This document shows positions 1-43,329 of a stretch of DNA of 43,329 bases, in pieces (the stretch's first letter is position 1; the number at the start of each line of letters is the position of its first letter). The notes below the pieces were generated by a model. The model was not told the DNA's origin. It did no database searches and was given only the letters and a program-made list of their open reading frames with translations. The position numbers were made by a program, and so were the translations under genes. Source of the DNA: Verrucomicrobiota bacterium. GTDB taxonomy: Bacteria > Verrucomicrobiota > Verrucomicrobiia > Verrucomicrobiales > Akkermansiaceae. The stretch is from the NCBI GenBank assembly GCA_004294095.1, contig RDZR01000047.1:1-43329 (forward strand). The letters are read 5' to 3'.

Positions 1-280
1 AGGCCACACCTCCTGGGCACGCGGCTTCGTCTTTGGCATCATAAGAAACCAATCCTTCAAAAAGTGCGCGTAGAATATTACTTTCTAACACCCCCGAGAC
101 CATCTGAGGATCCAGACTTTGCGGCTCGTTGCTATTTCCAACAATCAGGATTCCTTCACGAGTCGCCTTATCGACTAAATTCTCGCGCTGGCAAGACACG
201 CAGCAAAAAATGCTCACAAGCAGACATAAGAATTTTTCAGCAAAGTTCACGGGCGCAGCTTGATGCGTTTTGCTTCGCAT
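1..280 (-). CDS. Oligopeptide ABC transporter substrate-binding lipoprotein (SBP family 5, OppA-like), 3' end cut off by window edge
   Basis: The minus strand is open from an ATG at 280 to the window edge (93 codons), so only the N-terminus is present. Residues about 16-31 form a hydrophobic signal segment ending in CVSC, a plausible lipobox, so the protein is probably a lipoprotein. It continues with ILIVGNSNEPQSLDP and then NILRALFEGLVSYD, the characteristic start of family 5 extracytoplasmic solute-binding proteins (OppA/DppA), which bind peptides for an ABC importer. The ATG is the first possible start, because the only upstream ATG runs straight into TAA. One TGTTAGA heptamer lies inside the gene at 84-90. 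The family call is firm from the N-terminal motif, but the ligand cannot be told. The DUF2934 gene lies 60 bp upstream on the same strand. Confidence 0.85.
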   Translation of the reverse strand, partial: MRSKTHQAAPVNFAEKFLCLLVSIFCCVSCQRENLVDKATREGILIVGNSNEPQSLDPQMVSGVLESNILRALFEGLVSYDAKDEAACPGGVA

Positions 281-340
281 AGCAGTCTTTATTTCATCGC
301 GAAGCTGCTTAGTGGGCGCTCAGGCTGCGTTTGATGGTCT

Positions 341-580
341 TTAGTTGTTGAATGATTCCTCCGCTTGCAGCCAGTCTGATTGAGAATTTCCCGGCAGGCC
401 TTCTTCGATGCGGCGGCGGTAATTCAAATAGGCCACGCGCGCAATTTCATCCAGGCTCGGCTTGGCAGGCGCAGATTTTTTCGCCGCGGGTGCCTTTTTC
501 GCCGCGGTTGATTTTTTGGCAGCGGCTTTTTTAGCAGGCTTTGCAGCTTCATCGGACTTTGCAGATTTTTTTGCGGCCAT
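341..580 (-). CDS. Small histone-H1-like protein with C-terminal DUF2934 domain
   Basis: A 79-residue protein in two parts. Residues 1 to about 41 are almost entirely Ala, Lys, Pro and Ser with AAKK/PAKK repeats, like the tails of bacterial histone-H1-like proteins that bind DNA through charge. Residues about 42-77 (SLDEIARVAYLNYRRR...DWLQAEESF) match the short DUF2934 pattern, with an Ile-Ala-x-x-Ala-Tyr start and a D/S-W-L-Q-A-E end. DUF2934 has no established function. A nucleoid or nucleic-acid-associated role is inferred from the basic tail only. The ATG at 580 has no Shine-Dalgarno sequence. The gene is divergent from the OmpA-like gene at 689. Confidence 0.8.
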   Translation of the reverse strand: MAAKKSAKSDEAAKPAKKAAAKKSTAAKKAPAAKKSAPAKPSLDEIARVAYLNYRRRIEEGLPGNSQSDWLQAEESFNN

Positions 581-654
581 GGTGGGAGAGGAGTTGGTTG
601 AGAGGAAAATAGCACTGCAGGTGCCATTTGCCTAGAAATTTGCATTGCGCGAGG

Positions 655-682
655 TTGCAAGTCAAGTCAGCGGCGTTATAAT
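655..682 (+). promoter_or_regulatory. Sigma-70-type promoter placing the transcription start at the ATG of the OmpA-like gene
   Basis: TTGCAA at 655-660, a 16-bp spacer, then a perfect TATAAT at 677-682. Only six bases separate the -10 box from the ATG at 689, so the usual start point (about 7 bases after the -10) would fall on the A of the ATG. There is no room for a ribosome-binding site, so a leaderless transcript is predicted. Confidence 0.7.
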
Positions 683-688
683 ACGGAC

Positions 689-1996
689 ATGGCGCAAGTC
701 TCATCATGGAGAGAGCAACGCGGGGGAGCTACCTACCGATTGCCGGGTGCCGAGCACATCGGCACTTGGGCGACGATTGCCATGCTCGTCTCTCTGCTGC
801 TTCATGTGGGCGTATTTTTCTTTCTTGATAACCTCAAAATCGCGATTGGCTTTCAAGAAGCGCGCGAGCTGAGCACCCTTCCGATCAATATCCAGCAAAT
901 CGAGGTGAGGGCGGATCCATTAGAGACGGTGGCCACTCCGGAAGCCGTCATCACTCCACCGGTGGATGCGGCTTCATTGCTGGATGACATCGATTTGCTT
1001 GAGGCATTGCCCAAAGACGCACAAATCGAGCTTAGCCCATCCATCGATCAAGCGGAGTATGAGTTAAAAATGGTCAAACCCGCGATGGAGGGCGATCCGC
1101 ACGCAATCGCGATGGAAGTCACCGCGAGCATGGAGGCGATTGAAAGCACGCAGGAATTTGGCCGTGAGCCATCGTCATTGAAGCCTGCGGAAATCGGCCA
1201 AATCACGATTGATCCGGGCAGCGCGAGCCTTGAAGACGATTCGATGGGCACGCTCACGGACGAACTCGTCAAACGCGGTGCAAATGGCAGTGTGCCAAAA
1301 GGAGCACTCGATGGTGTGGAATCGCTCGATGCGCTGCTCGATCTCCCGCCGAATGTTATGGTCGGGAAAAAAACGATGCTGCCGAGCGATTTGTTATTTG
1401 AGTTTAACCGCGCCGAGCTTCGCGAAAGTGCCAAGGTGGGCCTGATGAAGCTGGCATTGCTGATGGATCGGAATCCGGAGCTGTATTGTTGGATCGAGGG
1501 CCACTCAGACATGATCGGCGGCGATGCATTTAATATTGAGCTATCCAAGCGCCGCGCTGAGGCGGTTAAGCAGCACCTGGTCAACTCACTGAGAATGGAT
1601 TCGGAAAAAATCATCACCCGAGGTTTCGGCCGTGCCAACCCGATCGTCAAAGAGGGCGATAGCGAGGCGCAGAGCATCAACCGCCGAGTGGAAGTGCGGA
1701 TGCGCAAAATCAAGCCGCCAGCAGAGCGTGCGCCAGCAGCCGGGGCTGAGGAAAATATAGATGCCCCGCCAAAAGCTGCCGTCATCGCGCCGCCAGAGGA
1801 TGAGCCAGCCGCGCCTCCCAAGGCGATTTTAGTCAAACCGAAACGCGCATTGCCGGTGGAGCCGAGTGAGTTGGTTGAGCCTGCGCCACCACGGGCGAAT
1901 CCGGTGGAAGAAGATGTTCCTTTGCGTGCAGCGCCGGTTGAGGAGGAGGATCTTGGCCCAGAGCCGCCGCGGGCGACGGTGATTGATGAAGAGTGA
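689..1996 (+). CDS. OmpA-family peptidoglycan-binding protein with N-terminal membrane anchor and proline-rich tail
   Basis: 435 residues. One membrane helix at about residues 26-46 (IAMLVSLLLHVGVFFFL) follows a short positively charged N-terminus, so the protein is probably anchored in the inner membrane with its bulk in the periplasm. Residues 60-225 form an acidic linker. Residues about 230-340 are an OmpA-like domain: LLFEFNRAEL, then IEGHSDMIGGDAFNIELSKRRAEAV, then GFGRANPI and NRRVEV, the features that bind diaminopimelate in peptidoglycan. The last 95 residues are Pro/Ala/Glu-rich with repeated PPRA-x-PVEEE units. The layout is more MotB-like than that of a classical outer-membrane OmpA, because no beta barrel or lipobox is present. 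A wall-tethering or envelope-spanning role is inferred. The ATG at 689 is supported by the promoter immediately upstream. Confidence 0.82.
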   Translation: MAQVSSWREQRGGATYRLPGAEHIGTWATIAMLVSLLLHVGVFFFLDNLKIAIGFQEARELSTLPINIQQIEVRADPLETVATPEAVITPPVDAASLLDDIDLLEALPKDAQIELSPSIDQAEYELKMVKPAMEGDPHAIAMEVTASMEAIESTQEFGREPSSLKPAEIGQITIDPGSASLEDDSMGTLTDELVKRGANGSVPKGALDGVESLDALLDLPPNVMVGKKTMLPSDLLFEFNRAELRESAKVGLMKLALLMDRNPELYCWIEGHSDMIGGDAFNIELSKRRAEAVKQHLVNSLRMDSEKIITRGFGRANPIVKEGDSEAQSINRRVEVRMRKIKPPAERAPAAGAEENIDAPPKAAVIAPPEDEPAAPPKAILVKPKRALPVEPSELVEPAPPRANPVEEDVPLRAAPVEEEDLGPEPPRATVIDEE

Positions 1997-2002
1997 GAAA
2001 AA

Positions 2003-3262
2003 TTACGGCTCGCCTTTCAACTGGCCTGCGCCGCTGGCGCGATATTGGTAACTGGTCAACTCGCGCAGGCCCATCGGCCCGCGGGCATGCAGCTTGTCCG
2101 TTGAGATGCCAATTTCCGCGCCAAACCCAAATTCTCCGCCATCGGCCAAGCGAGAGGATGCGTTGTGAAAAACGCAGGCGGAATCCACACCGCTGAAAAA
2201 TTTTTGCACCATCGAAGCATCTTCCGTGACGATCACATCGGTGTGATGTGAGCCGTAATGATTGATGTGATCGATCGCTTCTTCGGTTGAGTCCAATATT
2301 CTAACGGATAGAATGAGATCCAAATACTCAGCGGACCAATCATCTTCTTCCGCGAGGATTGCATCTGTTAGGATGGCGATGGATTTTTCGCAGACGCGGA
2401 GTTCCACATTTTTTCCCCGCAGGGCGGCTGCGACTTTGGGTAAAAATGTGGGGGCGATCGCAGCGTGGACGAGCATGGTTTCTAGCGCGTTGCAGACCCC
2501 AGGTTTTTGTATTTTCGAATCGACGGCGATGCGCACGGCCATGTCTAAATCCGCATGCTCATCCACCCAGAGATGACAAATGCCATCGTAGTGCTTGATG
2601 ACTGGCATGCGTGCCAGAGAAACGACTGTTTCGATCAGGCCTTTGCCGCCGCGAGGGATGATGAGATCTAGCCAGCGATCCATGCCTGCCATGAGCGCGA
2701 CGCTTTCACGATCTGTGCATGGGATCAATTGGATCGCATGCTCCGGCGCGCCGGCCTTGCCCAGAGCTAGGGCGATGGCGAGGTTCGAGGAAATCGCTTC
2801 ACTGCCGCCGCGCAGCAATGTGGCGTTACCGGCTTTGAAGCAAAGTGCCGCAGCATCTGCGGTGACGTTCGGCCGGCTTTCATAAATCATTCCAATCGTG
2901 CCAATCGGCACCCGAACTTGCGAAATTTTTAGCCCATTGGGCCGCGTCCAACTCTCAAGCACTTGGCCTACTGGATCTGGCAACGCAGCGATTTGCTCAA
3001 TGCCCACCGCCATCGCCTCGACGCGTGCCTCATCCAAGTGCAGACGATCTAACAATGCGCCACTGAGGCCGCGAGATGCCGCGGCTGTTAGATCATACAC
3101 ATTTGCGGCGATGATTTCATTTTGCTCAGCACGCAGACACTCTGCCATTTCAAACAAAATCGCATTTTTTTCGGCGGTGCTTAGCTTGGCGAGTTGATAG
3201 GCAGCCGCTCGCGCTTGGCGGCCCATGCGCTCGAGCATTTCGGGAAGCTCTTGATTCATCAT
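2003..3262 (-). CDS. proA: Gamma-glutamyl phosphate reductase (glutamate-5-semialdehyde dehydrogenase)
   Basis: 419 residues, the normal length for ProA, which reduces gamma-glutamyl phosphate to glutamate-5-semialdehyde with NADPH in proline biosynthesis. Recognisable segments are RVPIGTIGMIYESRPNVT near residue 120, LRGGSEAISSN, IPRGGKGLI, and the nucleophile cysteine in QKPGVCNALET. It ends with FGFGAEIGISTDKLHARGPM and LTSYQY, as in other ProA proteins. No glutamate 5-kinase (proB) gene is adjacent. The 3' end lies six bases from that of the OmpA-like gene, with no visible terminator. A second Met follows the first, so the start could be one codon later. TGTTAGA heptamers lie at 3048 and 3086, in codon frames TTG-TTA-GAT and CTA-ACA. 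Confidence 0.95.
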   Translation of the reverse strand: MMNQELPEMLERMGRQARAAAYQLAKLSTAEKNAILFEMAECLRAEQNEIIAANVYDLTAAASRGLSGALLDRLHLDEARVEAMAVGIEQIAALPDPVGQVLESWTRPNGLKISQVRVPIGTIGMIYESRPNVTADAAALCFKAGNATLLRGGSEAISSNLAIALALGKAGAPEHAIQLIPCTDRESVALMAGMDRWLDLIIPRGGKGLIETVVSLARMPVIKHYDGICHLWVDEHADLDMAVRIAVDSKIQKPGVCNALETMLVHAAIAPTFLPKVAAALRGKNVELRVCEKSIAILTDAILAEEDDWSAEYLDLILSVRILDSTEEAIDHINHYGSHHTDVIVTEDASMVQKFFSGVDSACVFHNASSRLADGGEFGFGAEIGISTDKLHARGPMGLRELTSYQYRASGAGQLKGEP

Positions 3263-3416
3263 TTAGATGCATCTTGATCACACCCGCACGCGAATTGAGC
3301 AATAGAAAAACATGTTTTTTGAAGACAATTCATTGGGATAATAGTTAATAAATGTGAAATATTCGCTTGATTAATTTTATTCGAACAATGGTAATTCAAA
3401 TGCTATCAAATAACGC

Positions 3417-4742
3417 ATGACTGCTGAATCGATCACATTTACTTGTCCCGCATGTGGAGTCAGTCTGAAGGTTCCCGTTAGCATGGCAGGAGTGCGAGGG
3501 CCGTGCCCGGATTGTGGCCAGGAAATTCAAGCGCCAAGATTGTTGGTTCCTCATATGCCGACTCTTGATTCGTTAGCTATGGATATAGAAACCTTCAGAG
3601 AGCAAGAGTTCTCATTAATGAAGCGAGCGCCGAGAGGGGCGGCGAGCATTGGATCGTCTGTGCATACGATTGCTAGCAGAAAAGCACACGAGCCCGTGGC
3701 GCGGGTCGTAGGATTAAGACAATATAGACATGAGTTGAGATCCGAGAAAATCACAAGTGAGCAACCGACGCACACGCTGCGCCGAGGAAACCACCCCAAT
3801 ATTCCATTGAGTCGTATATTAGTGCCAGTGCTGGGGATTGCTTTAATAGGGGTTGCGATGCTAGGGATGAAGATGTTTTTAGACAGACAGATCAATACTG
3901 AGCCTAGAGCAGCCAAGAATCATATTCAAAAGCAGCAACTCATAAAGGCTGAAGTTGCACCGGTCACAAGCACTGAGGTGAGCGGCATCGTGGCTTCGAG
4001 CGATTTGGTGCCTGAGTCGCAATTGAAGGAGATTGGAATACCTGAAAAAAAGCCACAGTTGTCCTTGGAGCAGGCTGAAGAGCCCAAAAAATCGACGACG
4101 GCGATAGGTCTTGAGTTGGTGGAAAAATTCATCAAAGCAAAGACATTAAGCGAGCGGATGCCGATGCTAGAGACTGCGACCTCACCAGAAGAGCTGGCCA
4201 AAAGCGTGCTCGCATCACCCATGCCGCCAGCATCTAACATTTCTATCGAAAACCAAGAGACTAACGAGATCGAGCAAGTAGTGGATCTTTATTATTCGGT
4301 GGATTTCAATAATTTTGACGGGTCTAAAAATCCACATATGATTTTAGTTCGCACGCGAGGCACAAGCCCACCGAAGATTGTTGCAGACGCATTTCTGGAT
4401 TTGTATGGTGGACGGCTTGCTGCCTATGCCAGCGGGCCGCAACCAAAGCCGCAGATGTTCCGAGTGGTAGCCTCGCCGCTTGCTACATGCTTAAATCAAA
4501 ATGTCCCTGAGCCGGATAAAAAATTAACGCTCAAGCTTTTACCGCGGGAGAATACCAAAGAAATTGCGCAAGCGTATTTTGGCCGCGTGTCAAAAATTGG
4601 GAGGATGCTAGAAGATGGGACTTATAGTTTGAGTTATGGGCGTGCGAAGGCGTGCACTGTGATGCTGTATTGGAATGTTGATCACCCCAAAATGCCGTAT
4701 CTTGAGGTTTCTGAAATTGTGACTATGGATTGGAACCCCTAA
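3417..4742 (+). CDS. Zinc-ribbon membrane protein of unknown function
   Basis: 441 residues. The N-terminus (residues 8-40) is a small zinc ribbon with two CxxC pairs, CPACGVSLKVP and CPDCGQEIQAP, a type often found at the start of verrucomicrobial and planctomycetal membrane proteins. A basic linker leads to one membrane helix at about residues 137-160 (ILVPVLGIALIGVAMLGMKMFL). After it comes about 280 residues of apparently extracytoplasmic sequence with no family I recognise. The zinc ribbon would face the cytoplasm. The upstream 150 bp are AT-rich, and TATCAA at 3404-3409 lies seven bases before the ATG, so a very short leader is possible. One TGTTAGA heptamer lies at 4233. The 3' end overlaps the convergent rhodanese gene by 20 bp. 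Confidence 0.7.
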   Translation: MTAESITFTCPACGVSLKVPVSMAGVRGPCPDCGQEIQAPRLLVPHMPTLDSLAMDIETFREQEFSLMKRAPRGAASIGSSVHTIASRKAHEPVARVVGLRQYRHELRSEKITSEQPTHTLRRGNHPNIPLSRILVPVLGIALIGVAMLGMKMFLDRQINTEPRAAKNHIQKQQLIKAEVAPVTSTEVSGIVASSDLVPESQLKEIGIPEKKPQLSLEQAEEPKKSTTAIGLELVEKFIKAKTLSERMPMLETATSPEELAKSVLASPMPPASNISIENQETNEIEQVVDLYYSVDFNNFDGSKNPHMILVRTRGTSPPKIVADAFLDLYGGRLAAYASGPQPKPQMFRVVASPLATCLNQNVPEPDKKLTLKLLPRENTKEIAQAYFGRVSKIGRMLEDGTYSLSYGRAKACTVMLYWNVDHPKMPYLEVSEIVTMDWNP

Positions 4743-5178
4743 CGCGGCCAGCTTCGTTTAATGCGCGCCAGCCACCGCGCAGTGCGAAGACCTGATTGCC
4801 CAGGCCTAGCGCTCTAATTTTTTGCGCCACTTGCTCGCTAAGCCCACAGTCGAGATCATCACAGTAAATGACCACTCGCGGGTAATTCAATAGGTGGGGC
4901 ACCGCTTCTGCTTCCATGGATGCTGCGTCTTCGGTGGGGTCGAGATTCCATAAAATCGAGCCCGGCATGCCATTTTTTTGCCAAAGCACGCGCGTCCGTG
5001 CATCGATCCAAAGCAGCGGCACATCGGCTGCGAGTTGATTTAAGCAAATTTCGCCAGCTTTCAGCTCGCTGGGGTTGCAGACGAAGACGCGAGATGGTGG
5101 GCCTGTAATGAAAAATGTGGTTGTTCCGGCCAGCGCGCTGATCCCAAACAATCCGGCGTATTGGGCGAGAGCGTTCAT
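4723..5178 (-). CDS. Rhodanese-like domain protein, last gene of the ECF sigma operon
   Basis: 151 residues from the ATG at 5178, which overlaps the stop of the upstream DUF1573 gene as ATGA, indicating translational coupling. The open frame extends further upstream, but that part lies inside the DUF1573 gene. Residues about 8-29 are hydrophobic (YAGLFGISALAGTTTFFITG), a membrane anchor or signal segment. Residues about 54-145 resemble a rhodanese fold: LLWIDART, GSILWNL, then VVIYCDDLDCGLSEQVAQK with the active-site-loop cysteine, and FALRGGWRAL. Rhodaneses transfer sulfane sulfur through that cysteine. The physiological substrate is unknown. Placement after a DUF1573 protein suggests an envelope sulfur or redox role. 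Confidence 0.72.
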   Translation of the reverse strand: MNALAQYAGLFGISALAGTTTFFITGPPSRVFVCNPSELKAGEICLNQLAADVPLLWIDARTRVLWQKNGMPGSILWNLDPTEDAASMEAEAVPHLLNYPRVVIYCDDLDCGLSEQVAQKIRALGLGNQVFALRGGWRALNEAGRVRGSNP

Positions 5179-5876
5179 GGCGCCGGCGCAGGATTTCCTT
5201 TGCGGATCACCGCAAATGCCTGTTGCACGCGATGCTTCGGAATCTGCGAATTGGTATGCAATCGAATCACGCCGATGCCAGGCTTGGCCACATCGGTAGG
5301 AGTGACGACTAATTGGTAACGTTTTCCAGCTTCGATGGTTTTGAGCTCTGGGACAAACTGCGCTGAGGAACAATTCACTTGCTCAATGAGGATCGGATCT
5401 GGGCCGCTGACGGTGATTTCAATCGTCTTGGCTGCGGCATCGCCAGCGAGTTCCCACTGCAGCGTTTTGGGCTCTAAGGTCATGAGCACCGGGATGTGGA
5501 CTTGCAGTTTGAGCACTTGATTAGGCAGCTCTGCATTCGAGTCATCGAACCAAATGCCGATCATTTTATCCACGGTTCCGGAAAATTGGCTCATGTCGAA
5601 TTCTGCCTTGATCACACCGGATTCGCCTGGCTTGTAAGTGAACTTGCCGTCTGAAATACGCACCGAGATGCATGAGCAACCCGGATCGCTCTTGGAAATC
5701 TTCACCGCTTTCTCGCTGCGATTGGTGAAAGGAAATTCCGCTGTGATGGTCGTGACATCGGCCGCGGCATGGACGACTTGGCTCGGATTTTCAAATTCGA
5801 GATTTTGGCCGTGGCACAGAGTCACGCAGGAAAGCAGCAGAGCGAAGATCTTTTTCACAAGCGAAGTTAAGACCAA
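5175..5876 (-). CDS. Secreted DUF1573-domain protein
   Basis: 233 residues if the TTG at 5876 is used, which abuts the stop of the preceding gene. An in-frame GTG at 5858 would give a tidier signal peptide (MKKIFALLLSCVTLCHGQ) and is my preferred alternative. The mature part begins with a DUF1573 region: FPFTNRSEKAVKI, then the typical GCSC motif, then YKPGESGVIKAEFDMSQFSGTVDKMI. The second half appears to be another immunoglobulin-like sandwich. DUF1573 proteins are exported and have no defined biochemical function. The gene sits fourth in the sigma-factor operon and is coupled to the rhodanese gene through an ATGA overlap. Confidence 0.8.
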   Translation of the reverse strand: MVLTSLVKKIFALLLSCVTLCHGQNLEFENPSQVVHAAADVTTITAEFPFTNRSEKAVKISKSDPGCSCISVRISDGKFTYKPGESGVIKAEFDMSQFSGTVDKMIGIWFDDSNAELPNQVLKLQVHIPVLMTLEPKTLQWELAGDAAAKTIEITVSGPDPILIEQVNCSSAQFVPELKTIEAGKRYQLVVTPTDVAKPGIGVIRLHTNSQIPKHRVQQAFAVIRKGNPAPAP

Positions 5877-6377
5877 TTACGTGCCGGATGCAAGAGCCAC
5901 GCTGATGATGAGTCTTCCGCCTCGCCACTCGGGCCCCAGCACGAATAATGGACGCTCCTCAGATAATGGAGAATGCGTCTTGAGCACTTTTTTACGGCTT
6001 AGCCATAATTCCAAATCCAGTTTGATGGCTCCTGCCGTCGGCAAACTCCCCGCTTCAAATTTGAGTAAAATCTCATCCGATGGCTTGAGTGGTTGTGCCC
6101 AATTTTCATAGCTGCGCAAAACGGGCTGCATGTCCTCGCCCATCCAGCGGTAGTGCTCAAACTCGAGTTGAGGTTGCTCGCGCAGGCTTGCCTCTTGATC
6201 TTCGGTGAGGGCGCGAGCTTTTTGCCCAGCTTGTTTCGGATCTCCATTCGTCGCGTAAAAAACGGTCACGCGCACATTGCTGACTTCTTGTCGTCCAGTA
6301 TCTTCACCCTCGGCGGCAAGCCATGGGGCCAAAAGCAGCCAAAGCATGCCCACGGTGGCGTAATAGGCTCGTCTCAT
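5877..6377 (-). CDS. Secreted protein of unknown function in the ECF sigma operon
   Basis: 166 residues with a signal peptide at about residues 1-22 (WLLLAPWLAAEGE). The rest is soluble, with a possible beta-rich C-terminal half (EILLKFEAG, IKLDLELWLSRKKVL, LFVLGPEWRGGRLIISVAL). I do not recognise a family. The ATG at 6377 overlaps the stop of the anti-sigma-like gene by four bases and the stop abuts the DUF1573 gene, so it is translated as part of the same operon. The product is probably periplasmic and part of whatever envelope process the sigma factor controls. Confidence 0.7.
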   Translation of the reverse strand: MRRAYYATVGMLWLLLAPWLAAEGEDTGRQEVSNVRVTVFYATNGDPKQAGQKARALTEDQEASLREQPQLEFEHYRWMGEDMQPVLRSYENWAQPLKPSDEILLKFEAGSLPTAGAIKLDLELWLSRKKVLKTHSPLSEERPLFVLGPEWRGGRLIISVALASGT

Positions 6378-6967
6378 GGTTGGGAATGGGGTTCTGCGAA
6401 TGGTGCTTGCTGTGCCGTCGAATCGATCTCGCGTCCGTTTGGTATATAACTGGCCTCAGAAAAATCCATGACATCCGGGATTGCTTTGAGACCATCCAAA
6501 ACAATCACCATCGCCGCTGGATCTTGGTCAAAATATGCGGCATAAACGCCCGATTCGGGGGTGTAAATCAGCGACTCGACTGGAATGGCTCGTGGGGCAC
6601 CCGTCACATCAATATCGTATGGCCGCGGTGTTTTGGTGCCTACCCAGTATGCGGCGAACATGCAGAAACAAGCAGCGATGGGTAAGCCTGCCCGTTGCCA
6701 CCACGCAGAACGCGGGCGCGCGGGCGGCACAGTGCTTAGAGCAGGACTCTCGATGGCGCGAAGAATGCGAGAGTTGAAAAAATCGGGATAGGGAGGCTCG
6801 GCACTTGAGGGAGTTTGAGCCGCAATCCAGCGCCGCCACTCGCGCGCACTCTCGCGTGCCGCAAGTTGCTCAGGCTCGCTCTCTGCCCACGCATCAACTT
6901 GCGATTTCAATTCGCCTGTCAGCTCGTCATCAAGCCATAGCGCTAGGGTGTTTTCATCGATTTTCAT
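6374..6967 (-). CDS. Anti-sigma-factor-like single-pass membrane protein
   Basis: 197 residues. The N-terminal 75 residues (LALWLDDELTGELKSQVDAW, then EWRRWIAAQ) have the helical, charged composition of anti-sigma cytoplasmic domains but lack the HxxxCxxC zinc motif. A membrane helix lies at about residues 92-110 (GLPIAACFCMFAAYWVGT), followed by a periplasmic tail of about 85 residues. It overlaps the end of the ECF sigma gene by 14 bp, the typical arrangement for a sigma/anti-sigma pair. The anti-sigma role is inferred from topology and position, not from a diagnostic motif. Confidence 0.7.
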   Translation of the reverse strand: MKIDENTLALWLDDELTGELKSQVDAWAESEPEQLAARESAREWRRWIAAQTPSSAEPPYPDFFNSRILRAIESPALSTVPPARPRSAWWQRAGLPIAACFCMFAAYWVGTKTPRPYDIDVTGAPRAIPVESLIYTPESGVYAAYFDQDPAAMVIVLDGLKAIPDVMDFSEASYIPNGREIDSTAQQAPFAEPHSQP

Positions 6968-7598
6968 ACTCGTCCTTCAGTAATGTTTGCAGCTTTTGCC
7001 GCGCGTAAAATAATCGGCTCATCACCGTGCCAAGGGTGGTTTCCATCACATCGGCAATTTCTTTGTAAGAGAGACCTTGCACATCTTTGAGCAGAACCAC
7101 CTCGCGATGCTCCTCAGATAATTTGCCCAGCGCCTGTTCTATTTTCACCCGCAATTCCCCATGCACCATCACTTGATCAGGCTCATCGGACGTCGCCGGC
7201 GTGGTCATCGATCCACTATGAATCCGCTCGCTGTTGAAAATTTCCTCATTCAACTCGCCGGCGCTGATGATCTTTCGCTTCCGATTCCAATCATACACCA
7301 CATTATGCGCGATCCGATATAGCCAAGTGGAAAATTTCGCTTTTGATTCAAACCTTGGCAACGCGTGCCACGCCTTAATGAAGACCTCTTGCGAGAGGTC
7401 CCACGCGTCGGCTTCGTGATGGGTCATGTTGCGAATCATGGCGAAAATTTTATTGCGGTGACGAGTCACCAGAGCGTCGTAGGCACGTGTATCGCCTTTC
7501 TGCGCGATTTCGATCAGGCTCCAATCTTCATCAGTGCCCGCAGCGTGATCTGCGACTCCCGGCGAGCTGTTGGACGTATCTTCAAAGCGCTTATTCAT
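6954..7598 (-). CDS. RNA polymerase ECF-type sigma-70 factor
   Basis: 214 residues. Region 2 at about residues 39-109 includes YDALVTRHRNKIFAMIRNM, DLSQEVFIKAW and FSTWLYRIAHNVVYDWNRKR, which bind core polymerase and the -10 element. Region 4 at about residues 156-208 includes LSEEHREVVLLKDVQGLSYKEIA and TLGTVMSRLFYARQKL, the helix-turn-helix for -35 recognition. Regions 1.1 and 3 are absent, as in ECF factors. It is the first gene of a five-gene operon with overlapping ends running to 4723. Such operons are usually autoregulated. A basal-type promoter lies just upstream (7607-7636). Confidence 0.93.
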   Translation of the reverse strand: MNKRFEDTSNSSPGVADHAAGTDEDWSLIEIAQKGDTRAYDALVTRHRNKIFAMIRNMTHHEADAWDLSQEVFIKAWHALPRFESKAKFSTWLYRIAHNVVYDWNRKRKIISAGELNEEIFNSERIHSGSMTTPATSDEPDQVMVHGELRVKIEQALGKLSEEHREVVLLKDVQGLSYKEIADVMETTLGTVMSRLFYARQKLQTLLKDEYENR

Positions 7599-7606
7599 GC
7601 TTTTTC

Positions 7607-7636
7607 ATTAAAAGATCCATCTTGTTTCATTTTCAA
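7607..7636 (-). promoter_or_regulatory. Putative promoter of the ECF sigma operon
   Basis: Read on the minus strand: TTGAAA, an 18-bp spacer, TTTAAT, then eight bases to the ATG at 7598. Both hexamers are reasonable sigma-70 matches. The implied transcription start is within a base or two of the ATG, so the message would be nearly leaderless. The element was located by eye only. Confidence 0.4.
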
Positions 7637-7849
7637 CCATCCTGAACCGCTCGCAGGAAACGCGCAAACCAATTGTGAACCTCATCTTTTCTTTTTGCGA
7701 TTTCTTTGAAACGACTTGCATATTCGGTATTGACATTCAGCCATGCAAATAAGTAACGATTCTTTTAGGGCGAGCGAGCGCAAAAAATCTTGACTCATTT
7801 GATTCAAAAAGTTGCGTTTTTCTGCGTGAGCGGCGATTAATTTAATAAT
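7637..7849. other. Intergenic region between divergent sigma operon and pseudopilin gene
   Basis: This is the rest of the divergent spacer, moderately AT-rich towards the pseudopilin ATG. TTGCGT at 7812-7817 followed by ATTAATTTAATAAT just before the ATG at 7850 is a possible promoter for the rightward gene, again without a Shine-Dalgarno sequence. I see no convincing gene or RNA structure here. Confidence 0.4.
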
Positions 7850-8650
7850 ATGAAACGTTTGAACAAAAATACACGTTATCAACCTCGCAAAGGTTTCACC
7901 TTGGTCGAGCTGTTAGTCGTCATCACGATCATTGCCGTGCTGGCAGGACTGACGACGGTGGGAGTGACGCGTTTTAAGGAGAAAACCAATGAGACCACCA
8001 GCATGTCGAACATGCGGCAATTAGGTGCTGCATTGGCTACCTACACTGTTGAAAAGGGGCGCTATCCAAGCTCTGCGGCGACGGCGAGCACTGGAGAAAG
8101 AGGTGTATCGTGGGATCGTTTGTTATTTCCTTATCTATCGGATCCGAATTACGACTATAACAGTAACGGCGTTTCGCCGATACGTCAAAACAGCGAAGAA
8201 TACAAAGTCCTTGGCTCGGTGGCGAAAATTTTCTACTCGGATAGCGATAAACTTCAAAAAGCAACGGGGGGGCTGATTAACCGCAGCTACGCCCTGACTC
8301 CATGGACAACAAACCAGAGCGGGCCGGGATTCTCCAATGGTTGGAGCAGTTTGCCGCCGAATATTGGAGTGCGTCCATCAATCATCAAAGACCCGAATAA
8401 AGCAGTAGTCATGGTCGAATTTTTTAGTCCAGCGAGAGGTGCCCCTAATTTATTGGGGACAGGGAGTTATGATTACATTTTTGGATTCAGGCCGCTCCCT
8501 CAAGACCCGAATCCTGCCTACTATCATAAAAATAATCAGGTTGTGCTTTTTGTGAATGGAAGCGTGCAGCTTATTCCTGGGAACATTACGATGTCAGAGT
8601 GGGAATTGAGCGGCTATAGCCCGCACAAAGAATCTGCGAATAGTCGATAA
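7850..8650 (+). CDS. Type II/IV pseudopilin-like protein (prepilin N-terminal methylation motif)
   Basis: 266 residues. After a basic leader, the prepilin peptidase motif GFTLVELLVVITIIAVLAGL (residues about 15-34) is perfect: cleavage would fall after the Gly, with Glu at position 5 of the mature protein and a long hydrophobic helix. The following segment, MSNMRQLGAALATYTVEKGRYPSS, is the usual first part of verrucomicrobial and planctomycetal GspG-like proteins. Near the end, HKNNQVVLFVNGSVQLIP is a variant of the H-x9-DG signature of that group, with Asn for Asp. Such proteins are numerous in these genomes and mostly of unknown role. Its stop is 22 bp before the hydrolase gene, so it may be co-transcribed with the rhamnose-type cluster, though nothing links them functionally. 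Confidence 0.85.
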   Translation: MKRLNKNTRYQPRKGFTLVELLVVITIIAVLAGLTTVGVTRFKEKTNETTSMSNMRQLGAALATYTVEKGRYPSSAATASTGERGVSWDRLLFPYLSDPNYDYNSNGVSPIRQNSEEYKVLGSVAKIFYSDSDKLQKATGGLINRSYALTPWTTNQSGPGFSNGWSSLPPNIGVRPSIIKDPNKAVVMVEFFSPARGAPNLLGTGSYDYIFGFRPLPQDPNPAYYHKNNQVVLFVNGSVQLIPGNITMSEWELSGYSPHKESANSR

Positions 8651-8672
8651 CCCAACTAAGCACTCTAACACC

Positions 8673-9632
8673 ATGAAATCCTCATTCTTTTTTCTGTTAG
8701 GTCTGACGATGGCGGCGCAGGCGGCCGTTGCTCCGTTAGAGAAATATCGTGATCAAGTGCGCATTTCGGTGGCGCAGATGAGCATCGAGGGCAAAACCAT
8801 TCCACAAGGCAAAGATCGAGTGGATATGATGACGCCGTGGATGGACCGTGCGGTGGCAGAAAAGGCGGACATGATCGTCTTTCCAGAATACATTCTCGGG
8901 CCGTTCAAAATGGATTTTCCATTGATTGACAAACTCCGTGCAGAAGCCAAGCAGCGTAAGATGCATGTCGTCGTCGGTGGTTGGGAGTATTTGCCGGAGG
9001 CGACGATTGTGCATCCGCCGGAGCCCGGCACGTATGCAAATACGGTGCTCGTCGTAGATCGTGAGGGGAATATCGCAGGCAAGCATCGCAAGATGCACTC
9101 GGCGGTGGGTTCTGGATCGCCCTACAATTGGCCGCCCGCGCCGGATGAGCGTGGCGAGCAAACGATGATCAAAGGCGAACAAAATGGCGTGATCGATTTG
9201 GACTTCGGCCGGATCGGGATTTTGACTTGTTACGATGGCTATTTTTTTGAATCCTTCATGATGCCATCGCTGCGCGGCGCGGAAGTTTTGCTGTGGGTGA
9301 ATTCTCGTCCGGGCATGGTCGAGGCGCACATCGTGCAGGCGGCGAGTTTCATCACCTGCACTCATGTGGTCGCCTCAAATACGTCCAATGGCTGTGGCTC
9401 GACGATTTGTTCCTACCCAGGCTGGCGCTTGGATGCGGTGGCTCCGGTGGATAAATCCGAGGAATTGATCACCGCCACGCTCGATCTCAAAGAATTACGC
9501 AATCAACGGCTCAATCACCGCATGTTTCATCAGCGCCGTCCGGAAGTTTACCGCGCGTTGGTGGAGCCGGCCGAGCCATGGACAGCCTATCCATTTTTAA
9601 AACCCTTCAGCTATTCGTCGGATGGAAAATAA
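8673..9632 (+). CDS. Secreted carbon-nitrogen hydrolase (nitrilase superfamily)
   Basis: 319 residues. Residues 1 to about 18 are a signal peptide (FFFLLGLTMAAQAA), unusual for this mostly cytoplasmic family. The catalytic triad is visible: Glu72 in VFPEY, Lys140 in KHRKMH, and Cys186 in GILTCYDGYFFE. The family hydrolyses amides, nitriles or carbamoyl groups. No motif fixes the substrate. The stop overlaps the start of the SDR gene by 11 bp, so it is the first gene of the sugar-catabolic cluster. A secreted amidase there could release a sugar or uronamide from an amide, but that is only an inference. A TGTTAGA heptamer (8664-8670) ends two bases before the ATG. Confidence 0.85.
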   Translation: MKSSFFFLLGLTMAAQAAVAPLEKYRDQVRISVAQMSIEGKTIPQGKDRVDMMTPWMDRAVAEKADMIVFPEYILGPFKMDFPLIDKLRAEAKQRKMHVVVGGWEYLPEATIVHPPEPGTYANTVLVVDREGNIAGKHRKMHSAVGSGSPYNWPPAPDERGEQTMIKGEQNGVIDLDFGRIGILTCYDGYFFESFMMPSLRGAEVLLWVNSRPGMVEAHIVQAASFITCTHVVASNTSNGCGSTICSYPGWRLDAVAPVDKSEELITATLDLKELRNQRLNHRMFHQRRPEVYRALVEPAEPWTAYPFLKPFSYSSDGK

Positions 9633-10380
9633 TCAAGTCGCATTGGTCACTGGTTCTTCGAGTGGAATTGGTGCCGCCATTGCGGAAAGGCTCGCGGCAG
9701 ATGGCTATTTGGTATTGATCAATGCACGCAGCAACAATCAAGGTGCCCAGCGCACGCTCAAAACGATTCACGATGCGGGAAATCTTGCAGAATTGTGCAT
9801 TGCCGATCTATCAGATACGGCTGAGATCCAGCGCATTTTTAGTGAGATCCGCGAGCGATTTGGTCGGCTCGATGTGCTTATCAACAATGCCGGCATTTGC
9901 CCATTTCACGAGTGGGATGAGGTGACCCCAGAAATTTGGGATCAAACGCATGCGACGAATTTACGCGCTGGTTTTTTCTGCACCCAAGCGGCCGCCAAGA
10001 TCATGATCGATCAGCAAATCCATGGCCGAATCATGGTGATCAGCTCGATTTCTGCGATCAAAGGCGGCACAGTGCAGACGCACTATTGTCCCACCAAAGG
10101 CGGCCAAATTTCGATGATGAATGCCTTTGCTGTCTGTTTGGGCAAACATGGCATCACCTGCAATTCTATTTTGCCCGGCACCATTGAGACACCGATCAAT
10201 GCCGACTACTTGGCGGCTGGAAATAACCGCGCAAATTTGGAAATTCAGACCTGCGTCGGCTACATCGGCATGCCACACGACGTGGCGGGCATCGTCTCAT
10301 TTTTGGCCAAACCGGAAGCTCGCTACATCACGGGAGCATCCATTTTAGTCGATGGTGGCGAATTAATCAAACATCTCTAA
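9622..10380 (+). CDS. Short-chain dehydrogenase/reductase, probable L-rhamnose (sugar) 1-dehydrogenase
   Basis: 252 residues, classical SDR. The nucleotide site is TGSSSGIG (residues 10-17), the structural motif is NNAG (88-91), and the catalytic residues are the Ser of the ISSIS segment (about 142-143), Tyr155 and Lys159 (YCPTK). The C-terminus ITGASILVDGGELIKHL is typical. SDRs of this kind oxidise the aldose to a lactone in non-phosphorylative L-rhamnose, L-fucose and arabinose pathways. The rhamnose assignment comes from the neighbouring rhamnonate-dehydratase-like and RhaT-like genes. A general 3-oxoacyl-type or other polyol SDR is the alternative. The start overlaps the upstream gene, and the stop codon is part of a TGTTAGA heptamer in reverse orientation. 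Confidence 0.85.
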   Translation: MENNQVALVTGSSSGIGAAIAERLAADGYLVLINARSNNQGAQRTLKTIHDAGNLAELCIADLSDTAEIQRIFSEIRERFGRLDVLINNAGICPFHEWDEVTPEIWDQTHATNLRAGFFCTQAAAKIMIDQQIHGRIMVISSISAIKGGTVQTHYCPTKGGQISMMNAFAVCLGKHGITCNSILPGTIETPINADYLAAGNNRANLEIQTCVGYIGMPHDVAGIVSFLAKPEARYITGASILVDGGELIKHL

Positions 10381-10392
10381 CATTTTCTAACA
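10376..10392. repeat. Two TCTAACA heptamers 10 bp apart between SDR and MBL-fold genes
   Basis: TCTAACA at 10376-10382 (overlapping the stop codon of the SDR gene) and again at 10386-10392 in the 25-bp spacer before the next ATG. These are two of the clearest non-coding copies of a heptamer that recurs throughout the window. Confidence 0.7.
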
Positions 10393-10405
10393 AAAACCTA
10401 ATTTT

Positions 10406-11176
10406 ATGTTCACGATACAAATGTTGCGCACGGCAGAAGTCGATGTGCCATGCCCAGAAGTTTATTGGATGGAGCAATTTGCCGATTGGACGCAGCTCGC
10501 ATTTCAAATGGCCATCATCCGTGGCGAGGGGAAAACGATTCTGGTCAACACCGGCTTTCCGGAAGACATCACCGGCTTGGCCAAGGCATGGGCGGATTTT
10601 CTCGGCCCGCGCTGTGTGCTTGAGCGGCCGGATGCATGGCGCACTCAGCATTTGTTAGAAAATGCGGGTGTCGATCCACTCGAAGTGACGCATGTGTTGA
10701 TCACGCCGATCCAGCTTTATGCGACGGGCTGCATTCACCTTTTCCCGAATGCGAAAATTTGCTTTTCACGCAAAGGATGGATCGAGGACATCATCGCGCC
10801 GGAGTATCCGCACCATGTGCCGCGCCAAGGATGCATCAGCGATGAGCACTTGCGATGGATGATGTTTGAAAATGAGAAGAATCTTATTCTGTTAGATGAC
10901 GTGGCAGAATTGCTGCCGGGCCTCACTTGCCGTTGGGTCGGCGTGCACCACCGCTCGTCGATGCTGATCGAGGTCGCCACTGCCAAGGGTTTGGTGATGC
11001 TCAGTGATTGTGCATTCCACTACTCGAATGTGGAGGATGGCCGCCCGTTAGGCATTGCGGAAAGCATCATTGAGGCGCACGCGGCCTATGCGGATATTCG
11101 CAAGCGCGCTGATCTTTTTATCCCGCTTTACGACCCATTGGTCCAAACACGTTTTCCTAACGGATTGATTGCATGA
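10406..11176 (+). CDS. Metallo-beta-lactamase-fold protein lacking the HxHxDH zinc motif
   Basis: 256 residues that follow the MBL-fold outline of lactonase-type proteins: KTILVNTGFP (residues 43-52), VTHVLIT (94-100), HLFPNAKICFSRKGW, WVGVHHRSSMLIEV (178-190), MLSDCAFHYSNVE, and LFIPLYDP (237-244). Where zinc enzymes have T-H-x-H-x-D-H, this protein has TPIQLYATG (100-108), and the last His of the fold (in a G-H-D type motif) is Tyr. Most metal ligands are therefore missing. In this position of the cluster a lactonase (L-rhamnono-lactone to L-rhamnonate) would be expected. Whether this protein does that without zinc, or has become a binding or regulatory protein, cannot be told. There is no Shine-Dalgarno sequence, and the stop overlaps the next gene as ATGA. 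Confidence 0.7.
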   Translation: MFTIQMLRTAEVDVPCPEVYWMEQFADWTQLAFQMAIIRGEGKTILVNTGFPEDITGLAKAWADFLGPRCVLERPDAWRTQHLLENAGVDPLEVTHVLITPIQLYATGCIHLFPNAKICFSRKGWIEDIIAPEYPHHVPRQGCISDEHLRWMMFENEKNLILLDDVAELLPGLTCRWVGVHHRSSMLIEVATAKGLVMLSDCAFHYSNVEDGRPLGIAESIIEAHAAYADIRKRADLFIPLYDPLVQTRFPNGLIA

Positions 11177-12357
11177 GCCCAGATATCATTACCGATATTC
11201 GCACGACGGATCTTTGCTTCTCACAAGTTCCGCACACGCTGAAAAGAAATTTGTGCACGCCGACATCGCGTTTTAAGCACGATGAAAAATCCCGCGATGC
11301 GCAGTGGTTCGGTCCGGTGGCATTGACTCTCGTCGAGGTGGAAACGGCGGGTGGACTCGTCGGCCACGGCAGCATTGGTGGTTTTACCAGTGCAGGCACC
11401 GAGATCGTAAATACTTATTTAAAACCGTTAGCCATCGGCCATAGCATTTTTGAAACTGAGCTTTTGTGGGATAAAATGGTGCGCTCCACCGTGCGCTATG
11501 GCCGCCGTGGAGTCGCTCTGTGCGCAGTGAGCGGCATCGATATCGCTTGCTGGGATTTAAAAGGAAAACTGTTAGGTCAGCCGGTTTATAATCTGTTAGG
11601 CGGAAAAACTCGCGACCGCGTGCAAGCATATGCGAGCCGTTTGTATGCGATGGAAGATCTCGATGCTCTCGCAGAAGAAGCGCGAGGCTACGTCAAGCAA
11701 GGGTTCAAAGTGCTCAAGCAACGTTTTGGTTTTGCGCCAATCGATGGCACCGATGGCATGAATCGCAACGTCGCCCTGATTCGCGCAGTGCGCGAGGCGG
11801 TAGGCGATGACATCGAAATCGCGGCAGATGCTTACATGGGATGGGACTACGGCTATGCGGTGGAAATGGAAAAACGGCTAAGACCGTATCGCATGGCATG
11901 GATTGAGGAGCCATTTTTGCCAGATGATTTGGGCAGCTATGTGAAGCTGCGCGAGAAAAGCCAGACGCTGATTTCTTGCGGCGAGCACGAATACACCAAG
12001 CAGGGATTTCAGCAATTGATCGATTTGCGGGCCTGCGATATTTTGCAGCCAGACACCAACCGCGTCGGCGGCATTACCGAGATGAAAAAAATCTGCGCGT
12101 TGGCGGAAGCCGCTGGCTTGCCGATTTATCCGCACTCGAATGAGGCGCACAATTTTCATGTGATCGTATCTCAGACGAATTGTCCTCTGGTTGAGTATTT
12201 CCCGAACGTTGAGCCAGATACGGGCAATGAATTATTTTGGAAAGTGTTCACCGGTGAGCCAACGGCCGTGGATGGCTACCTCAGCCCGAGTGACAAACCA
12301 GGCCTCGGCATCGAGATCAATCACGCGGCTGTTGAAAAACTTCGTTGGAAACCATGA
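11173..12357 (+). CDS. rhmD: Enolase-superfamily dehydratase, probable L-rhamnonate dehydratase
   Basis: 394 residues, mandelate racemase/muconate lactonising enzyme family. Metal ligands are Asp219 (AADAYMGWD), Glu245 (WIEEPF) and Glu271 (CGEHEYT). The likely base is His321 (YPHSNEAHNFH). The stretches LQPDTNRVGGITE, EYFPNVEPDTGNELFWKVF and the N-terminal His-rich loop match L-rhamnonate dehydratase (RhmD, EC 4.2.1.90) better than other sugar-acid dehydratases. RhmD removes water from L-rhamnonate to give 2-keto-3-deoxy-L-rhamnonate. An L-lyxonate or L-mannonate substrate is also possible, since RhmD enzymes accept these. The gene is coupled to both neighbours by ATGA overlaps. Confidence 0.85.
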   Translation: MSPDIITDIRTTDLCFSQVPHTLKRNLCTPTSRFKHDEKSRDAQWFGPVALTLVEVETAGGLVGHGSIGGFTSAGTEIVNTYLKPLAIGHSIFETELLWDKMVRSTVRYGRRGVALCAVSGIDIACWDLKGKLLGQPVYNLLGGKTRDRVQAYASRLYAMEDLDALAEEARGYVKQGFKVLKQRFGFAPIDGTDGMNRNVALIRAVREAVGDDIEIAADAYMGWDYGYAVEMEKRLRPYRMAWIEEPFLPDDLGSYVKLREKSQTLISCGEHEYTKQGFQQLIDLRACDILQPDTNRVGGITEMKKICALAEAAGLPIYPHSNEAHNFHVIVSQTNCPLVEYFPNVEPDTGNELFWKVFTGEPTAVDGYLSPSDKPGLGIEINHAAVEKLRWKP

Positions 12358-13265
12358 GTGAAAAAATGCTGCCGTGGCTTCACGGGATTTTGCCTGTTTT
12401 GCCCACGCCATTCACTGCGGATGACGAGGTGGATTTTGCAGTGATCCCTCGCTTGTTAGATTTCGCGGCGCAAAGCGGCATTCGCACCGTCGTCACGCCA
12501 GCCTTCGGCAGTGAGTTTTACAAACTCGATGCGGGCGAGCGTCAGTGCATTCTTGAGACAACGGTCGAGCATGCCAGCGCGCACGGCATCAAGGTCGTCG
12601 CGCAGTGCAATCACAGCACGCCACGGCTTGCGAGCAAGCTTTCAGCAGACGCGGCGCGCGTTGGTGCGGTGGCGGTTTCTACGGCGTTGCCACGCGCATT
12701 CGCGAGCAGCGAGCGGCAGTTGTTAGATCATGCTCGCCGCGTGTGCGATTCCACCGAGCTGCCCGTCATCGTGCAAGATTGGAATCCCGGCGGAGTCACT
12801 GCGGAGGCACCGTTTTTTATCAAGTTGCACCAGCATTGTGAAAATTTTCGCATGGCGAAGTTAGAAGAGCCCGGCATTGGCGAGACGATCCGCCGCATTC
12901 GCGAGGAGACATCGGGCCACGTCGGCGTATTGAGTGGCTGGGGCGGAACCTACGCGCTGCAACTCCACTCCGCGGGCTTGGCGGGACTGATGCCCGGGCT
13001 GGCAACAGCCGATGTGTTTGTGAAAATTTGGCAAAATCTAACAGCCGGAGAATTTTCAAAAGCACTTTCATCCTTCGCCATGATCTCGCCGTATCTGCAA
13101 TTTTCTTTGCAAAACTTTGAGCAATTTCATCATGCGGAAAAACGCTTATTGCAGCGCCGCGGCATCATGCCACATGCACATGTGCGAGCGGTGACGGTGG
13201 ATTTAGATATCGAGTCTAACAGTTATTTGGATCATCTGACTTCCGCCATCGCGCAATCTTTCTAA
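12354..13265 (+). CDS. DapA/N-acetylneuraminate-lyase-family aldolase or dehydratase, divergent
   Basis: 303 residues from the ATG at 12354, which overlaps the dehydratase stop as ATGA. The outline fits the class I aldolase TIM barrel of the DHDPS/NAL family: GILPVLPTPFTADDEVD, then TPAFGSEFYKLDAGER, with the Schiff-base lysine most likely Lys169 in FRMAKLEEPG. The usual Tyr of the YNxP motif is not found: QDWNPGG (residues 141-147) stands in its place. In this cluster it could cleave 2-keto-3-deoxy-L-rhamnonate to pyruvate and lactaldehyde, or carry out a further dehydration. A second DapA-family gene follows at 14417, so the two probably have different jobs. Several TGTTAGA heptamers lie inside the gene (12454, 12722, 13037, 13215). 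Confidence 0.78.
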   Translation: MSEKMLPWLHGILPVLPTPFTADDEVDFAVIPRLLDFAAQSGIRTVVTPAFGSEFYKLDAGERQCILETTVEHASAHGIKVVAQCNHSTPRLASKLSADAARVGAVAVSTALPRAFASSERQLLDHARRVCDSTELPVIVQDWNPGGVTAEAPFFIKLHQHCENFRMAKLEEPGIGETIRRIREETSGHVGVLSGWGGTYALQLHSAGLAGLMPGLATADVFVKIWQNLTAGEFSKALSSFAMISPYLQFSLQNFEQFHHAEKRLLQRRGIMPHAHVRAVTVDLDIESNSYLDHLTSAIAQSF

Positions 13266-13295
13266 CCATTTTCATCAACCCAAAAATCCAAACCC

Positions 13296-14420
13296 ATGGC
13301 AAACCCACTCCTTGGAGTTGCACTGCATGCACTCGGCGGCATCGGTCACGGCTCATTTTACGCACCGCTTAAAAAAGTCCGCGGTTGGGCGTGGGAATCT
13401 GCGTGGCTGGCGCAGGGACTCGCCGCGTGGCTGATCACGCCGTGGCTGGTGGCGTGGCTCACTGGCTCGCAACCGCTCGCCACATTTGCTCAGGCATCGT
13501 GGCATGACATGCGCAATACCTTCCTATTCGGAGCGATTTGGGGCATGGGCAGTTTGACCTTTGGGCTCAGCATGCGATACCTCGGAATGTCGCTCGGCCA
13601 AGCGGTGGCGCTGGGATACACGGTGGCATTGGGCACTTTGATTCCGCCATTGTTAGAAGGAAAATTTGCGGCGATCGTTGCAACTGGGTCTGGCAAAGTG
13701 GTGGTCTTTGGCGTGGTGGTTTGTCTGTTAGGCATCGGGCTTTGTGGGCTTGCCGGAGTGCGCCGCGATCGCGAGCGAGGCGCGCAAAAAACGTCGAGCG
13801 GCCGCTCGCTGTTAGGGCTTGGATTTTTGGTGGCGAGTTTTTCTGGCATCATGAGTTCCGGCTTTGCCTTGGGCATCAATGCGGGCAAACCACTTGCTGA
13901 CTTGGCCCTGAAAAACGGCTCGCCATCGATTTTCCAAAACAGCCCGACGTTCATTTTAGTCATGGCCGGCGGCTTGTCCGTGAATCTGATTTGGTGCCTC
14001 TATTTGGGGATGAAAAATCGCTCAACGGGTGATTTTTTAGGAAACATTTCTAACAAACATCACGATTGGAATGGCGCACCTGCCATGGAGAAGCATCAGC
14101 CAGGATTTTTGAAAAAAAATTACCTGTGGGCATCAATCGCCGGAGTGACCTGGTATGTTGGCTTCATGCTGTATGGCATGGGCACCACGTTCATGGGCGA
14201 TTATCATTTCGTCAGTTGGTCGATCCATCTGGCATTTGTGATCGCTTTTAGCACCTTGTGCGGCATTCTTGCCCGCGAGTGGAGCGGGGTGCGGCCACTC
14301 ACCGCGGTGTGTGTGGCCGTCGGCATGGCGGTGCTCGTTGGCTCCACATTGATCACGGCCAGCAGCGATGCGCTCGCGAAAAAATTTCCATCCATTTTCA
14401 CAGAAAAATCTCAACCATGA
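13296..14420 (+). CDS. rhaT: L-rhamnose/proton symporter, RhaT family
   Basis: 374 residues, nearly all hydrophobic, with about ten membrane helices. It follows RhaT segment by segment: HALGGIGHGSFYAPLKKVRG with WAWES at the start, FLFGAIWGMGSLTFGLSMRY then LGMSLGQAVALG, GTLIPPLLEG, SGFALGINAGKP, and WYVGFMLYGMG near the end. E. coli RhaT is 344 residues, and the extra length lies in cytoplasmic loops and the C-terminal tail. It would import L-rhamnose or a related 6-deoxyhexose with a proton through the inner membrane. Its presence inside the cluster is the strongest argument that the neighbouring enzymes act on L-rhamnose. The 30-bp leader is A/C-rich and lacks a Shine-Dalgarno sequence. 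Confidence 0.88.
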   Translation: MANPLLGVALHALGGIGHGSFYAPLKKVRGWAWESAWLAQGLAAWLITPWLVAWLTGSQPLATFAQASWHDMRNTFLFGAIWGMGSLTFGLSMRYLGMSLGQAVALGYTVALGTLIPPLLEGKFAAIVATGSGKVVVFGVVVCLLGIGLCGLAGVRRDRERGAQKTSSGRSLLGLGFLVASFSGIMSSGFALGINAGKPLADLALKNGSPSIFQNSPTFILVMAGGLSVNLIWCLYLGMKNRSTGDFLGNISNKHHDWNGAPAMEKHQPGFLKKNYLWASIAGVTWYVGFMLYGMGTTFMGDYHFVSWSIHLAFVIAFSTLCGILAREWSGVRPLTAVCVAVGMAVLVGSTLITASSDALAKKFPSIFTEKSQP

Positions 14421-15424
14421 GCGTTCTATCAGGAATTTACACGCCCAACATCGTCCCGTTCCATGCGGATCACTCGATCAATGAGGGTGAGCTGCGGCGC
14501 ATGACTTCATGGCTGATCGATCGCGGGATTTATGGACTCTATCCGAATGGCAGCACGGGTGAATTCATTCGACTGAGCTTTGAGGAACGCTTGCGTGTCG
14601 TCGAAATCATGGCGGATGAAAATAAAGGCCGCTTGCCGATTCTAGCAGGTGCCGCAGAGCCGAACATCGAGCAAGTTCTCAAAGCATGCCATCACTATGC
14701 GGACCTCGGCTGCCGCGCGGTGAGCATCACTGGCCCATACTATTTCAAGGTCAGCCAAGAAAGCATCGAGCTCTATTTTCGGGAAATTGCTGCCAAATCT
14801 CCGATCGATATTTTGCTGTATAACATTCCGCAGTTTTCTAATGAAATTAGTTTGCCCGTGGTCAAGCGGCTCGCCTTGGATTGCCCGAACATCATCGGCA
14901 TTAAAGATTCAAGTAGAGACTTGCCGCGCTTTTGCACGATGCTTGCGCAAATCAAGCCGCAGCGCCCGGATTTTGTGACCTTTATTGGCACCGAAGAAAT
15001 TCTTTACCCGGCGCTCATGATGGGCGCGGATGGCGGCACGATTGCCAGCTCCGGCGTGATGCCCGAGGTGATCGTGCAGCTTTACCGCGATTTTCTTGCG
15101 GGCCGATATGATGCGTGCCGCAAGGTGCAATTGATGATCCAAGAATTGATTGGGGCCATGTTTGCCGCCGGTAATTTTCCGGAAGGATTTCGCGCAGCGA
15201 TTAGTTTGCGTGGCTTCGATCCCGGGCCGCCGCGCTTTCCGCTCAGTGCGGGGGAGCTGGCGCATCTCGAAAAATCCAAAGCGACGATTGCCTGCCTGCT
15301 CGCGGATTGCGGCTACGCGGAGGCTGCCAAAGAGTGCCAACTGCGGCAGGGGAAATCTGGCGCGGCAACGCCATTCGATGTCGATGCGATCGTCAATGCC
15401 GTCGTTCAGCGTCTTAAGCAATGA
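14417..15424 (+). CDS. Dihydrodipicolinate synthase/N-acetylneuraminate lyase family protein
   Basis: 335 residues from the ATG at 14417, which overlaps the RhaT stop as ATGA. The longer open frame upstream lies inside the transporter gene. Canonical active-site features are present: NGSTGEF (residues 44-50), Tyr135 in LLYNIPQF and the Schiff-base Lys163 in GIKDSS. About 35 extra C-terminal residues (ending FDVDAIVNAVVQRLKQ) may form a helix for oligomerisation. As the last gene of the cluster it is the better candidate for the pyruvate-releasing 2-keto-3-deoxy-sugar-acid aldolase. Classical L-rhamnose pathways use an HpcH-type aldolase here, so this would be a replacement. A housekeeping DapA for lysine synthesis is less likely given the operon. 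Confidence 0.85.
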   Translation: MSVLSGIYTPNIVPFHADHSINEGELRRMTSWLIDRGIYGLYPNGSTGEFIRLSFEERLRVVEIMADENKGRLPILAGAAEPNIEQVLKACHHYADLGCRAVSITGPYYFKVSQESIELYFREIAAKSPIDILLYNIPQFSNEISLPVVKRLALDCPNIIGIKDSSRDLPRFCTMLAQIKPQRPDFVTFIGTEEILYPALMMGADGGTIASSGVMPEVIVQLYRDFLAGRYDACRKVQLMIQELIGAMFAAGNFPEGFRAAISLRGFDPGPPRFPLSAGELAHLEKSKATIACLLADCGYAEAAKECQLRQGKSGAATPFDVDAIVNAVVQRLKQ

Positions 15425-15470
15425 TGCACTGGCTTGACGCGCTGGCGGGCGATGATCAATTCTCATCCAC

Positions 15471-16658
15471 ATGGCATGGAGGCTCAGTGAAGCAGTCGCT
15501 TACGGCGAAATTGACAATACGCAAGCAGGTGTGACGACAGGCAAAATCTGGCTTCATGGGCGCGACGAGCCGTTGATTCTGGAATTGCAGGGTGATTGTT
15601 TGCGCGATCTCGCAGGGACTCGCCTGCAATTTGAAAACAAGCACCCACTGGAAAATCCGGTGGTGCATGAGCTCGATACGGAGCAGCTCGGCTGGGTCGG
15701 AGACATGACCGCCTCTCGCCGTTGCAAAGTGGCGACTTGTTCTGATAAGGAAATCATCCGGCTGATGGCTGACGATCAAGATGTGCCCTACCATTTACAA
15801 AATGCGGTCTATTTGGAATGGTATAGCGAGGCTAACGGGCGCGTGCTGATTGAATCTGCTGGCTATCATCTAACAGTTTCTCCGGCGGAGTGGCAGATGG
15901 ATGAAGATGAGGAGCAGGCGCAATTGATGGCGAACATGAACTCCATGCGCGATTTTGTGCTCAAAGTCACCGCGCGTGATCCGCAGGATGAATCGCCCGA
16001 TGAAAGCATTGCTGATGAAGCGATCTGGGAAAAGCGACTTGAGCGGAATGATCGCCTCGTGAGCATGTATAAAGAGGTGCGTGAAAAATTTATCGATGAT
16101 GTGAATTCTGATCAAAAGCAGGCATTTGTCATGGGCTGGGACTGGCTGTTAGAAAACCTCGCCAGCCGCAATGAACTTGCTGACAATGGCGAAATGGGTT
16201 CCGAACTGTTTGATCTTTTTTACAACGATTACATCGATGGCGATGGAGACCATGAAGATTTTGATGATGATGATGATGATGATGACGTGCCTGCTGAGTC
16301 ACACCATCCGCTCTACGATTTAGCAGAAGAGTTGATGTTGCGCGCGGTTGATATTCTCGGGGAGACTCAAGTGGAAGGCTCGATTGGCCAGCTTCTAACA
16401 GATCAATTGCTTGAAGTGACCAATGGCCTAGATCTCGCATTGAATAGCACGGAAGATCAACATACGCTCGAAACGGGATATGTTTTGGCGATGATCAAGC
16501 GCAGCATCACCGGGCTTGAGCGGGCGATGCAGCTATCCGACGAGCTGAGCATGCATGAGCAGGATGGCGATCAACTCGCAGCTCTCAGGCACATCACGAT
16601 GAGTGCTAAAGAGATCTACCTTGGTTTGCAGCATTTGCATGCGGATCTCAAAAAATGA
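15471..16658 (+). CDS. Acidic protein of unknown function with poly-aspartate tract
   Basis: 395 residues, strongly acidic, without signal peptide or membrane helix, hence cytoplasmic. The N-terminal 80 residues (VAYGEIDNT, TTGKIWLHGRDEPLILELQGD) look like a small beta domain. The middle is helical. Residues about 257-272 contain eight consecutive Asp encoded by a GAT repeat, separating a C-terminal helical domain of about 115 residues. I do not recognise the family. It is coupled to the HAD phosphatase gene by an ATGA overlap and follows the sugar cluster after 46 bp. TGTTAGA heptamers lie at 15869, 16147 and 16394. Confidence 0.72.
   Translation: MAWRLSEAVAYGEIDNTQAGVTTGKIWLHGRDEPLILELQGDCLRDLAGTRLQFENKHPLENPVVHELDTEQLGWVGDMTASRRCKVATCSDKEIIRLMADDQDVPYHLQNAVYLEWYSEANGRVLIESAGYHLTVSPAEWQMDEDEEQAQLMANMNSMRDFVLKVTARDPQDESPDESIADEAIWEKRLERNDRLVSMYKEVREKFIDDVNSDQKQAFVMGWDWLLENLASRNELADNGEMGSELFDLFYNDYIDGDGDHEDFDDDDDDDDVPAESHHPLYDLAEELMLRAVDILGETQVEGSIGQLLTDQLLEVTNGLDLALNSTEDQHTLETGYVLAMIKRSITGLERAMQLSDELSMHEQDGDQLAALRHITMSAKEIYLGLQHLHADLKK
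16263..16286 (+). repeat. (GAT)7-GAC trinucleotide repeat encoding eight aspartates
   Basis: Seven perfect GAT units and one GAC, in frame within the acidic protein. A perfect triplet run of this length could gain or lose units by slippage without breaking the frame. Confidence 0.9.
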
Positions 16659-17395
16659 GTGATGAGCCGATGGCATCTGAAAAGCAGACTCGAAGCATCG
16701 CGCTTTTTGACTTAGATGGCACATTACTGGCATGGGATTGCCAGTTGTTATTTCGCCGGCACATCTTACGCCATGAGCCGTGGCGTATTGTTTTTTTCCC
16801 GCTTTATTTGGCACTTCTGCCGTTTTGGCCCGTGCTCGGAATCGATGGCATGAAGCGCGTCTTCCACAGCTATTTATGGAAGGTGGATCATGATTTGTTA
16901 GATGGCTACCTGCAATCATTCGTGGAGGAATTACGCCCATTGTTCTATCGAGAAATGTTAGATCGAATCGAGCATCATCGCCGCTGTAGAGATCTGTTAG
17001 TTTTGTCCTCTGCCAGCCCGGAATTTTACGTCAGAGCGATTGCGCGTGAGTTGGGAATGGATCTAGGGCTCGGCACTCAAATCGAGTGGCACGGTATTTT
17101 CCCTGACATGGAAAATCACAAAGGAATGGCGAAGGTTGAGCGGCTTCAGAGAGAATTGCCGCGTGATTTGTTAGATGGCGGGCAACTTAAGGCAAGCCAT
17201 GGTTACAGTGATAGCTCGGCAGATGTCCCGATGTTGCTGTGTTGTGAGAGCGTCACATTGGTCAATCCATCCCCAGCATTCACTCATTATGGTCAGGCAC
17301 GGGGATGGGAAATGATACGCGTTGAGCGGCCATGGCGGAGCCGCTTGAGTCACGCATGGCAATCACTCAACATGCTGTTAGGATTTGGTCGTTAA
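16655..17395 (+). CDS. HAD-superfamily subfamily IB hydrolase (phosphatase)
   Basis: 246 residues. HAD motif I is FDLDGTLLAWD near residues 19-29, with the Asp nucleophile and the acid/base Asp. Motif II is LSSASPEF, motif III is the Lys in NHKGMAKVERL, and motif IV is GYSDSSADVPML. A helical cap follows motif I, as in phosphoserine-phosphatase-like IB enzymes, and contains a hydrophobic stretch (IVFFPLYLALLPFWPVLGI) that may touch the membrane. The substrate is unknown: a small phosphomonoester or a lipid-linked phosphate. The start overlaps the upstream stop as ATGA. The 3' end overlaps the convergent NUDIX gene by four bases. Confidence 0.85.
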   Translation: MSDEPMASEKQTRSIALFDLDGTLLAWDCQLLFRRHILRHEPWRIVFFPLYLALLPFWPVLGIDGMKRVFHSYLWKVDHDLLDGYLQSFVEELRPLFYREMLDRIEHHRRCRDLLVLSSASPEFYVRAIARELGMDLGLGTQIEWHGIFPDMENHKGMAKVERLQRELPRDLLDGGQLKASHGYSDSSADVPMLLCCESVTLVNPSPAFTHYGQARGWEMIRVERPWRSRLSHAWQSLNMLLGFGR

Positions 17396-17856
17396 AGCTC
17401 GATGTCAAAAAAATCGCGCATGACCGAACGATAGACATCGTGCTTGAAGGCAGGTAGCCAATCTAACTCAAATTCGTGTGGAGGTATCCATCGATACGCA
17501 CTGAATTCTTGCGGCTTTTGCTTCACGTTCACCTCGGGTGCGTTCGGCATCAGATGGCAAAGAAAATACGTTTGCTCTTGGCCGTGGCTGCCGTGCTTTT
17601 TGATTTTTTTTAACCGCACATCTTCTGGATAAAGGTAGCGATATCCATGGCGCATTGAGATGACTTGGTAGTGTTCTTTTGAAATTCCAATTTCTTCTAA
17701 CACTTCTCGATAAAGTGCCTGCTCGGCTGATTCTCCAGCATCAACGCCGCCCTGAGGAAACTGCCATGCGCCGGGCACAGTCGATCGCTCACAGATCAGT
17801 AAATTCCCATCTGAGTTGACGATCAGTGCTGCCACGTTAGGCCGAAATCGGACCAT
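17392..17856 (-). CDS. rppH: NUDIX hydrolase, RppH-like RNA 5' pyrophosphohydrolase
   Basis: 154 residues. The NUDIX box GGVDAGESAEQALYREVLEE fits G-x5-E-x7-R-E-U-x-E-E-x-G. The flanking FRPNVAALIVNSDGNLLICE and GAWQFPQGG match RppH/diadenosine-polyphosphate hydrolases, in which WQFPQGG is characteristic. RppH removes pyrophosphate from triphosphorylated mRNA ends and triggers decay. A dinucleoside polyphosphate hydrolase role is the alternative. The ATG at 17856 is preceded by a promoter-like element only five bases away. A TGTTAGA heptamer lies at 17696. Confidence 0.85.
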   Translation of the reverse strand: MVRFRPNVAALIVNSDGNLLICERSTVPGAWQFPQGGVDAGESAEQALYREVLEEIGISKEHYQVISMRHGYRYLYPEDVRLKKIKKHGSHGQEQTYFLCHLMPNAPEVNVKQKPQEFSAYRWIPPHEFELDWLPAFKHDVYRSVMRDFFDIEL

Positions 17857-17861
17857 GCGGC

Positions 17862-17891
17862 AAACTAGGTCTGCACCATGCGAATTGGCAA
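17862..17891 (-). promoter_or_regulatory. Putative promoter of the NUDIX hydrolase gene
   Basis: Read on the minus strand: TTGCCA, an 18-bp spacer, TAGTTT, then five bases to the ATG at 17856. It again predicts a transcript starting at or next to the start codon. The -10 match is moderate. Confidence 0.35.
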
Positions 17892-18003
17892 TACTTAATT
17901 TATCTTAACTACTATTAAATTAGTTTTATCCTCGCCCGCTTGGTAATTCTCGGACCGTTCTTGAATGCCTGGGAAATGGCCAAAAAAATCCGCCAAATAA
18001 ATA

Positions 18004-18031
18004 TTGACAAAATGGTTGTGGGAACTATTCG
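18004..18031 (+). promoter_or_regulatory. Putative promoter of the secreted PDG-repeat protein gene
   Basis: A perfect -35 hexamer TTGACA at 18004-18009, a 16-bp spacer, and a weak -10 TATTCG at 18026-18031, eight bases before the ATG at 18040. This supports 18040 as the start rather than the in-frame TTG at 18004, which would be the -35 box itself. Confidence 0.5.
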
Positions 18032-18039
18032 CATGGAAG

Positions 18040-19392
18040 ATGAAAAAAGTTGTAAATTCTTCTGATAGCGCCAGATCTCGGTGGTTTCCTGAACATTTTT
18101 CTTTTCAACGTCCCAGTCTTCGCTTGGCCCTCATATTGACCTCGGCCTGTTTCGCTCTCGCCGCCGGACCCATTCTGCGCGCCCAAGGTGCTCTCACTCC
18201 GCCCGGTCCGCCGGCACCCACACAGCATTCGCTAGAAGAGCTTTATTCTCTGCTGATCGGCCAGCAGGCCCAGCTCTCACAACTGCAAGGGCAGCTCACC
18301 CGCTTTCAACTAGAGAACCGCTTACTCTTCTATTATAACGACGCGCTCGCTTGGATAAACACTCTCATAGTCGGCGGAGGCAACACCGGTGCTCAGGCCT
18401 CGGTCGCTTTTCCCCGCACCCCCAGCGCTCCCCTCGGCCGCCCCGCCATCGCTTACTTCGACGTGGGCTCGGGCAGCCTGAACTACGCCTACAACTTCGC
18501 CGACGACACCCAGTGGTCCGCCTACACCGTGGACGCGAGCGGCGGGCGCTACCTCTCGCACGCACTCGCGCCCGACGGCCGCTCCGCCATTGCCTACTAC
18601 GATCAAAACACCGGCGACCTTAAGTTTGCCCTCGCTGTGAGCGAAAATGATCCCGGCCAAGGATTTAACGTCAGCACAGTCGATGCGGTGGGCAACGTCG
18701 GTGCCCACGCCTCTCTCGCCTACGGCCCAGATGGCCAACCCGCCATCGCCTACTTCGACGCCACCGGCTTGAACTTGAAATTTGCCCAATACAACGGCAG
18801 CACATGGACACTAAGCACCGTCGCCACCGCGGGCGATGTGGGTCGCCACACCAGTCTGGCTTTCAGTCCAGACGGTGCCCCACATATTGCTTTTTCCGAC
18901 AATGGCAACCTGCGTGTCCTACGTTTCCTCTCTGGCTTATGGACTCTCGGCGCATACCCCTTCTCAGTCTCTGACGTGCGCGAGACCAGCCTGCGCTTCG
19001 ATGCCCAGGGGCAACAGCATCTCGTTTACATTTCTGGATCAGTCAGCAGCGGGCTCAATCATTTCGTATACGGCCCGAGCGGGAACACCTCCACCCTACT
19101 TCAAGCCAACGCCGGCATCGTAGTCACCACCACGGGGCAAAGTTTAACCTTCGGGCCCGACGGCCGCCCCGTGATCGCTTACTATCACAGCTACATCGGT
19201 CAACTCAATCTCGCCCGCCTCACACCTACGGGCTGGAGCCAACGCGTGCTGGCCGCCGCATCTCCGGGCAGTCCGGCCGAGCTTGGCCGCGCTGCCATCG
19301 GCTTCGACCCCACCGAGCTAAAATTTATCCTCGCCCACTACGAAGGCAATGCGGGCACGTTGCGCCTCCTGCGCCCTGGCCTCGCGCCGTGA
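18040..19392 (+). CDS. Secreted protein with PDG-type repeats, probable beta-propeller-like fold
   Basis: 450 residues from the ATG at 18040. A basic N-terminal region leads to a signal peptide (LRLALILTSACFALAAG), then QGALTPPGPPAPTQHSLEEL, a segment also found in the beta-helix protein at 20061-21080. A short helical stretch rich in Gln and Leu (about residues 66-90) may be a coiled coil. From about residue 115 on, a unit recurs: S-L-A/F-x-P-D-G-x-P-x-I-A-Y-F/Y-D followed by L-x-x-A, at least six times at about 40-50-residue spacing, suggesting a beta propeller. Codons end mostly in C or G and the gene lacks TGTTAGA, unlike genes on either side. The function is unknown, perhaps a cell-surface or secreted binding protein. 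Confidence 0.72.
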   Translation: MKKVVNSSDSARSRWFPEHFSFQRPSLRLALILTSACFALAAGPILRAQGALTPPGPPAPTQHSLEELYSLLIGQQAQLSQLQGQLTRFQLENRLLFYYNDALAWINTLIVGGGNTGAQASVAFPRTPSAPLGRPAIAYFDVGSGSLNYAYNFADDTQWSAYTVDASGGRYLSHALAPDGRSAIAYYDQNTGDLKFALAVSENDPGQGFNVSTVDAVGNVGAHASLAYGPDGQPAIAYFDATGLNLKFAQYNGSTWTLSTVATAGDVGRHTSLAFSPDGAPHIAFSDNGNLRVLRFLSGLWTLGAYPFSVSDVRETSLRFDAQGQQHLVYISGSVSSGLNHFVYGPSGNTSTLLQANAGIVVTTTGQSLTFGPDGRPVIAYYHSYIGQLNLARLTPTGWSQRVLAAASPGSPAELGRAAIGFDPTELKFILAHYEGNAGTLRLLRPGLAP

Positions 19393-19637
19393 CGTCTCCA
19401 AGAGGCGCGCGGCGATGCGGCACTTCACCTCGATCATGATGACCTCGTAGCCCATCAATGGCTTGCCTGCAGCAGGTCGGAGGCATGAGGCCTACCCGTA
19501 GCCAACGGATGAATTTCAAACTCACTTCTCTGGGACGATAGAGGGCTCATATGGCCCAATGGAGGTGGAACAACCAATCCAATAATCATTGTTGAAACTC
19601 GCTTGCTTGGCATTTTTTATTGCACTCACCATGAAAT
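19393..19637. other. Intergenic region without a supportable gene
   Basis: About 245 bp between the PDG-repeat gene and a leftward small membrane-protein gene. The first 110 bp are GC-rich. On the minus strand they can be read as a short protein-like stretch (GYEVIMIEVKCRIAARLLET) with no start or continuation, possibly the remains of a gene. I could not identify it, and I see no terminator or RNA. Confidence 0.35.
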
Positions 19638-20033
19638 CTAAAAAACGATTTCGGCGAGATTTTCCGCTGGGCGCGTCCGTTCCCATTGCATTAGGAAAAA
19701 GCAGGACCCGGCGTAACCCAGCGCCACCCATGCCTGCACCCCGGCGGCGAACCAAAGCACAGGCGGTTTTTTTCCCGCAGTTTTGAGCGGCGGGATGATG
19801 CTGCCCTCTGGCACCGGAACGGAAGTCCCAGACATTGCCTCCGCGCTCTTTTCCATCGGCGGCGTGGTCTCGACTACGCGCTCGGCGGAGGGCTCATAAC
19901 CCGCAGGACCGGCGTTCGGATGGAACTGCTGAAAAAGAAACATCCCGAGAATATCAAAAAGCACGGCTTTTTTTACACCGAGAATTTCATCGGAAAAAAC
20001 GCGCAGGGAATCTGATATTCTGGGCACTCGCAC
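19638..20033 (-). CDS. Small membrane protein of unknown function
   Basis: 131 residues from the ATG at 20033; an internal ATG at 19943 would give a shorter form. The N-terminal third is amphipathic (VKKAVLFDILGMFLFQQF). The middle is Pro/Glu-rich. A hydrophobic helix near the C-terminus (VLWFAAGVQAWVALGYAGSC) is followed by a charged tail. I do not recognise the family. The gene begins 27 bp after the end of the beta-helix protein gene on the same strand, so the two may be co-transcribed. Coding status is likely but not certain. Confidence 0.45.
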   Translation of the reverse strand: MRVPRISDSLRVFSDEILGVKKAVLFDILGMFLFQQFHPNAGPAGYEPSAERVVETTPPMEKSAEAMSGTSVPVPEGSIIPPLKTAGKKPPVLWFAAGVQAWVALGYAGSCFFLMQWERTRPAENLAEIVF

Positions 20034-20060
20034 CGAGGCAAATGGCCATCATCCGCTAGC

Positions 20061-21080
20061 TCATTCACTGGCTGGCACACAGGCATCGCGCTGACCTCCT
20101 GCGGAGACATCGATTTGTCTGTCCACGGTAGCTGGGTCTGTGCTGTTGCCGCTGGCAACGCAGTGGGCGGCGACGCCGATGCCGACAGAGATCCCGCTTT
20201 TGAAATTACCTGAAGCCCGGCTGTTGGTCACGCTGCCAGCGATGGCGGCAATGCCGCGGTCACCATTGTTGGCAGCGCTGGCATTGGTCACAATCCCATT
20301 TTCGGCAAAGATGCCGCTGCCACCATTAGATGAAGCGGTCGCATTTGTCACGCTGCCGTTGCTGGTATTGATGCCGTTGCTATTATTGTTGATGGCGCTG
20401 GCATTGGTCACGTTGCCAAATTGGGCGACTATACCACTGCTGCCATTGTTGGTGGCGGTGGCATTGGTTATATTGCTTTTGGGGGCGTAAATGCCAAAAT
20501 TGCCGTTGTTATTCACCGAAATGTGAAAAAGAGCTCCCTGACCATCGAGGTCAATTCCATTCGATCCGCACTGCTCTACTGTGAGATGGGAGAGAAGAAC
20601 TCCGCTGGCGTTAGATAGCTCCTGATCGTTGATGCCGATGAGCCAGCCCTGGCCCTCAAAAGTGGCATTCCATGGTTTGGGGCCAGTGGGGGTGCGGACG
20701 GTGCCGCCGGTAATGCGTCCGTTCTTGATCTCAATGCTGCGAAGATTCCCGGCGATGTTAATCGCATTTCCTGCTGCGGGGCTTACGGTCTTGCTGATGA
20801 GGGCGAAGCCGTTGAGATCGAGCGTGACATTTCTGGCTGTGATGTTGATGCCGTTGCCGCTGGCGACTTCGACGTTGCCGACGAGGTAATACGAACCCGG
20901 CTGGGAAATGGTGAAATGCGGCCCGGCGATAGGCACGGCGGGACTCCCAGGAATGGCAGTGCGAGCCTCGATTTGGTCGAGTGTTTTCATCGTCGGCGCA
21001 GGTGTGCCGGGCGGTGATAGCGGGCCTTGAGCGAGAGTGGCGGTGGCCGTAACAAATAGCATTAGGACAATTTTCTTCAT
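20061..21080 (-). CDS. Secreted right-handed parallel beta-helix repeat protein
   Basis: 339 residues from the ATG at 21080 (MKKIVLMLFVTATATLAQG is a clean signal peptide; a longer open frame upstream adds an implausible basic leader). After the signal comes GPLSPPGTPAPTMKTLDQIE, shared with the PDG-repeat protein. Then follow the typical opening of right-handed beta-helix proteins, SQPGSYYLVGNVEV then NGINITARNVTLDLNGF, and further coils (SIEIKNGRITGG, GVLLSHLTVEQCGSNGIDL). Residues about 187-286 contain five 20-residue coils rich in Asn, Gly, Ala and Thr. Many such proteins bind or cleave surface polysaccharides. I see no catalytic motif that would call it a lyase. It is probably secreted or surface-bound. 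Confidence 0.8.
   Translation of the reverse strand: MKKIVLMLFVTATATLAQGPLSPPGTPAPTMKTLDQIEARTAIPGSPAVPIAGPHFTISQPGSYYLVGNVEVASGNGINITARNVTLDLNGFALISKTVSPAAGNAINIAGNLRSIEIKNGRITGGTVRTPTGPKPWNATFEGQGWLIGINDQELSNASGVLLSHLTVEQCGSNGIDLDGQGALFHISVNNNGNFGIYAPKSNITNATATNNGSSGIVAQFGNVTNASAINNNSNGINTSNGSVTNATASSNGGSGIFAENGIVTNASAANNGDRGIAAIAGSVTNSRASGNFKSGISVGIGVAAHCVASGNSTDPATVDRQIDVSAGGQRDACVPASE
20221..20520 (-). repeat. Five tandem 60-bp units encoding 20-residue beta-helix coils
   Basis: The anchor GCATTGGTCA (or a one- to three-base variant) recurs at exactly 60-bp spacing at 20221, 20281, 20341, 20401 and 20461. Each unit encodes a coil of the form VTNA-S/T-A-x-N-N-G-x-x-GI-x-A. The strict 60-bp period points to duplication of a single coil. 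Confidence 0.85.
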
Positions 21081-21214
21081 GGTGATCGTAGTTGGTTGAG
21101 ATTGGCAATGGCTTGGTTGGGGCTTATGTGTAGAGCGGTAGCGGCCAAATCGAGCGAAAAAGCTCAGAAATCGGGAGAAGATTTTCATGACGCTGCCTAG
21201 TTGTTGCCAGAATG

Positions 21215-21385
21215 ATGATTGAAAGCAAAATTGAATTCAATCTAACAAAAATTAGAAGACGATTCTGGCGGCTCACCCTCGATCACCCCGTTACTGGCAA
21301 GCGCCTCAAATTTGAAGCGCCCATCCCCGAGGATTATCACCCTTGGTTGGACCTTCCTAGCGCGATAAATCAACTTTCGTTCTAA
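21215..21385 (+). pseudogene. Orphan C-terminus of an RluA-family pseudouridine synthase
   Basis: A 56-codon open frame (ATG 21215, TAA 21383-21385). Residues about 18-47, RFWRLTLDHPVTGKRLKFEA followed by PIPEDYHPWLD, match the extreme C-terminus of RluA/RluD-type 23S rRNA pseudouridine synthases, in which H-P-x-T-G-K/E-x-L-x-F-x-A-P-x-P is characteristic. The catalytic domain is absent: upstream lies the divergent start of the beta-helix gene. The first 15 residues look unrelated. It is best read as the 3' remnant of a gene truncated by insertion or deletion, marking a recombination boundary. It may or may not be translated. Confidence 0.65.
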
Positions 21386-21423
21386 AAATCTCAAATTTCG
21401 TGTAATGAAACCACCCGCTTGCT

Positions 21424-21429
21424 TATAAG
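21424..21429 (+). promoter_or_regulatory. -10-like element directly before the kinase gene
   Basis: TATAAG lies six bases before the ATG at 21436, the same spacing as at the OmpA-like gene. No good -35 hexamer is visible 16-18 bp upstream. AAGG within it could also act as a weak ribosome-binding site, so the reading is ambiguous. Confidence 0.35.
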
Positions 21430-21435
21430 GTAAGT

Positions 21436-23382
21436 ATGGAAATCAATCCTGAGCACGCCCCGCTTGCTGGCCTCAATCCAGCCGACCTCCTCCGCCAAGG
21501 CGCGGCAGAGGACACCTTCATGGACATCGCGCCCTCTTCTTTTAATCCGTTGCCGATCGAAGAACTCGCCGTTATTTTCCCACAATTTGATGTCCTCGAA
21601 CTCATTGGCAAAGGCGGCATGGGTGCCGTTTACAAAGTCCGCCAAAAAGATCTGGATCGCATCGTCGCGCTGAAAATTTTGCCCCCCGGCATCGGCCGAA
21701 CGCCGGAATTCTCAAATCGCTTCACCCGCGAGGCCAAGGCCCTGGCCAAGCTGAACCACCCCGGCATCGTCACGCTCCACGAATTTGGCCAACAGGACGG
21801 GCTCTATTTCATCCTCATGGAATTCGTGGACGGAGTGAACCTCGCCCAACTCATGAAAACCGGCCGGATCTCGTCGCGCGAGGCCCTGGCCATCGTCCCA
21901 CAGATTTGCGATGCATTGCAATTCGCCCATGACCAAGGCATCGTCCACCGCGATATCAAGCCGGAAAACCTCCTGCTAGATCGTCATGGCCGCGTGAAAG
22001 TCGCCGACTTCGGCATTGCCAAGGTAGTGGCCGCAGTCTGTGAAGAGCCTATAAGAGGTGGGGCCACTCCTGTCCCCAACGATGCGACCCTTGCCGGAAA
22101 AGTCCTCGGCACCCCCCAATACATGGCACCCGAGCAAATCGAGCATCCGTCCGATGTCGATCACCGCGCAGACATTTACGCCCTCGGTGTCGTCTTCTAT
22201 CAAATGCTAACAGGCGAGCTGCCGGAGAAGGATCTGCAAGCCCCATCGCGCAAAGTCCAGATCGACGTCCGCCTCGACGAGATCGTCCTGCGGGCAATGG
22301 AAAAACAACCGGACCTGAGATACCAAACCGCCCATGAATTCCGGACGATCGTTGATGGATTTCAGGAGCAAGCTCAGCCTCCATTATTTCCACTACCGAA
22401 ACCCAAGCGAGGTGTTTTGCAGCGTTGGTGGTGGGTTTTTCTCGTCATGATTCCAGTCGGGCTATTGATCGGTATCGCGGTAGGATCGATGTTGGCATAC
22501 GTCTTTCCGAAGAAATACGAAGCAGAAACGGTGATCGAATTCAGGCCCGTGGCAAACTTGATGATGACCTCCAGTCTCTTCGCGGATCAGTTTGAAACCA
22601 TCACATCACAAGATTCATTAATCGCAGTCGCGAATGAACTGGATTTACCAAACCAATGGATGCTCAGCCAGGACGCCGTGATTCAACGACTGAAAAGCAT
22701 CATCACCACCCAGAACATCCGAGGCACCAACCTGATCGCCATCCGAGTGCGTCACTCCGACAGGCAGAAAGTCGCAGCGATCGCCAAAGCACTAGCTCTA
22801 AACTATCAGCAAGTCGCACCCGGAGAAGTCGTCATTCATGAAGACGCGATGGAACCGACAATTCCCGTCTCGCGGATTGTGGGGTGGGTGCTTTTCCGTG
22901 GTGGATTCCTAGGCCTCATTTTCTCACCACTTTTGAGCCTCATCGCGATCGCGGTTTTGCGGAAGAAGTTTCCCGAAAAGTTGATCGCAAACGCTCCATT
23001 ACAGGCAAACGGGCAGGCTACTGCTAAGGATCAGGTAGCTGGGAAATTAAAGACTGCAGGAGATATCTCCTCACGAACCAATACGCACTTAGATTCGTTC
23101 GCTGTAACTTCGTTTGTTCTTGGATTAGCCTCCTTGATTGTTGGCCCACTTGGGTCGTTACCAGCGATCATTTTCGGGCATATTGCCCTTTTGAGAATTA
23201 AATCGAACCCGTGGACTACAGGGAACGGCTATGCGTTGGCGGGTCTTGTTCTCGGCTACATTACTCTAATTTTGATCATAATCGTTATCGTGGTTTTTGG
23301 CTACACGACGTCACTTTTCACAGTATTTCCAAATGAATGGAGAGCTTCTTTACTTGAAACGTCCCGTTTTCATGACCGATGA
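21436..23382 (+). CDS. Membrane Ser/Thr protein kinase fused to a Wzz-like periplasmic domain and DUF4190
   Basis: 648 residues in three parts. Residues about 51-310 are a Hanks-type kinase: GKGGMGAVYKV glycine loop, Lys80 (VALKIL), HRDIKPEN (171-178), DFG (191-193) and GTPQYMAPEQ. It looks catalytically complete. A membrane helix (about 331-356) is followed by about 125 periplasmic residues beginning PKKYEAETVIEF, resembling Wzz/polysaccharide co-polymerase proteins, and a second helix at about 481-508. Residues about 552-620 match DUF4190: FAVTSFVLGLASLIVG, then IIFGHIALLRIK and GYALAGLVLGYI. The kinase would be cytoplasmic and the middle domain could sense envelope state or glycan export. 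The stop overlaps the ECF sigma gene by four bases, implying a shared pathway. Confidence 0.85.
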   Translation: MEINPEHAPLAGLNPADLLRQGAAEDTFMDIAPSSFNPLPIEELAVIFPQFDVLELIGKGGMGAVYKVRQKDLDRIVALKILPPGIGRTPEFSNRFTREAKALAKLNHPGIVTLHEFGQQDGLYFILMEFVDGVNLAQLMKTGRISSREALAIVPQICDALQFAHDQGIVHRDIKPENLLLDRHGRVKVADFGIAKVVAAVCEEPIRGGATPVPNDATLAGKVLGTPQYMAPEQIEHPSDVDHRADIYALGVVFYQMLTGELPEKDLQAPSRKVQIDVRLDEIVLRAMEKQPDLRYQTAHEFRTIVDGFQEQAQPPLFPLPKPKRGVLQRWWWVFLVMIPVGLLIGIAVGSMLAYVFPKKYEAETVIEFRPVANLMMTSSLFADQFETITSQDSLIAVANELDLPNQWMLSQDAVIQRLKSIITTQNIRGTNLIAIRVRHSDRQKVAAIAKALALNYQQVAPGEVVIHEDAMEPTIPVSRIVGWVLFRGGFLGLIFSPLLSLIAIAVLRKKFPEKLIANAPLQANGQATAKDQVAGKLKTAGDISSRTNTHLDSFAVTSFVLGLASLIVGPLGSLPAIIFGHIALLRIKSNPWTTGNGYALAGLVLGYITLILIIIVIVVFGYTTSLFTVFPNEWRASLLETSRFHDR

Positions 23383-24086
23383 GCACGCCCGATGAATTCT
23401 TCGCCACCACACGCTGGACGATGGTCCGGGCGGCGGGCGCATCGGCGGGCGATGCCTTGGAATCCTTATGCGTGGCGTATTGGTATCCATTGTATGCCTA
23501 TGTCCGGCGGCATGGATATTCCAAAGAAGATGCGGAGGATCTAACACAGGCATTTTTTGCGAAGCTATTGGCGCGACAAGATTTCGCCGGACTCAAGCAA
23601 GAGAACGGTCGCTTCCGGGCCTTCCTTTTGGCAGCGCTGAAGAACTTTCTCGCCAACGAGCGCGACCGTGCAGGACGGCTGAAACGCGGCGGAAGCATCA
23701 CCCATCTTTCCCTCGATTGGCAGAGCGCAGACACGCAATTCCAGATTGCCGACCGTGTGCAATTGCCACCGGATGCGGCGTATGATCGGGAGTGGGCGCT
23801 TGTGTTGTTAGAGAAAGTCATTGTTCAATTGCGGGATGAAGCCGAAGCAGAGGGATGGCTCGTGCGTTTTGAACATTTCAAAGCATATTTAACTGCTGAG
23901 AAGAATGAGATCCCGTATGCCACCACCGCTGCCGCACTCTCGATGGAGGAAAGCGCGGTGCGGGTCGCAGTTCATCGCTTGCGAAAGCGCTATCGCGAAT
24001 TCCTGCGAAAGGAAGTCGCCCACACTCTGTCCGATCCGGATATGATTGCGGAAGAACTCGCGGCCTTGCTTGGCGCATTTCATTAG
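23379..24086 (+). CDS. ECF-family RNA polymerase sigma factor coupled to the kinase
   Basis: 235 residues. Region 2 is DALESLCVAYWYPLYAYVRR, then YSKEDAEDLTQAFFAKLL and FRAFLLAALKNFLANERDR. Region 4 is YATTAAALSMEESAVRVAVHRLRKRYRE. It belongs to the ECF-like group of Planctomycetes, Verrucomicrobia and Acidobacteria whose genes usually adjoin Ser/Thr kinases, where kinase phosphorylation is thought to control the sigma factor in place of a classical anti-sigma. Here the kinase comes first and the sigma ATG overlaps its stop as ATGA. TGTTAGA heptamers at 23540 and 23806 are two of the four found in this otherwise motif-poor block. Confidence 0.9.
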   Translation: MSTPDEFFATTRWTMVRAAGASAGDALESLCVAYWYPLYAYVRRHGYSKEDAEDLTQAFFAKLLARQDFAGLKQENGRFRAFLLAALKNFLANERDRAGRLKRGGSITHLSLDWQSADTQFQIADRVQLPPDAAYDREWALVLLEKVIVQLRDEAEAEGWLVRFEHFKAYLTAEKNEIPYATTAAALSMEESAVRVAVHRLRKRYREFLRKEVAHTLSDPDMIAEELAALLGAFH

Positions 24087-24216
24087 ACGACCTCCACCTC
24101 ACGAGCGAAGAACTCTACCAGAGGTTTTAGCGAGCTCTTGCCGATCGCCCGCAGCAACCATTCGATACTCAGGAAAACGATCAAACTTAAAAAACCGCTT
24201 GCGTGCTCGTTCTATC

Positions 24217-24237
24217 TGTATTACTACAAGTAATACA
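24217..24237 (+). promoter_or_regulatory. Perfect inverted repeat, probable operator of the GntR/YtrA-type repressor
   Basis: TGTATTAC, five bases (TACAA), then GTAATACA: a perfect 8-bp dyad ending 11 bp before the GntR ATG. It overlaps the -10-like TACAAT at 24234-24239, so bound repressor would block transcription. YtrA-subfamily regulators typically bind such dyads in their own promoters. Autoregulation is inferred from this placement. Confidence 0.8.
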
Positions 24238-24248
24238 ATTTTGCGGTC

Positions 24249-24638
24249 ATGCTTCCATTCACTATTCAAATTCAACTCGGGGAGCCGATCTACGAACAGA
24301 TCGTCCGTGCAGTGAAAAAAGCAGTTGCCACGGGTCAACTCCTGCCCGGTGCACAAATGCCATCCGTCCGCGTCATCAGCCGCGAGTTGAGCGTGAACCC
24401 GAACACCGTCCAGAAAGCCATCAGCCGCCTCACCGACGAAGGCGTGCTCGCCAGCCACCCCGGCTCTGGAAGTTTCGTCGCCGAGCGCGGCCCCTCTCCC
24501 CGTGCGGAGCGGCTCAGCGCCCTCAAGCCTCTCATCGAACAACTCCTCGTCGAGTCCGCCCACCACGGACTCACGGCCGACGAACTCCTCGAACTCATCC
24601 GCCAACATCACCAGAGAAATTATGGAAACGATCATTGA
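24249..24638 (+). CDS. GntR-family transcriptional regulator, YtrA subfamily
   Basis: 129 residues. The winged helix-turn-helix at about residues 10-78 has the GntR pattern: GEPIYEQIVRAVKKAVATG, then LLPGAQMPSVRVISRELSVN, PNTVQKAISRLTDEGVL and GSGSFVA. A short C-terminal helical tail of about 45 residues replaces the large effector domain of other GntR proteins, which defines the YtrA group. These repress adjacent ABC transporter operons and are often induced by cell-wall-active compounds. It overlaps the ATPase gene by 17 bp and is preceded by a perfect palindrome. Confidence 0.92.
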   Translation: MLPFTIQIQLGEPIYEQIVRAVKKAVATGQLLPGAQMPSVRVISRELSVNPNTVQKAISRLTDEGVLASHPGSGSFVAERGPSPRAERLSALKPLIEQLLVESAHHGLTADELLELIRQHHQRNYGNDH

Positions 24639-25521
24639 AGCCCGCAACCTCGGCAAACGCTATCGCCAAAAAGACGCCGTCCACGCCCTGAGCCTCTCGC
24701 TACCCGCCGGGCGCGCCTGTGCCTTCCTCGGCCGCAACGGCGCAGGCAAAACCACCACCATCAAAATGCTCGCCGGCTTGATCCGGCCCGACAGCGGATC
24801 GTGCTCGCTCTTCGGCCAAGACTCACAACACCTCCGCCCCGAGGACTGGCAGAAAACCGGTTACGTTTCCGAAAATCAAGAACTCTACGACTGGATGACC
24901 GGCGAACAACTCATCGCTTTCACCTCCAAGCTCTACCCCTCATGGGACAAACCGTTTGAAAAAGAGTTGTTGGAAAAACTCGGAATCCCGCTCCGCCGCC
25001 GGGTCTCCTTCTGTTCGCGCGGCGAGAAGGTGAAACTCGCCCTTCTGCTAGCCATGGCCTTCCGCCCGCGCCTGCTCATCCTCGATGAACCCTTCGCCGG
25101 ACTCGACCCACTGGTTAGATCCGAATTTCTCGACACCGTGCTCGAAATCACCCACCAAAACGACTGGTCGATCTTCTTTTCCACCCATGACGTTGACGAC
25201 GTAGAAAAACTCGCCGACGACGTGGTCATCATCGACGAAGGCCGCCTCCAAGTTTCCGAATCGCTCGATTCTTTACAAAACCGCTTCCGCCGCATCGACC
25301 TCCAAGGTCCGCACGAGCCGTTGATGAAAACCGCTGCCATCCTTGGGCTCGAACGCCACGCGGACCACAGCCGCTTCATCCACTCCGCCTTCAATAGCGA
25401 GACCCTCGCCACGCTTGAGGCCAACCATTCCGAGGCGCACATTGATGTTTCCACAATCTCACTCAAGGAAATCTTCATCGCTCTCGCCAAAAATTTTCAA
25501 ACCGAAAACCCACGCTCATGA
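24622..25521 (+). CDS. ABC transporter ATP-binding protein
   Basis: 299 residues from the ATG at 24622. The Walker A motif is GRNGAGKTT (about residues 38-46). The signature is degenerate, with CSRGEK replacing LSGGQ. The Walker B motif is LLILDEPFAGLDP and the switch is STHDVDD. The signature variant is common in YtrB/CcmA-type ATPases of GntR-linked transporters. About 75 C-terminal residues follow the nucleotide-binding domain. It would drive the two membrane proteins encoded next, whose gene starts overlap in series. The longer frame upstream (from 24502) lies inside the GntR gene and is not used. Confidence 0.92.
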   Translation: METIIEARNLGKRYRQKDAVHALSLSLPAGRACAFLGRNGAGKTTTIKMLAGLIRPDSGSCSLFGQDSQHLRPEDWQKTGYVSENQELYDWMTGEQLIAFTSKLYPSWDKPFEKELLEKLGIPLRRRVSFCSRGEKVKLALLLAMAFRPRLLILDEPFAGLDPLVRSEFLDTVLEITHQNDWSIFFSTHDVDDVEKLADDVVIIDEGRLQVSESLDSLQNRFRRIDLQGPHEPLMKTAAILGLERHADHSRFIHSAFNSETLATLEANHSEAHIDVSTISLKEIFIALAKNFQTENPRS

Positions 25522-27167
25522 ACCTCTTGTTCCACCATGTCTGCAAAGACCTGCGGCACTCGCGCTGGCTCATCGTTCTCACTTGGCTCACCGCTGCCTG
25601 CATCCTTTGGCTGCCTGCCTCGCTAGTCGAGAAGCGCGTCGAAGTGATGCAATGGTTGCCCTACATCAGCTGCGGCGCATGGGTGCTGGTTTTTCTAACA
25701 GCCGGTCGTATCGTGCAGCTCGATGCACCACGCCGCGACACCGCCTTCCTCCGGAGCCGCCCGTTTTCTTCTAGCGATTGGCTCGCTTCCAAACTCTCCT
25801 CATGCTTGATCCTCATCCTCCCCATGGCACTTCTCCAAGTGGCGATGGTCCTGGTTACCGGACTCAGACCGGAATTCATCGACCTATTACTCATCTTCTT
25901 CGAAGAAATGCTCGCGTTCTGTGTGGTCATGACTCTAGCACTGGCGATTGCCACTAGGTCGAAAACCTATTCAAACTTCATCGGCACCACGATGGTTATC
26001 TTTTTCGCCGCATATATCATCTTTGTCATGTATATGATTGCGGAAAAACAACTCGCTCGGACCACGAAATCCGAGTGGAGCTATGACAATGAGTATCTCA
26101 AGCTCAGCAGGCTTCTCATCACGCAAGTGATTGCGGTTCTCGGTCTAGCAGGTGGACTATTCCTATGCATGCGCGCCCGCCGTCCTGAACGACTCGCGGC
26201 CGTCATCTCAAGCACCGTCATGATCGCCGCTCTCGCATGGTTCTTCTGGCCACTAAACTTCGTGAAAACCTTCACCCGCCCCGAAGCCACAGCACCGCGC
26301 TCGGAATGGCCGGATCTCTCCAAGTTAAAACTCTCCTTCCGCGAGCAGGAATCGTGGTCGCAAAAAAAGGCGGGATCGGTGCCCGCAAGGTTCTCTTTCT
26401 CGGACGGAGTTTACAACGATACAACTTATCGCCGCATCAGTGGTCACACGCAACTCGATGGGCTTCCCGAGGAATGGTTTGCCTTCCCGAACAGCTTTGA
26501 ATACGAGCTATCACTTACCAACGGCAAAACCTTTTCAGGTCGATACACCGCTTCGGCTGGTTTGTGGGAGTTGATGGCTCTGCCCTTAGTGGGCATGGCG
26601 CTGCCTTGGGACAAATCAACCAACCCATTGTGCGATGTCGAACTCGCGGAGTTCCCCTTGCCGAAAGCCGCGGATGCGATGACCGGCGCGAAACTTCGGG
26701 GCAACGTCCATGTTCCATTCAAACGCCCTGTCATTCTCGGGCGCCTACCATTGCGCGCGGCTGCCTCCACAAAGATCGGCAACCGCCACATCTCGATCAC
26801 GGAAGTCGAGCGGAACGATATGGAAATCCGTTACAAACTAGCTATCGAACAACTTCGGGTGCTGACTCGTGGCGACTGGTATTCCGAGTCTCACCGCAGA
26901 ATAGAATTCCTCGCCGTCAACGTCGCAAAACGAGAGTTCCTCAGACAAGGAAGTGCAGAATCATCAGGTCGTTCATTTGGCCACTATTCTTTGCAGTTTC
27001 TTGACTTCAGTCAAACCATCCACCGAGATCTCACGAAAGAACACGATGGTGGTATCATCCCCGAAGATTGGCTCAATGGTGCAGAACTCCTGATCGTGGG
27101 AGATGAGTTTGGCGGCACACTTTCCCAATCCTTCGACTTCTCCGAAGTAACCCTGTCCAACCCATGA
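25518..27167 (+). CDS. ABC transporter membrane protein with large C-terminal extracytoplasmic domain (first of a tandem pair)
   Basis: 549 residues. The N-terminal half (about 1-250) has about six membrane helices, arranged like ABC-2-type permeases (FHHVCKDLRHSRWLIVLTWL at the start). The remaining 300 residues have no membrane segment and probably form a beta-rich domain outside the membrane. Landmarks shared with the next gene are GLPEEWFAF, RPVILGRLPLRAAAS, RGDWYSESHRRIEFL and WLNGAELLIVGDEFGGT. I do not recognise this domain. The gene overlaps the ATPase gene and the next permease by four bases each. Codons end mainly in C, like the rest of this operon. Confidence 0.78.
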   Translation: MNLLFHHVCKDLRHSRWLIVLTWLTAACILWLPASLVEKRVEVMQWLPYISCGAWVLVFLTAGRIVQLDAPRRDTAFLRSRPFSSSDWLASKLSSCLILILPMALLQVAMVLVTGLRPEFIDLLLIFFEEMLAFCVVMTLALAIATRSKTYSNFIGTTMVIFFAAYIIFVMYMIAEKQLARTTKSEWSYDNEYLKLSRLLITQVIAVLGLAGGLFLCMRARRPERLAAVISSTVMIAALAWFFWPLNFVKTFTRPEATAPRSEWPDLSKLKLSFREQESWSQKKAGSVPARFSFSDGVYNDTTYRRISGHTQLDGLPEEWFAFPNSFEYELSLTNGKTFSGRYTASAGLWELMALPLVGMALPWDKSTNPLCDVELAEFPLPKAADAMTGAKLRGNVHVPFKRPVILGRLPLRAAASTKIGNRHISITEVERNDMEIRYKLAIEQLRVLTRGDWYSESHRRIEFLAVNVAKREFLRQGSAESSGRSFGHYSLQFLDFSQTIHRDLTKEHDGGIIPEDWLNGAELLIVGDEFGGTLSQSFDFSEVTLSNP

Positions 27168-28738
27168 AGCTCTTGATCCACCTCTGCCGCAAAGATTACT
27201 CATTCGCCAAGCATACCTTGTGGGGCGCATGGGCGGTTTTCCTGGTCGCCGTGCTGATGCCGGTCATCATGACCGGACCGTTGGTCAATGCCGGCGCGCC
27301 GTTCCTCGTGTTGGTCTCCATTGCACCGCTGTTGCTGATTTTCGCCGCCACGCTCAGAATCCTCCGTGCCGATTCGTTCACGGGCGGTCATGCCTTCATC
27401 GGCACACGCCCAGTAACGATGACGATGTTATGGTTATCCAAACTCATTACCATCGCCGCCTTCGTTTTGTTGCCTTGGCTGCTCGCCCAGATCATCGGCG
27501 TATTTGCTCTGGGCCTACATCTCACGCCCGCCGACTGGATGCTATTTCTGATCGAGAAAAAACTACTTTTCGGCATTGCCATGGCAATTCCGTTGATGGT
27601 CGGCACTCACACGCGGAACTTCGGGTGGACGACTCTGCTCACCATCACGTTTACTATCCTGATGATACGGTTCGCGACCACCACTCTTGGCAAACCTGGA
27701 GGCTTGGACTTCATTATGGAAGCCCGCTACCTCAGGGCCTCGCAATGGCTGGTCACACAGCTCCTGATCTCCATAGCGGCACTCCTGCTCTCATGGCTGT
27801 GGATGGTCCGAAGAAACTTGTCGTGGAGCATTGCCGTCGGGCTGATTGCAATAGCGGGCATTGCAATCGTTTCCACAAATTGGCAGGTGAACTTCGTGGA
27901 GAAACTAGCTTTCTCAAAAGCCCCAGCGGCACCGAACCTTTGCATCACTTGGCTTGACGGACCGAGCATCTCCGGCAGTTCGCGCAACCATGAGCAATTC
28001 ACGAGGGTCATCCGGGACGCCAAGTTAGAAGGTGTTCCCGATGGGTGGATCGCGAGCTTTTCAGGTATCCGAGCGAACGCGCATTTCCACAATGGCGGCG
28101 TGATGACAGGCGATACCATCAACTCCAGAAAATACGGCGATTTTTCACGGGCTTTGTTGCCAGCTCTCGGTGTTGATTTGCCCATGAATCATCCTGATCG
28201 TCTAAATCAATGGAATTTCATCACTTGGTTCGAAGCCGAGTCATCCTTGTTGCGTGACCGTCCGGATCCAGTTGCCACGATCTCAGGCACATGCATGGTC
28301 GAACTCGATCAGCCAGTCGTCCTCGCGAATCTTCCAGCGCGGAACGGAGCCAGTGCCAGCAATGGACGTTTCCTCTATCGCGTCGAGAGTGTGGAGCCAT
28401 CCGGTAGTAGCATTTCGGTGAAACTAACCGTTTGCGGTGCCACTCTCGGTAGCCGGGGCGATTGGAGCGACAGTCTAAGAGGCATCGAAATACTGCTCAT
28501 TAACCCGAAGATAGGCAAGCAAACTCAAAGTCAATGGAGTGGAGGTTCAACCAGCGGCCTTGGATGGGCGAGCCTACGGCGAGATCTTAGCATAGATGAT
28601 TGGCCAAACAGTGGAACTAGCGATCCCTTAGCCTTCCTCAATGGAGCACGCCTTTACGTGATCGGTCGCCGCCATGGTGGAACCGTGCCCCTTCCTTTTG
28701 ATATTCCAGAAATCCGGCTGGAAAAAAATGGATTGTGA
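27164..28738 (+). CDS. ABC transporter membrane protein with large C-terminal extracytoplasmic domain (second of a tandem pair)
   Basis: 524 residues, a diverged paralogue of the preceding gene. About six membrane helices occupy residues 15-235. The extracytoplasmic domain covers about 240-524 with matching landmarks: LEGVPDGWIASF, QPVVLANLPARNGAS, RGDWSDSLRGIEILLI and FLNGARLYVIGRRHGGT. The two proteins probably form a heterodimeric permease with the ATPase at 24622. The cargo is unknown. GntR/YtrA linkage suggests export or relief of an envelope-active compound. The operon probably ends here, but I see no hairpin terminator. Confidence 0.78.
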   Translation: MKLLIHLCRKDYSFAKHTLWGAWAVFLVAVLMPVIMTGPLVNAGAPFLVLVSIAPLLLIFAATLRILRADSFTGGHAFIGTRPVTMTMLWLSKLITIAAFVLLPWLLAQIIGVFALGLHLTPADWMLFLIEKKLLFGIAMAIPLMVGTHTRNFGWTTLLTITFTILMIRFATTTLGKPGGLDFIMEARYLRASQWLVTQLLISIAALLLSWLWMVRRNLSWSIAVGLIAIAGIAIVSTNWQVNFVEKLAFSKAPAAPNLCITWLDGPSISGSSRNHEQFTRVIRDAKLEGVPDGWIASFSGIRANAHFHNGGVMTGDTINSRKYGDFSRALLPALGVDLPMNHPDRLNQWNFITWFEAESSLLRDRPDPVATISGTCMVELDQPVVLANLPARNGASASNGRFLYRVESVEPSGSSISVKLTVCGATLGSRGDWSDSLRGIEILLINPKIGKQTQSQWSGGSTSGLGWASLRRDLSIDDWPNSGTSDPLAFLNGARLYVIGRRHGGTVPLPFDIPEIRLEKNGL

Positions 28739-28765
28739 CTTGCGGCGTTGATTTCGTTTGCGAAG

Positions 28766-29164
28766 ATGAGTCATCTCTCTCTTGATACTCCCATGCGCCA
28801 ATTAGCACTCATCACAGGCATCATTTGCATTCTCGTCGGTATTTATGGCTACACTCAGGGCACGCCCAATGCGGTGACTGGGATGGTCTCCAGAACGGCA
28901 TTGATTCCAGCGTGGATCGGTGTGATTTTTACCTTTGCTTGGTTACTTTCAACTTTCACGCCGTCATTGCACAAGCATGCGATGCACATTGGTGTTCTCG
29001 CCGCGTTGATTGGAATGGTGGGTGCTTACATGCCAATTAAAGTCCGCGGTTTGGATTTCTCACAAGCATCGGTGCAAGGCTCGGTTTTTCTTTTTGTGGC
29101 CTGCGCCGTGTTTTTTGTGGCGGCGATCCGTTCATTCATCGCCGCTCGTCGCAGCCGAGCATGA
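28766..29164 (+). CDS. Small four-helix membrane protein of unknown function
   Basis: 132 residues from the ATG at 28766; an internal ATG at 28793 (MRQLALITGIICILVG) is equally plausible and gives 123 residues. There are four membrane helices, at about residues 16-35, 48-65, 77-96 and 105-125. There are no charged catalytic residues or known motif. It lies 27 bp after the ABC operon but its codon use resembles the downstream genes. It could belong to either group. No function can be given. Confidence 0.65.
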   Translation: MSHLSLDTPMRQLALITGIICILVGIYGYTQGTPNAVTGMVSRTALIPAWIGVIFTFAWLLSTFTPSLHKHAMHIGVLAALIGMVGAYMPIKVRGLDFSQASVQGSVFLFVACAVFFVAAIRSFIAARRSRA

Positions 29165-29191
29165 TGGTTCACGATGCTTTTCCATTTTGTT

Positions 29192-31276
29192 ATGCCTGCA
29201 ACTGAAGTTTCTAACCATCCATTTCTTAATCCGCAATTTTATGTGCCGTGGTCGCAATTGAAAGCAGACGCGGTGCTGGACGATATCGGTCATGCATTGC
29301 GAGGCGCGGAGCAAAAGATCGAAGCGATTTGCTCACAAGATCTATCTGCCGCGTCGTTTGAGAGCACATTTCTCGCGCTCGAAGAGGCGACGGAGGAACT
29401 CGGCCGCGGGTGGGGCCGGCTCAATCATCTCGATTCCGTTTCCGATCAACCGGAACAACGGGCGGCGCTCAATCAAATGCTGCCGGATGTCTCGCGTTTT
29501 TATTCGTCCATCGCGCTGAATGACCGGCTATGGCGAGTCATCAAAGAGGTGGGCTCGCGTTTGTTAGATGAGCCATTGACGGATATTCAGCGTCGATTTG
29601 TGGATGAGACGATGTTAGATTTCATCGGCTCGGGTGCTGATTTGCCTGAGGAAAAAAAGCAACGCATCGCAGAAATTGATGAAGCACTCTCGCAGGCGAC
29701 CAAGGCGTATTCGGAGCATGTGTTAGATTCCACCAACGCGTGGGAATGTGTGGTGACGGATGAAAGCCGCCTCGCCGGATTGCCGGATTCGGCCAAAGCT
29801 GCGGCGGCAGAAAATGCGCGCGCCAAAGGCCATCCAGAGCCAGCGTGGCGATTTACGCTGCAATTTCCATCAATGTTCCCACTGATGCAGCATGCGGATG
29901 ACGACGAGCTGCGTAAGGAAGTTTGGCAAGCCTCGTCTCAGGTGGCGAGCGCGGGCGAGCATGACAATTCATCGTTGGTTTGGCAAATTCTCTCATTGCG
30001 GCACGAGAAGGCGCAAATTTTAGGCCAAGCGCATTTTGCCGACTATGTCTTGCAACGCCGCATGGCCAAGTGCGGCAAGACAGCACTGGAATTCATCGAG
30101 CAACTTCACATGCGAGTGAGGCCCGCTTTTCTAACAGATTATGCTCAGTTAGAGAAATTCAAAGCAGAGGCGACTGGCCATGCAGAACAATCGCTTGCAC
30201 CATGGGAAGTTGCCTATTGGGCTGAAAAACAGCGCAAAGCCTTGTATGATTTTGACGAAGAATTGCTGCGTCCGTATTTCCCAGTGGATGGAGTGATGGC
30301 GGGCATGTTTGAAATTGCTTCCGTGCTTTTTGGAATTTCTATCAGGCAAATTCTAACAGAAGAAGCGGCAGCGCGCGGCATTGAGACGTGGCATCCCGAG
30401 TGCTCCGTGTATGAAATTCACGATCGTTCAAGCGCTGCGCACCTTGGATCGTTTTATGCAGATTGGCATCCGAGGGAATCCAAGCGCGGCGGGGCGTGGA
30501 TGAATTCGCTACACACCGGTGGGCTGGGTGAGCCGCATTTGGGATTGATCATCGGCAATATGACGGCGCCATTGGATGGCAAGCCTGCACTTCTCACGCA
30601 CCGCGAGGTGGAGACGATTTTTCATGAATTTGGCCACTTGTTGCACGGCTTGTTGAGTGAGGTGCCGATCAAATCACTGGCCGGGACCAATGTGGCGTGG
30701 GACTTTGTCGAGCTGCCTTCGCAGTTGATGGAAAATTTTTGTTGGGACCGTGCATCGCTCAATCGATTTGCCCGCCATTTTGAAACCGGAGAAATGATTC
30801 CTGATGAGCTATTTTCAAAAATGCTCGCGGCGAAAAATTACATGAGTGGCAGCGGGTTCATGCGCCAGTTGGCATTTGCCAAGCTCGATTTAGAATTGCA
30901 CATGCACTTGGACGAGTGGATGGGCAAAGATCTCGATGCCGTCGATCGCGAAGTGTTAGAAAATTATTTGGCCCCGCTTAGCCATCCAACGTCTAGCATG
31001 TTGAGACGATTCAATCACCTGTTTAGCGGCTCCACAGGTTACGCAGCGGGATATTATTCATACAAATGGGCCGAAGTGTTAGATGCGGATGCGTTTACGC
31101 GATTTCAAGCCGAGGGCGTGCTCAATTCAGAGGTCGGGCGCGCCTTCAGGCAGCACATTTTAAGCCAAGGAAATTCACTGCCGCCGGATGAATTATTTCG
31201 CCGATTCATGGACCGCGATCCGAGGCAGGAGCCATTGTTAGTGCGCTCCGGCTTGGCTGCGGCGATGACGGCTTGA
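29192..31276 (+). CDS. prlC: Oligopeptidase A-like zinc metallopeptidase (family M3)
   Basis: 694 residues from the ATG at 29192; an ATG six codons upstream (29174) is possible but adds an atypical MLFHFV leader. The N-terminal part is the helical M3 domain. The active site is in REVETIFHEFGHLLHGLL: the two His of HEFGH and a later Glu (FVELPSQLMENF) bind zinc and the first Glu is the catalytic base. Length and order match PrlC/oligopeptidase A, a cytoplasmic enzyme that degrades short peptides, including cleaved signal peptides. The gene is dense in TGTTAGA heptamers (29562, 29613, 29721, 30130, 30352, 30954, 31077). Confidence 0.93.
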   Translation: MPATEVSNHPFLNPQFYVPWSQLKADAVLDDIGHALRGAEQKIEAICSQDLSAASFESTFLALEEATEELGRGWGRLNHLDSVSDQPEQRAALNQMLPDVSRFYSSIALNDRLWRVIKEVGSRLLDEPLTDIQRRFVDETMLDFIGSGADLPEEKKQRIAEIDEALSQATKAYSEHVLDSTNAWECVVTDESRLAGLPDSAKAAAAENARAKGHPEPAWRFTLQFPSMFPLMQHADDDELRKEVWQASSQVASAGEHDNSSLVWQILSLRHEKAQILGQAHFADYVLQRRMAKCGKTALEFIEQLHMRVRPAFLTDYAQLEKFKAEATGHAEQSLAPWEVAYWAEKQRKALYDFDEELLRPYFPVDGVMAGMFEIASVLFGISIRQILTEEAAARGIETWHPECSVYEIHDRSSAAHLGSFYADWHPRESKRGGAWMNSLHTGGLGEPHLGLIIGNMTAPLDGKPALLTHREVETIFHEFGHLLHGLLSEVPIKSLAGTNVAWDFVELPSQLMENFCWDRASLNRFARHFETGEMIPDELFSKMLAAKNYMSGSGFMRQLAFAKLDLELHMHLDEWMGKDLDAVDREVLENYLAPLSHPTSSMLRRFNHLFSGSTGYAAGYYSYKWAEVLDADAFTRFQAEGVLNSEVGRAFRQHILSQGNSLPPDELFRRFMDRDPRQEPLLVRSGLAAAMTA

Positions 31277-31279
31277 AGT

Positions 31280-32389
31280 ATGGAGCCATTCAAAAATCAA
31301 TTCGCAATCGATAAGGCACGCGCGATTGGGCAGGCGATCCAGCGGGTGGATGGAAATTTCCAACTCGCGAACTATTTACGAGGTCTTGAAAAAGAGTTAG
31401 AGCCAATCGAGTTAAAAGCCCGCGTCGGAGTGATCGCGCGGCGCATTCGAGAGTCTCATTCTGGCAGCATCCCAGAATTATTTTCAACTCTCGCGAAAAC
31501 GCTGGCAGCGGATGCCGATGATCAAAACGGCCTCAGCGGATTTCTCGTTTGGCCACTCACCGATGTCGTCGCGTGCCATGGGCTTGACCACTTCGAGCCA
31601 TCGATGGCGGCGCTTGGCGAAATGACATCGCGCTTCACCGCGGAGTTCGCGATTCGTCCGTTTTTGGTGCGCGAGCGGGAGCGCACGATGCGCCAGTTAG
31701 AGAAATGGTGCGAGCATCCGAATGCTCATTTGCGAAGGTTAGTTTCCGAAGGCAGCCGCCCATTGTTGCCGTGGGGCGAGCGCTTGGATGAAATGATGGA
31801 TGATCCGAATTTGACCATCGGATTGCTGAATCGGCTCTATCAGGATCCAAGTGATTATGTGCGCCTTTCCGTTTCCAATCACCTCAATGATATGAGCAAA
31901 CGGCATCCGGATTGGGTGATTGATCAACTTGTTAGATGGCGTGACTCGGGCGCTGGCGGCCCGTTGCATCAACGGTTAGAGCGCCATGCTTGCCGCACGA
32001 TGATCAAACGTGGGTTGCCGCGCGCGCTGACATTTCTCGGCTATCCCGTGGGAGAAACTTTTGAAGTGGATCTGGAGCTTGTCTCTCGTGAGGTAAAGAT
32101 TGGGGATGCTCTTTCTTTTCGTATTCAAATCCGCCATCACGCCGCGCGCCCGCTGCGTGTCATGTGGGATTATGCCATTTTCCATCGAAATGCGCGGGGC
32201 ACACATGCGCCGAAAATCTTCAAAGGCCGCAGCCGTGAAATCGCGCCCGGAGAACCTTGGCAAATCGAAGCGCGGCATTCATTTCGTCCAGTCACCACCC
32301 GCGTCTATCATGCGGGTGAGCATTATCTTGCGCTGGTGGTGAACGGCAAACCATTTCCGCAGCAGGCTTTTTTGCTTAATAGCCAATGA
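31280..32389 (+). CDS. alkC: DNA alkylation repair protein, AlkC-like DNA glycosylase
   Basis: 369 residues. The first 245 residues form a HEAT-like helical domain with hallmarks of the AlkC group: ELKARVGVIARRIRES, HLRRLVSEGSRPLLPWGERL, and DYVRLSVSNHLNDMSKRHPD. Residues about 250-369 are a beta-rich C-terminal domain (EVDLELVSREVKIGDALSF, then YHAGEHYLALVVNGK), matching the immunoglobulin-like domain that AlkC uses to grip DNA. AlkC enzymes excise 3-methyladenine and 3-methylcytosine. The gene starts three bases after the oligopeptidase stop, so the two are co-transcribed. Confidence 0.85.
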   Translation: MEPFKNQFAIDKARAIGQAIQRVDGNFQLANYLRGLEKELEPIELKARVGVIARRIRESHSGSIPELFSTLAKTLAADADDQNGLSGFLVWPLTDVVACHGLDHFEPSMAALGEMTSRFTAEFAIRPFLVRERERTMRQLEKWCEHPNAHLRRLVSEGSRPLLPWGERLDEMMDDPNLTIGLLNRLYQDPSDYVRLSVSNHLNDMSKRHPDWVIDQLVRWRDSGAGGPLHQRLERHACRTMIKRGLPRALTFLGYPVGETFEVDLELVSREVKIGDALSFRIQIRHHAARPLRVMWDYAIFHRNARGTHAPKIFKGRSREIAPGEPWQIEARHSFRPVTTRVYHAGEHYLALVVNGKPFPQQAFLLNSQ

Positions 32390-32486
32390 AAACCAAGCTC
32401 GGGCGCGAACTTTTCATCATCGACAAGCAGTTTTCCTATGCCATATTAAGCAAACAAATTCATCACCCTGTCACGGTAGATCTTTC

Positions 32487-34742
32487 ATGAAAAACATATG
32501 GTTCCGCAAGGCTGCGGCTTTATTTACGGCGGCCGTCATCTCCACTACCGCGTGTGCTCAGCAAGCGGACTTTAACGAGGTGGGCAGCAAAATGGCAATC
32601 ATGCTGCAAAATAGCCACTTTGCGCGGATCAAATTCGATGCGGAGCTGAGCCAGAAATTTTTAGATGCTTATCTAACAGATTTGGACAGCATGAAGCTTT
32701 ATTTCACCCAGCAGGATGTTGAGCGATTCAGCGTCGCGTATGGTGGTGAATTGCACACAAAGTTACTGAATGGCACGAGCATGCCGGCGGCCACTGAAAT
32801 CTATGATGTTTTTAAAAAGCGAGTCCAAGAGCGAGTCGGCCTAACAGATAAATTACTCAAGACAGACTTTGATTTTTCTCAAGATGAGAGCGTGATGCTG
32901 ACGCGTAAGGATGCTGCGTGGCCGCGGGATCAGAAGCAGGCGGAGTCATTGTGGACGGCGCAAATCAAGGCAGCGGTGCTCGCGGAAATTTTGCGCAGAG
33001 AGGCATTGACGAAACTGGCGACCGAGCAAGGCAAGCCCGACCCGAGCCTTGACGATCGCAGCCCGAAAGAAAAAGTTGCTCTGCGCTATAAGCGTTTGCT
33101 CGCGAGCGTGGTTGATGTGGATGAGGAAGAGGTTGCGAACAAATTTTTCACCGCCGTGGCGCGTGTCTATGACCCGCACACGGATTACATGAGTGCGCGG
33201 GAAATGGGCCGCTTCAAGGATAGCATGAAGAACCAGCTCGTCGGCATCGGCGCGTTGCTGCAAGCCGAGGAAGATGGCGCGACTAAAATCATGGGCATCG
33301 TCGTCGGTGGTCCGGCGGATCGTGAAGGCAGCTTAAAACTCAATGACCGAGTCGTCGGCGTCAATCCGCTCAATAGCGGCCGCGCGGAAGAAAATGTGGA
33401 CATCATGTTCATGCCGATCGACCGAGTGGTGGATCACATTCGCGGCAAAGTCGGGACATCTGTGGCACTCAAAGTCGAGCCTGCTGGCGGCACTCCTGGT
33501 GAGACCAAAATGATCGTCATCGAGCGCGGCAACGTGGAAATGAAAGACGAGCAAGCCCATGGCGATTTGATTGAAATGAAAGACAAGGATGGCCAGCCTC
33601 GTCGCCTCGGCTACTTATCGCTGCCATCATTTTATGCGGATTTTGACGAAGGAACGGTGCGCAGCTCAGATGATGTTGAGCGGATTTTGAGCCGCTTTGT
33701 GGTTGAGAAAATCGATGGTTTGATCGTGGATTTGCGCAATAATGGCGGCGGCTCGCTGGAAGAAGTCAGGCGCATGACGGGATTTTTCACCGAGCGCGGC
33801 CCCGTCGTCCAAGTGAAGAATACCTTGGGCCAAATGCAGGTGAAAGAATCTGATAGTGGAAAGCCAATTTACACTGGGCCGATGGTCGTGCTCACGGATA
33901 AAACGAGTGCCTCGGCGAGTGAAATTCTAGCAGGTGCGTTACAAGATGCCAATCGCGCGGTCGTGATTGGGGAAAGCTCGACATTTGGCAAAGGCACCGT
34001 GCAGCAGCCGATGGATATCGGGCGCATGTTGCCACTTTTTTCCGAGAGAGATCGTGCAGGATTTCTCAAAGTGACGATTCAAAAGTTCTATCGTCCGTCT
34101 GGCTCATCCACTCAGTTAGATGGAGTCGTCCCGCAAATTGTGCTGCCGAGTTTCATGGATGCGATGGAAATCGGTGAATCCTATCTCGATTATGCCCTAC
34201 CTCACGATCGCATCCGGCCCGCGCCAAACTTCAAGCCGATGGATGAGAAGTATTTATTTTTACCCCGTCTCAAAGAGCTAAGCACCGAGCGTGTGCGCCT
34301 CAATCAAGACTTCAAATACATCATCGAAGATGTCATGAAGGAAAAAGAACGCCTCAAGAAAAATGAACTCTCGATCAATAAAAAAGCCCGAGAAGCGGAA
34401 TTGGTAGAAGAAGAGCTGATGCAAAAAGAACGCCTCGCCGAACGCAAAAAACGCTTCGCTGAAATGACGGAGGCGGATCGCGCTTCGATGAAGTTTTACA
34501 AAGTCACCTTGGACAATGTCGATCAAGTCGAGCCATTCGTGGCCTATGATCCTAGCGTGGAAAATGAGGACACCATGCGCCGTGCCAAAGATGAGAACGC
34601 TGATCTCAACGAAACTCCGAAGTGGCCGTCCGGGCTCGATCCGGTGAAGCGCGAATCGTTGACGATCTTGAAGGACTTGATTCATCTAACAGACAACGCA
34701 AAGCTCGCTGGCATCATCAAAACCAGCGTCGATAATCAGTGA
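32487..34742 (+). CDS. prc: Carboxy-terminal (tail-specific) processing protease, family S41
   Basis: 751 residues. There is a signal peptide at about residues 1-24 (AALFTAAVISTTACAQ). An N-terminal helical domain contains the Prc-type LDSMKLYFTQQDVERF. A PDZ domain follows around residues 245-350 (MGIVVGGPADREGSLKLNDRVVGV). The protease core is IDGLIVDLRNNGGGSL, the nucleophile is Ser476 in TSASASE, and the general base is Lys502 in FGKGTVQ. A long charged helical C-terminus (about 630-751) corresponds to the DUF3340-like tail of Prc. Prc degrades periplasmic proteins with nonpolar C-termini and controls peptidoglycan hydrolases. The gene overlaps the next gene at TGATG. Confidence 0.93.
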   Translation: MKNIWFRKAAALFTAAVISTTACAQQADFNEVGSKMAIMLQNSHFARIKFDAELSQKFLDAYLTDLDSMKLYFTQQDVERFSVAYGGELHTKLLNGTSMPAATEIYDVFKKRVQERVGLTDKLLKTDFDFSQDESVMLTRKDAAWPRDQKQAESLWTAQIKAAVLAEILRREALTKLATEQGKPDPSLDDRSPKEKVALRYKRLLASVVDVDEEEVANKFFTAVARVYDPHTDYMSAREMGRFKDSMKNQLVGIGALLQAEEDGATKIMGIVVGGPADREGSLKLNDRVVGVNPLNSGRAEENVDIMFMPIDRVVDHIRGKVGTSVALKVEPAGGTPGETKMIVIERGNVEMKDEQAHGDLIEMKDKDGQPRRLGYLSLPSFYADFDEGTVRSSDDVERILSRFVVEKIDGLIVDLRNNGGGSLEEVRRMTGFFTERGPVVQVKNTLGQMQVKESDSGKPIYTGPMVVLTDKTSASASEILAGALQDANRAVVIGESSTFGKGTVQQPMDIGRMLPLFSERDRAGFLKVTIQKFYRPSGSSTQLDGVVPQIVLPSFMDAMEIGESYLDYALPHDRIRPAPNFKPMDEKYLFLPRLKELSTERVRLNQDFKYIIEDVMKEKERLKKNELSINKKAREAELVEEELMQKERLAERKKRFAEMTEADRASMKFYKVTLDNVDQVEPFVAYDPSVENEDTMRRAKDENADLNETPKWPSGLDPVKRESLTILKDLIHLTDNAKLAGIIKTSVDNQ

Positions 34743-35449
34743 TGGCTGAGACGGCGGAACAACTCGCGGAGGTGCGCTCAAGCATCGCTGCGGCAACTGT
34801 TAGGGCGAGCCGTCCGCTCGATTCGGTGGTGCTGGTTGCTGTTTCTAAAACGTTTCCCGTCGAAGTGATTTCAGAAGCGGTGCAGGCCGGGCAGCGCGTT
34901 TTTGGAGAAAGCAAACAGCAAGAGGCTGAGGTGAAAATTGAGGCACTTCCCTCTTCGCTGGAATGGCATTTCATTGGCAGAATTCAGCGCAATAAAGTCC
35001 GCAAATTGCTTGGCCAATTTGAGGTCTTGCATGCGGTTGATTCATTGCGCCTGGCGCAGCACATAGAGACAGTCGCGGCTGATCTTGGATGCTATCCCAA
35101 AGTTTTTTTACAGATCAATACGGCGGCAGAAGCATCCAAGGCCGGTTTTTCTGAGGATGAATTGCGCGCGGCGATGCCTGATTTGTTAGAGATGAAACGC
35201 CTCGAAATTTTGGGCCTGATGAGCATTCCGCCAGCGGCAGAGGATGTGGAGAAAACGCGACCATGGTTTGCCCAGCTCAGAGAGCTACGCGATCTGCTTG
35301 AGCAAGAATACCAAGTGAGATTGCCATTTTTAAGCATGGGCATGAGTCATGACTTTGAAGTCGCCATCGAAGAAGGGGCCACGCATGTGCGCGTGGGATC
35401 GGCCATTTTTGGTCATCGCAGCTATCGCGTGGAAGGAGAATTAGGTTAA
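34742..35449 (+). CDS. yggS: YggS/PLPBP-family pyridoxal-phosphate-binding protein
   Basis: 235 residues from the ATG at 34742 (a GTG one codon earlier is possible). It is a single-domain alanine-racemase-like TIM barrel. The PLP-binding lysine is in LVAVSKTFP (near residue 37). Other family motifs are FGESKQQEAEVK, WHFIGRIQRNKVRKL, VFLQINTAAEASKAGF, and LSMGMSHDFEVAIEEGATHV with VRVGSAIFG at the end. The family has no enzymatic activity and keeps vitamin B6 homeostasis. The start overlaps the Prc stop. Confidence 0.95.
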   Translation: MAETAEQLAEVRSSIAAATVRASRPLDSVVLVAVSKTFPVEVISEAVQAGQRVFGESKQQEAEVKIEALPSSLEWHFIGRIQRNKVRKLLGQFEVLHAVDSLRLAQHIETVAADLGCYPKVFLQINTAAEASKAGFSEDELRAAMPDLLEMKRLEILGLMSIPPAAEDVEKTRPWFAQLRELRDLLEQEYQVRLPFLSMGMSHDFEVAIEEGATHVRVGSAIFGHRSYRVEGELG

Positions 35450-35458
35450 GCTGCTCAC

Positions 35459-35785
35459 ATGAATCAGGCGTTAGTCTTGCAGCAGGCGGTGGCGATTGGG
35501 AATGAGATGGCGTTTTCATTTTCGGACGGAACGGAAATTTATTTGCCATTGCCGATGCTGCGGCGTGCTTGCCCATGTGCGGCCTGCCAAGGCGAGCCAG
35601 ACGCGCTTGGCCGGGTGCTGCGGCCACGCGTGGATCACGGACCGAAGGCATTTGATTTGCTGAGATTTGAAACAGTCGGCGGCTATGCAGTGCAACTTTT
35701 CTGGGGAGATGGCCACTCGACAGGCATCTACAGTTATTCTTACTTGATTCGGCTCTCGCAATTGCCAAATCCCACGGCATCGTAG
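35459..35785 (+). CDS. DUF971-domain protein
   Basis: 108 residues, consisting only of the DUF971 domain: FSDGTEIYLPLPMLRRACPC then AACQGE, and YAVQLFWGDGHSTGIYSYSY then LIRL. This domain also forms the N-terminus of gamma-butyrobetaine hydroxylases, and stand-alone copies are found near Fe-S or Mrp genes. The cysteines CPCAAC here may bind metal. No function is established. It lies ten bp after yggS and nine bp before recG, in the same operon. Confidence 0.9.
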   Translation: MNQALVLQQAVAIGNEMAFSFSDGTEIYLPLPMLRRACPCAACQGEPDALGRVLRPRVDHGPKAFDLLRFETVGGYAVQLFWGDGHSTGIYSYSYLIRLSQLPNPTAS

Positions 35786-35793
35786 CTGGAACC

Positions 35794-37848
35794 ATGGTTG
35801 CATGCGATGAGCGATTGGAAAAATGGACGCTGCTTTCTTCCCGAGAAGTAGCGGCATTCGCGGCAGTGGGCCTACACACGGGGCATGATTTGTTAGAATA
35901 TTTTCCCAGAAGGCATGAAGATCGGCGGCGCTTCGATGCTTTTCCCACGATGCCAACCTCGGCCCCAGTCTGTTTGCGCGGCGGCGTGATCGATGCCACT
36001 CGCCGCCGTTTTGGAAGTGGCGGCGGAGCTTACGAAGCGGTGGTAATGGATGGCGCAGGCGGCGTTTTTGGCTCGGGCAAGGTGACCTTCCGTTGGTTCA
36101 ATATGCCACATGTGCACAAGTGGATCGCCACGGGGCACCAAGTTATTGCTTACGGAAAAGTCAAAGAACAAAGTGGCCGGCTGATCATCGATCATCCAGA
36201 AGTTGAAATCATCCGCGAAGGCGATGCCATGGCCTCGATCCACTTGGAGCGCATCGCCCCGATTTATAAAAATCTAACAGGAATTTCGCAACATCGCCTG
36301 CGCGAAATTATCTATCAGTTTTTAAGCCAAGCGTGCCCACAGAGCATGCGCCAGAGGCATCCATTGCCGGTGGACATTCCCCGTGATGTGGCGCTGCATC
36401 ACATGCATTTTCCGGAGCAGCTTGAGCAAGTGGCGCAGGCCAGGCGGCAATTCGCGCGCGAGGAATTTTTCATCATGCAACTCAACGTGGCGTGGAGAAA
36501 ATCTCGCTATCACCAACAATTAGGCCGCGCGATTGGCCAACGCACCACATCGCTCAAACAATTTCATGCCAATCTAACATTTGAGCTGACGGATGCTCAA
36601 AAGCGTTCGATTAAAGAAATTGTTGCTGATTTGAGATCCACGCGGCCGATGCATCGGCTGCTTCAAGGAGATGTCGGCTCTGGAAAAACATTGGTTGCGA
36701 TGGCAGCGATGCTGCTCGCGATCGACTCGAACGTGCAGGCCGCTTTGATGGCTCCCACGCAGTTGCTCGCCGAGCAGCATTATCAGACGTTTTGTCGTTT
36801 TCTCACCCCGCTCGGCATTCGCATTTTGCTGAAAACGGGCAGTCAAGATCGCCAAAATTATGAGGGCGACGCACAGGCTGCGCAGATGATCATCGGCACG
36901 CATGCCTTGCTTTACGAGTCCGTGCGATTTTCTGATTTGGGATTCGTCGTCATTGATGAGCAGCATAAATTTGGGGTTTCCCAGCGCGCTTCATTCATTC
37001 AGCAAGGCCGCATGCCGCATGTGTTGGTGATGACGGCGACGCCGATTCCGCGGACCTTGATGATGACCGTTTATGGAGATTTGGATGTCTCGGTGTTAGA
37101 TGAAAAACCGCCCGGGCGCGGCGAGCTGACTACGTCATTACGCGTCAACGCCAAACAGGCTGAGACGACTCGTTTCGTCAAAGAACAACTCGCTCAAGGC
37201 CGCCAAGCGTATCTGGTCTATCCGTTAGTTGAGGAAAGTGAATCGCTCAAACTGGAATCTGCAACGGATGGATTTGAATGCTGGCAAAAGCGTTTAACGA
37301 AATTCCGCGTTGGGCTAATTCATGGCAAACAAGCGAGTGAGGAGAAAGATCATGTCATGCAGCAATTCCGCTCGGGAGCGATTGCCGCCATGGTTTCCAC
37401 CAGTGTGATCGAAGTGGGAGTGGATGTTGCGAATGCGACGGTCATGGTCGTCCATCATGCCGAGCGCTTTGGTCTAGCGCAGCTTCATCAATTGCGTGGC
37501 CGCATTGGCCGCGGTGCGGATCATGGGTATTGTTTGCTTCTAACAGATTCAAAAAATGCGGATGCCTTAGAAAAATTACAAGTGTTAGAACGCACGAGTG
37601 ATGGCTTTGAAATTGCCGAGGCGGACTTGCGATTGCGCGGGCCCGGCGATGTGTTGGGCAAGGTGCAAAGTGGAATTGCCAGTTTACGTTTTACCGATCT
37701 GTTAGGAGATTACGTGCTGTTGGCGGAAGCGCGTGCCTTGGCGGATCAATTTTTGTTAGAAGATCCAGCACTTAGTGGGAAGCACCAATACTGGCGAGCA
37801 TGGATTACGGATTTGGCGGATGATTCGCTATTGCCAAGCACCGCTTGA
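35794..37848 (+). CDS. recG: ATP-dependent DNA helicase RecG
   Basis: 684 residues, the normal length. The N-terminal wedge/OB domain that binds branched DNA spans about residues 50-160. The helicase core begins with FELTDAQKRSIKEI and the Walker A motif GDVGSGKT, then APTQLLAEQH, GTHALLYE, the DEQH box (IDEQHKFGVSQR), MTATPIPRTL, and the helicase C domain with TSVIEVGVDV and QLRGRIGRG. The C-terminus with RTSDGFEIAEADLRLRGPGD is diagnostic of RecG. It remodels stalled forks and Holliday junctions. The DEQH box has Lys where most RecG proteins have Arg. It carries seven TGTTAGA heptamers, among the highest densities in the window. Confidence 0.97.
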   Translation: MVACDERLEKWTLLSSREVAAFAAVGLHTGHDLLEYFPRRHEDRRRFDAFPTMPTSAPVCLRGGVIDATRRRFGSGGGAYEAVVMDGAGGVFGSGKVTFRWFNMPHVHKWIATGHQVIAYGKVKEQSGRLIIDHPEVEIIREGDAMASIHLERIAPIYKNLTGISQHRLREIIYQFLSQACPQSMRQRHPLPVDIPRDVALHHMHFPEQLEQVAQARRQFAREEFFIMQLNVAWRKSRYHQQLGRAIGQRTTSLKQFHANLTFELTDAQKRSIKEIVADLRSTRPMHRLLQGDVGSGKTLVAMAAMLLAIDSNVQAALMAPTQLLAEQHYQTFCRFLTPLGIRILLKTGSQDRQNYEGDAQAAQMIIGTHALLYESVRFSDLGFVVIDEQHKFGVSQRASFIQQGRMPHVLVMTATPIPRTLMMTVYGDLDVSVLDEKPPGRGELTTSLRVNAKQAETTRFVKEQLAQGRQAYLVYPLVEESESLKLESATDGFECWQKRLTKFRVGLIHGKQASEEKDHVMQQFRSGAIAAMVSTSVIEVGVDVANATVMVVHHAERFGLAQLHQLRGRIGRGADHGYCLLLTDSKNADALEKLQVLERTSDGFEIAEADLRLRGPGDVLGKVQSGIASLRFTDLLGDYVLLAEARALADQFLLEDPALSGKHQYWRAWITDLADDSLLPSTA

Positions 37849-37867
37849 GCCGTCAATTTTTTACCCG

Positions 37868-39310
37868 ATGGCATTCCTCGATTTTCAATTTCAGCCATGG
37901 CAGACGTTTGTTTTGCTCGGGCTATTTTACGTCGCGGGAATTGGGCACATGATCCATGCGGTGATGCATGTGCGGACGGCGCAAGGGACGATTGCTTGGG
38001 TGATGTCATTGATCACAATTCCTTTCATTGCCATGCCGCTGTATTGGTTGTTAGGCAGAAATCGATTTTATAAACACATCTGTTGGCGGCGTGAGAATGA
38101 TAGCCGTCTCGGTCTCTTAGCAGAAGAGATGCAAACGCACTTGCAGCAATTCGCGGTGGATATTCCGGAAGACGATGCCTTCGAGCGCGCGGCGCAATAC
38201 CTCGGCGGATTGCCGTTCACGCACGGCAATGAGTTGGATTTATTGATCGATGGGGAGCGTGCCTTTGAGCGCATTTTTACCAAAATCCAACAAGCGAAGA
38301 GCTACCTCTGCATCAATTTTTACATGGTGAAAAATGATCGTTTGGGCATCAAATTCCAACAGGCGTTGATCGATCGCGCACGAGCCGGCGTGAAGGTGTA
38401 TTTTTTGTTTGATGAAATCGGCTCCAGCAAACTCAGCCGGAAATACTTGCGCGAGCTATCCGAGGCCGGCGTGGAATGGCAAACATTTGGCACCAATCGC
38501 CATTGGTATTCGCGGTTTCAGCTCAATTTTCGCAATCATCGCAAAGTGATTGTGGTGGACGGCGAGACGGCATTCATCGGCGGGCTGAATGTTGGCGATG
38601 AATACATGGGGCGGGACAAGCATTTCGGCCAATGGCGCGATACGCACTTGGAGCTAGAAGGGCCGGTGGTGCAGGCGGTGCAATTGGTTTTTTTGAGCGA
38701 TTGGTATTGGGCCTGCGATCGCGTGCCCGAGCTCGATTGGCAAGCACGCTCGATGGAGGCCAATCAAATTGCGGCCATCATTCCAACCGGGCCGGCGGAT
38801 CCGCTCGATTCGTGGCAGTTACTCGTTGCGGAAGCTGCCAATACGGCGCGCCAACGTTTGTGGATTGCCTCGCCCTATTTTGTGCCTGATGAGGGAGTTT
38901 TAACGGCGCTGCAAGCGGCAGCCATCCGCGGCGTCGATGTGCGGATTTTAATTCCCGAGCGCGCAGACCATTGGTTTGTGTGGTTGGCTGCGTTTACCTT
39001 CCTCGATCAAACGGTGCCATTTGGAGTGAAAATTTTTCGCTATCAGCGCGGGTTTTTGCACCAAAAAGTATTTCTGATCGATCAGCGCCTCGCTGAAGTA
39101 GGATCGGCCAATCTGGACAATCGATCATTCCGCCTCAATTTTGAAATCACGGCGTTTTCGACAGATCAAAAGTTCATCCGTGAGGTGACCGAAATGTTAG
39201 AAATCGACTTTTCGCACTCGATCCAAGTGAAGCCAGAAGACTTCAGCTCGCGTCCGATGCCGTTCCGGCTGGCATGCCGGTTGGCGCGATTGTTGGCTCC
39301 ACTTTTGTGA
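37868..39310 (+). CDS. cls: Cardiolipin synthase (phospholipase D superfamily)
   Basis: 480 residues from the ATG at 37868 (the frame is open upstream but lies within recG). Two N-terminal membrane helices (TFVLLGLFYVAGIGHMIHAV, then IAWVMSLITIPFIAMPLYWL) form the PLDc_N anchor. The two HKD motifs are HRKVIVVDGETAFIGGLNVG and HQKVFLIDQRLAEVGSANLD. This matches bacterial ClsA, which joins two phosphatidylglycerol molecules into cardiolipin at the inner membrane. It starts 19 bp after recG. Confidence 0.93.
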   Translation: MAFLDFQFQPWQTFVLLGLFYVAGIGHMIHAVMHVRTAQGTIAWVMSLITIPFIAMPLYWLLGRNRFYKHICWRRENDSRLGLLAEEMQTHLQQFAVDIPEDDAFERAAQYLGGLPFTHGNELDLLIDGERAFERIFTKIQQAKSYLCINFYMVKNDRLGIKFQQALIDRARAGVKVYFLFDEIGSSKLSRKYLRELSEAGVEWQTFGTNRHWYSRFQLNFRNHRKVIVVDGETAFIGGLNVGDEYMGRDKHFGQWRDTHLELEGPVVQAVQLVFLSDWYWACDRVPELDWQARSMEANQIAAIIPTGPADPLDSWQLLVAEAANTARQRLWIASPYFVPDEGVLTALQAAAIRGVDVRILIPERADHWFVWLAAFTFLDQTVPFGVKIFRYQRGFLHQKVFLIDQRLAEVGSANLDNRSFRLNFEITAFSTDQKFIREVTEMLEIDFSHSIQVKPEDFSSRPMPFRLACRLARLLAPLL

Positions 39311-39320
39311 AGGGAGATCT

Positions 39321-39977
39321 TTATCTCTGCGCGTAAGAAGCCAAGTCTGGACGCTGGCGAATGATGTTCGAGAGCATCTGCCGGCAATGCGCGAACTTCG
39401 TGCGATCGCTCAAAATATCTGCGCTGCGGTTCATCGAGCCCCACTGCACAATCGTGATTTCCACGTTGCGGCGGCCCCATTGATTCATCACCGCCTTGGA
39501 TGGCTTATACAAATCAATCGTGCCAGTGCCAGTCAGTGCGGATCCGTAATCATCGATGACGTAGAGGTAAGGCAATCCTTTGATCCGGAAAGTCGTGCCC
39601 ACCGGGTAAAATGACCAATCTGCAGCGGCACTGCGCACGCGGTCTGTGTAGCGCAGGTAAGTTCCAGTCGCATTTTTGCTGCCGTAAATGAGATGGTCGC
39701 ACTCGCTGCAGGTGTAGGCGGTGGTGCGGACGACGCGGTTGCGATCGCTAAACGCATAAACCGGCATTTTGTGTTTATCGCGAGGTTTCCCCGCAGCCGC
39801 TGCGACGGCCGAGGCCGAGCATTGGGCAGTTTGGAAATTTTCTTTTTTGATTTTCGCAACGCCAGATGGTGCGGAAACTCCATTGGCAGAAATGACTTTA
39901 AGGTCGGTAGAGGTGCTGCAATTTGTGCAAATGAGCGGAACGATGCAGGCGGCGGCTAGGGACAAAAATTTGGTCAT
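39321..39977 (-). CDS. Envelope 3D-domain protein (probable murein-active)
   Basis: 218 residues with an N-terminal signal (LSLAAACIVPLICTNCSTS) that may be a lipoprotein signal, although the lipobox is weak. Residues about 85-195 are a 3D domain: VVRTTAYTCSECDH, then YPVGTTFRIKGLPYLYVIDD, YGSALTGTGTIDLY and WGRRNVEITIVQWG, with conserved Asp residues as in MltA/RpfB-type double-psi barrels. Such domains cleave or bind peptidoglycan glycan strands. It is convergent with the cardiolipin synthase gene, ten bases away, without an obvious terminator. Confidence 0.8.
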   Translation of the reverse strand: MTKFLSLAAACIVPLICTNCSTSTDLKVISANGVSAPSGVAKIKKENFQTAQCSASAVAAAAGKPRDKHKMPVYAFSDRNRVVRTTAYTCSECDHLIYGSKNATGTYLRYTDRVRSAAADWSFYPVGTTFRIKGLPYLYVIDDYGSALTGTGTIDLYKPSKAVMNQWGRRNVEITIVQWGSMNRSADILSDRTKFAHCRQMLSNIIRQRPDLASYAQR

Positions 39978-40192
39978 GAGGCAAGCAGGGTAGCAGATGG
40001 GATACCAGTTTTGTATGGGCTTTTTCCCAAACAGTCACTGCACCTAAGAGAAAAATTTTGATTTGGCAAATTGAAAAAACCGGAAAAGGCAAGTTTTACA
40101 TTGTATGGTCATGATCACCGCTGGTGGGAAATTGGCATCCTGCCGCCTAACAGATTCTTGCTTATAGTCATTTCACGTTCATTATTCCTGCG
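39978..40192. other. Divergent intergenic region before the aminopeptidase gene
   Basis: 215 bp, AT-rich in the centre. For the rightward gene, TTGCTT at 40159-40164, a 17-bp spacer and TTATTC at 40182-40187 lie five bases before the ATG, a weak promoter in the same close position as at other genes here. I see no RNA gene. Confidence 0.3.
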
Positions 40193-41179
40193 ATGAGGAA
40201 GTGGATAGGCATACCAATTTTCGCAGTGCTAACAGGATGCCAGACCATCGGTTTTTATTCGCAAGGAGCTTTGGGCCAAGCGGAAATTTTATGGAAAGCC
40301 AAGCCAAGTCGCGCGGTGATCGCAGCCGCTGAGACATCGCCGGCGATTCGAGAGCGTTTGTCGTTTGCGTTAGAATTGTGTGATTTTGCGAGTGAGCATT
40401 TGGCGCTGCCGGGTGATTCGGCCTACCATCGCTATACGGATTTGGGGCGCGATCACGTCGTCTATGTGCTTTATGCGGCGAAGGAATTTTCGATGCAGCC
40501 TAAGCAATGGTTCTATCCGATTGTTGGGGAATTGGATTATCGTGGCTATTTCAAAAAAGCGGATGCGGAGACCTACGCAGAATCGCTGCGTGCCCAACAA
40601 TACGAGATTTATCTTGGCGGCACCGATGCTTTTTCAACGCTCGGATATTTTCATGATCCGGTGCTCAATACCTTTGCCGATTATCCTGAAATCGATTTTG
40701 CTGAAACGATTTTTCACGAACTCACCCACCGGCGGATTTTCAAAAAGGGAGAAACGATGTTTAACGAATCTCTAGCCAACACCGTCGCCGAAGAGGGCGT
40801 GAGGCGCTTCTTGCGATCCAAAGGTCGCCTATCAGATCTAACCGATTACGAGCAACGGCTGATCCGGCGTAGAGAGTTCTATCAGGAAATTGAGCGCAGC
40901 CGTGAGCAGCTCACCGCGCTGTATGCCGGCACGATGCCGGTGCCGGAAATGCGCGCGCGCAAAGCGCAGATTCTAGCTCAGCTCAAAAAGCGTGCGCAGG
41001 CATTGCAACGCCGCTGGGGTGGGAAACAGTTAGAGAATTGGCTCGCACTTGATCTCACCAACGCCCACCTCATTTCACTCATCACCTACAATCAAGACAT
41101 GCCGCGCTTCAAACAATTACTCGATGAGGCTGGCGGTGATTTTGAGCGGTTTTTCAAAATGGTGGAAACGCTCGATTGA
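40193..41179 (+). CDS. Putative aminopeptidase lipoprotein (COG4324-type zinc metallopeptidase)
   Basis: 328 residues. The lipoprotein signal ends in LTGC (Cys16). The family start GFYSQGALGQAEIL follows, with QPKQWFYPIVGELDYRGYFK in the middle. The zinc site is in ETIFHELTHRRIFKKGETMF, with HELTH plus a downstream Glu in NESLANTVAEEGVRRFL. Proteins of this group are annotated as aminopeptidases but have little direct biochemistry. A long charged helical segment (about residues 225-285) follows the active site. It is probably attached to the inner leaflet of the outer membrane. Confidence 0.85.
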   Translation: MRKWIGIPIFAVLTGCQTIGFYSQGALGQAEILWKAKPSRAVIAAAETSPAIRERLSFALELCDFASEHLALPGDSAYHRYTDLGRDHVVYVLYAAKEFSMQPKQWFYPIVGELDYRGYFKKADAETYAESLRAQQYEIYLGGTDAFSTLGYFHDPVLNTFADYPEIDFAETIFHELTHRRIFKKGETMFNESLANTVAEEGVRRFLRSKGRLSDLTDYEQRLIRRREFYQEIERSREQLTALYAGTMPVPEMRARKAQILAQLKKRAQALQRRWGGKQLENWLALDLTNAHLISLITYNQDMPRFKQLLDEAGGDFERFFKMVETLD

Positions 41180-41185
41180 GAATTT

Positions 41186-41217
41186 TGTTAGATCAGGCGT
41201 TGCTGTTAGGTGTTAGA
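41186..41217. repeat. Cluster of three TGTTAG heptamers at a convergent gene junction
   Basis: TGTTAGA at 41186-41192, TGTTAGG at 41204-41210 and TGTTAGA at 41211-41217. The first occupies the 13-bp gap between the convergent aminopeptidase and GlcD genes. The other two encode part of the GlcD C-terminus (FLTPNS). All three have the same orientation. Confidence 0.7.
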
Positions 41218-42596
41218 AATTTCCCCGGATTCAGAAGATCGTGAGGATCGAGAGCGGATTTCAGGTCGAGGTGAGTTTGATAGCTGGTCTCGCCAATCGC
41301 CTCGCGCAGCCATGGTTTTTTGGCGAGGCCGATGCCGTGCTCTCCAGTGATGGCACCGCCGACACTGAGCACCCAGCGGAAGAGGCGATCGACGGCGGCA
41401 TCCGCATGTTCGCGGACTGCTGGATTTTCATAATTTTCGACCATTAGGTTGGTGTGAATGTTGCCATCGCCCGCGTGGCCGAAGCAGGCAATCGCAATGC
41501 CGCTTTCGAGTTGCAATTGGCGTGCAAAATTCACCAGAGCCACGAGTTGTGAGCGCGGCACGACGATGTCTTCGTTGAGTTTGGTGAGACCGGTATCGCG
41601 CAAGGAGTAGGAAAACTCCCGCCGCAATTGCCAAATTTTTTCGCAAGATGCGGCATCCAATGCGTGTTGGATGTGGCTCGCGCCTGCGCGTTTCAACAGC
41701 GCATCAAGTTCTAACAACTCGGCCTCCACCGCGGCATCGCGGCCATCGATTTCTACGATTAAGTGAGCCTCGCCGGGTGGAAAAAAATCGGACCCGAGAC
41801 GTTTGCGCGCGGCGGCCAAAGTAAAGCCATCGGTAATCTCCAGTGCAGATGGCAAATGCCCAGCTTGTAAAATCGTTTGAACGGCGGCTGCGGCTTGAGA
41901 AAACGACGGAAAAATCGCAGCGAGCATCGCCCGCCGCTGAGGGCGCGGGATCAGGCGCAGGGTGGCTTCCGTGATGATGCCGAGCATGCCTTCCGAGCCG
42001 GTCAGCAGGCCGATGAGATCGAAGCCCGTTTTGTTTTTGTGCAATCGCCCGCCACTGCGCAGGATGCTGCCATCTGCGAGCACCGCTTCGAGGCCGAGCA
42101 CGTAATGCCGCGTGACGCCATATTTCAAGCAGCGCGGGCCGCCGGCGTTGGTTGCGATGTTGCCGCCGATCGAGCATTCCTTGAGAGATGCGGGATCGGG
42201 CGGATATTCCCAGCCCAACTCTTGTGCCGCGTCTTGCAGCGTTTTCGTAATCACTCCGGGTTGGACGACTGCTACGCCGTCTTCCGGAAAAATGCCGAGG
42301 ATGCGATTCATGCGCATGGTGCTCAGGGCGATGCCTCCCCGCACCGGCACGCAGCCGCCGACGTAGCCCACGCCCGCTCCGCGCGTGGTGACTGGGATTT
42401 TCAGTGCTTGGGCTATTTTCATCACCGCCGAGACATCTGCGGTAGATTCTGCGAAAACGACGAGCTCCGGAGCGTGGCTTGCGAACCATCGATCCCCGGC
42501 ATGTTCTTGCAGGCTGGCGGCCGCCGAGCTGAGTTGATCGTCGCGGAGATGGGCCTTGAGCGCTTGGCGCGCGGCTGTGATGAGATGCGGAGTCAC
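41193..42596 (-). CDS. glcD: FAD-linked oxidase, glycolate/D-lactate dehydrogenase GlcD-like subunit
   Basis: 467 residues with a GTG start at 42596. The FAD-binding PCMH domain covers about residues 40-220: VTTRGAGVGYVGGCVPVRGG, WEYPPDPASLKECSIGGNIA, TNAGGPRCLKYGVTRHYVLG and TGSEGMLGIITEATLRL. The C-terminal FAD-oxidase domain contains ACFGHAGDGNIHTNLMV and GAITGEHGIGLAKKPWL. This matches GlcD, which oxidises glycolate or D-lactate to the 2-keto acid and passes electrons on through GlcE/GlcF partners. No glcE or glcF is in the window, so a single-subunit D-lactate dehydrogenase is also possible. Confidence 0.9.
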   Translation of the reverse strand: MTPHLITAARQALKAHLRDDQLSSAAASLQEHAGDRWFASHAPELVVFAESTADVSAVMKIAQALKIPVTTRGAGVGYVGGCVPVRGGIALSTMRMNRILGIFPEDGVAVVQPGVITKTLQDAAQELGWEYPPDPASLKECSIGGNIATNAGGPRCLKYGVTRHYVLGLEAVLADGSILRSGGRLHKNKTGFDLIGLLTGSEGMLGIITEATLRLIPRPQRRAMLAAIFPSFSQAAAAVQTILQAGHLPSALEITDGFTLAAARKRLGSDFFPPGEAHLIVEIDGRDAAVEAELLELDALLKRAGASHIQHALDAASCEKIWQLRREFSYSLRDTGLTKLNEDIVVPRSQLVALVNFARQLQLESGIAIACFGHAGDGNIHTNLMVENYENPAVREHADAAVDRLFRWVLSVGGAITGEHGIGLAKKPWLREAIGETSYQTHLDLKSALDPHDLLNPGKFLTPNSNA

Positions 42597-42640
42597 GCGC
42601 TGATTTTAGAATGCAACATCCTTGCCGACAATACTCAGGA

Positions 42641-42680
42641 TGAAAAAAGAAAAAACCCCACTCGGGCGTGCCGAGTGGGG
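42641..42680 (-). terminator. Rho-independent terminator of the RRM protein gene
   Basis: A perfect 10-bp stem (CCCCACTCGG paired with CCGAGTGGGG) with a five-base loop, followed on the minus strand by TTTTTTCTTTTTT. It lies about 30 bp after the stop of the RRM gene and is the only convincing intrinsic terminator in the window. Confidence 0.92.
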
Positions 42681-42709
42681 TTGGTGATTGGTTTTGAATT
42701 AGGCGGCTG

Positions 42710-43312
42710 TTAGGCCACTTCGCTTTTCGGCGGAGCTTCATCTTGTGGCTTCTCGCTCACTTCAGCTGCTGGCTGAGTGGGGGCGAGTTGCACGGTTCTT
42801 TCCTTGCGTGGCTCATCGTTCGTCGCGTCATCACGCTCATCGAGGCCTTTGGATTTGGCTCCAGAAACGTTCATATTGCGCCCCATGTAAGGCTGATCGT
42901 GCAATACTTCCACCGCGCGCATGGCTTCCTCGCGGTGCACCATTTCCACAAATCCATAGCCTTTGGAGCGATGGGTGGCGCGGTTATAAACGATTTCTAC
43001 ATTGCGGACGGCACCAATGCCTTTGAACAATTCTTGCAGGTCTTGCTCAGTCACGTCGTAGGATAAATTCCCCACATAGACGCGGCCGGACTCGACGGTG
43101 GCAGGATTGCCACCGCGGGCTGAACGTTCTCTCGATTTTGGGCGCTCACCTCTGCTTTGCCCATCGCTTCTGCTTGGGCCATCGCGTTGAGGTCTCTCTC
43201 CGCCGTCGGCACTGCGTGCGTTGCGGGTGTTGGACTTCGGCGCAGGTGGCTTGTTTTCAGGATTTCTGGCTGGCTTGCCTTGGGGGGCTGCTGGTGCTTT
43301 GTAAAGGCCCAC
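42710..43312 (-). CDS. RRM-domain RNA-binding protein, possibly 5'-truncated by the window edge
   Basis: 200 residues counted from the GTG at 43312, but the frame stays open to the window end (reading KILQAVGLYKAP), so the true start may lie outside. Residues 1-72 are a disordered Arg/Ser/Gly/Pro-rich region. Residues about 77-150 are one RRM: RNP2 is VYVGNLSYD and RNP1 is KGYGFVEM, both with their aromatic residues. A short acidic tail follows. Bacterial RRM proteins of this type bind single-stranded RNA and are often linked to cold or stress response. The basic N-terminal extension is unusually long. A strong terminator follows. Confidence 0.88.
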   Translation of the reverse strand: MGLYKAPAAPQGKPARNPENKPPAPKSNTRNARSADGGERPQRDGPSRSDGQSRGERPKSRERSARGGNPATVESGRVYVGNLSYDVTEQDLQELFKGIGAVRNVEIVYNRATHRSKGYGFVEMVHREEAMRAVEVLHDQPYMGRNMNVSGAKSKGLDERDDATNDEPRKERTVQLAPTQPAAEVSEKPQDEAPPKSEVA

Positions 43313-43329
43313 AGCTTGCAGGATTTTTT

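Follow-up and report, generated by a model that had tools for sequence, protein, structure and literature searches.

Sigma factors of the ECF43 group miss acidic residues in σ2.2, the charge being restored by a phosphorylated threonine, as described in the parts of PMC8103513 and PMC8999054 considered here. In the ECF43 pairs EcfP/PknT of Vibrio parahaemolyticus and EcfK/PknS of Xanthomonas citri, the gene for a membrane-bound Hanks-type kinase adjoins that for the sigma factor, which the kinase activates. Further groups (ECF59, ECF61, ECF62, ECF217, and ECF283) appear as kinase-associated in a table of PMC8999054; according to the portion of this 2022 review covered here, kinase-linked groups outside ECF43 keep a DAED-like motif and their working is still to be shown.

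Wzc and other BY-kinases couple a PCP (polysaccharide co-polymerase) domain and two membrane helices to a cytoplasmic kinase, in Wzc a C-terminal P-loop tyrosine kinase. PCP domains form rings in polysaccharide export complexes, and an extended helical arm in the periplasm is a feature of the solved members; this long arm is also present in the co-polymerases KpsE and Wzz/WzzE, in which there is no kinase. Here, we describe a gene pair from a Verrucomicrobiota bacterium (Akkermansiaceae) in which a Hanks-type Ser/Thr kinase carries an arm-less, PCP-derived domain and is encoded together with an ECF sigma factor.

Results

The window, that is, the whole stretch of DNA analysed (contig RDZR01000047.1; 43,329 nt), contains the pair at exactly positions 21436–24086. 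As defined by open reading frame, Pfam, and motifs, the upstream gene (21436..23382, + strand) encodes a 648-aa fusion of a Hanks-type Ser/Thr kinase, a Wzz-like PCP domain, and DUF4190. The downstream gene (23379..24086, +) encodes an ECF-type sigma factor of 235 aa, as judged from its reading frame, TIGR02937, and the alignment of a family profile to SigE. The TGA stop codon of the former and the ATG start codon of the latter share the four nucleotides ATGA (23379..23382, +)—an overlap already pointed out in an earlier note on this DNA—and the same arrangement is found at an ATG in two relatives (L041 and L210) and is possible at a TTG start in two others (L043 and L046). The earlier note had further proposed that no classical anti-sigma factor is involved and, in agreement, a Pfam scan matched no anti-sigma family in the pair or in seven neighbouring proteins (18004–28738). 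A scan of 19 window proteins revealed no export genes, matches to sigma-70 promoters and terminators in the region were no more than in shuffled sequences, and a look at repeats in the region returned nothing of note.

The kinase domain (aa 52–275; 21589..22260, +) matches Pkinase (PF00069) with an E-value of 2.1e-50, has PknB as its nearest solved chains, and retains all its motifs (GKGGMG, VALKI, HRDIKPEN, DFG, and APE), with K80, D173, and D191 as catalytic residues. Fold and catalytic signature are those of a Hanks-type Ser/Thr kinase, located toward the N-terminus of the protein. A P-loop tyrosine kinase domain, the hallmark of BY-kinases, was not found: the 12 families reported for it at E ≤ 1 include neither AAA nor CbiA nor ParA, whereas the Wzc-type protein of the same genome contains AAA_31. 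At the far end of the polypeptide, a DUF4190 membrane domain (aa 556–616; 23101..23283, +) scores 55.7 bits against a Pfam cut-off of 35. The tail, whose GC content drops to 45.6% across this part, is homologous to the kinase tail of a relative, G661 (39% over 105 aa, E 1.8e-22).

That kinase, Wzz, and DUF4190 parts are joined in one polypeptide, as the earlier note had claimed, is borne out. While the two outer domains are clear from their profiles, the middle one (aa 327–497 including its two membrane helices; 22414..22926, +) stays below threshold, with Wzz (PF02706) reaching 18.7 bits at aa 327–402 (cut-off 25.5; E 0.0023), but homology and fold put its assignment on firm ground. Wzc-type proteins of the order align with the region, among them one from the own genome (C62; 44% identity over ~90 residues, E 1.1e-16), whose gene is followed by one for a Wza-type Poly_export/SLBB protein, and a profile of the region matches solved Wzc chains in the PDB (E 8e-7). 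The predicted model (pLDDT 93), with hydrophobic stretches on both sides, has Wzc as its best fold match (182 residues aligned, Z 18.6), and matches KpsE and Wzz/WzzE at Z 14.9 and 11.1, respectively, sharing with them the two-helix membrane–periplasm core. Homology and fold together rule out that the Wzz call is a chance match or an artefact. In the model, a membrane helix, a periplasmic alpha/beta base, and a second membrane helix follow one another; the two halves align to Wzc residues 39–110 and 391–450 and are joined by a short link. Unlike in Wzc, the extended periplasmic helical arm is absent from this domain, which we therefore call PCP-derived and arm-less. Residues such as those of an R-G-T-x-L segment are kept, its G, T, and L being invariant in 16/16 rows. 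Taken together, sequence homology and predicted fold support a derivation of the middle domain from a polysaccharide co-polymerase.

With generic profiles, the sigma factor scores just below the curated cut-off for TIGR02937 (41.8 versus 42.9 bits) and at 22.9 bits for PF04542 (cut-off 24). A family profile aligns its σ2 and σ4 parts, the only ones present, to M. tuberculosis SigE (E 2.2e-5), as befits an ECF sigma factor. In a Foldseek search with its predicted model (pLDDT 81; residues 1–10 of low confidence), ECF sigma factors ranked first with E-values no better than 0.02; since no match fell below 0.001, the model is kept out of the argument. The core-binding motif of σ2.2 is intact: the family alignment places DAED at residues 51–54 (23529..23540, +), where SigE has DAEDLTQE, and position 54 is D or E in all 76 family members, with position 51 acidic in 65 of them. 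Thr56, directly after the motif, is conserved in 60/76. Thr11 (23409..23411, +), part of an N-terminal F-x-T-T-x-W-[ST] motif, is a candidate phosphosite or else a helix cap. A threonine occupies this column in 73 of the 73 rows that have a letter there (three are gapped), such that a correlation with kinase adjacency can give no signal, and its conservation may be structural because it is also kept in two members for which no kinase was found (L049 and L069). A further candidate, Ser111 in the σ2–σ4 linker (23709..23711, +; S in 60/76 of the family), may be comparable in place with EcfK Thr106 as given in the excerpt of PMC13147305 used here.

Does the association of kinase and sigma factor extend beyond the window? 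A search with the sigma factor alone gave 43 sigma genes with enough flanking sequence; of these, 41 have a same-strand kinase gene within 2 kb and 39 within 300 bp. Distances in the sigma and kinase trees are correlated (Mantel r 0.52, n = 61 of 70 rows, nine being left out because they were short or identical), a value reached in 0/2000 permutations and to which shared species history contributes. Coupling between kinase and sigma factor is thus well supported by gene context. The search for other kinase–Wzz fusions and their sigma partners, as advocated in the earlier note, returned at least 12 fusions; 11/12 have a sigma gene from this one family no more than 2 kb away, and the pairs occur in both gene orders. 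No Hanks kinase–PCP fusion appeared in the titles and abstract beginnings of the open-access papers listed for kinase–Wzz fusions, kinase–sigma pairs of Verrucomicrobia, or polysaccharide co-polymerases, and the term ‘wzz’ is absent from PMC11032199 and PMC8567305.

Sensor tails are swapped on this conserved pair. A relative with 84% identity in the kinase and 75% in the sigma factor bears a different tail, and elsewhere the same pair is combined with ExbD/DUF4019, SecDF_P1_head, or HEAT repeats; on either tree (sigma or kinase), the PCP label switches at least six times. Two of the kinase–PCP fusions (G650 and G661) additionally contain SLBB (Wza-type) domains, and in G661 a separate SLBB gene sits between kinase and sigma factor. 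The SLBB part of G661 is missing from the window tail.

Related operons carry the consensus KGTAAC-N16-TTCTRA just upstream. In the window, TGTAAT-16 nt-TTATAA (21401..21430, +), matching 10 related upstream regions in spacing and position, is a putative ECF-type autoregulatory promoter, albeit a weak variant (leave-one-out score 12.3 versus 24.7–30.5 for 8/11). GTAAC lies within 110 bp upstream of 13/15 kinase-first units as compared to 21/427 mechanically called control ORFs, the exceptions being the window with its GTAAT variant and L046 without any, and the 16-nt spacer fits all 14 kinase-first upstream regions read. The conservation of this promoter just ahead of kinase–sigma operons points to autoregulation. 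GTAAC is found in just 11/30 sigma-first units outside Planctomycetes and in none of the three further members of the family that the own genome encodes. In the window, the −10 element ends 7 nt ahead of the start codon, so near that the message may be leaderless. The −10 of this family differs from the CGT type that is typical of ECF promoters according to the part of PMC8103513 considered.

Wider scans stayed close to background. In G009 and G661, the strict pattern matched known kinase–sigma operons and nothing else; it gave no match in G000 and, across 73 genomes of the genus, six sites in six genomes (two of them known operons) versus five in the control. In the own genome, the loose pattern gave seven matches and its reversed control five, that is, control level; one match (C19:16459) precedes the gene of an exported CotH/LTD protein of 1351 aa by 7 nt, which at such a background is no evidence. 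A one-mismatch scan of the window returned three matches where 1.5 were expected, a number reached by 18/100 shuffles. The idea that exopolysaccharide genes share the promoter found no support, as no site of ≥15 bits occurs in the 20 kb around the own-genome Wzc/Wza genes; a scan at 15 bits would miss weak sites, given the left-out score of the window’s own.

Discussion

How might this kinase act on its sigma factor? We favour a self-amplifying, kinase-gated ECF switch, to which we assign a probability of roughly 0.5. The kinase would reside in the inner membrane, with its shortened PCP domain of the Wzc/KpsE type in the periplasm next to the DUF4190 helical pair. Given the rings that PCP domains build in export complexes, the tail probably assembles with itself or with the cell’s own Wzc-type complex, and this assembly would depend on the state of export or of the envelope and set kinase activity. 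The active kinase would phosphorylate the co-translated sigma factor, or a site for sigma release, outside the σ2.2 motif, and the sigma factor would in turn transcribe its own operon from KGTAAC-N16-TTCTRA together with further targets. It is the origin of the PCP domain that suggests polysaccharide sensing. Of the route from envelope to sigma factor put forward in the earlier note, the belonging together of kinase and sigma factor and the PCP-derived domain stand, whereas phosphorylation in the version characterised for ECF43 does not fit.

The kinase probably controls its sigma factor in a way that differs from the known one. In an ECF43-type switch, a phosphorylated Thr or Ser in σ2.2 would provide the negative charge for polymerase binding; the adjoining Hanks kinase recalls EcfP/PknT and EcfK/PknS, and Thr56 directly follows DAED, but the window DAED misses no charge and position 54 is acidic throughout the family. 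While ECF43 members, as described in the excerpts, are without the full DAED and have the charge supplied by phosphorylation, the window sigma factor keeps it, so we disfavour this mechanism as very improbable; with the motif intact, the sigma factor may bind RNA polymerase without phosphorylation. Nor do the ECF43 descriptions, in the parts considered, mention a PCP tail or a KGTAAC promoter, both found here. In the portion of PMC8999054 covered, ECF59, ECF61, ECF62, ECF217, and ECF283 combine kinase neighbours with a DAED-like motif, as does the window pair, and four of these groups have representatives in Planctomycetes, where the window sigma family occurs too. Compared by description, the pair may belong to the same open class, as a further variant of the kinase-linked, DAED-containing groups already described there.

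An intact DAED makes an inhibitor likelier than an activator, and the kinase might be a membrane anchor of the sigma factor—a functional anti-sigma—from which autophosphorylation or rearrangement of the PCP ring releases the sigma factor with no need to phosphorylate it. The lack of an anti-sigma family among the seven neighbours is in line with this, as is the tight translational coupling, which suggests that the sigma factor is bound at birth; Pfam, however, recognised no anti-sigma-like domain in the kinase, and the wholly different tails of relatives would leave binding to the kinase domain or the juxtamembrane part. We regard such anchoring as rather unlikely. Alternatively, the kinase could mainly regulate polysaccharide export as a member of the Wzc ring that phosphorylates export proteins, the sigma factor just controlling operon expression. 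PCP and SLBB tails do stem from two halves of the export machine, but the occurrence of the pair with ExbD/DUF4019, SecDF_P1_head, and HEAT tails identifies the sigma factor, rather than that machine, as the conserved partner and renders this account improbable. Similarly doubtful is that the PCP tail is a mere membrane anchor or dimeriser that senses no polysaccharide, the signal entering elsewhere: the absent helical arm, the exchange of tails among relatives with its repeated changes of PCP label on either tree, and the lack of G661’s SLBB part would all agree with it, yet 11 sigma-linked fusions share a PCP tail, and the R-G-T-x-L segment has been kept.

Beyond the kinase-gated switch itself, we tentatively suggest a Ser/Thr-kinase counterpart of Wzc, in which a lineage would have recruited pieces of the polysaccharide export machinery, PCP from the inner membrane and SLBB from the periplasm, as exchangeable sensor heads on Hanks kinases; each kinase, linked by its operon to an ECF sigma factor with a −10 element of its own, would relay the export state to transcription without the charge restoration of ECF43. 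The open-access papers listed for these topics showed no route from polysaccharide export to transcription in Verrucomicrobia. The locus is a compact test case: it has just two genes and a candidate promoter, the catalytic residues of its kinase are clear, and its sensor domain has a known fold. It could also link polysaccharide export to transcription in these bacteria.

Architecture of the gene pair

Contig C112 of the 3.0-Mb genome is the window, in which the earlier note had singled out a polypeptide joining a kinase, a Wzz-like region and DUF4190, its stop overlapping the start of an ECF sigma gene. Both points hold: the plus-strand frames of the kinase fusion (21436-23382, 648 aa) and the sigma factor (23379-24086, 235 aa) share the letters ATGA, and Pfam places Pkinase at aa 52-275 of the fusion (E 2.1e-50), DUF4190 at aa 556-616 (E 4.1e-15) and Wzz, below threshold, at aa 327-402 (18.7 bits vs. 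a cut-off of 25.5). Catalytic motifs are present in the kinase domain, to which PknB is nearest among solved chains, and the sigma search found the closest named relatives of the sigma factor in Verrucomicrobia MAGs. GC content is lower in the tail (50.8% in the polysaccharide co-polymerase, PCP, region and 45.6% in the DUF4190 part) than in the kinase (57.4%) or sigma (55.7%) portions. Downstream, from ~160 nt after the sigma gene, 24249-28738 holds a GntR-family regulator, an ABC ATPase and two large membrane proteins, the latter with weak ABC2 matches below cut-off; a scan of 19 window proteins turned up no export genes.

The weak Pfam Wzz call is firmed up by homology and fold. With the middle segment as query, matches at E <= 0.001 came from 158 of the 239 genomes scanned in the order, most of the matches listed lying in open frames of ~720-780 aa. 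The own-genome match (44%) is a Wzc-type BY-kinase on contig C62 with Wzz, GNVR and AAA_31 domains (one scan put Wzz and GNVR below their cut-offs, another put Wzz above its own at 27.9 bits), followed by a Poly_export/SLBB (Wza-type) gene. A 16-row profile of the window PCP matched residues 39-110 and 391-450 of solved Wzc as separate blocks, and the predicted model of the region (pLDDT 93) retrieved Wzc as top Foldseek match (E 8.2e-8) and as best match in VIA-align 2 (Z 18.6, rmsd 5.7, 182 aligned), ahead of KpsE (Z 14.9), WzzE (Z 11.1) and unrelated folds (<=8.8). Because profile blocks and both structural comparisons match Wzc in this way, the domain is a PCP core that has both membrane helices and lacks the helical arm. 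The earlier note had made its case depend on a match to Wzz/PCP proteins, and that match exists, in arm-less form.

PCP-like N-terminal parts also occur on 1102-1321-aa open frames without a kinase match (L116, L123 and L216, fetched regions of genomes G228, G257 and G678), the L123 protein carrying VWA and YfbK_C domains; these appear to be another use of the PCP core. Free-standing PCP proteins (L124:4923-5615, 230 aa; L224:5065-5715, 216 aa) look arm-less and are a possible origin of the kinase tails.

Recurrence of the fusion and of the sigma-kinase link

The search for further kinase-Wzz fusions and their sigma partners, suggested earlier, covered 47 loci from the sigma search and overlapping genome sets (239 from the order, 387 from the phylum, 260 from the family), after which 20 and 17 candidate regions, plus some more, were fetched; among these chosen candidates, at least 12 distinct ORFs carry both domains (the window, genomes G009, G118, G122, G141, G167, G648, G649, G650, G655 and G661, and locus L039). 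In 11 of the 12, a same-strand sigma gene of this family lies within 2 kb, the kinase coming first in the window, G009, G661 and L039 and the sigma in the other seven. In G122, the 14-kb region with the fusion holds no family sigma; since the fusion's PCP match includes a second block near aa 728-762, it may retain the helical arm. This fusion (L152) is next to genes for a PQQ-dehydrogenase-like and a beta-lactamase-family protein. In G141, the reading frame of the kinase is interrupted close to the start. At L210 (G648:C270:46000-60000), 2061-13338 holds two tandem sigma-kinase pairs, the first kinase bearing the PCP tail; a third kinase-sigma pair is divergent from them, and a further family sigma lies at 12601-13338.

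A sigma-only set comprised 47 unique genes (match span >=180 residues; shorter pieces in L054, L079 and L080 dropped); of the 43 with 1.2 kb of sequence to either side, a kinase gene on the same strand lies no more than 300 bp away in 39 and no more than 2 kb away in 41. Among all 76 unique sigmas, a set partly picked for kinases, 69 had enough flank, with 61 and 66 having a kinase at these two distances. Two sigma loci (L049, L069) showed no kinase match whatsoever, and one sigma in L142 has an opposite-strand kinase only. Tight gene overlaps recur in relatives, and small genes can lie between kinase and sigma: G009 has genes for a bPH_5 membrane protein and for an ankyrin protein there, G661 one for an SLBB protein, and L036 and L037, judged by eye, a frame similar to the bPH_5 one.

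Sensor tails are exchanged between related kinases. Compared with the window, L037 shows 84% identity for the kinase domain and 75% for the sigma factor, and its tail, ExbD plus two DUF4019, has no match to the window tail; the G009 tail combines PCP, ExbD and DUF4019, that of G661 PCP, DUF4190 and SLBB. As the G661 tail matches the window's up to aa 645 (39%, E 1.8e-22) and then continues as SLBB, the window tail looks like a shortened form. The PCP label requires six changes on the sigma tree and six on the kinase tree (G141 label corrected; six and seven with the uncorrected label, against a shuffled mean of 9.5), gain not being distinguishable from loss. The sensor domains derive from the polysaccharide export machine, and both its Wzc-type and Wza-type pieces are present in G650 and G661; on these grounds, export state would be a reasonable kinase signal.

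A candidate promoter

Upstream of 14 of 14 kinase-first operons read (excluding L044, at a contig edge, and L046, within a sigma-kinase-sigma operon), GTAAC (GTAAT in the window) is followed by a 16-nt spacer and -10 letters, TTCTRA-like in 11 and GTCAGGA/CTCAGGA in three of another sigma branch. In a script count over loci whose names give Verrucomicrobia or a verrucomicrobial genus, plus those from genomes in the window's own phylum, the upstream 110 bp contain GTAAC in 13 of 15 kinase-first and 11 of 30 sigma-first units, compared with 21 of 427 control ORFs called mechanically in these loci; the counts are not independent because the operons are related. Within 320 bp, 14 of 54 sigma-first units have it, Planctomycetes included; at 11 near sites, with the same spacing only assumed, the next letters group as, e.g., GGTARN and TGAATS. 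An 11-site matrix at >=15 bits retrieves just those 11 in 486,956 bases (both strands), a partly circular result. Leave-one-out scores are 24.7-30.5 for eight of 11 and low for L043 (11.5), L137 (15.0) and the window (12.3), so the putative window copy (21401-21430, TGTAAT-16-TTATAA, placed by position and spacing) appears to be a weak member.

ECF promoter hallmarks, in the available portion of PMC8103513, are AAC in the -35 and CGT in the -10; the AAC-containing -35 is shared here, directly before the operon, whereas the -10 is not CGT. Autoregulation would be the natural reading. Since, in 11 of the 14 upstreams, 7-10 nt separate the end of the -10 from the called start codon, the message may be leaderless. 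Own-genome, genus and relative-genome pattern searches showed no further targets. A promoter variant at L241:1960-6049 (C19 of the window's genome) stands 7 nt upstream of the start codon for an exported CotH/LTD protein of 1351 aa, whose gene could be a second target, the match being at background level. The G141 kinase may have its own promoter copy, as a GTAAC site (L114:4550-4580) precedes it, between sigma and kinase genes.

How the kinase might act on the sigma factor

Of the direct kinase-to-transcription route proposed earlier, the kinase-sigma link stands, and an ECF43-type activation step does not fit. In ECF43, the characterised kinase-activated group, sigma factors lack the full acidic DAED motif and phospho-Thr supplies the charge, according to the accessible parts of PMC8103513, PMC8999054 and PMC13147305, EcfK retaining one acidic residue at this site (PMC13147305). 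In the window sigma, by contrast, DAED (residues 51-54, sigma2.2) is intact; across the family, position 54 is acidic in 76/76 and position 51 in 65/76, and M. tuberculosis SigE reads DAEDLTQE at this place. According to the accessible text of PMC8999054, DAED or something close to it is retained in the other kinase-linked ECF groups, whose mechanism may differ.

Because DAED is intact and candidate residues lie elsewhere, we favour, at roughly even odds, a mechanism in which the kinase would phosphorylate the sigma factor outside sigma2.2. In the portion of PMC13147305 available, EcfK is phosphorylated also in the sigma2-sigma4 linker, at Thr106, where our family has a mostly conserved Ser111 (60/76). 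Thr11 in an N-terminal F-x-T-T-x-W motif (Thr in 73/73 readable rows) and Thr216 near the C-terminus (72/76) are further candidates; each of the three could be a phosphosite or merely structural. Next after phosphorylation outside sigma2.2, though unlikely, would be a kinase that serves as an anchor of the sigma factor.

Kinase-ECF pairing is already known. What makes this variant of it worth testing is the problem posed by DAED, together with the arm-less PCP sensor and the candidate promoter.
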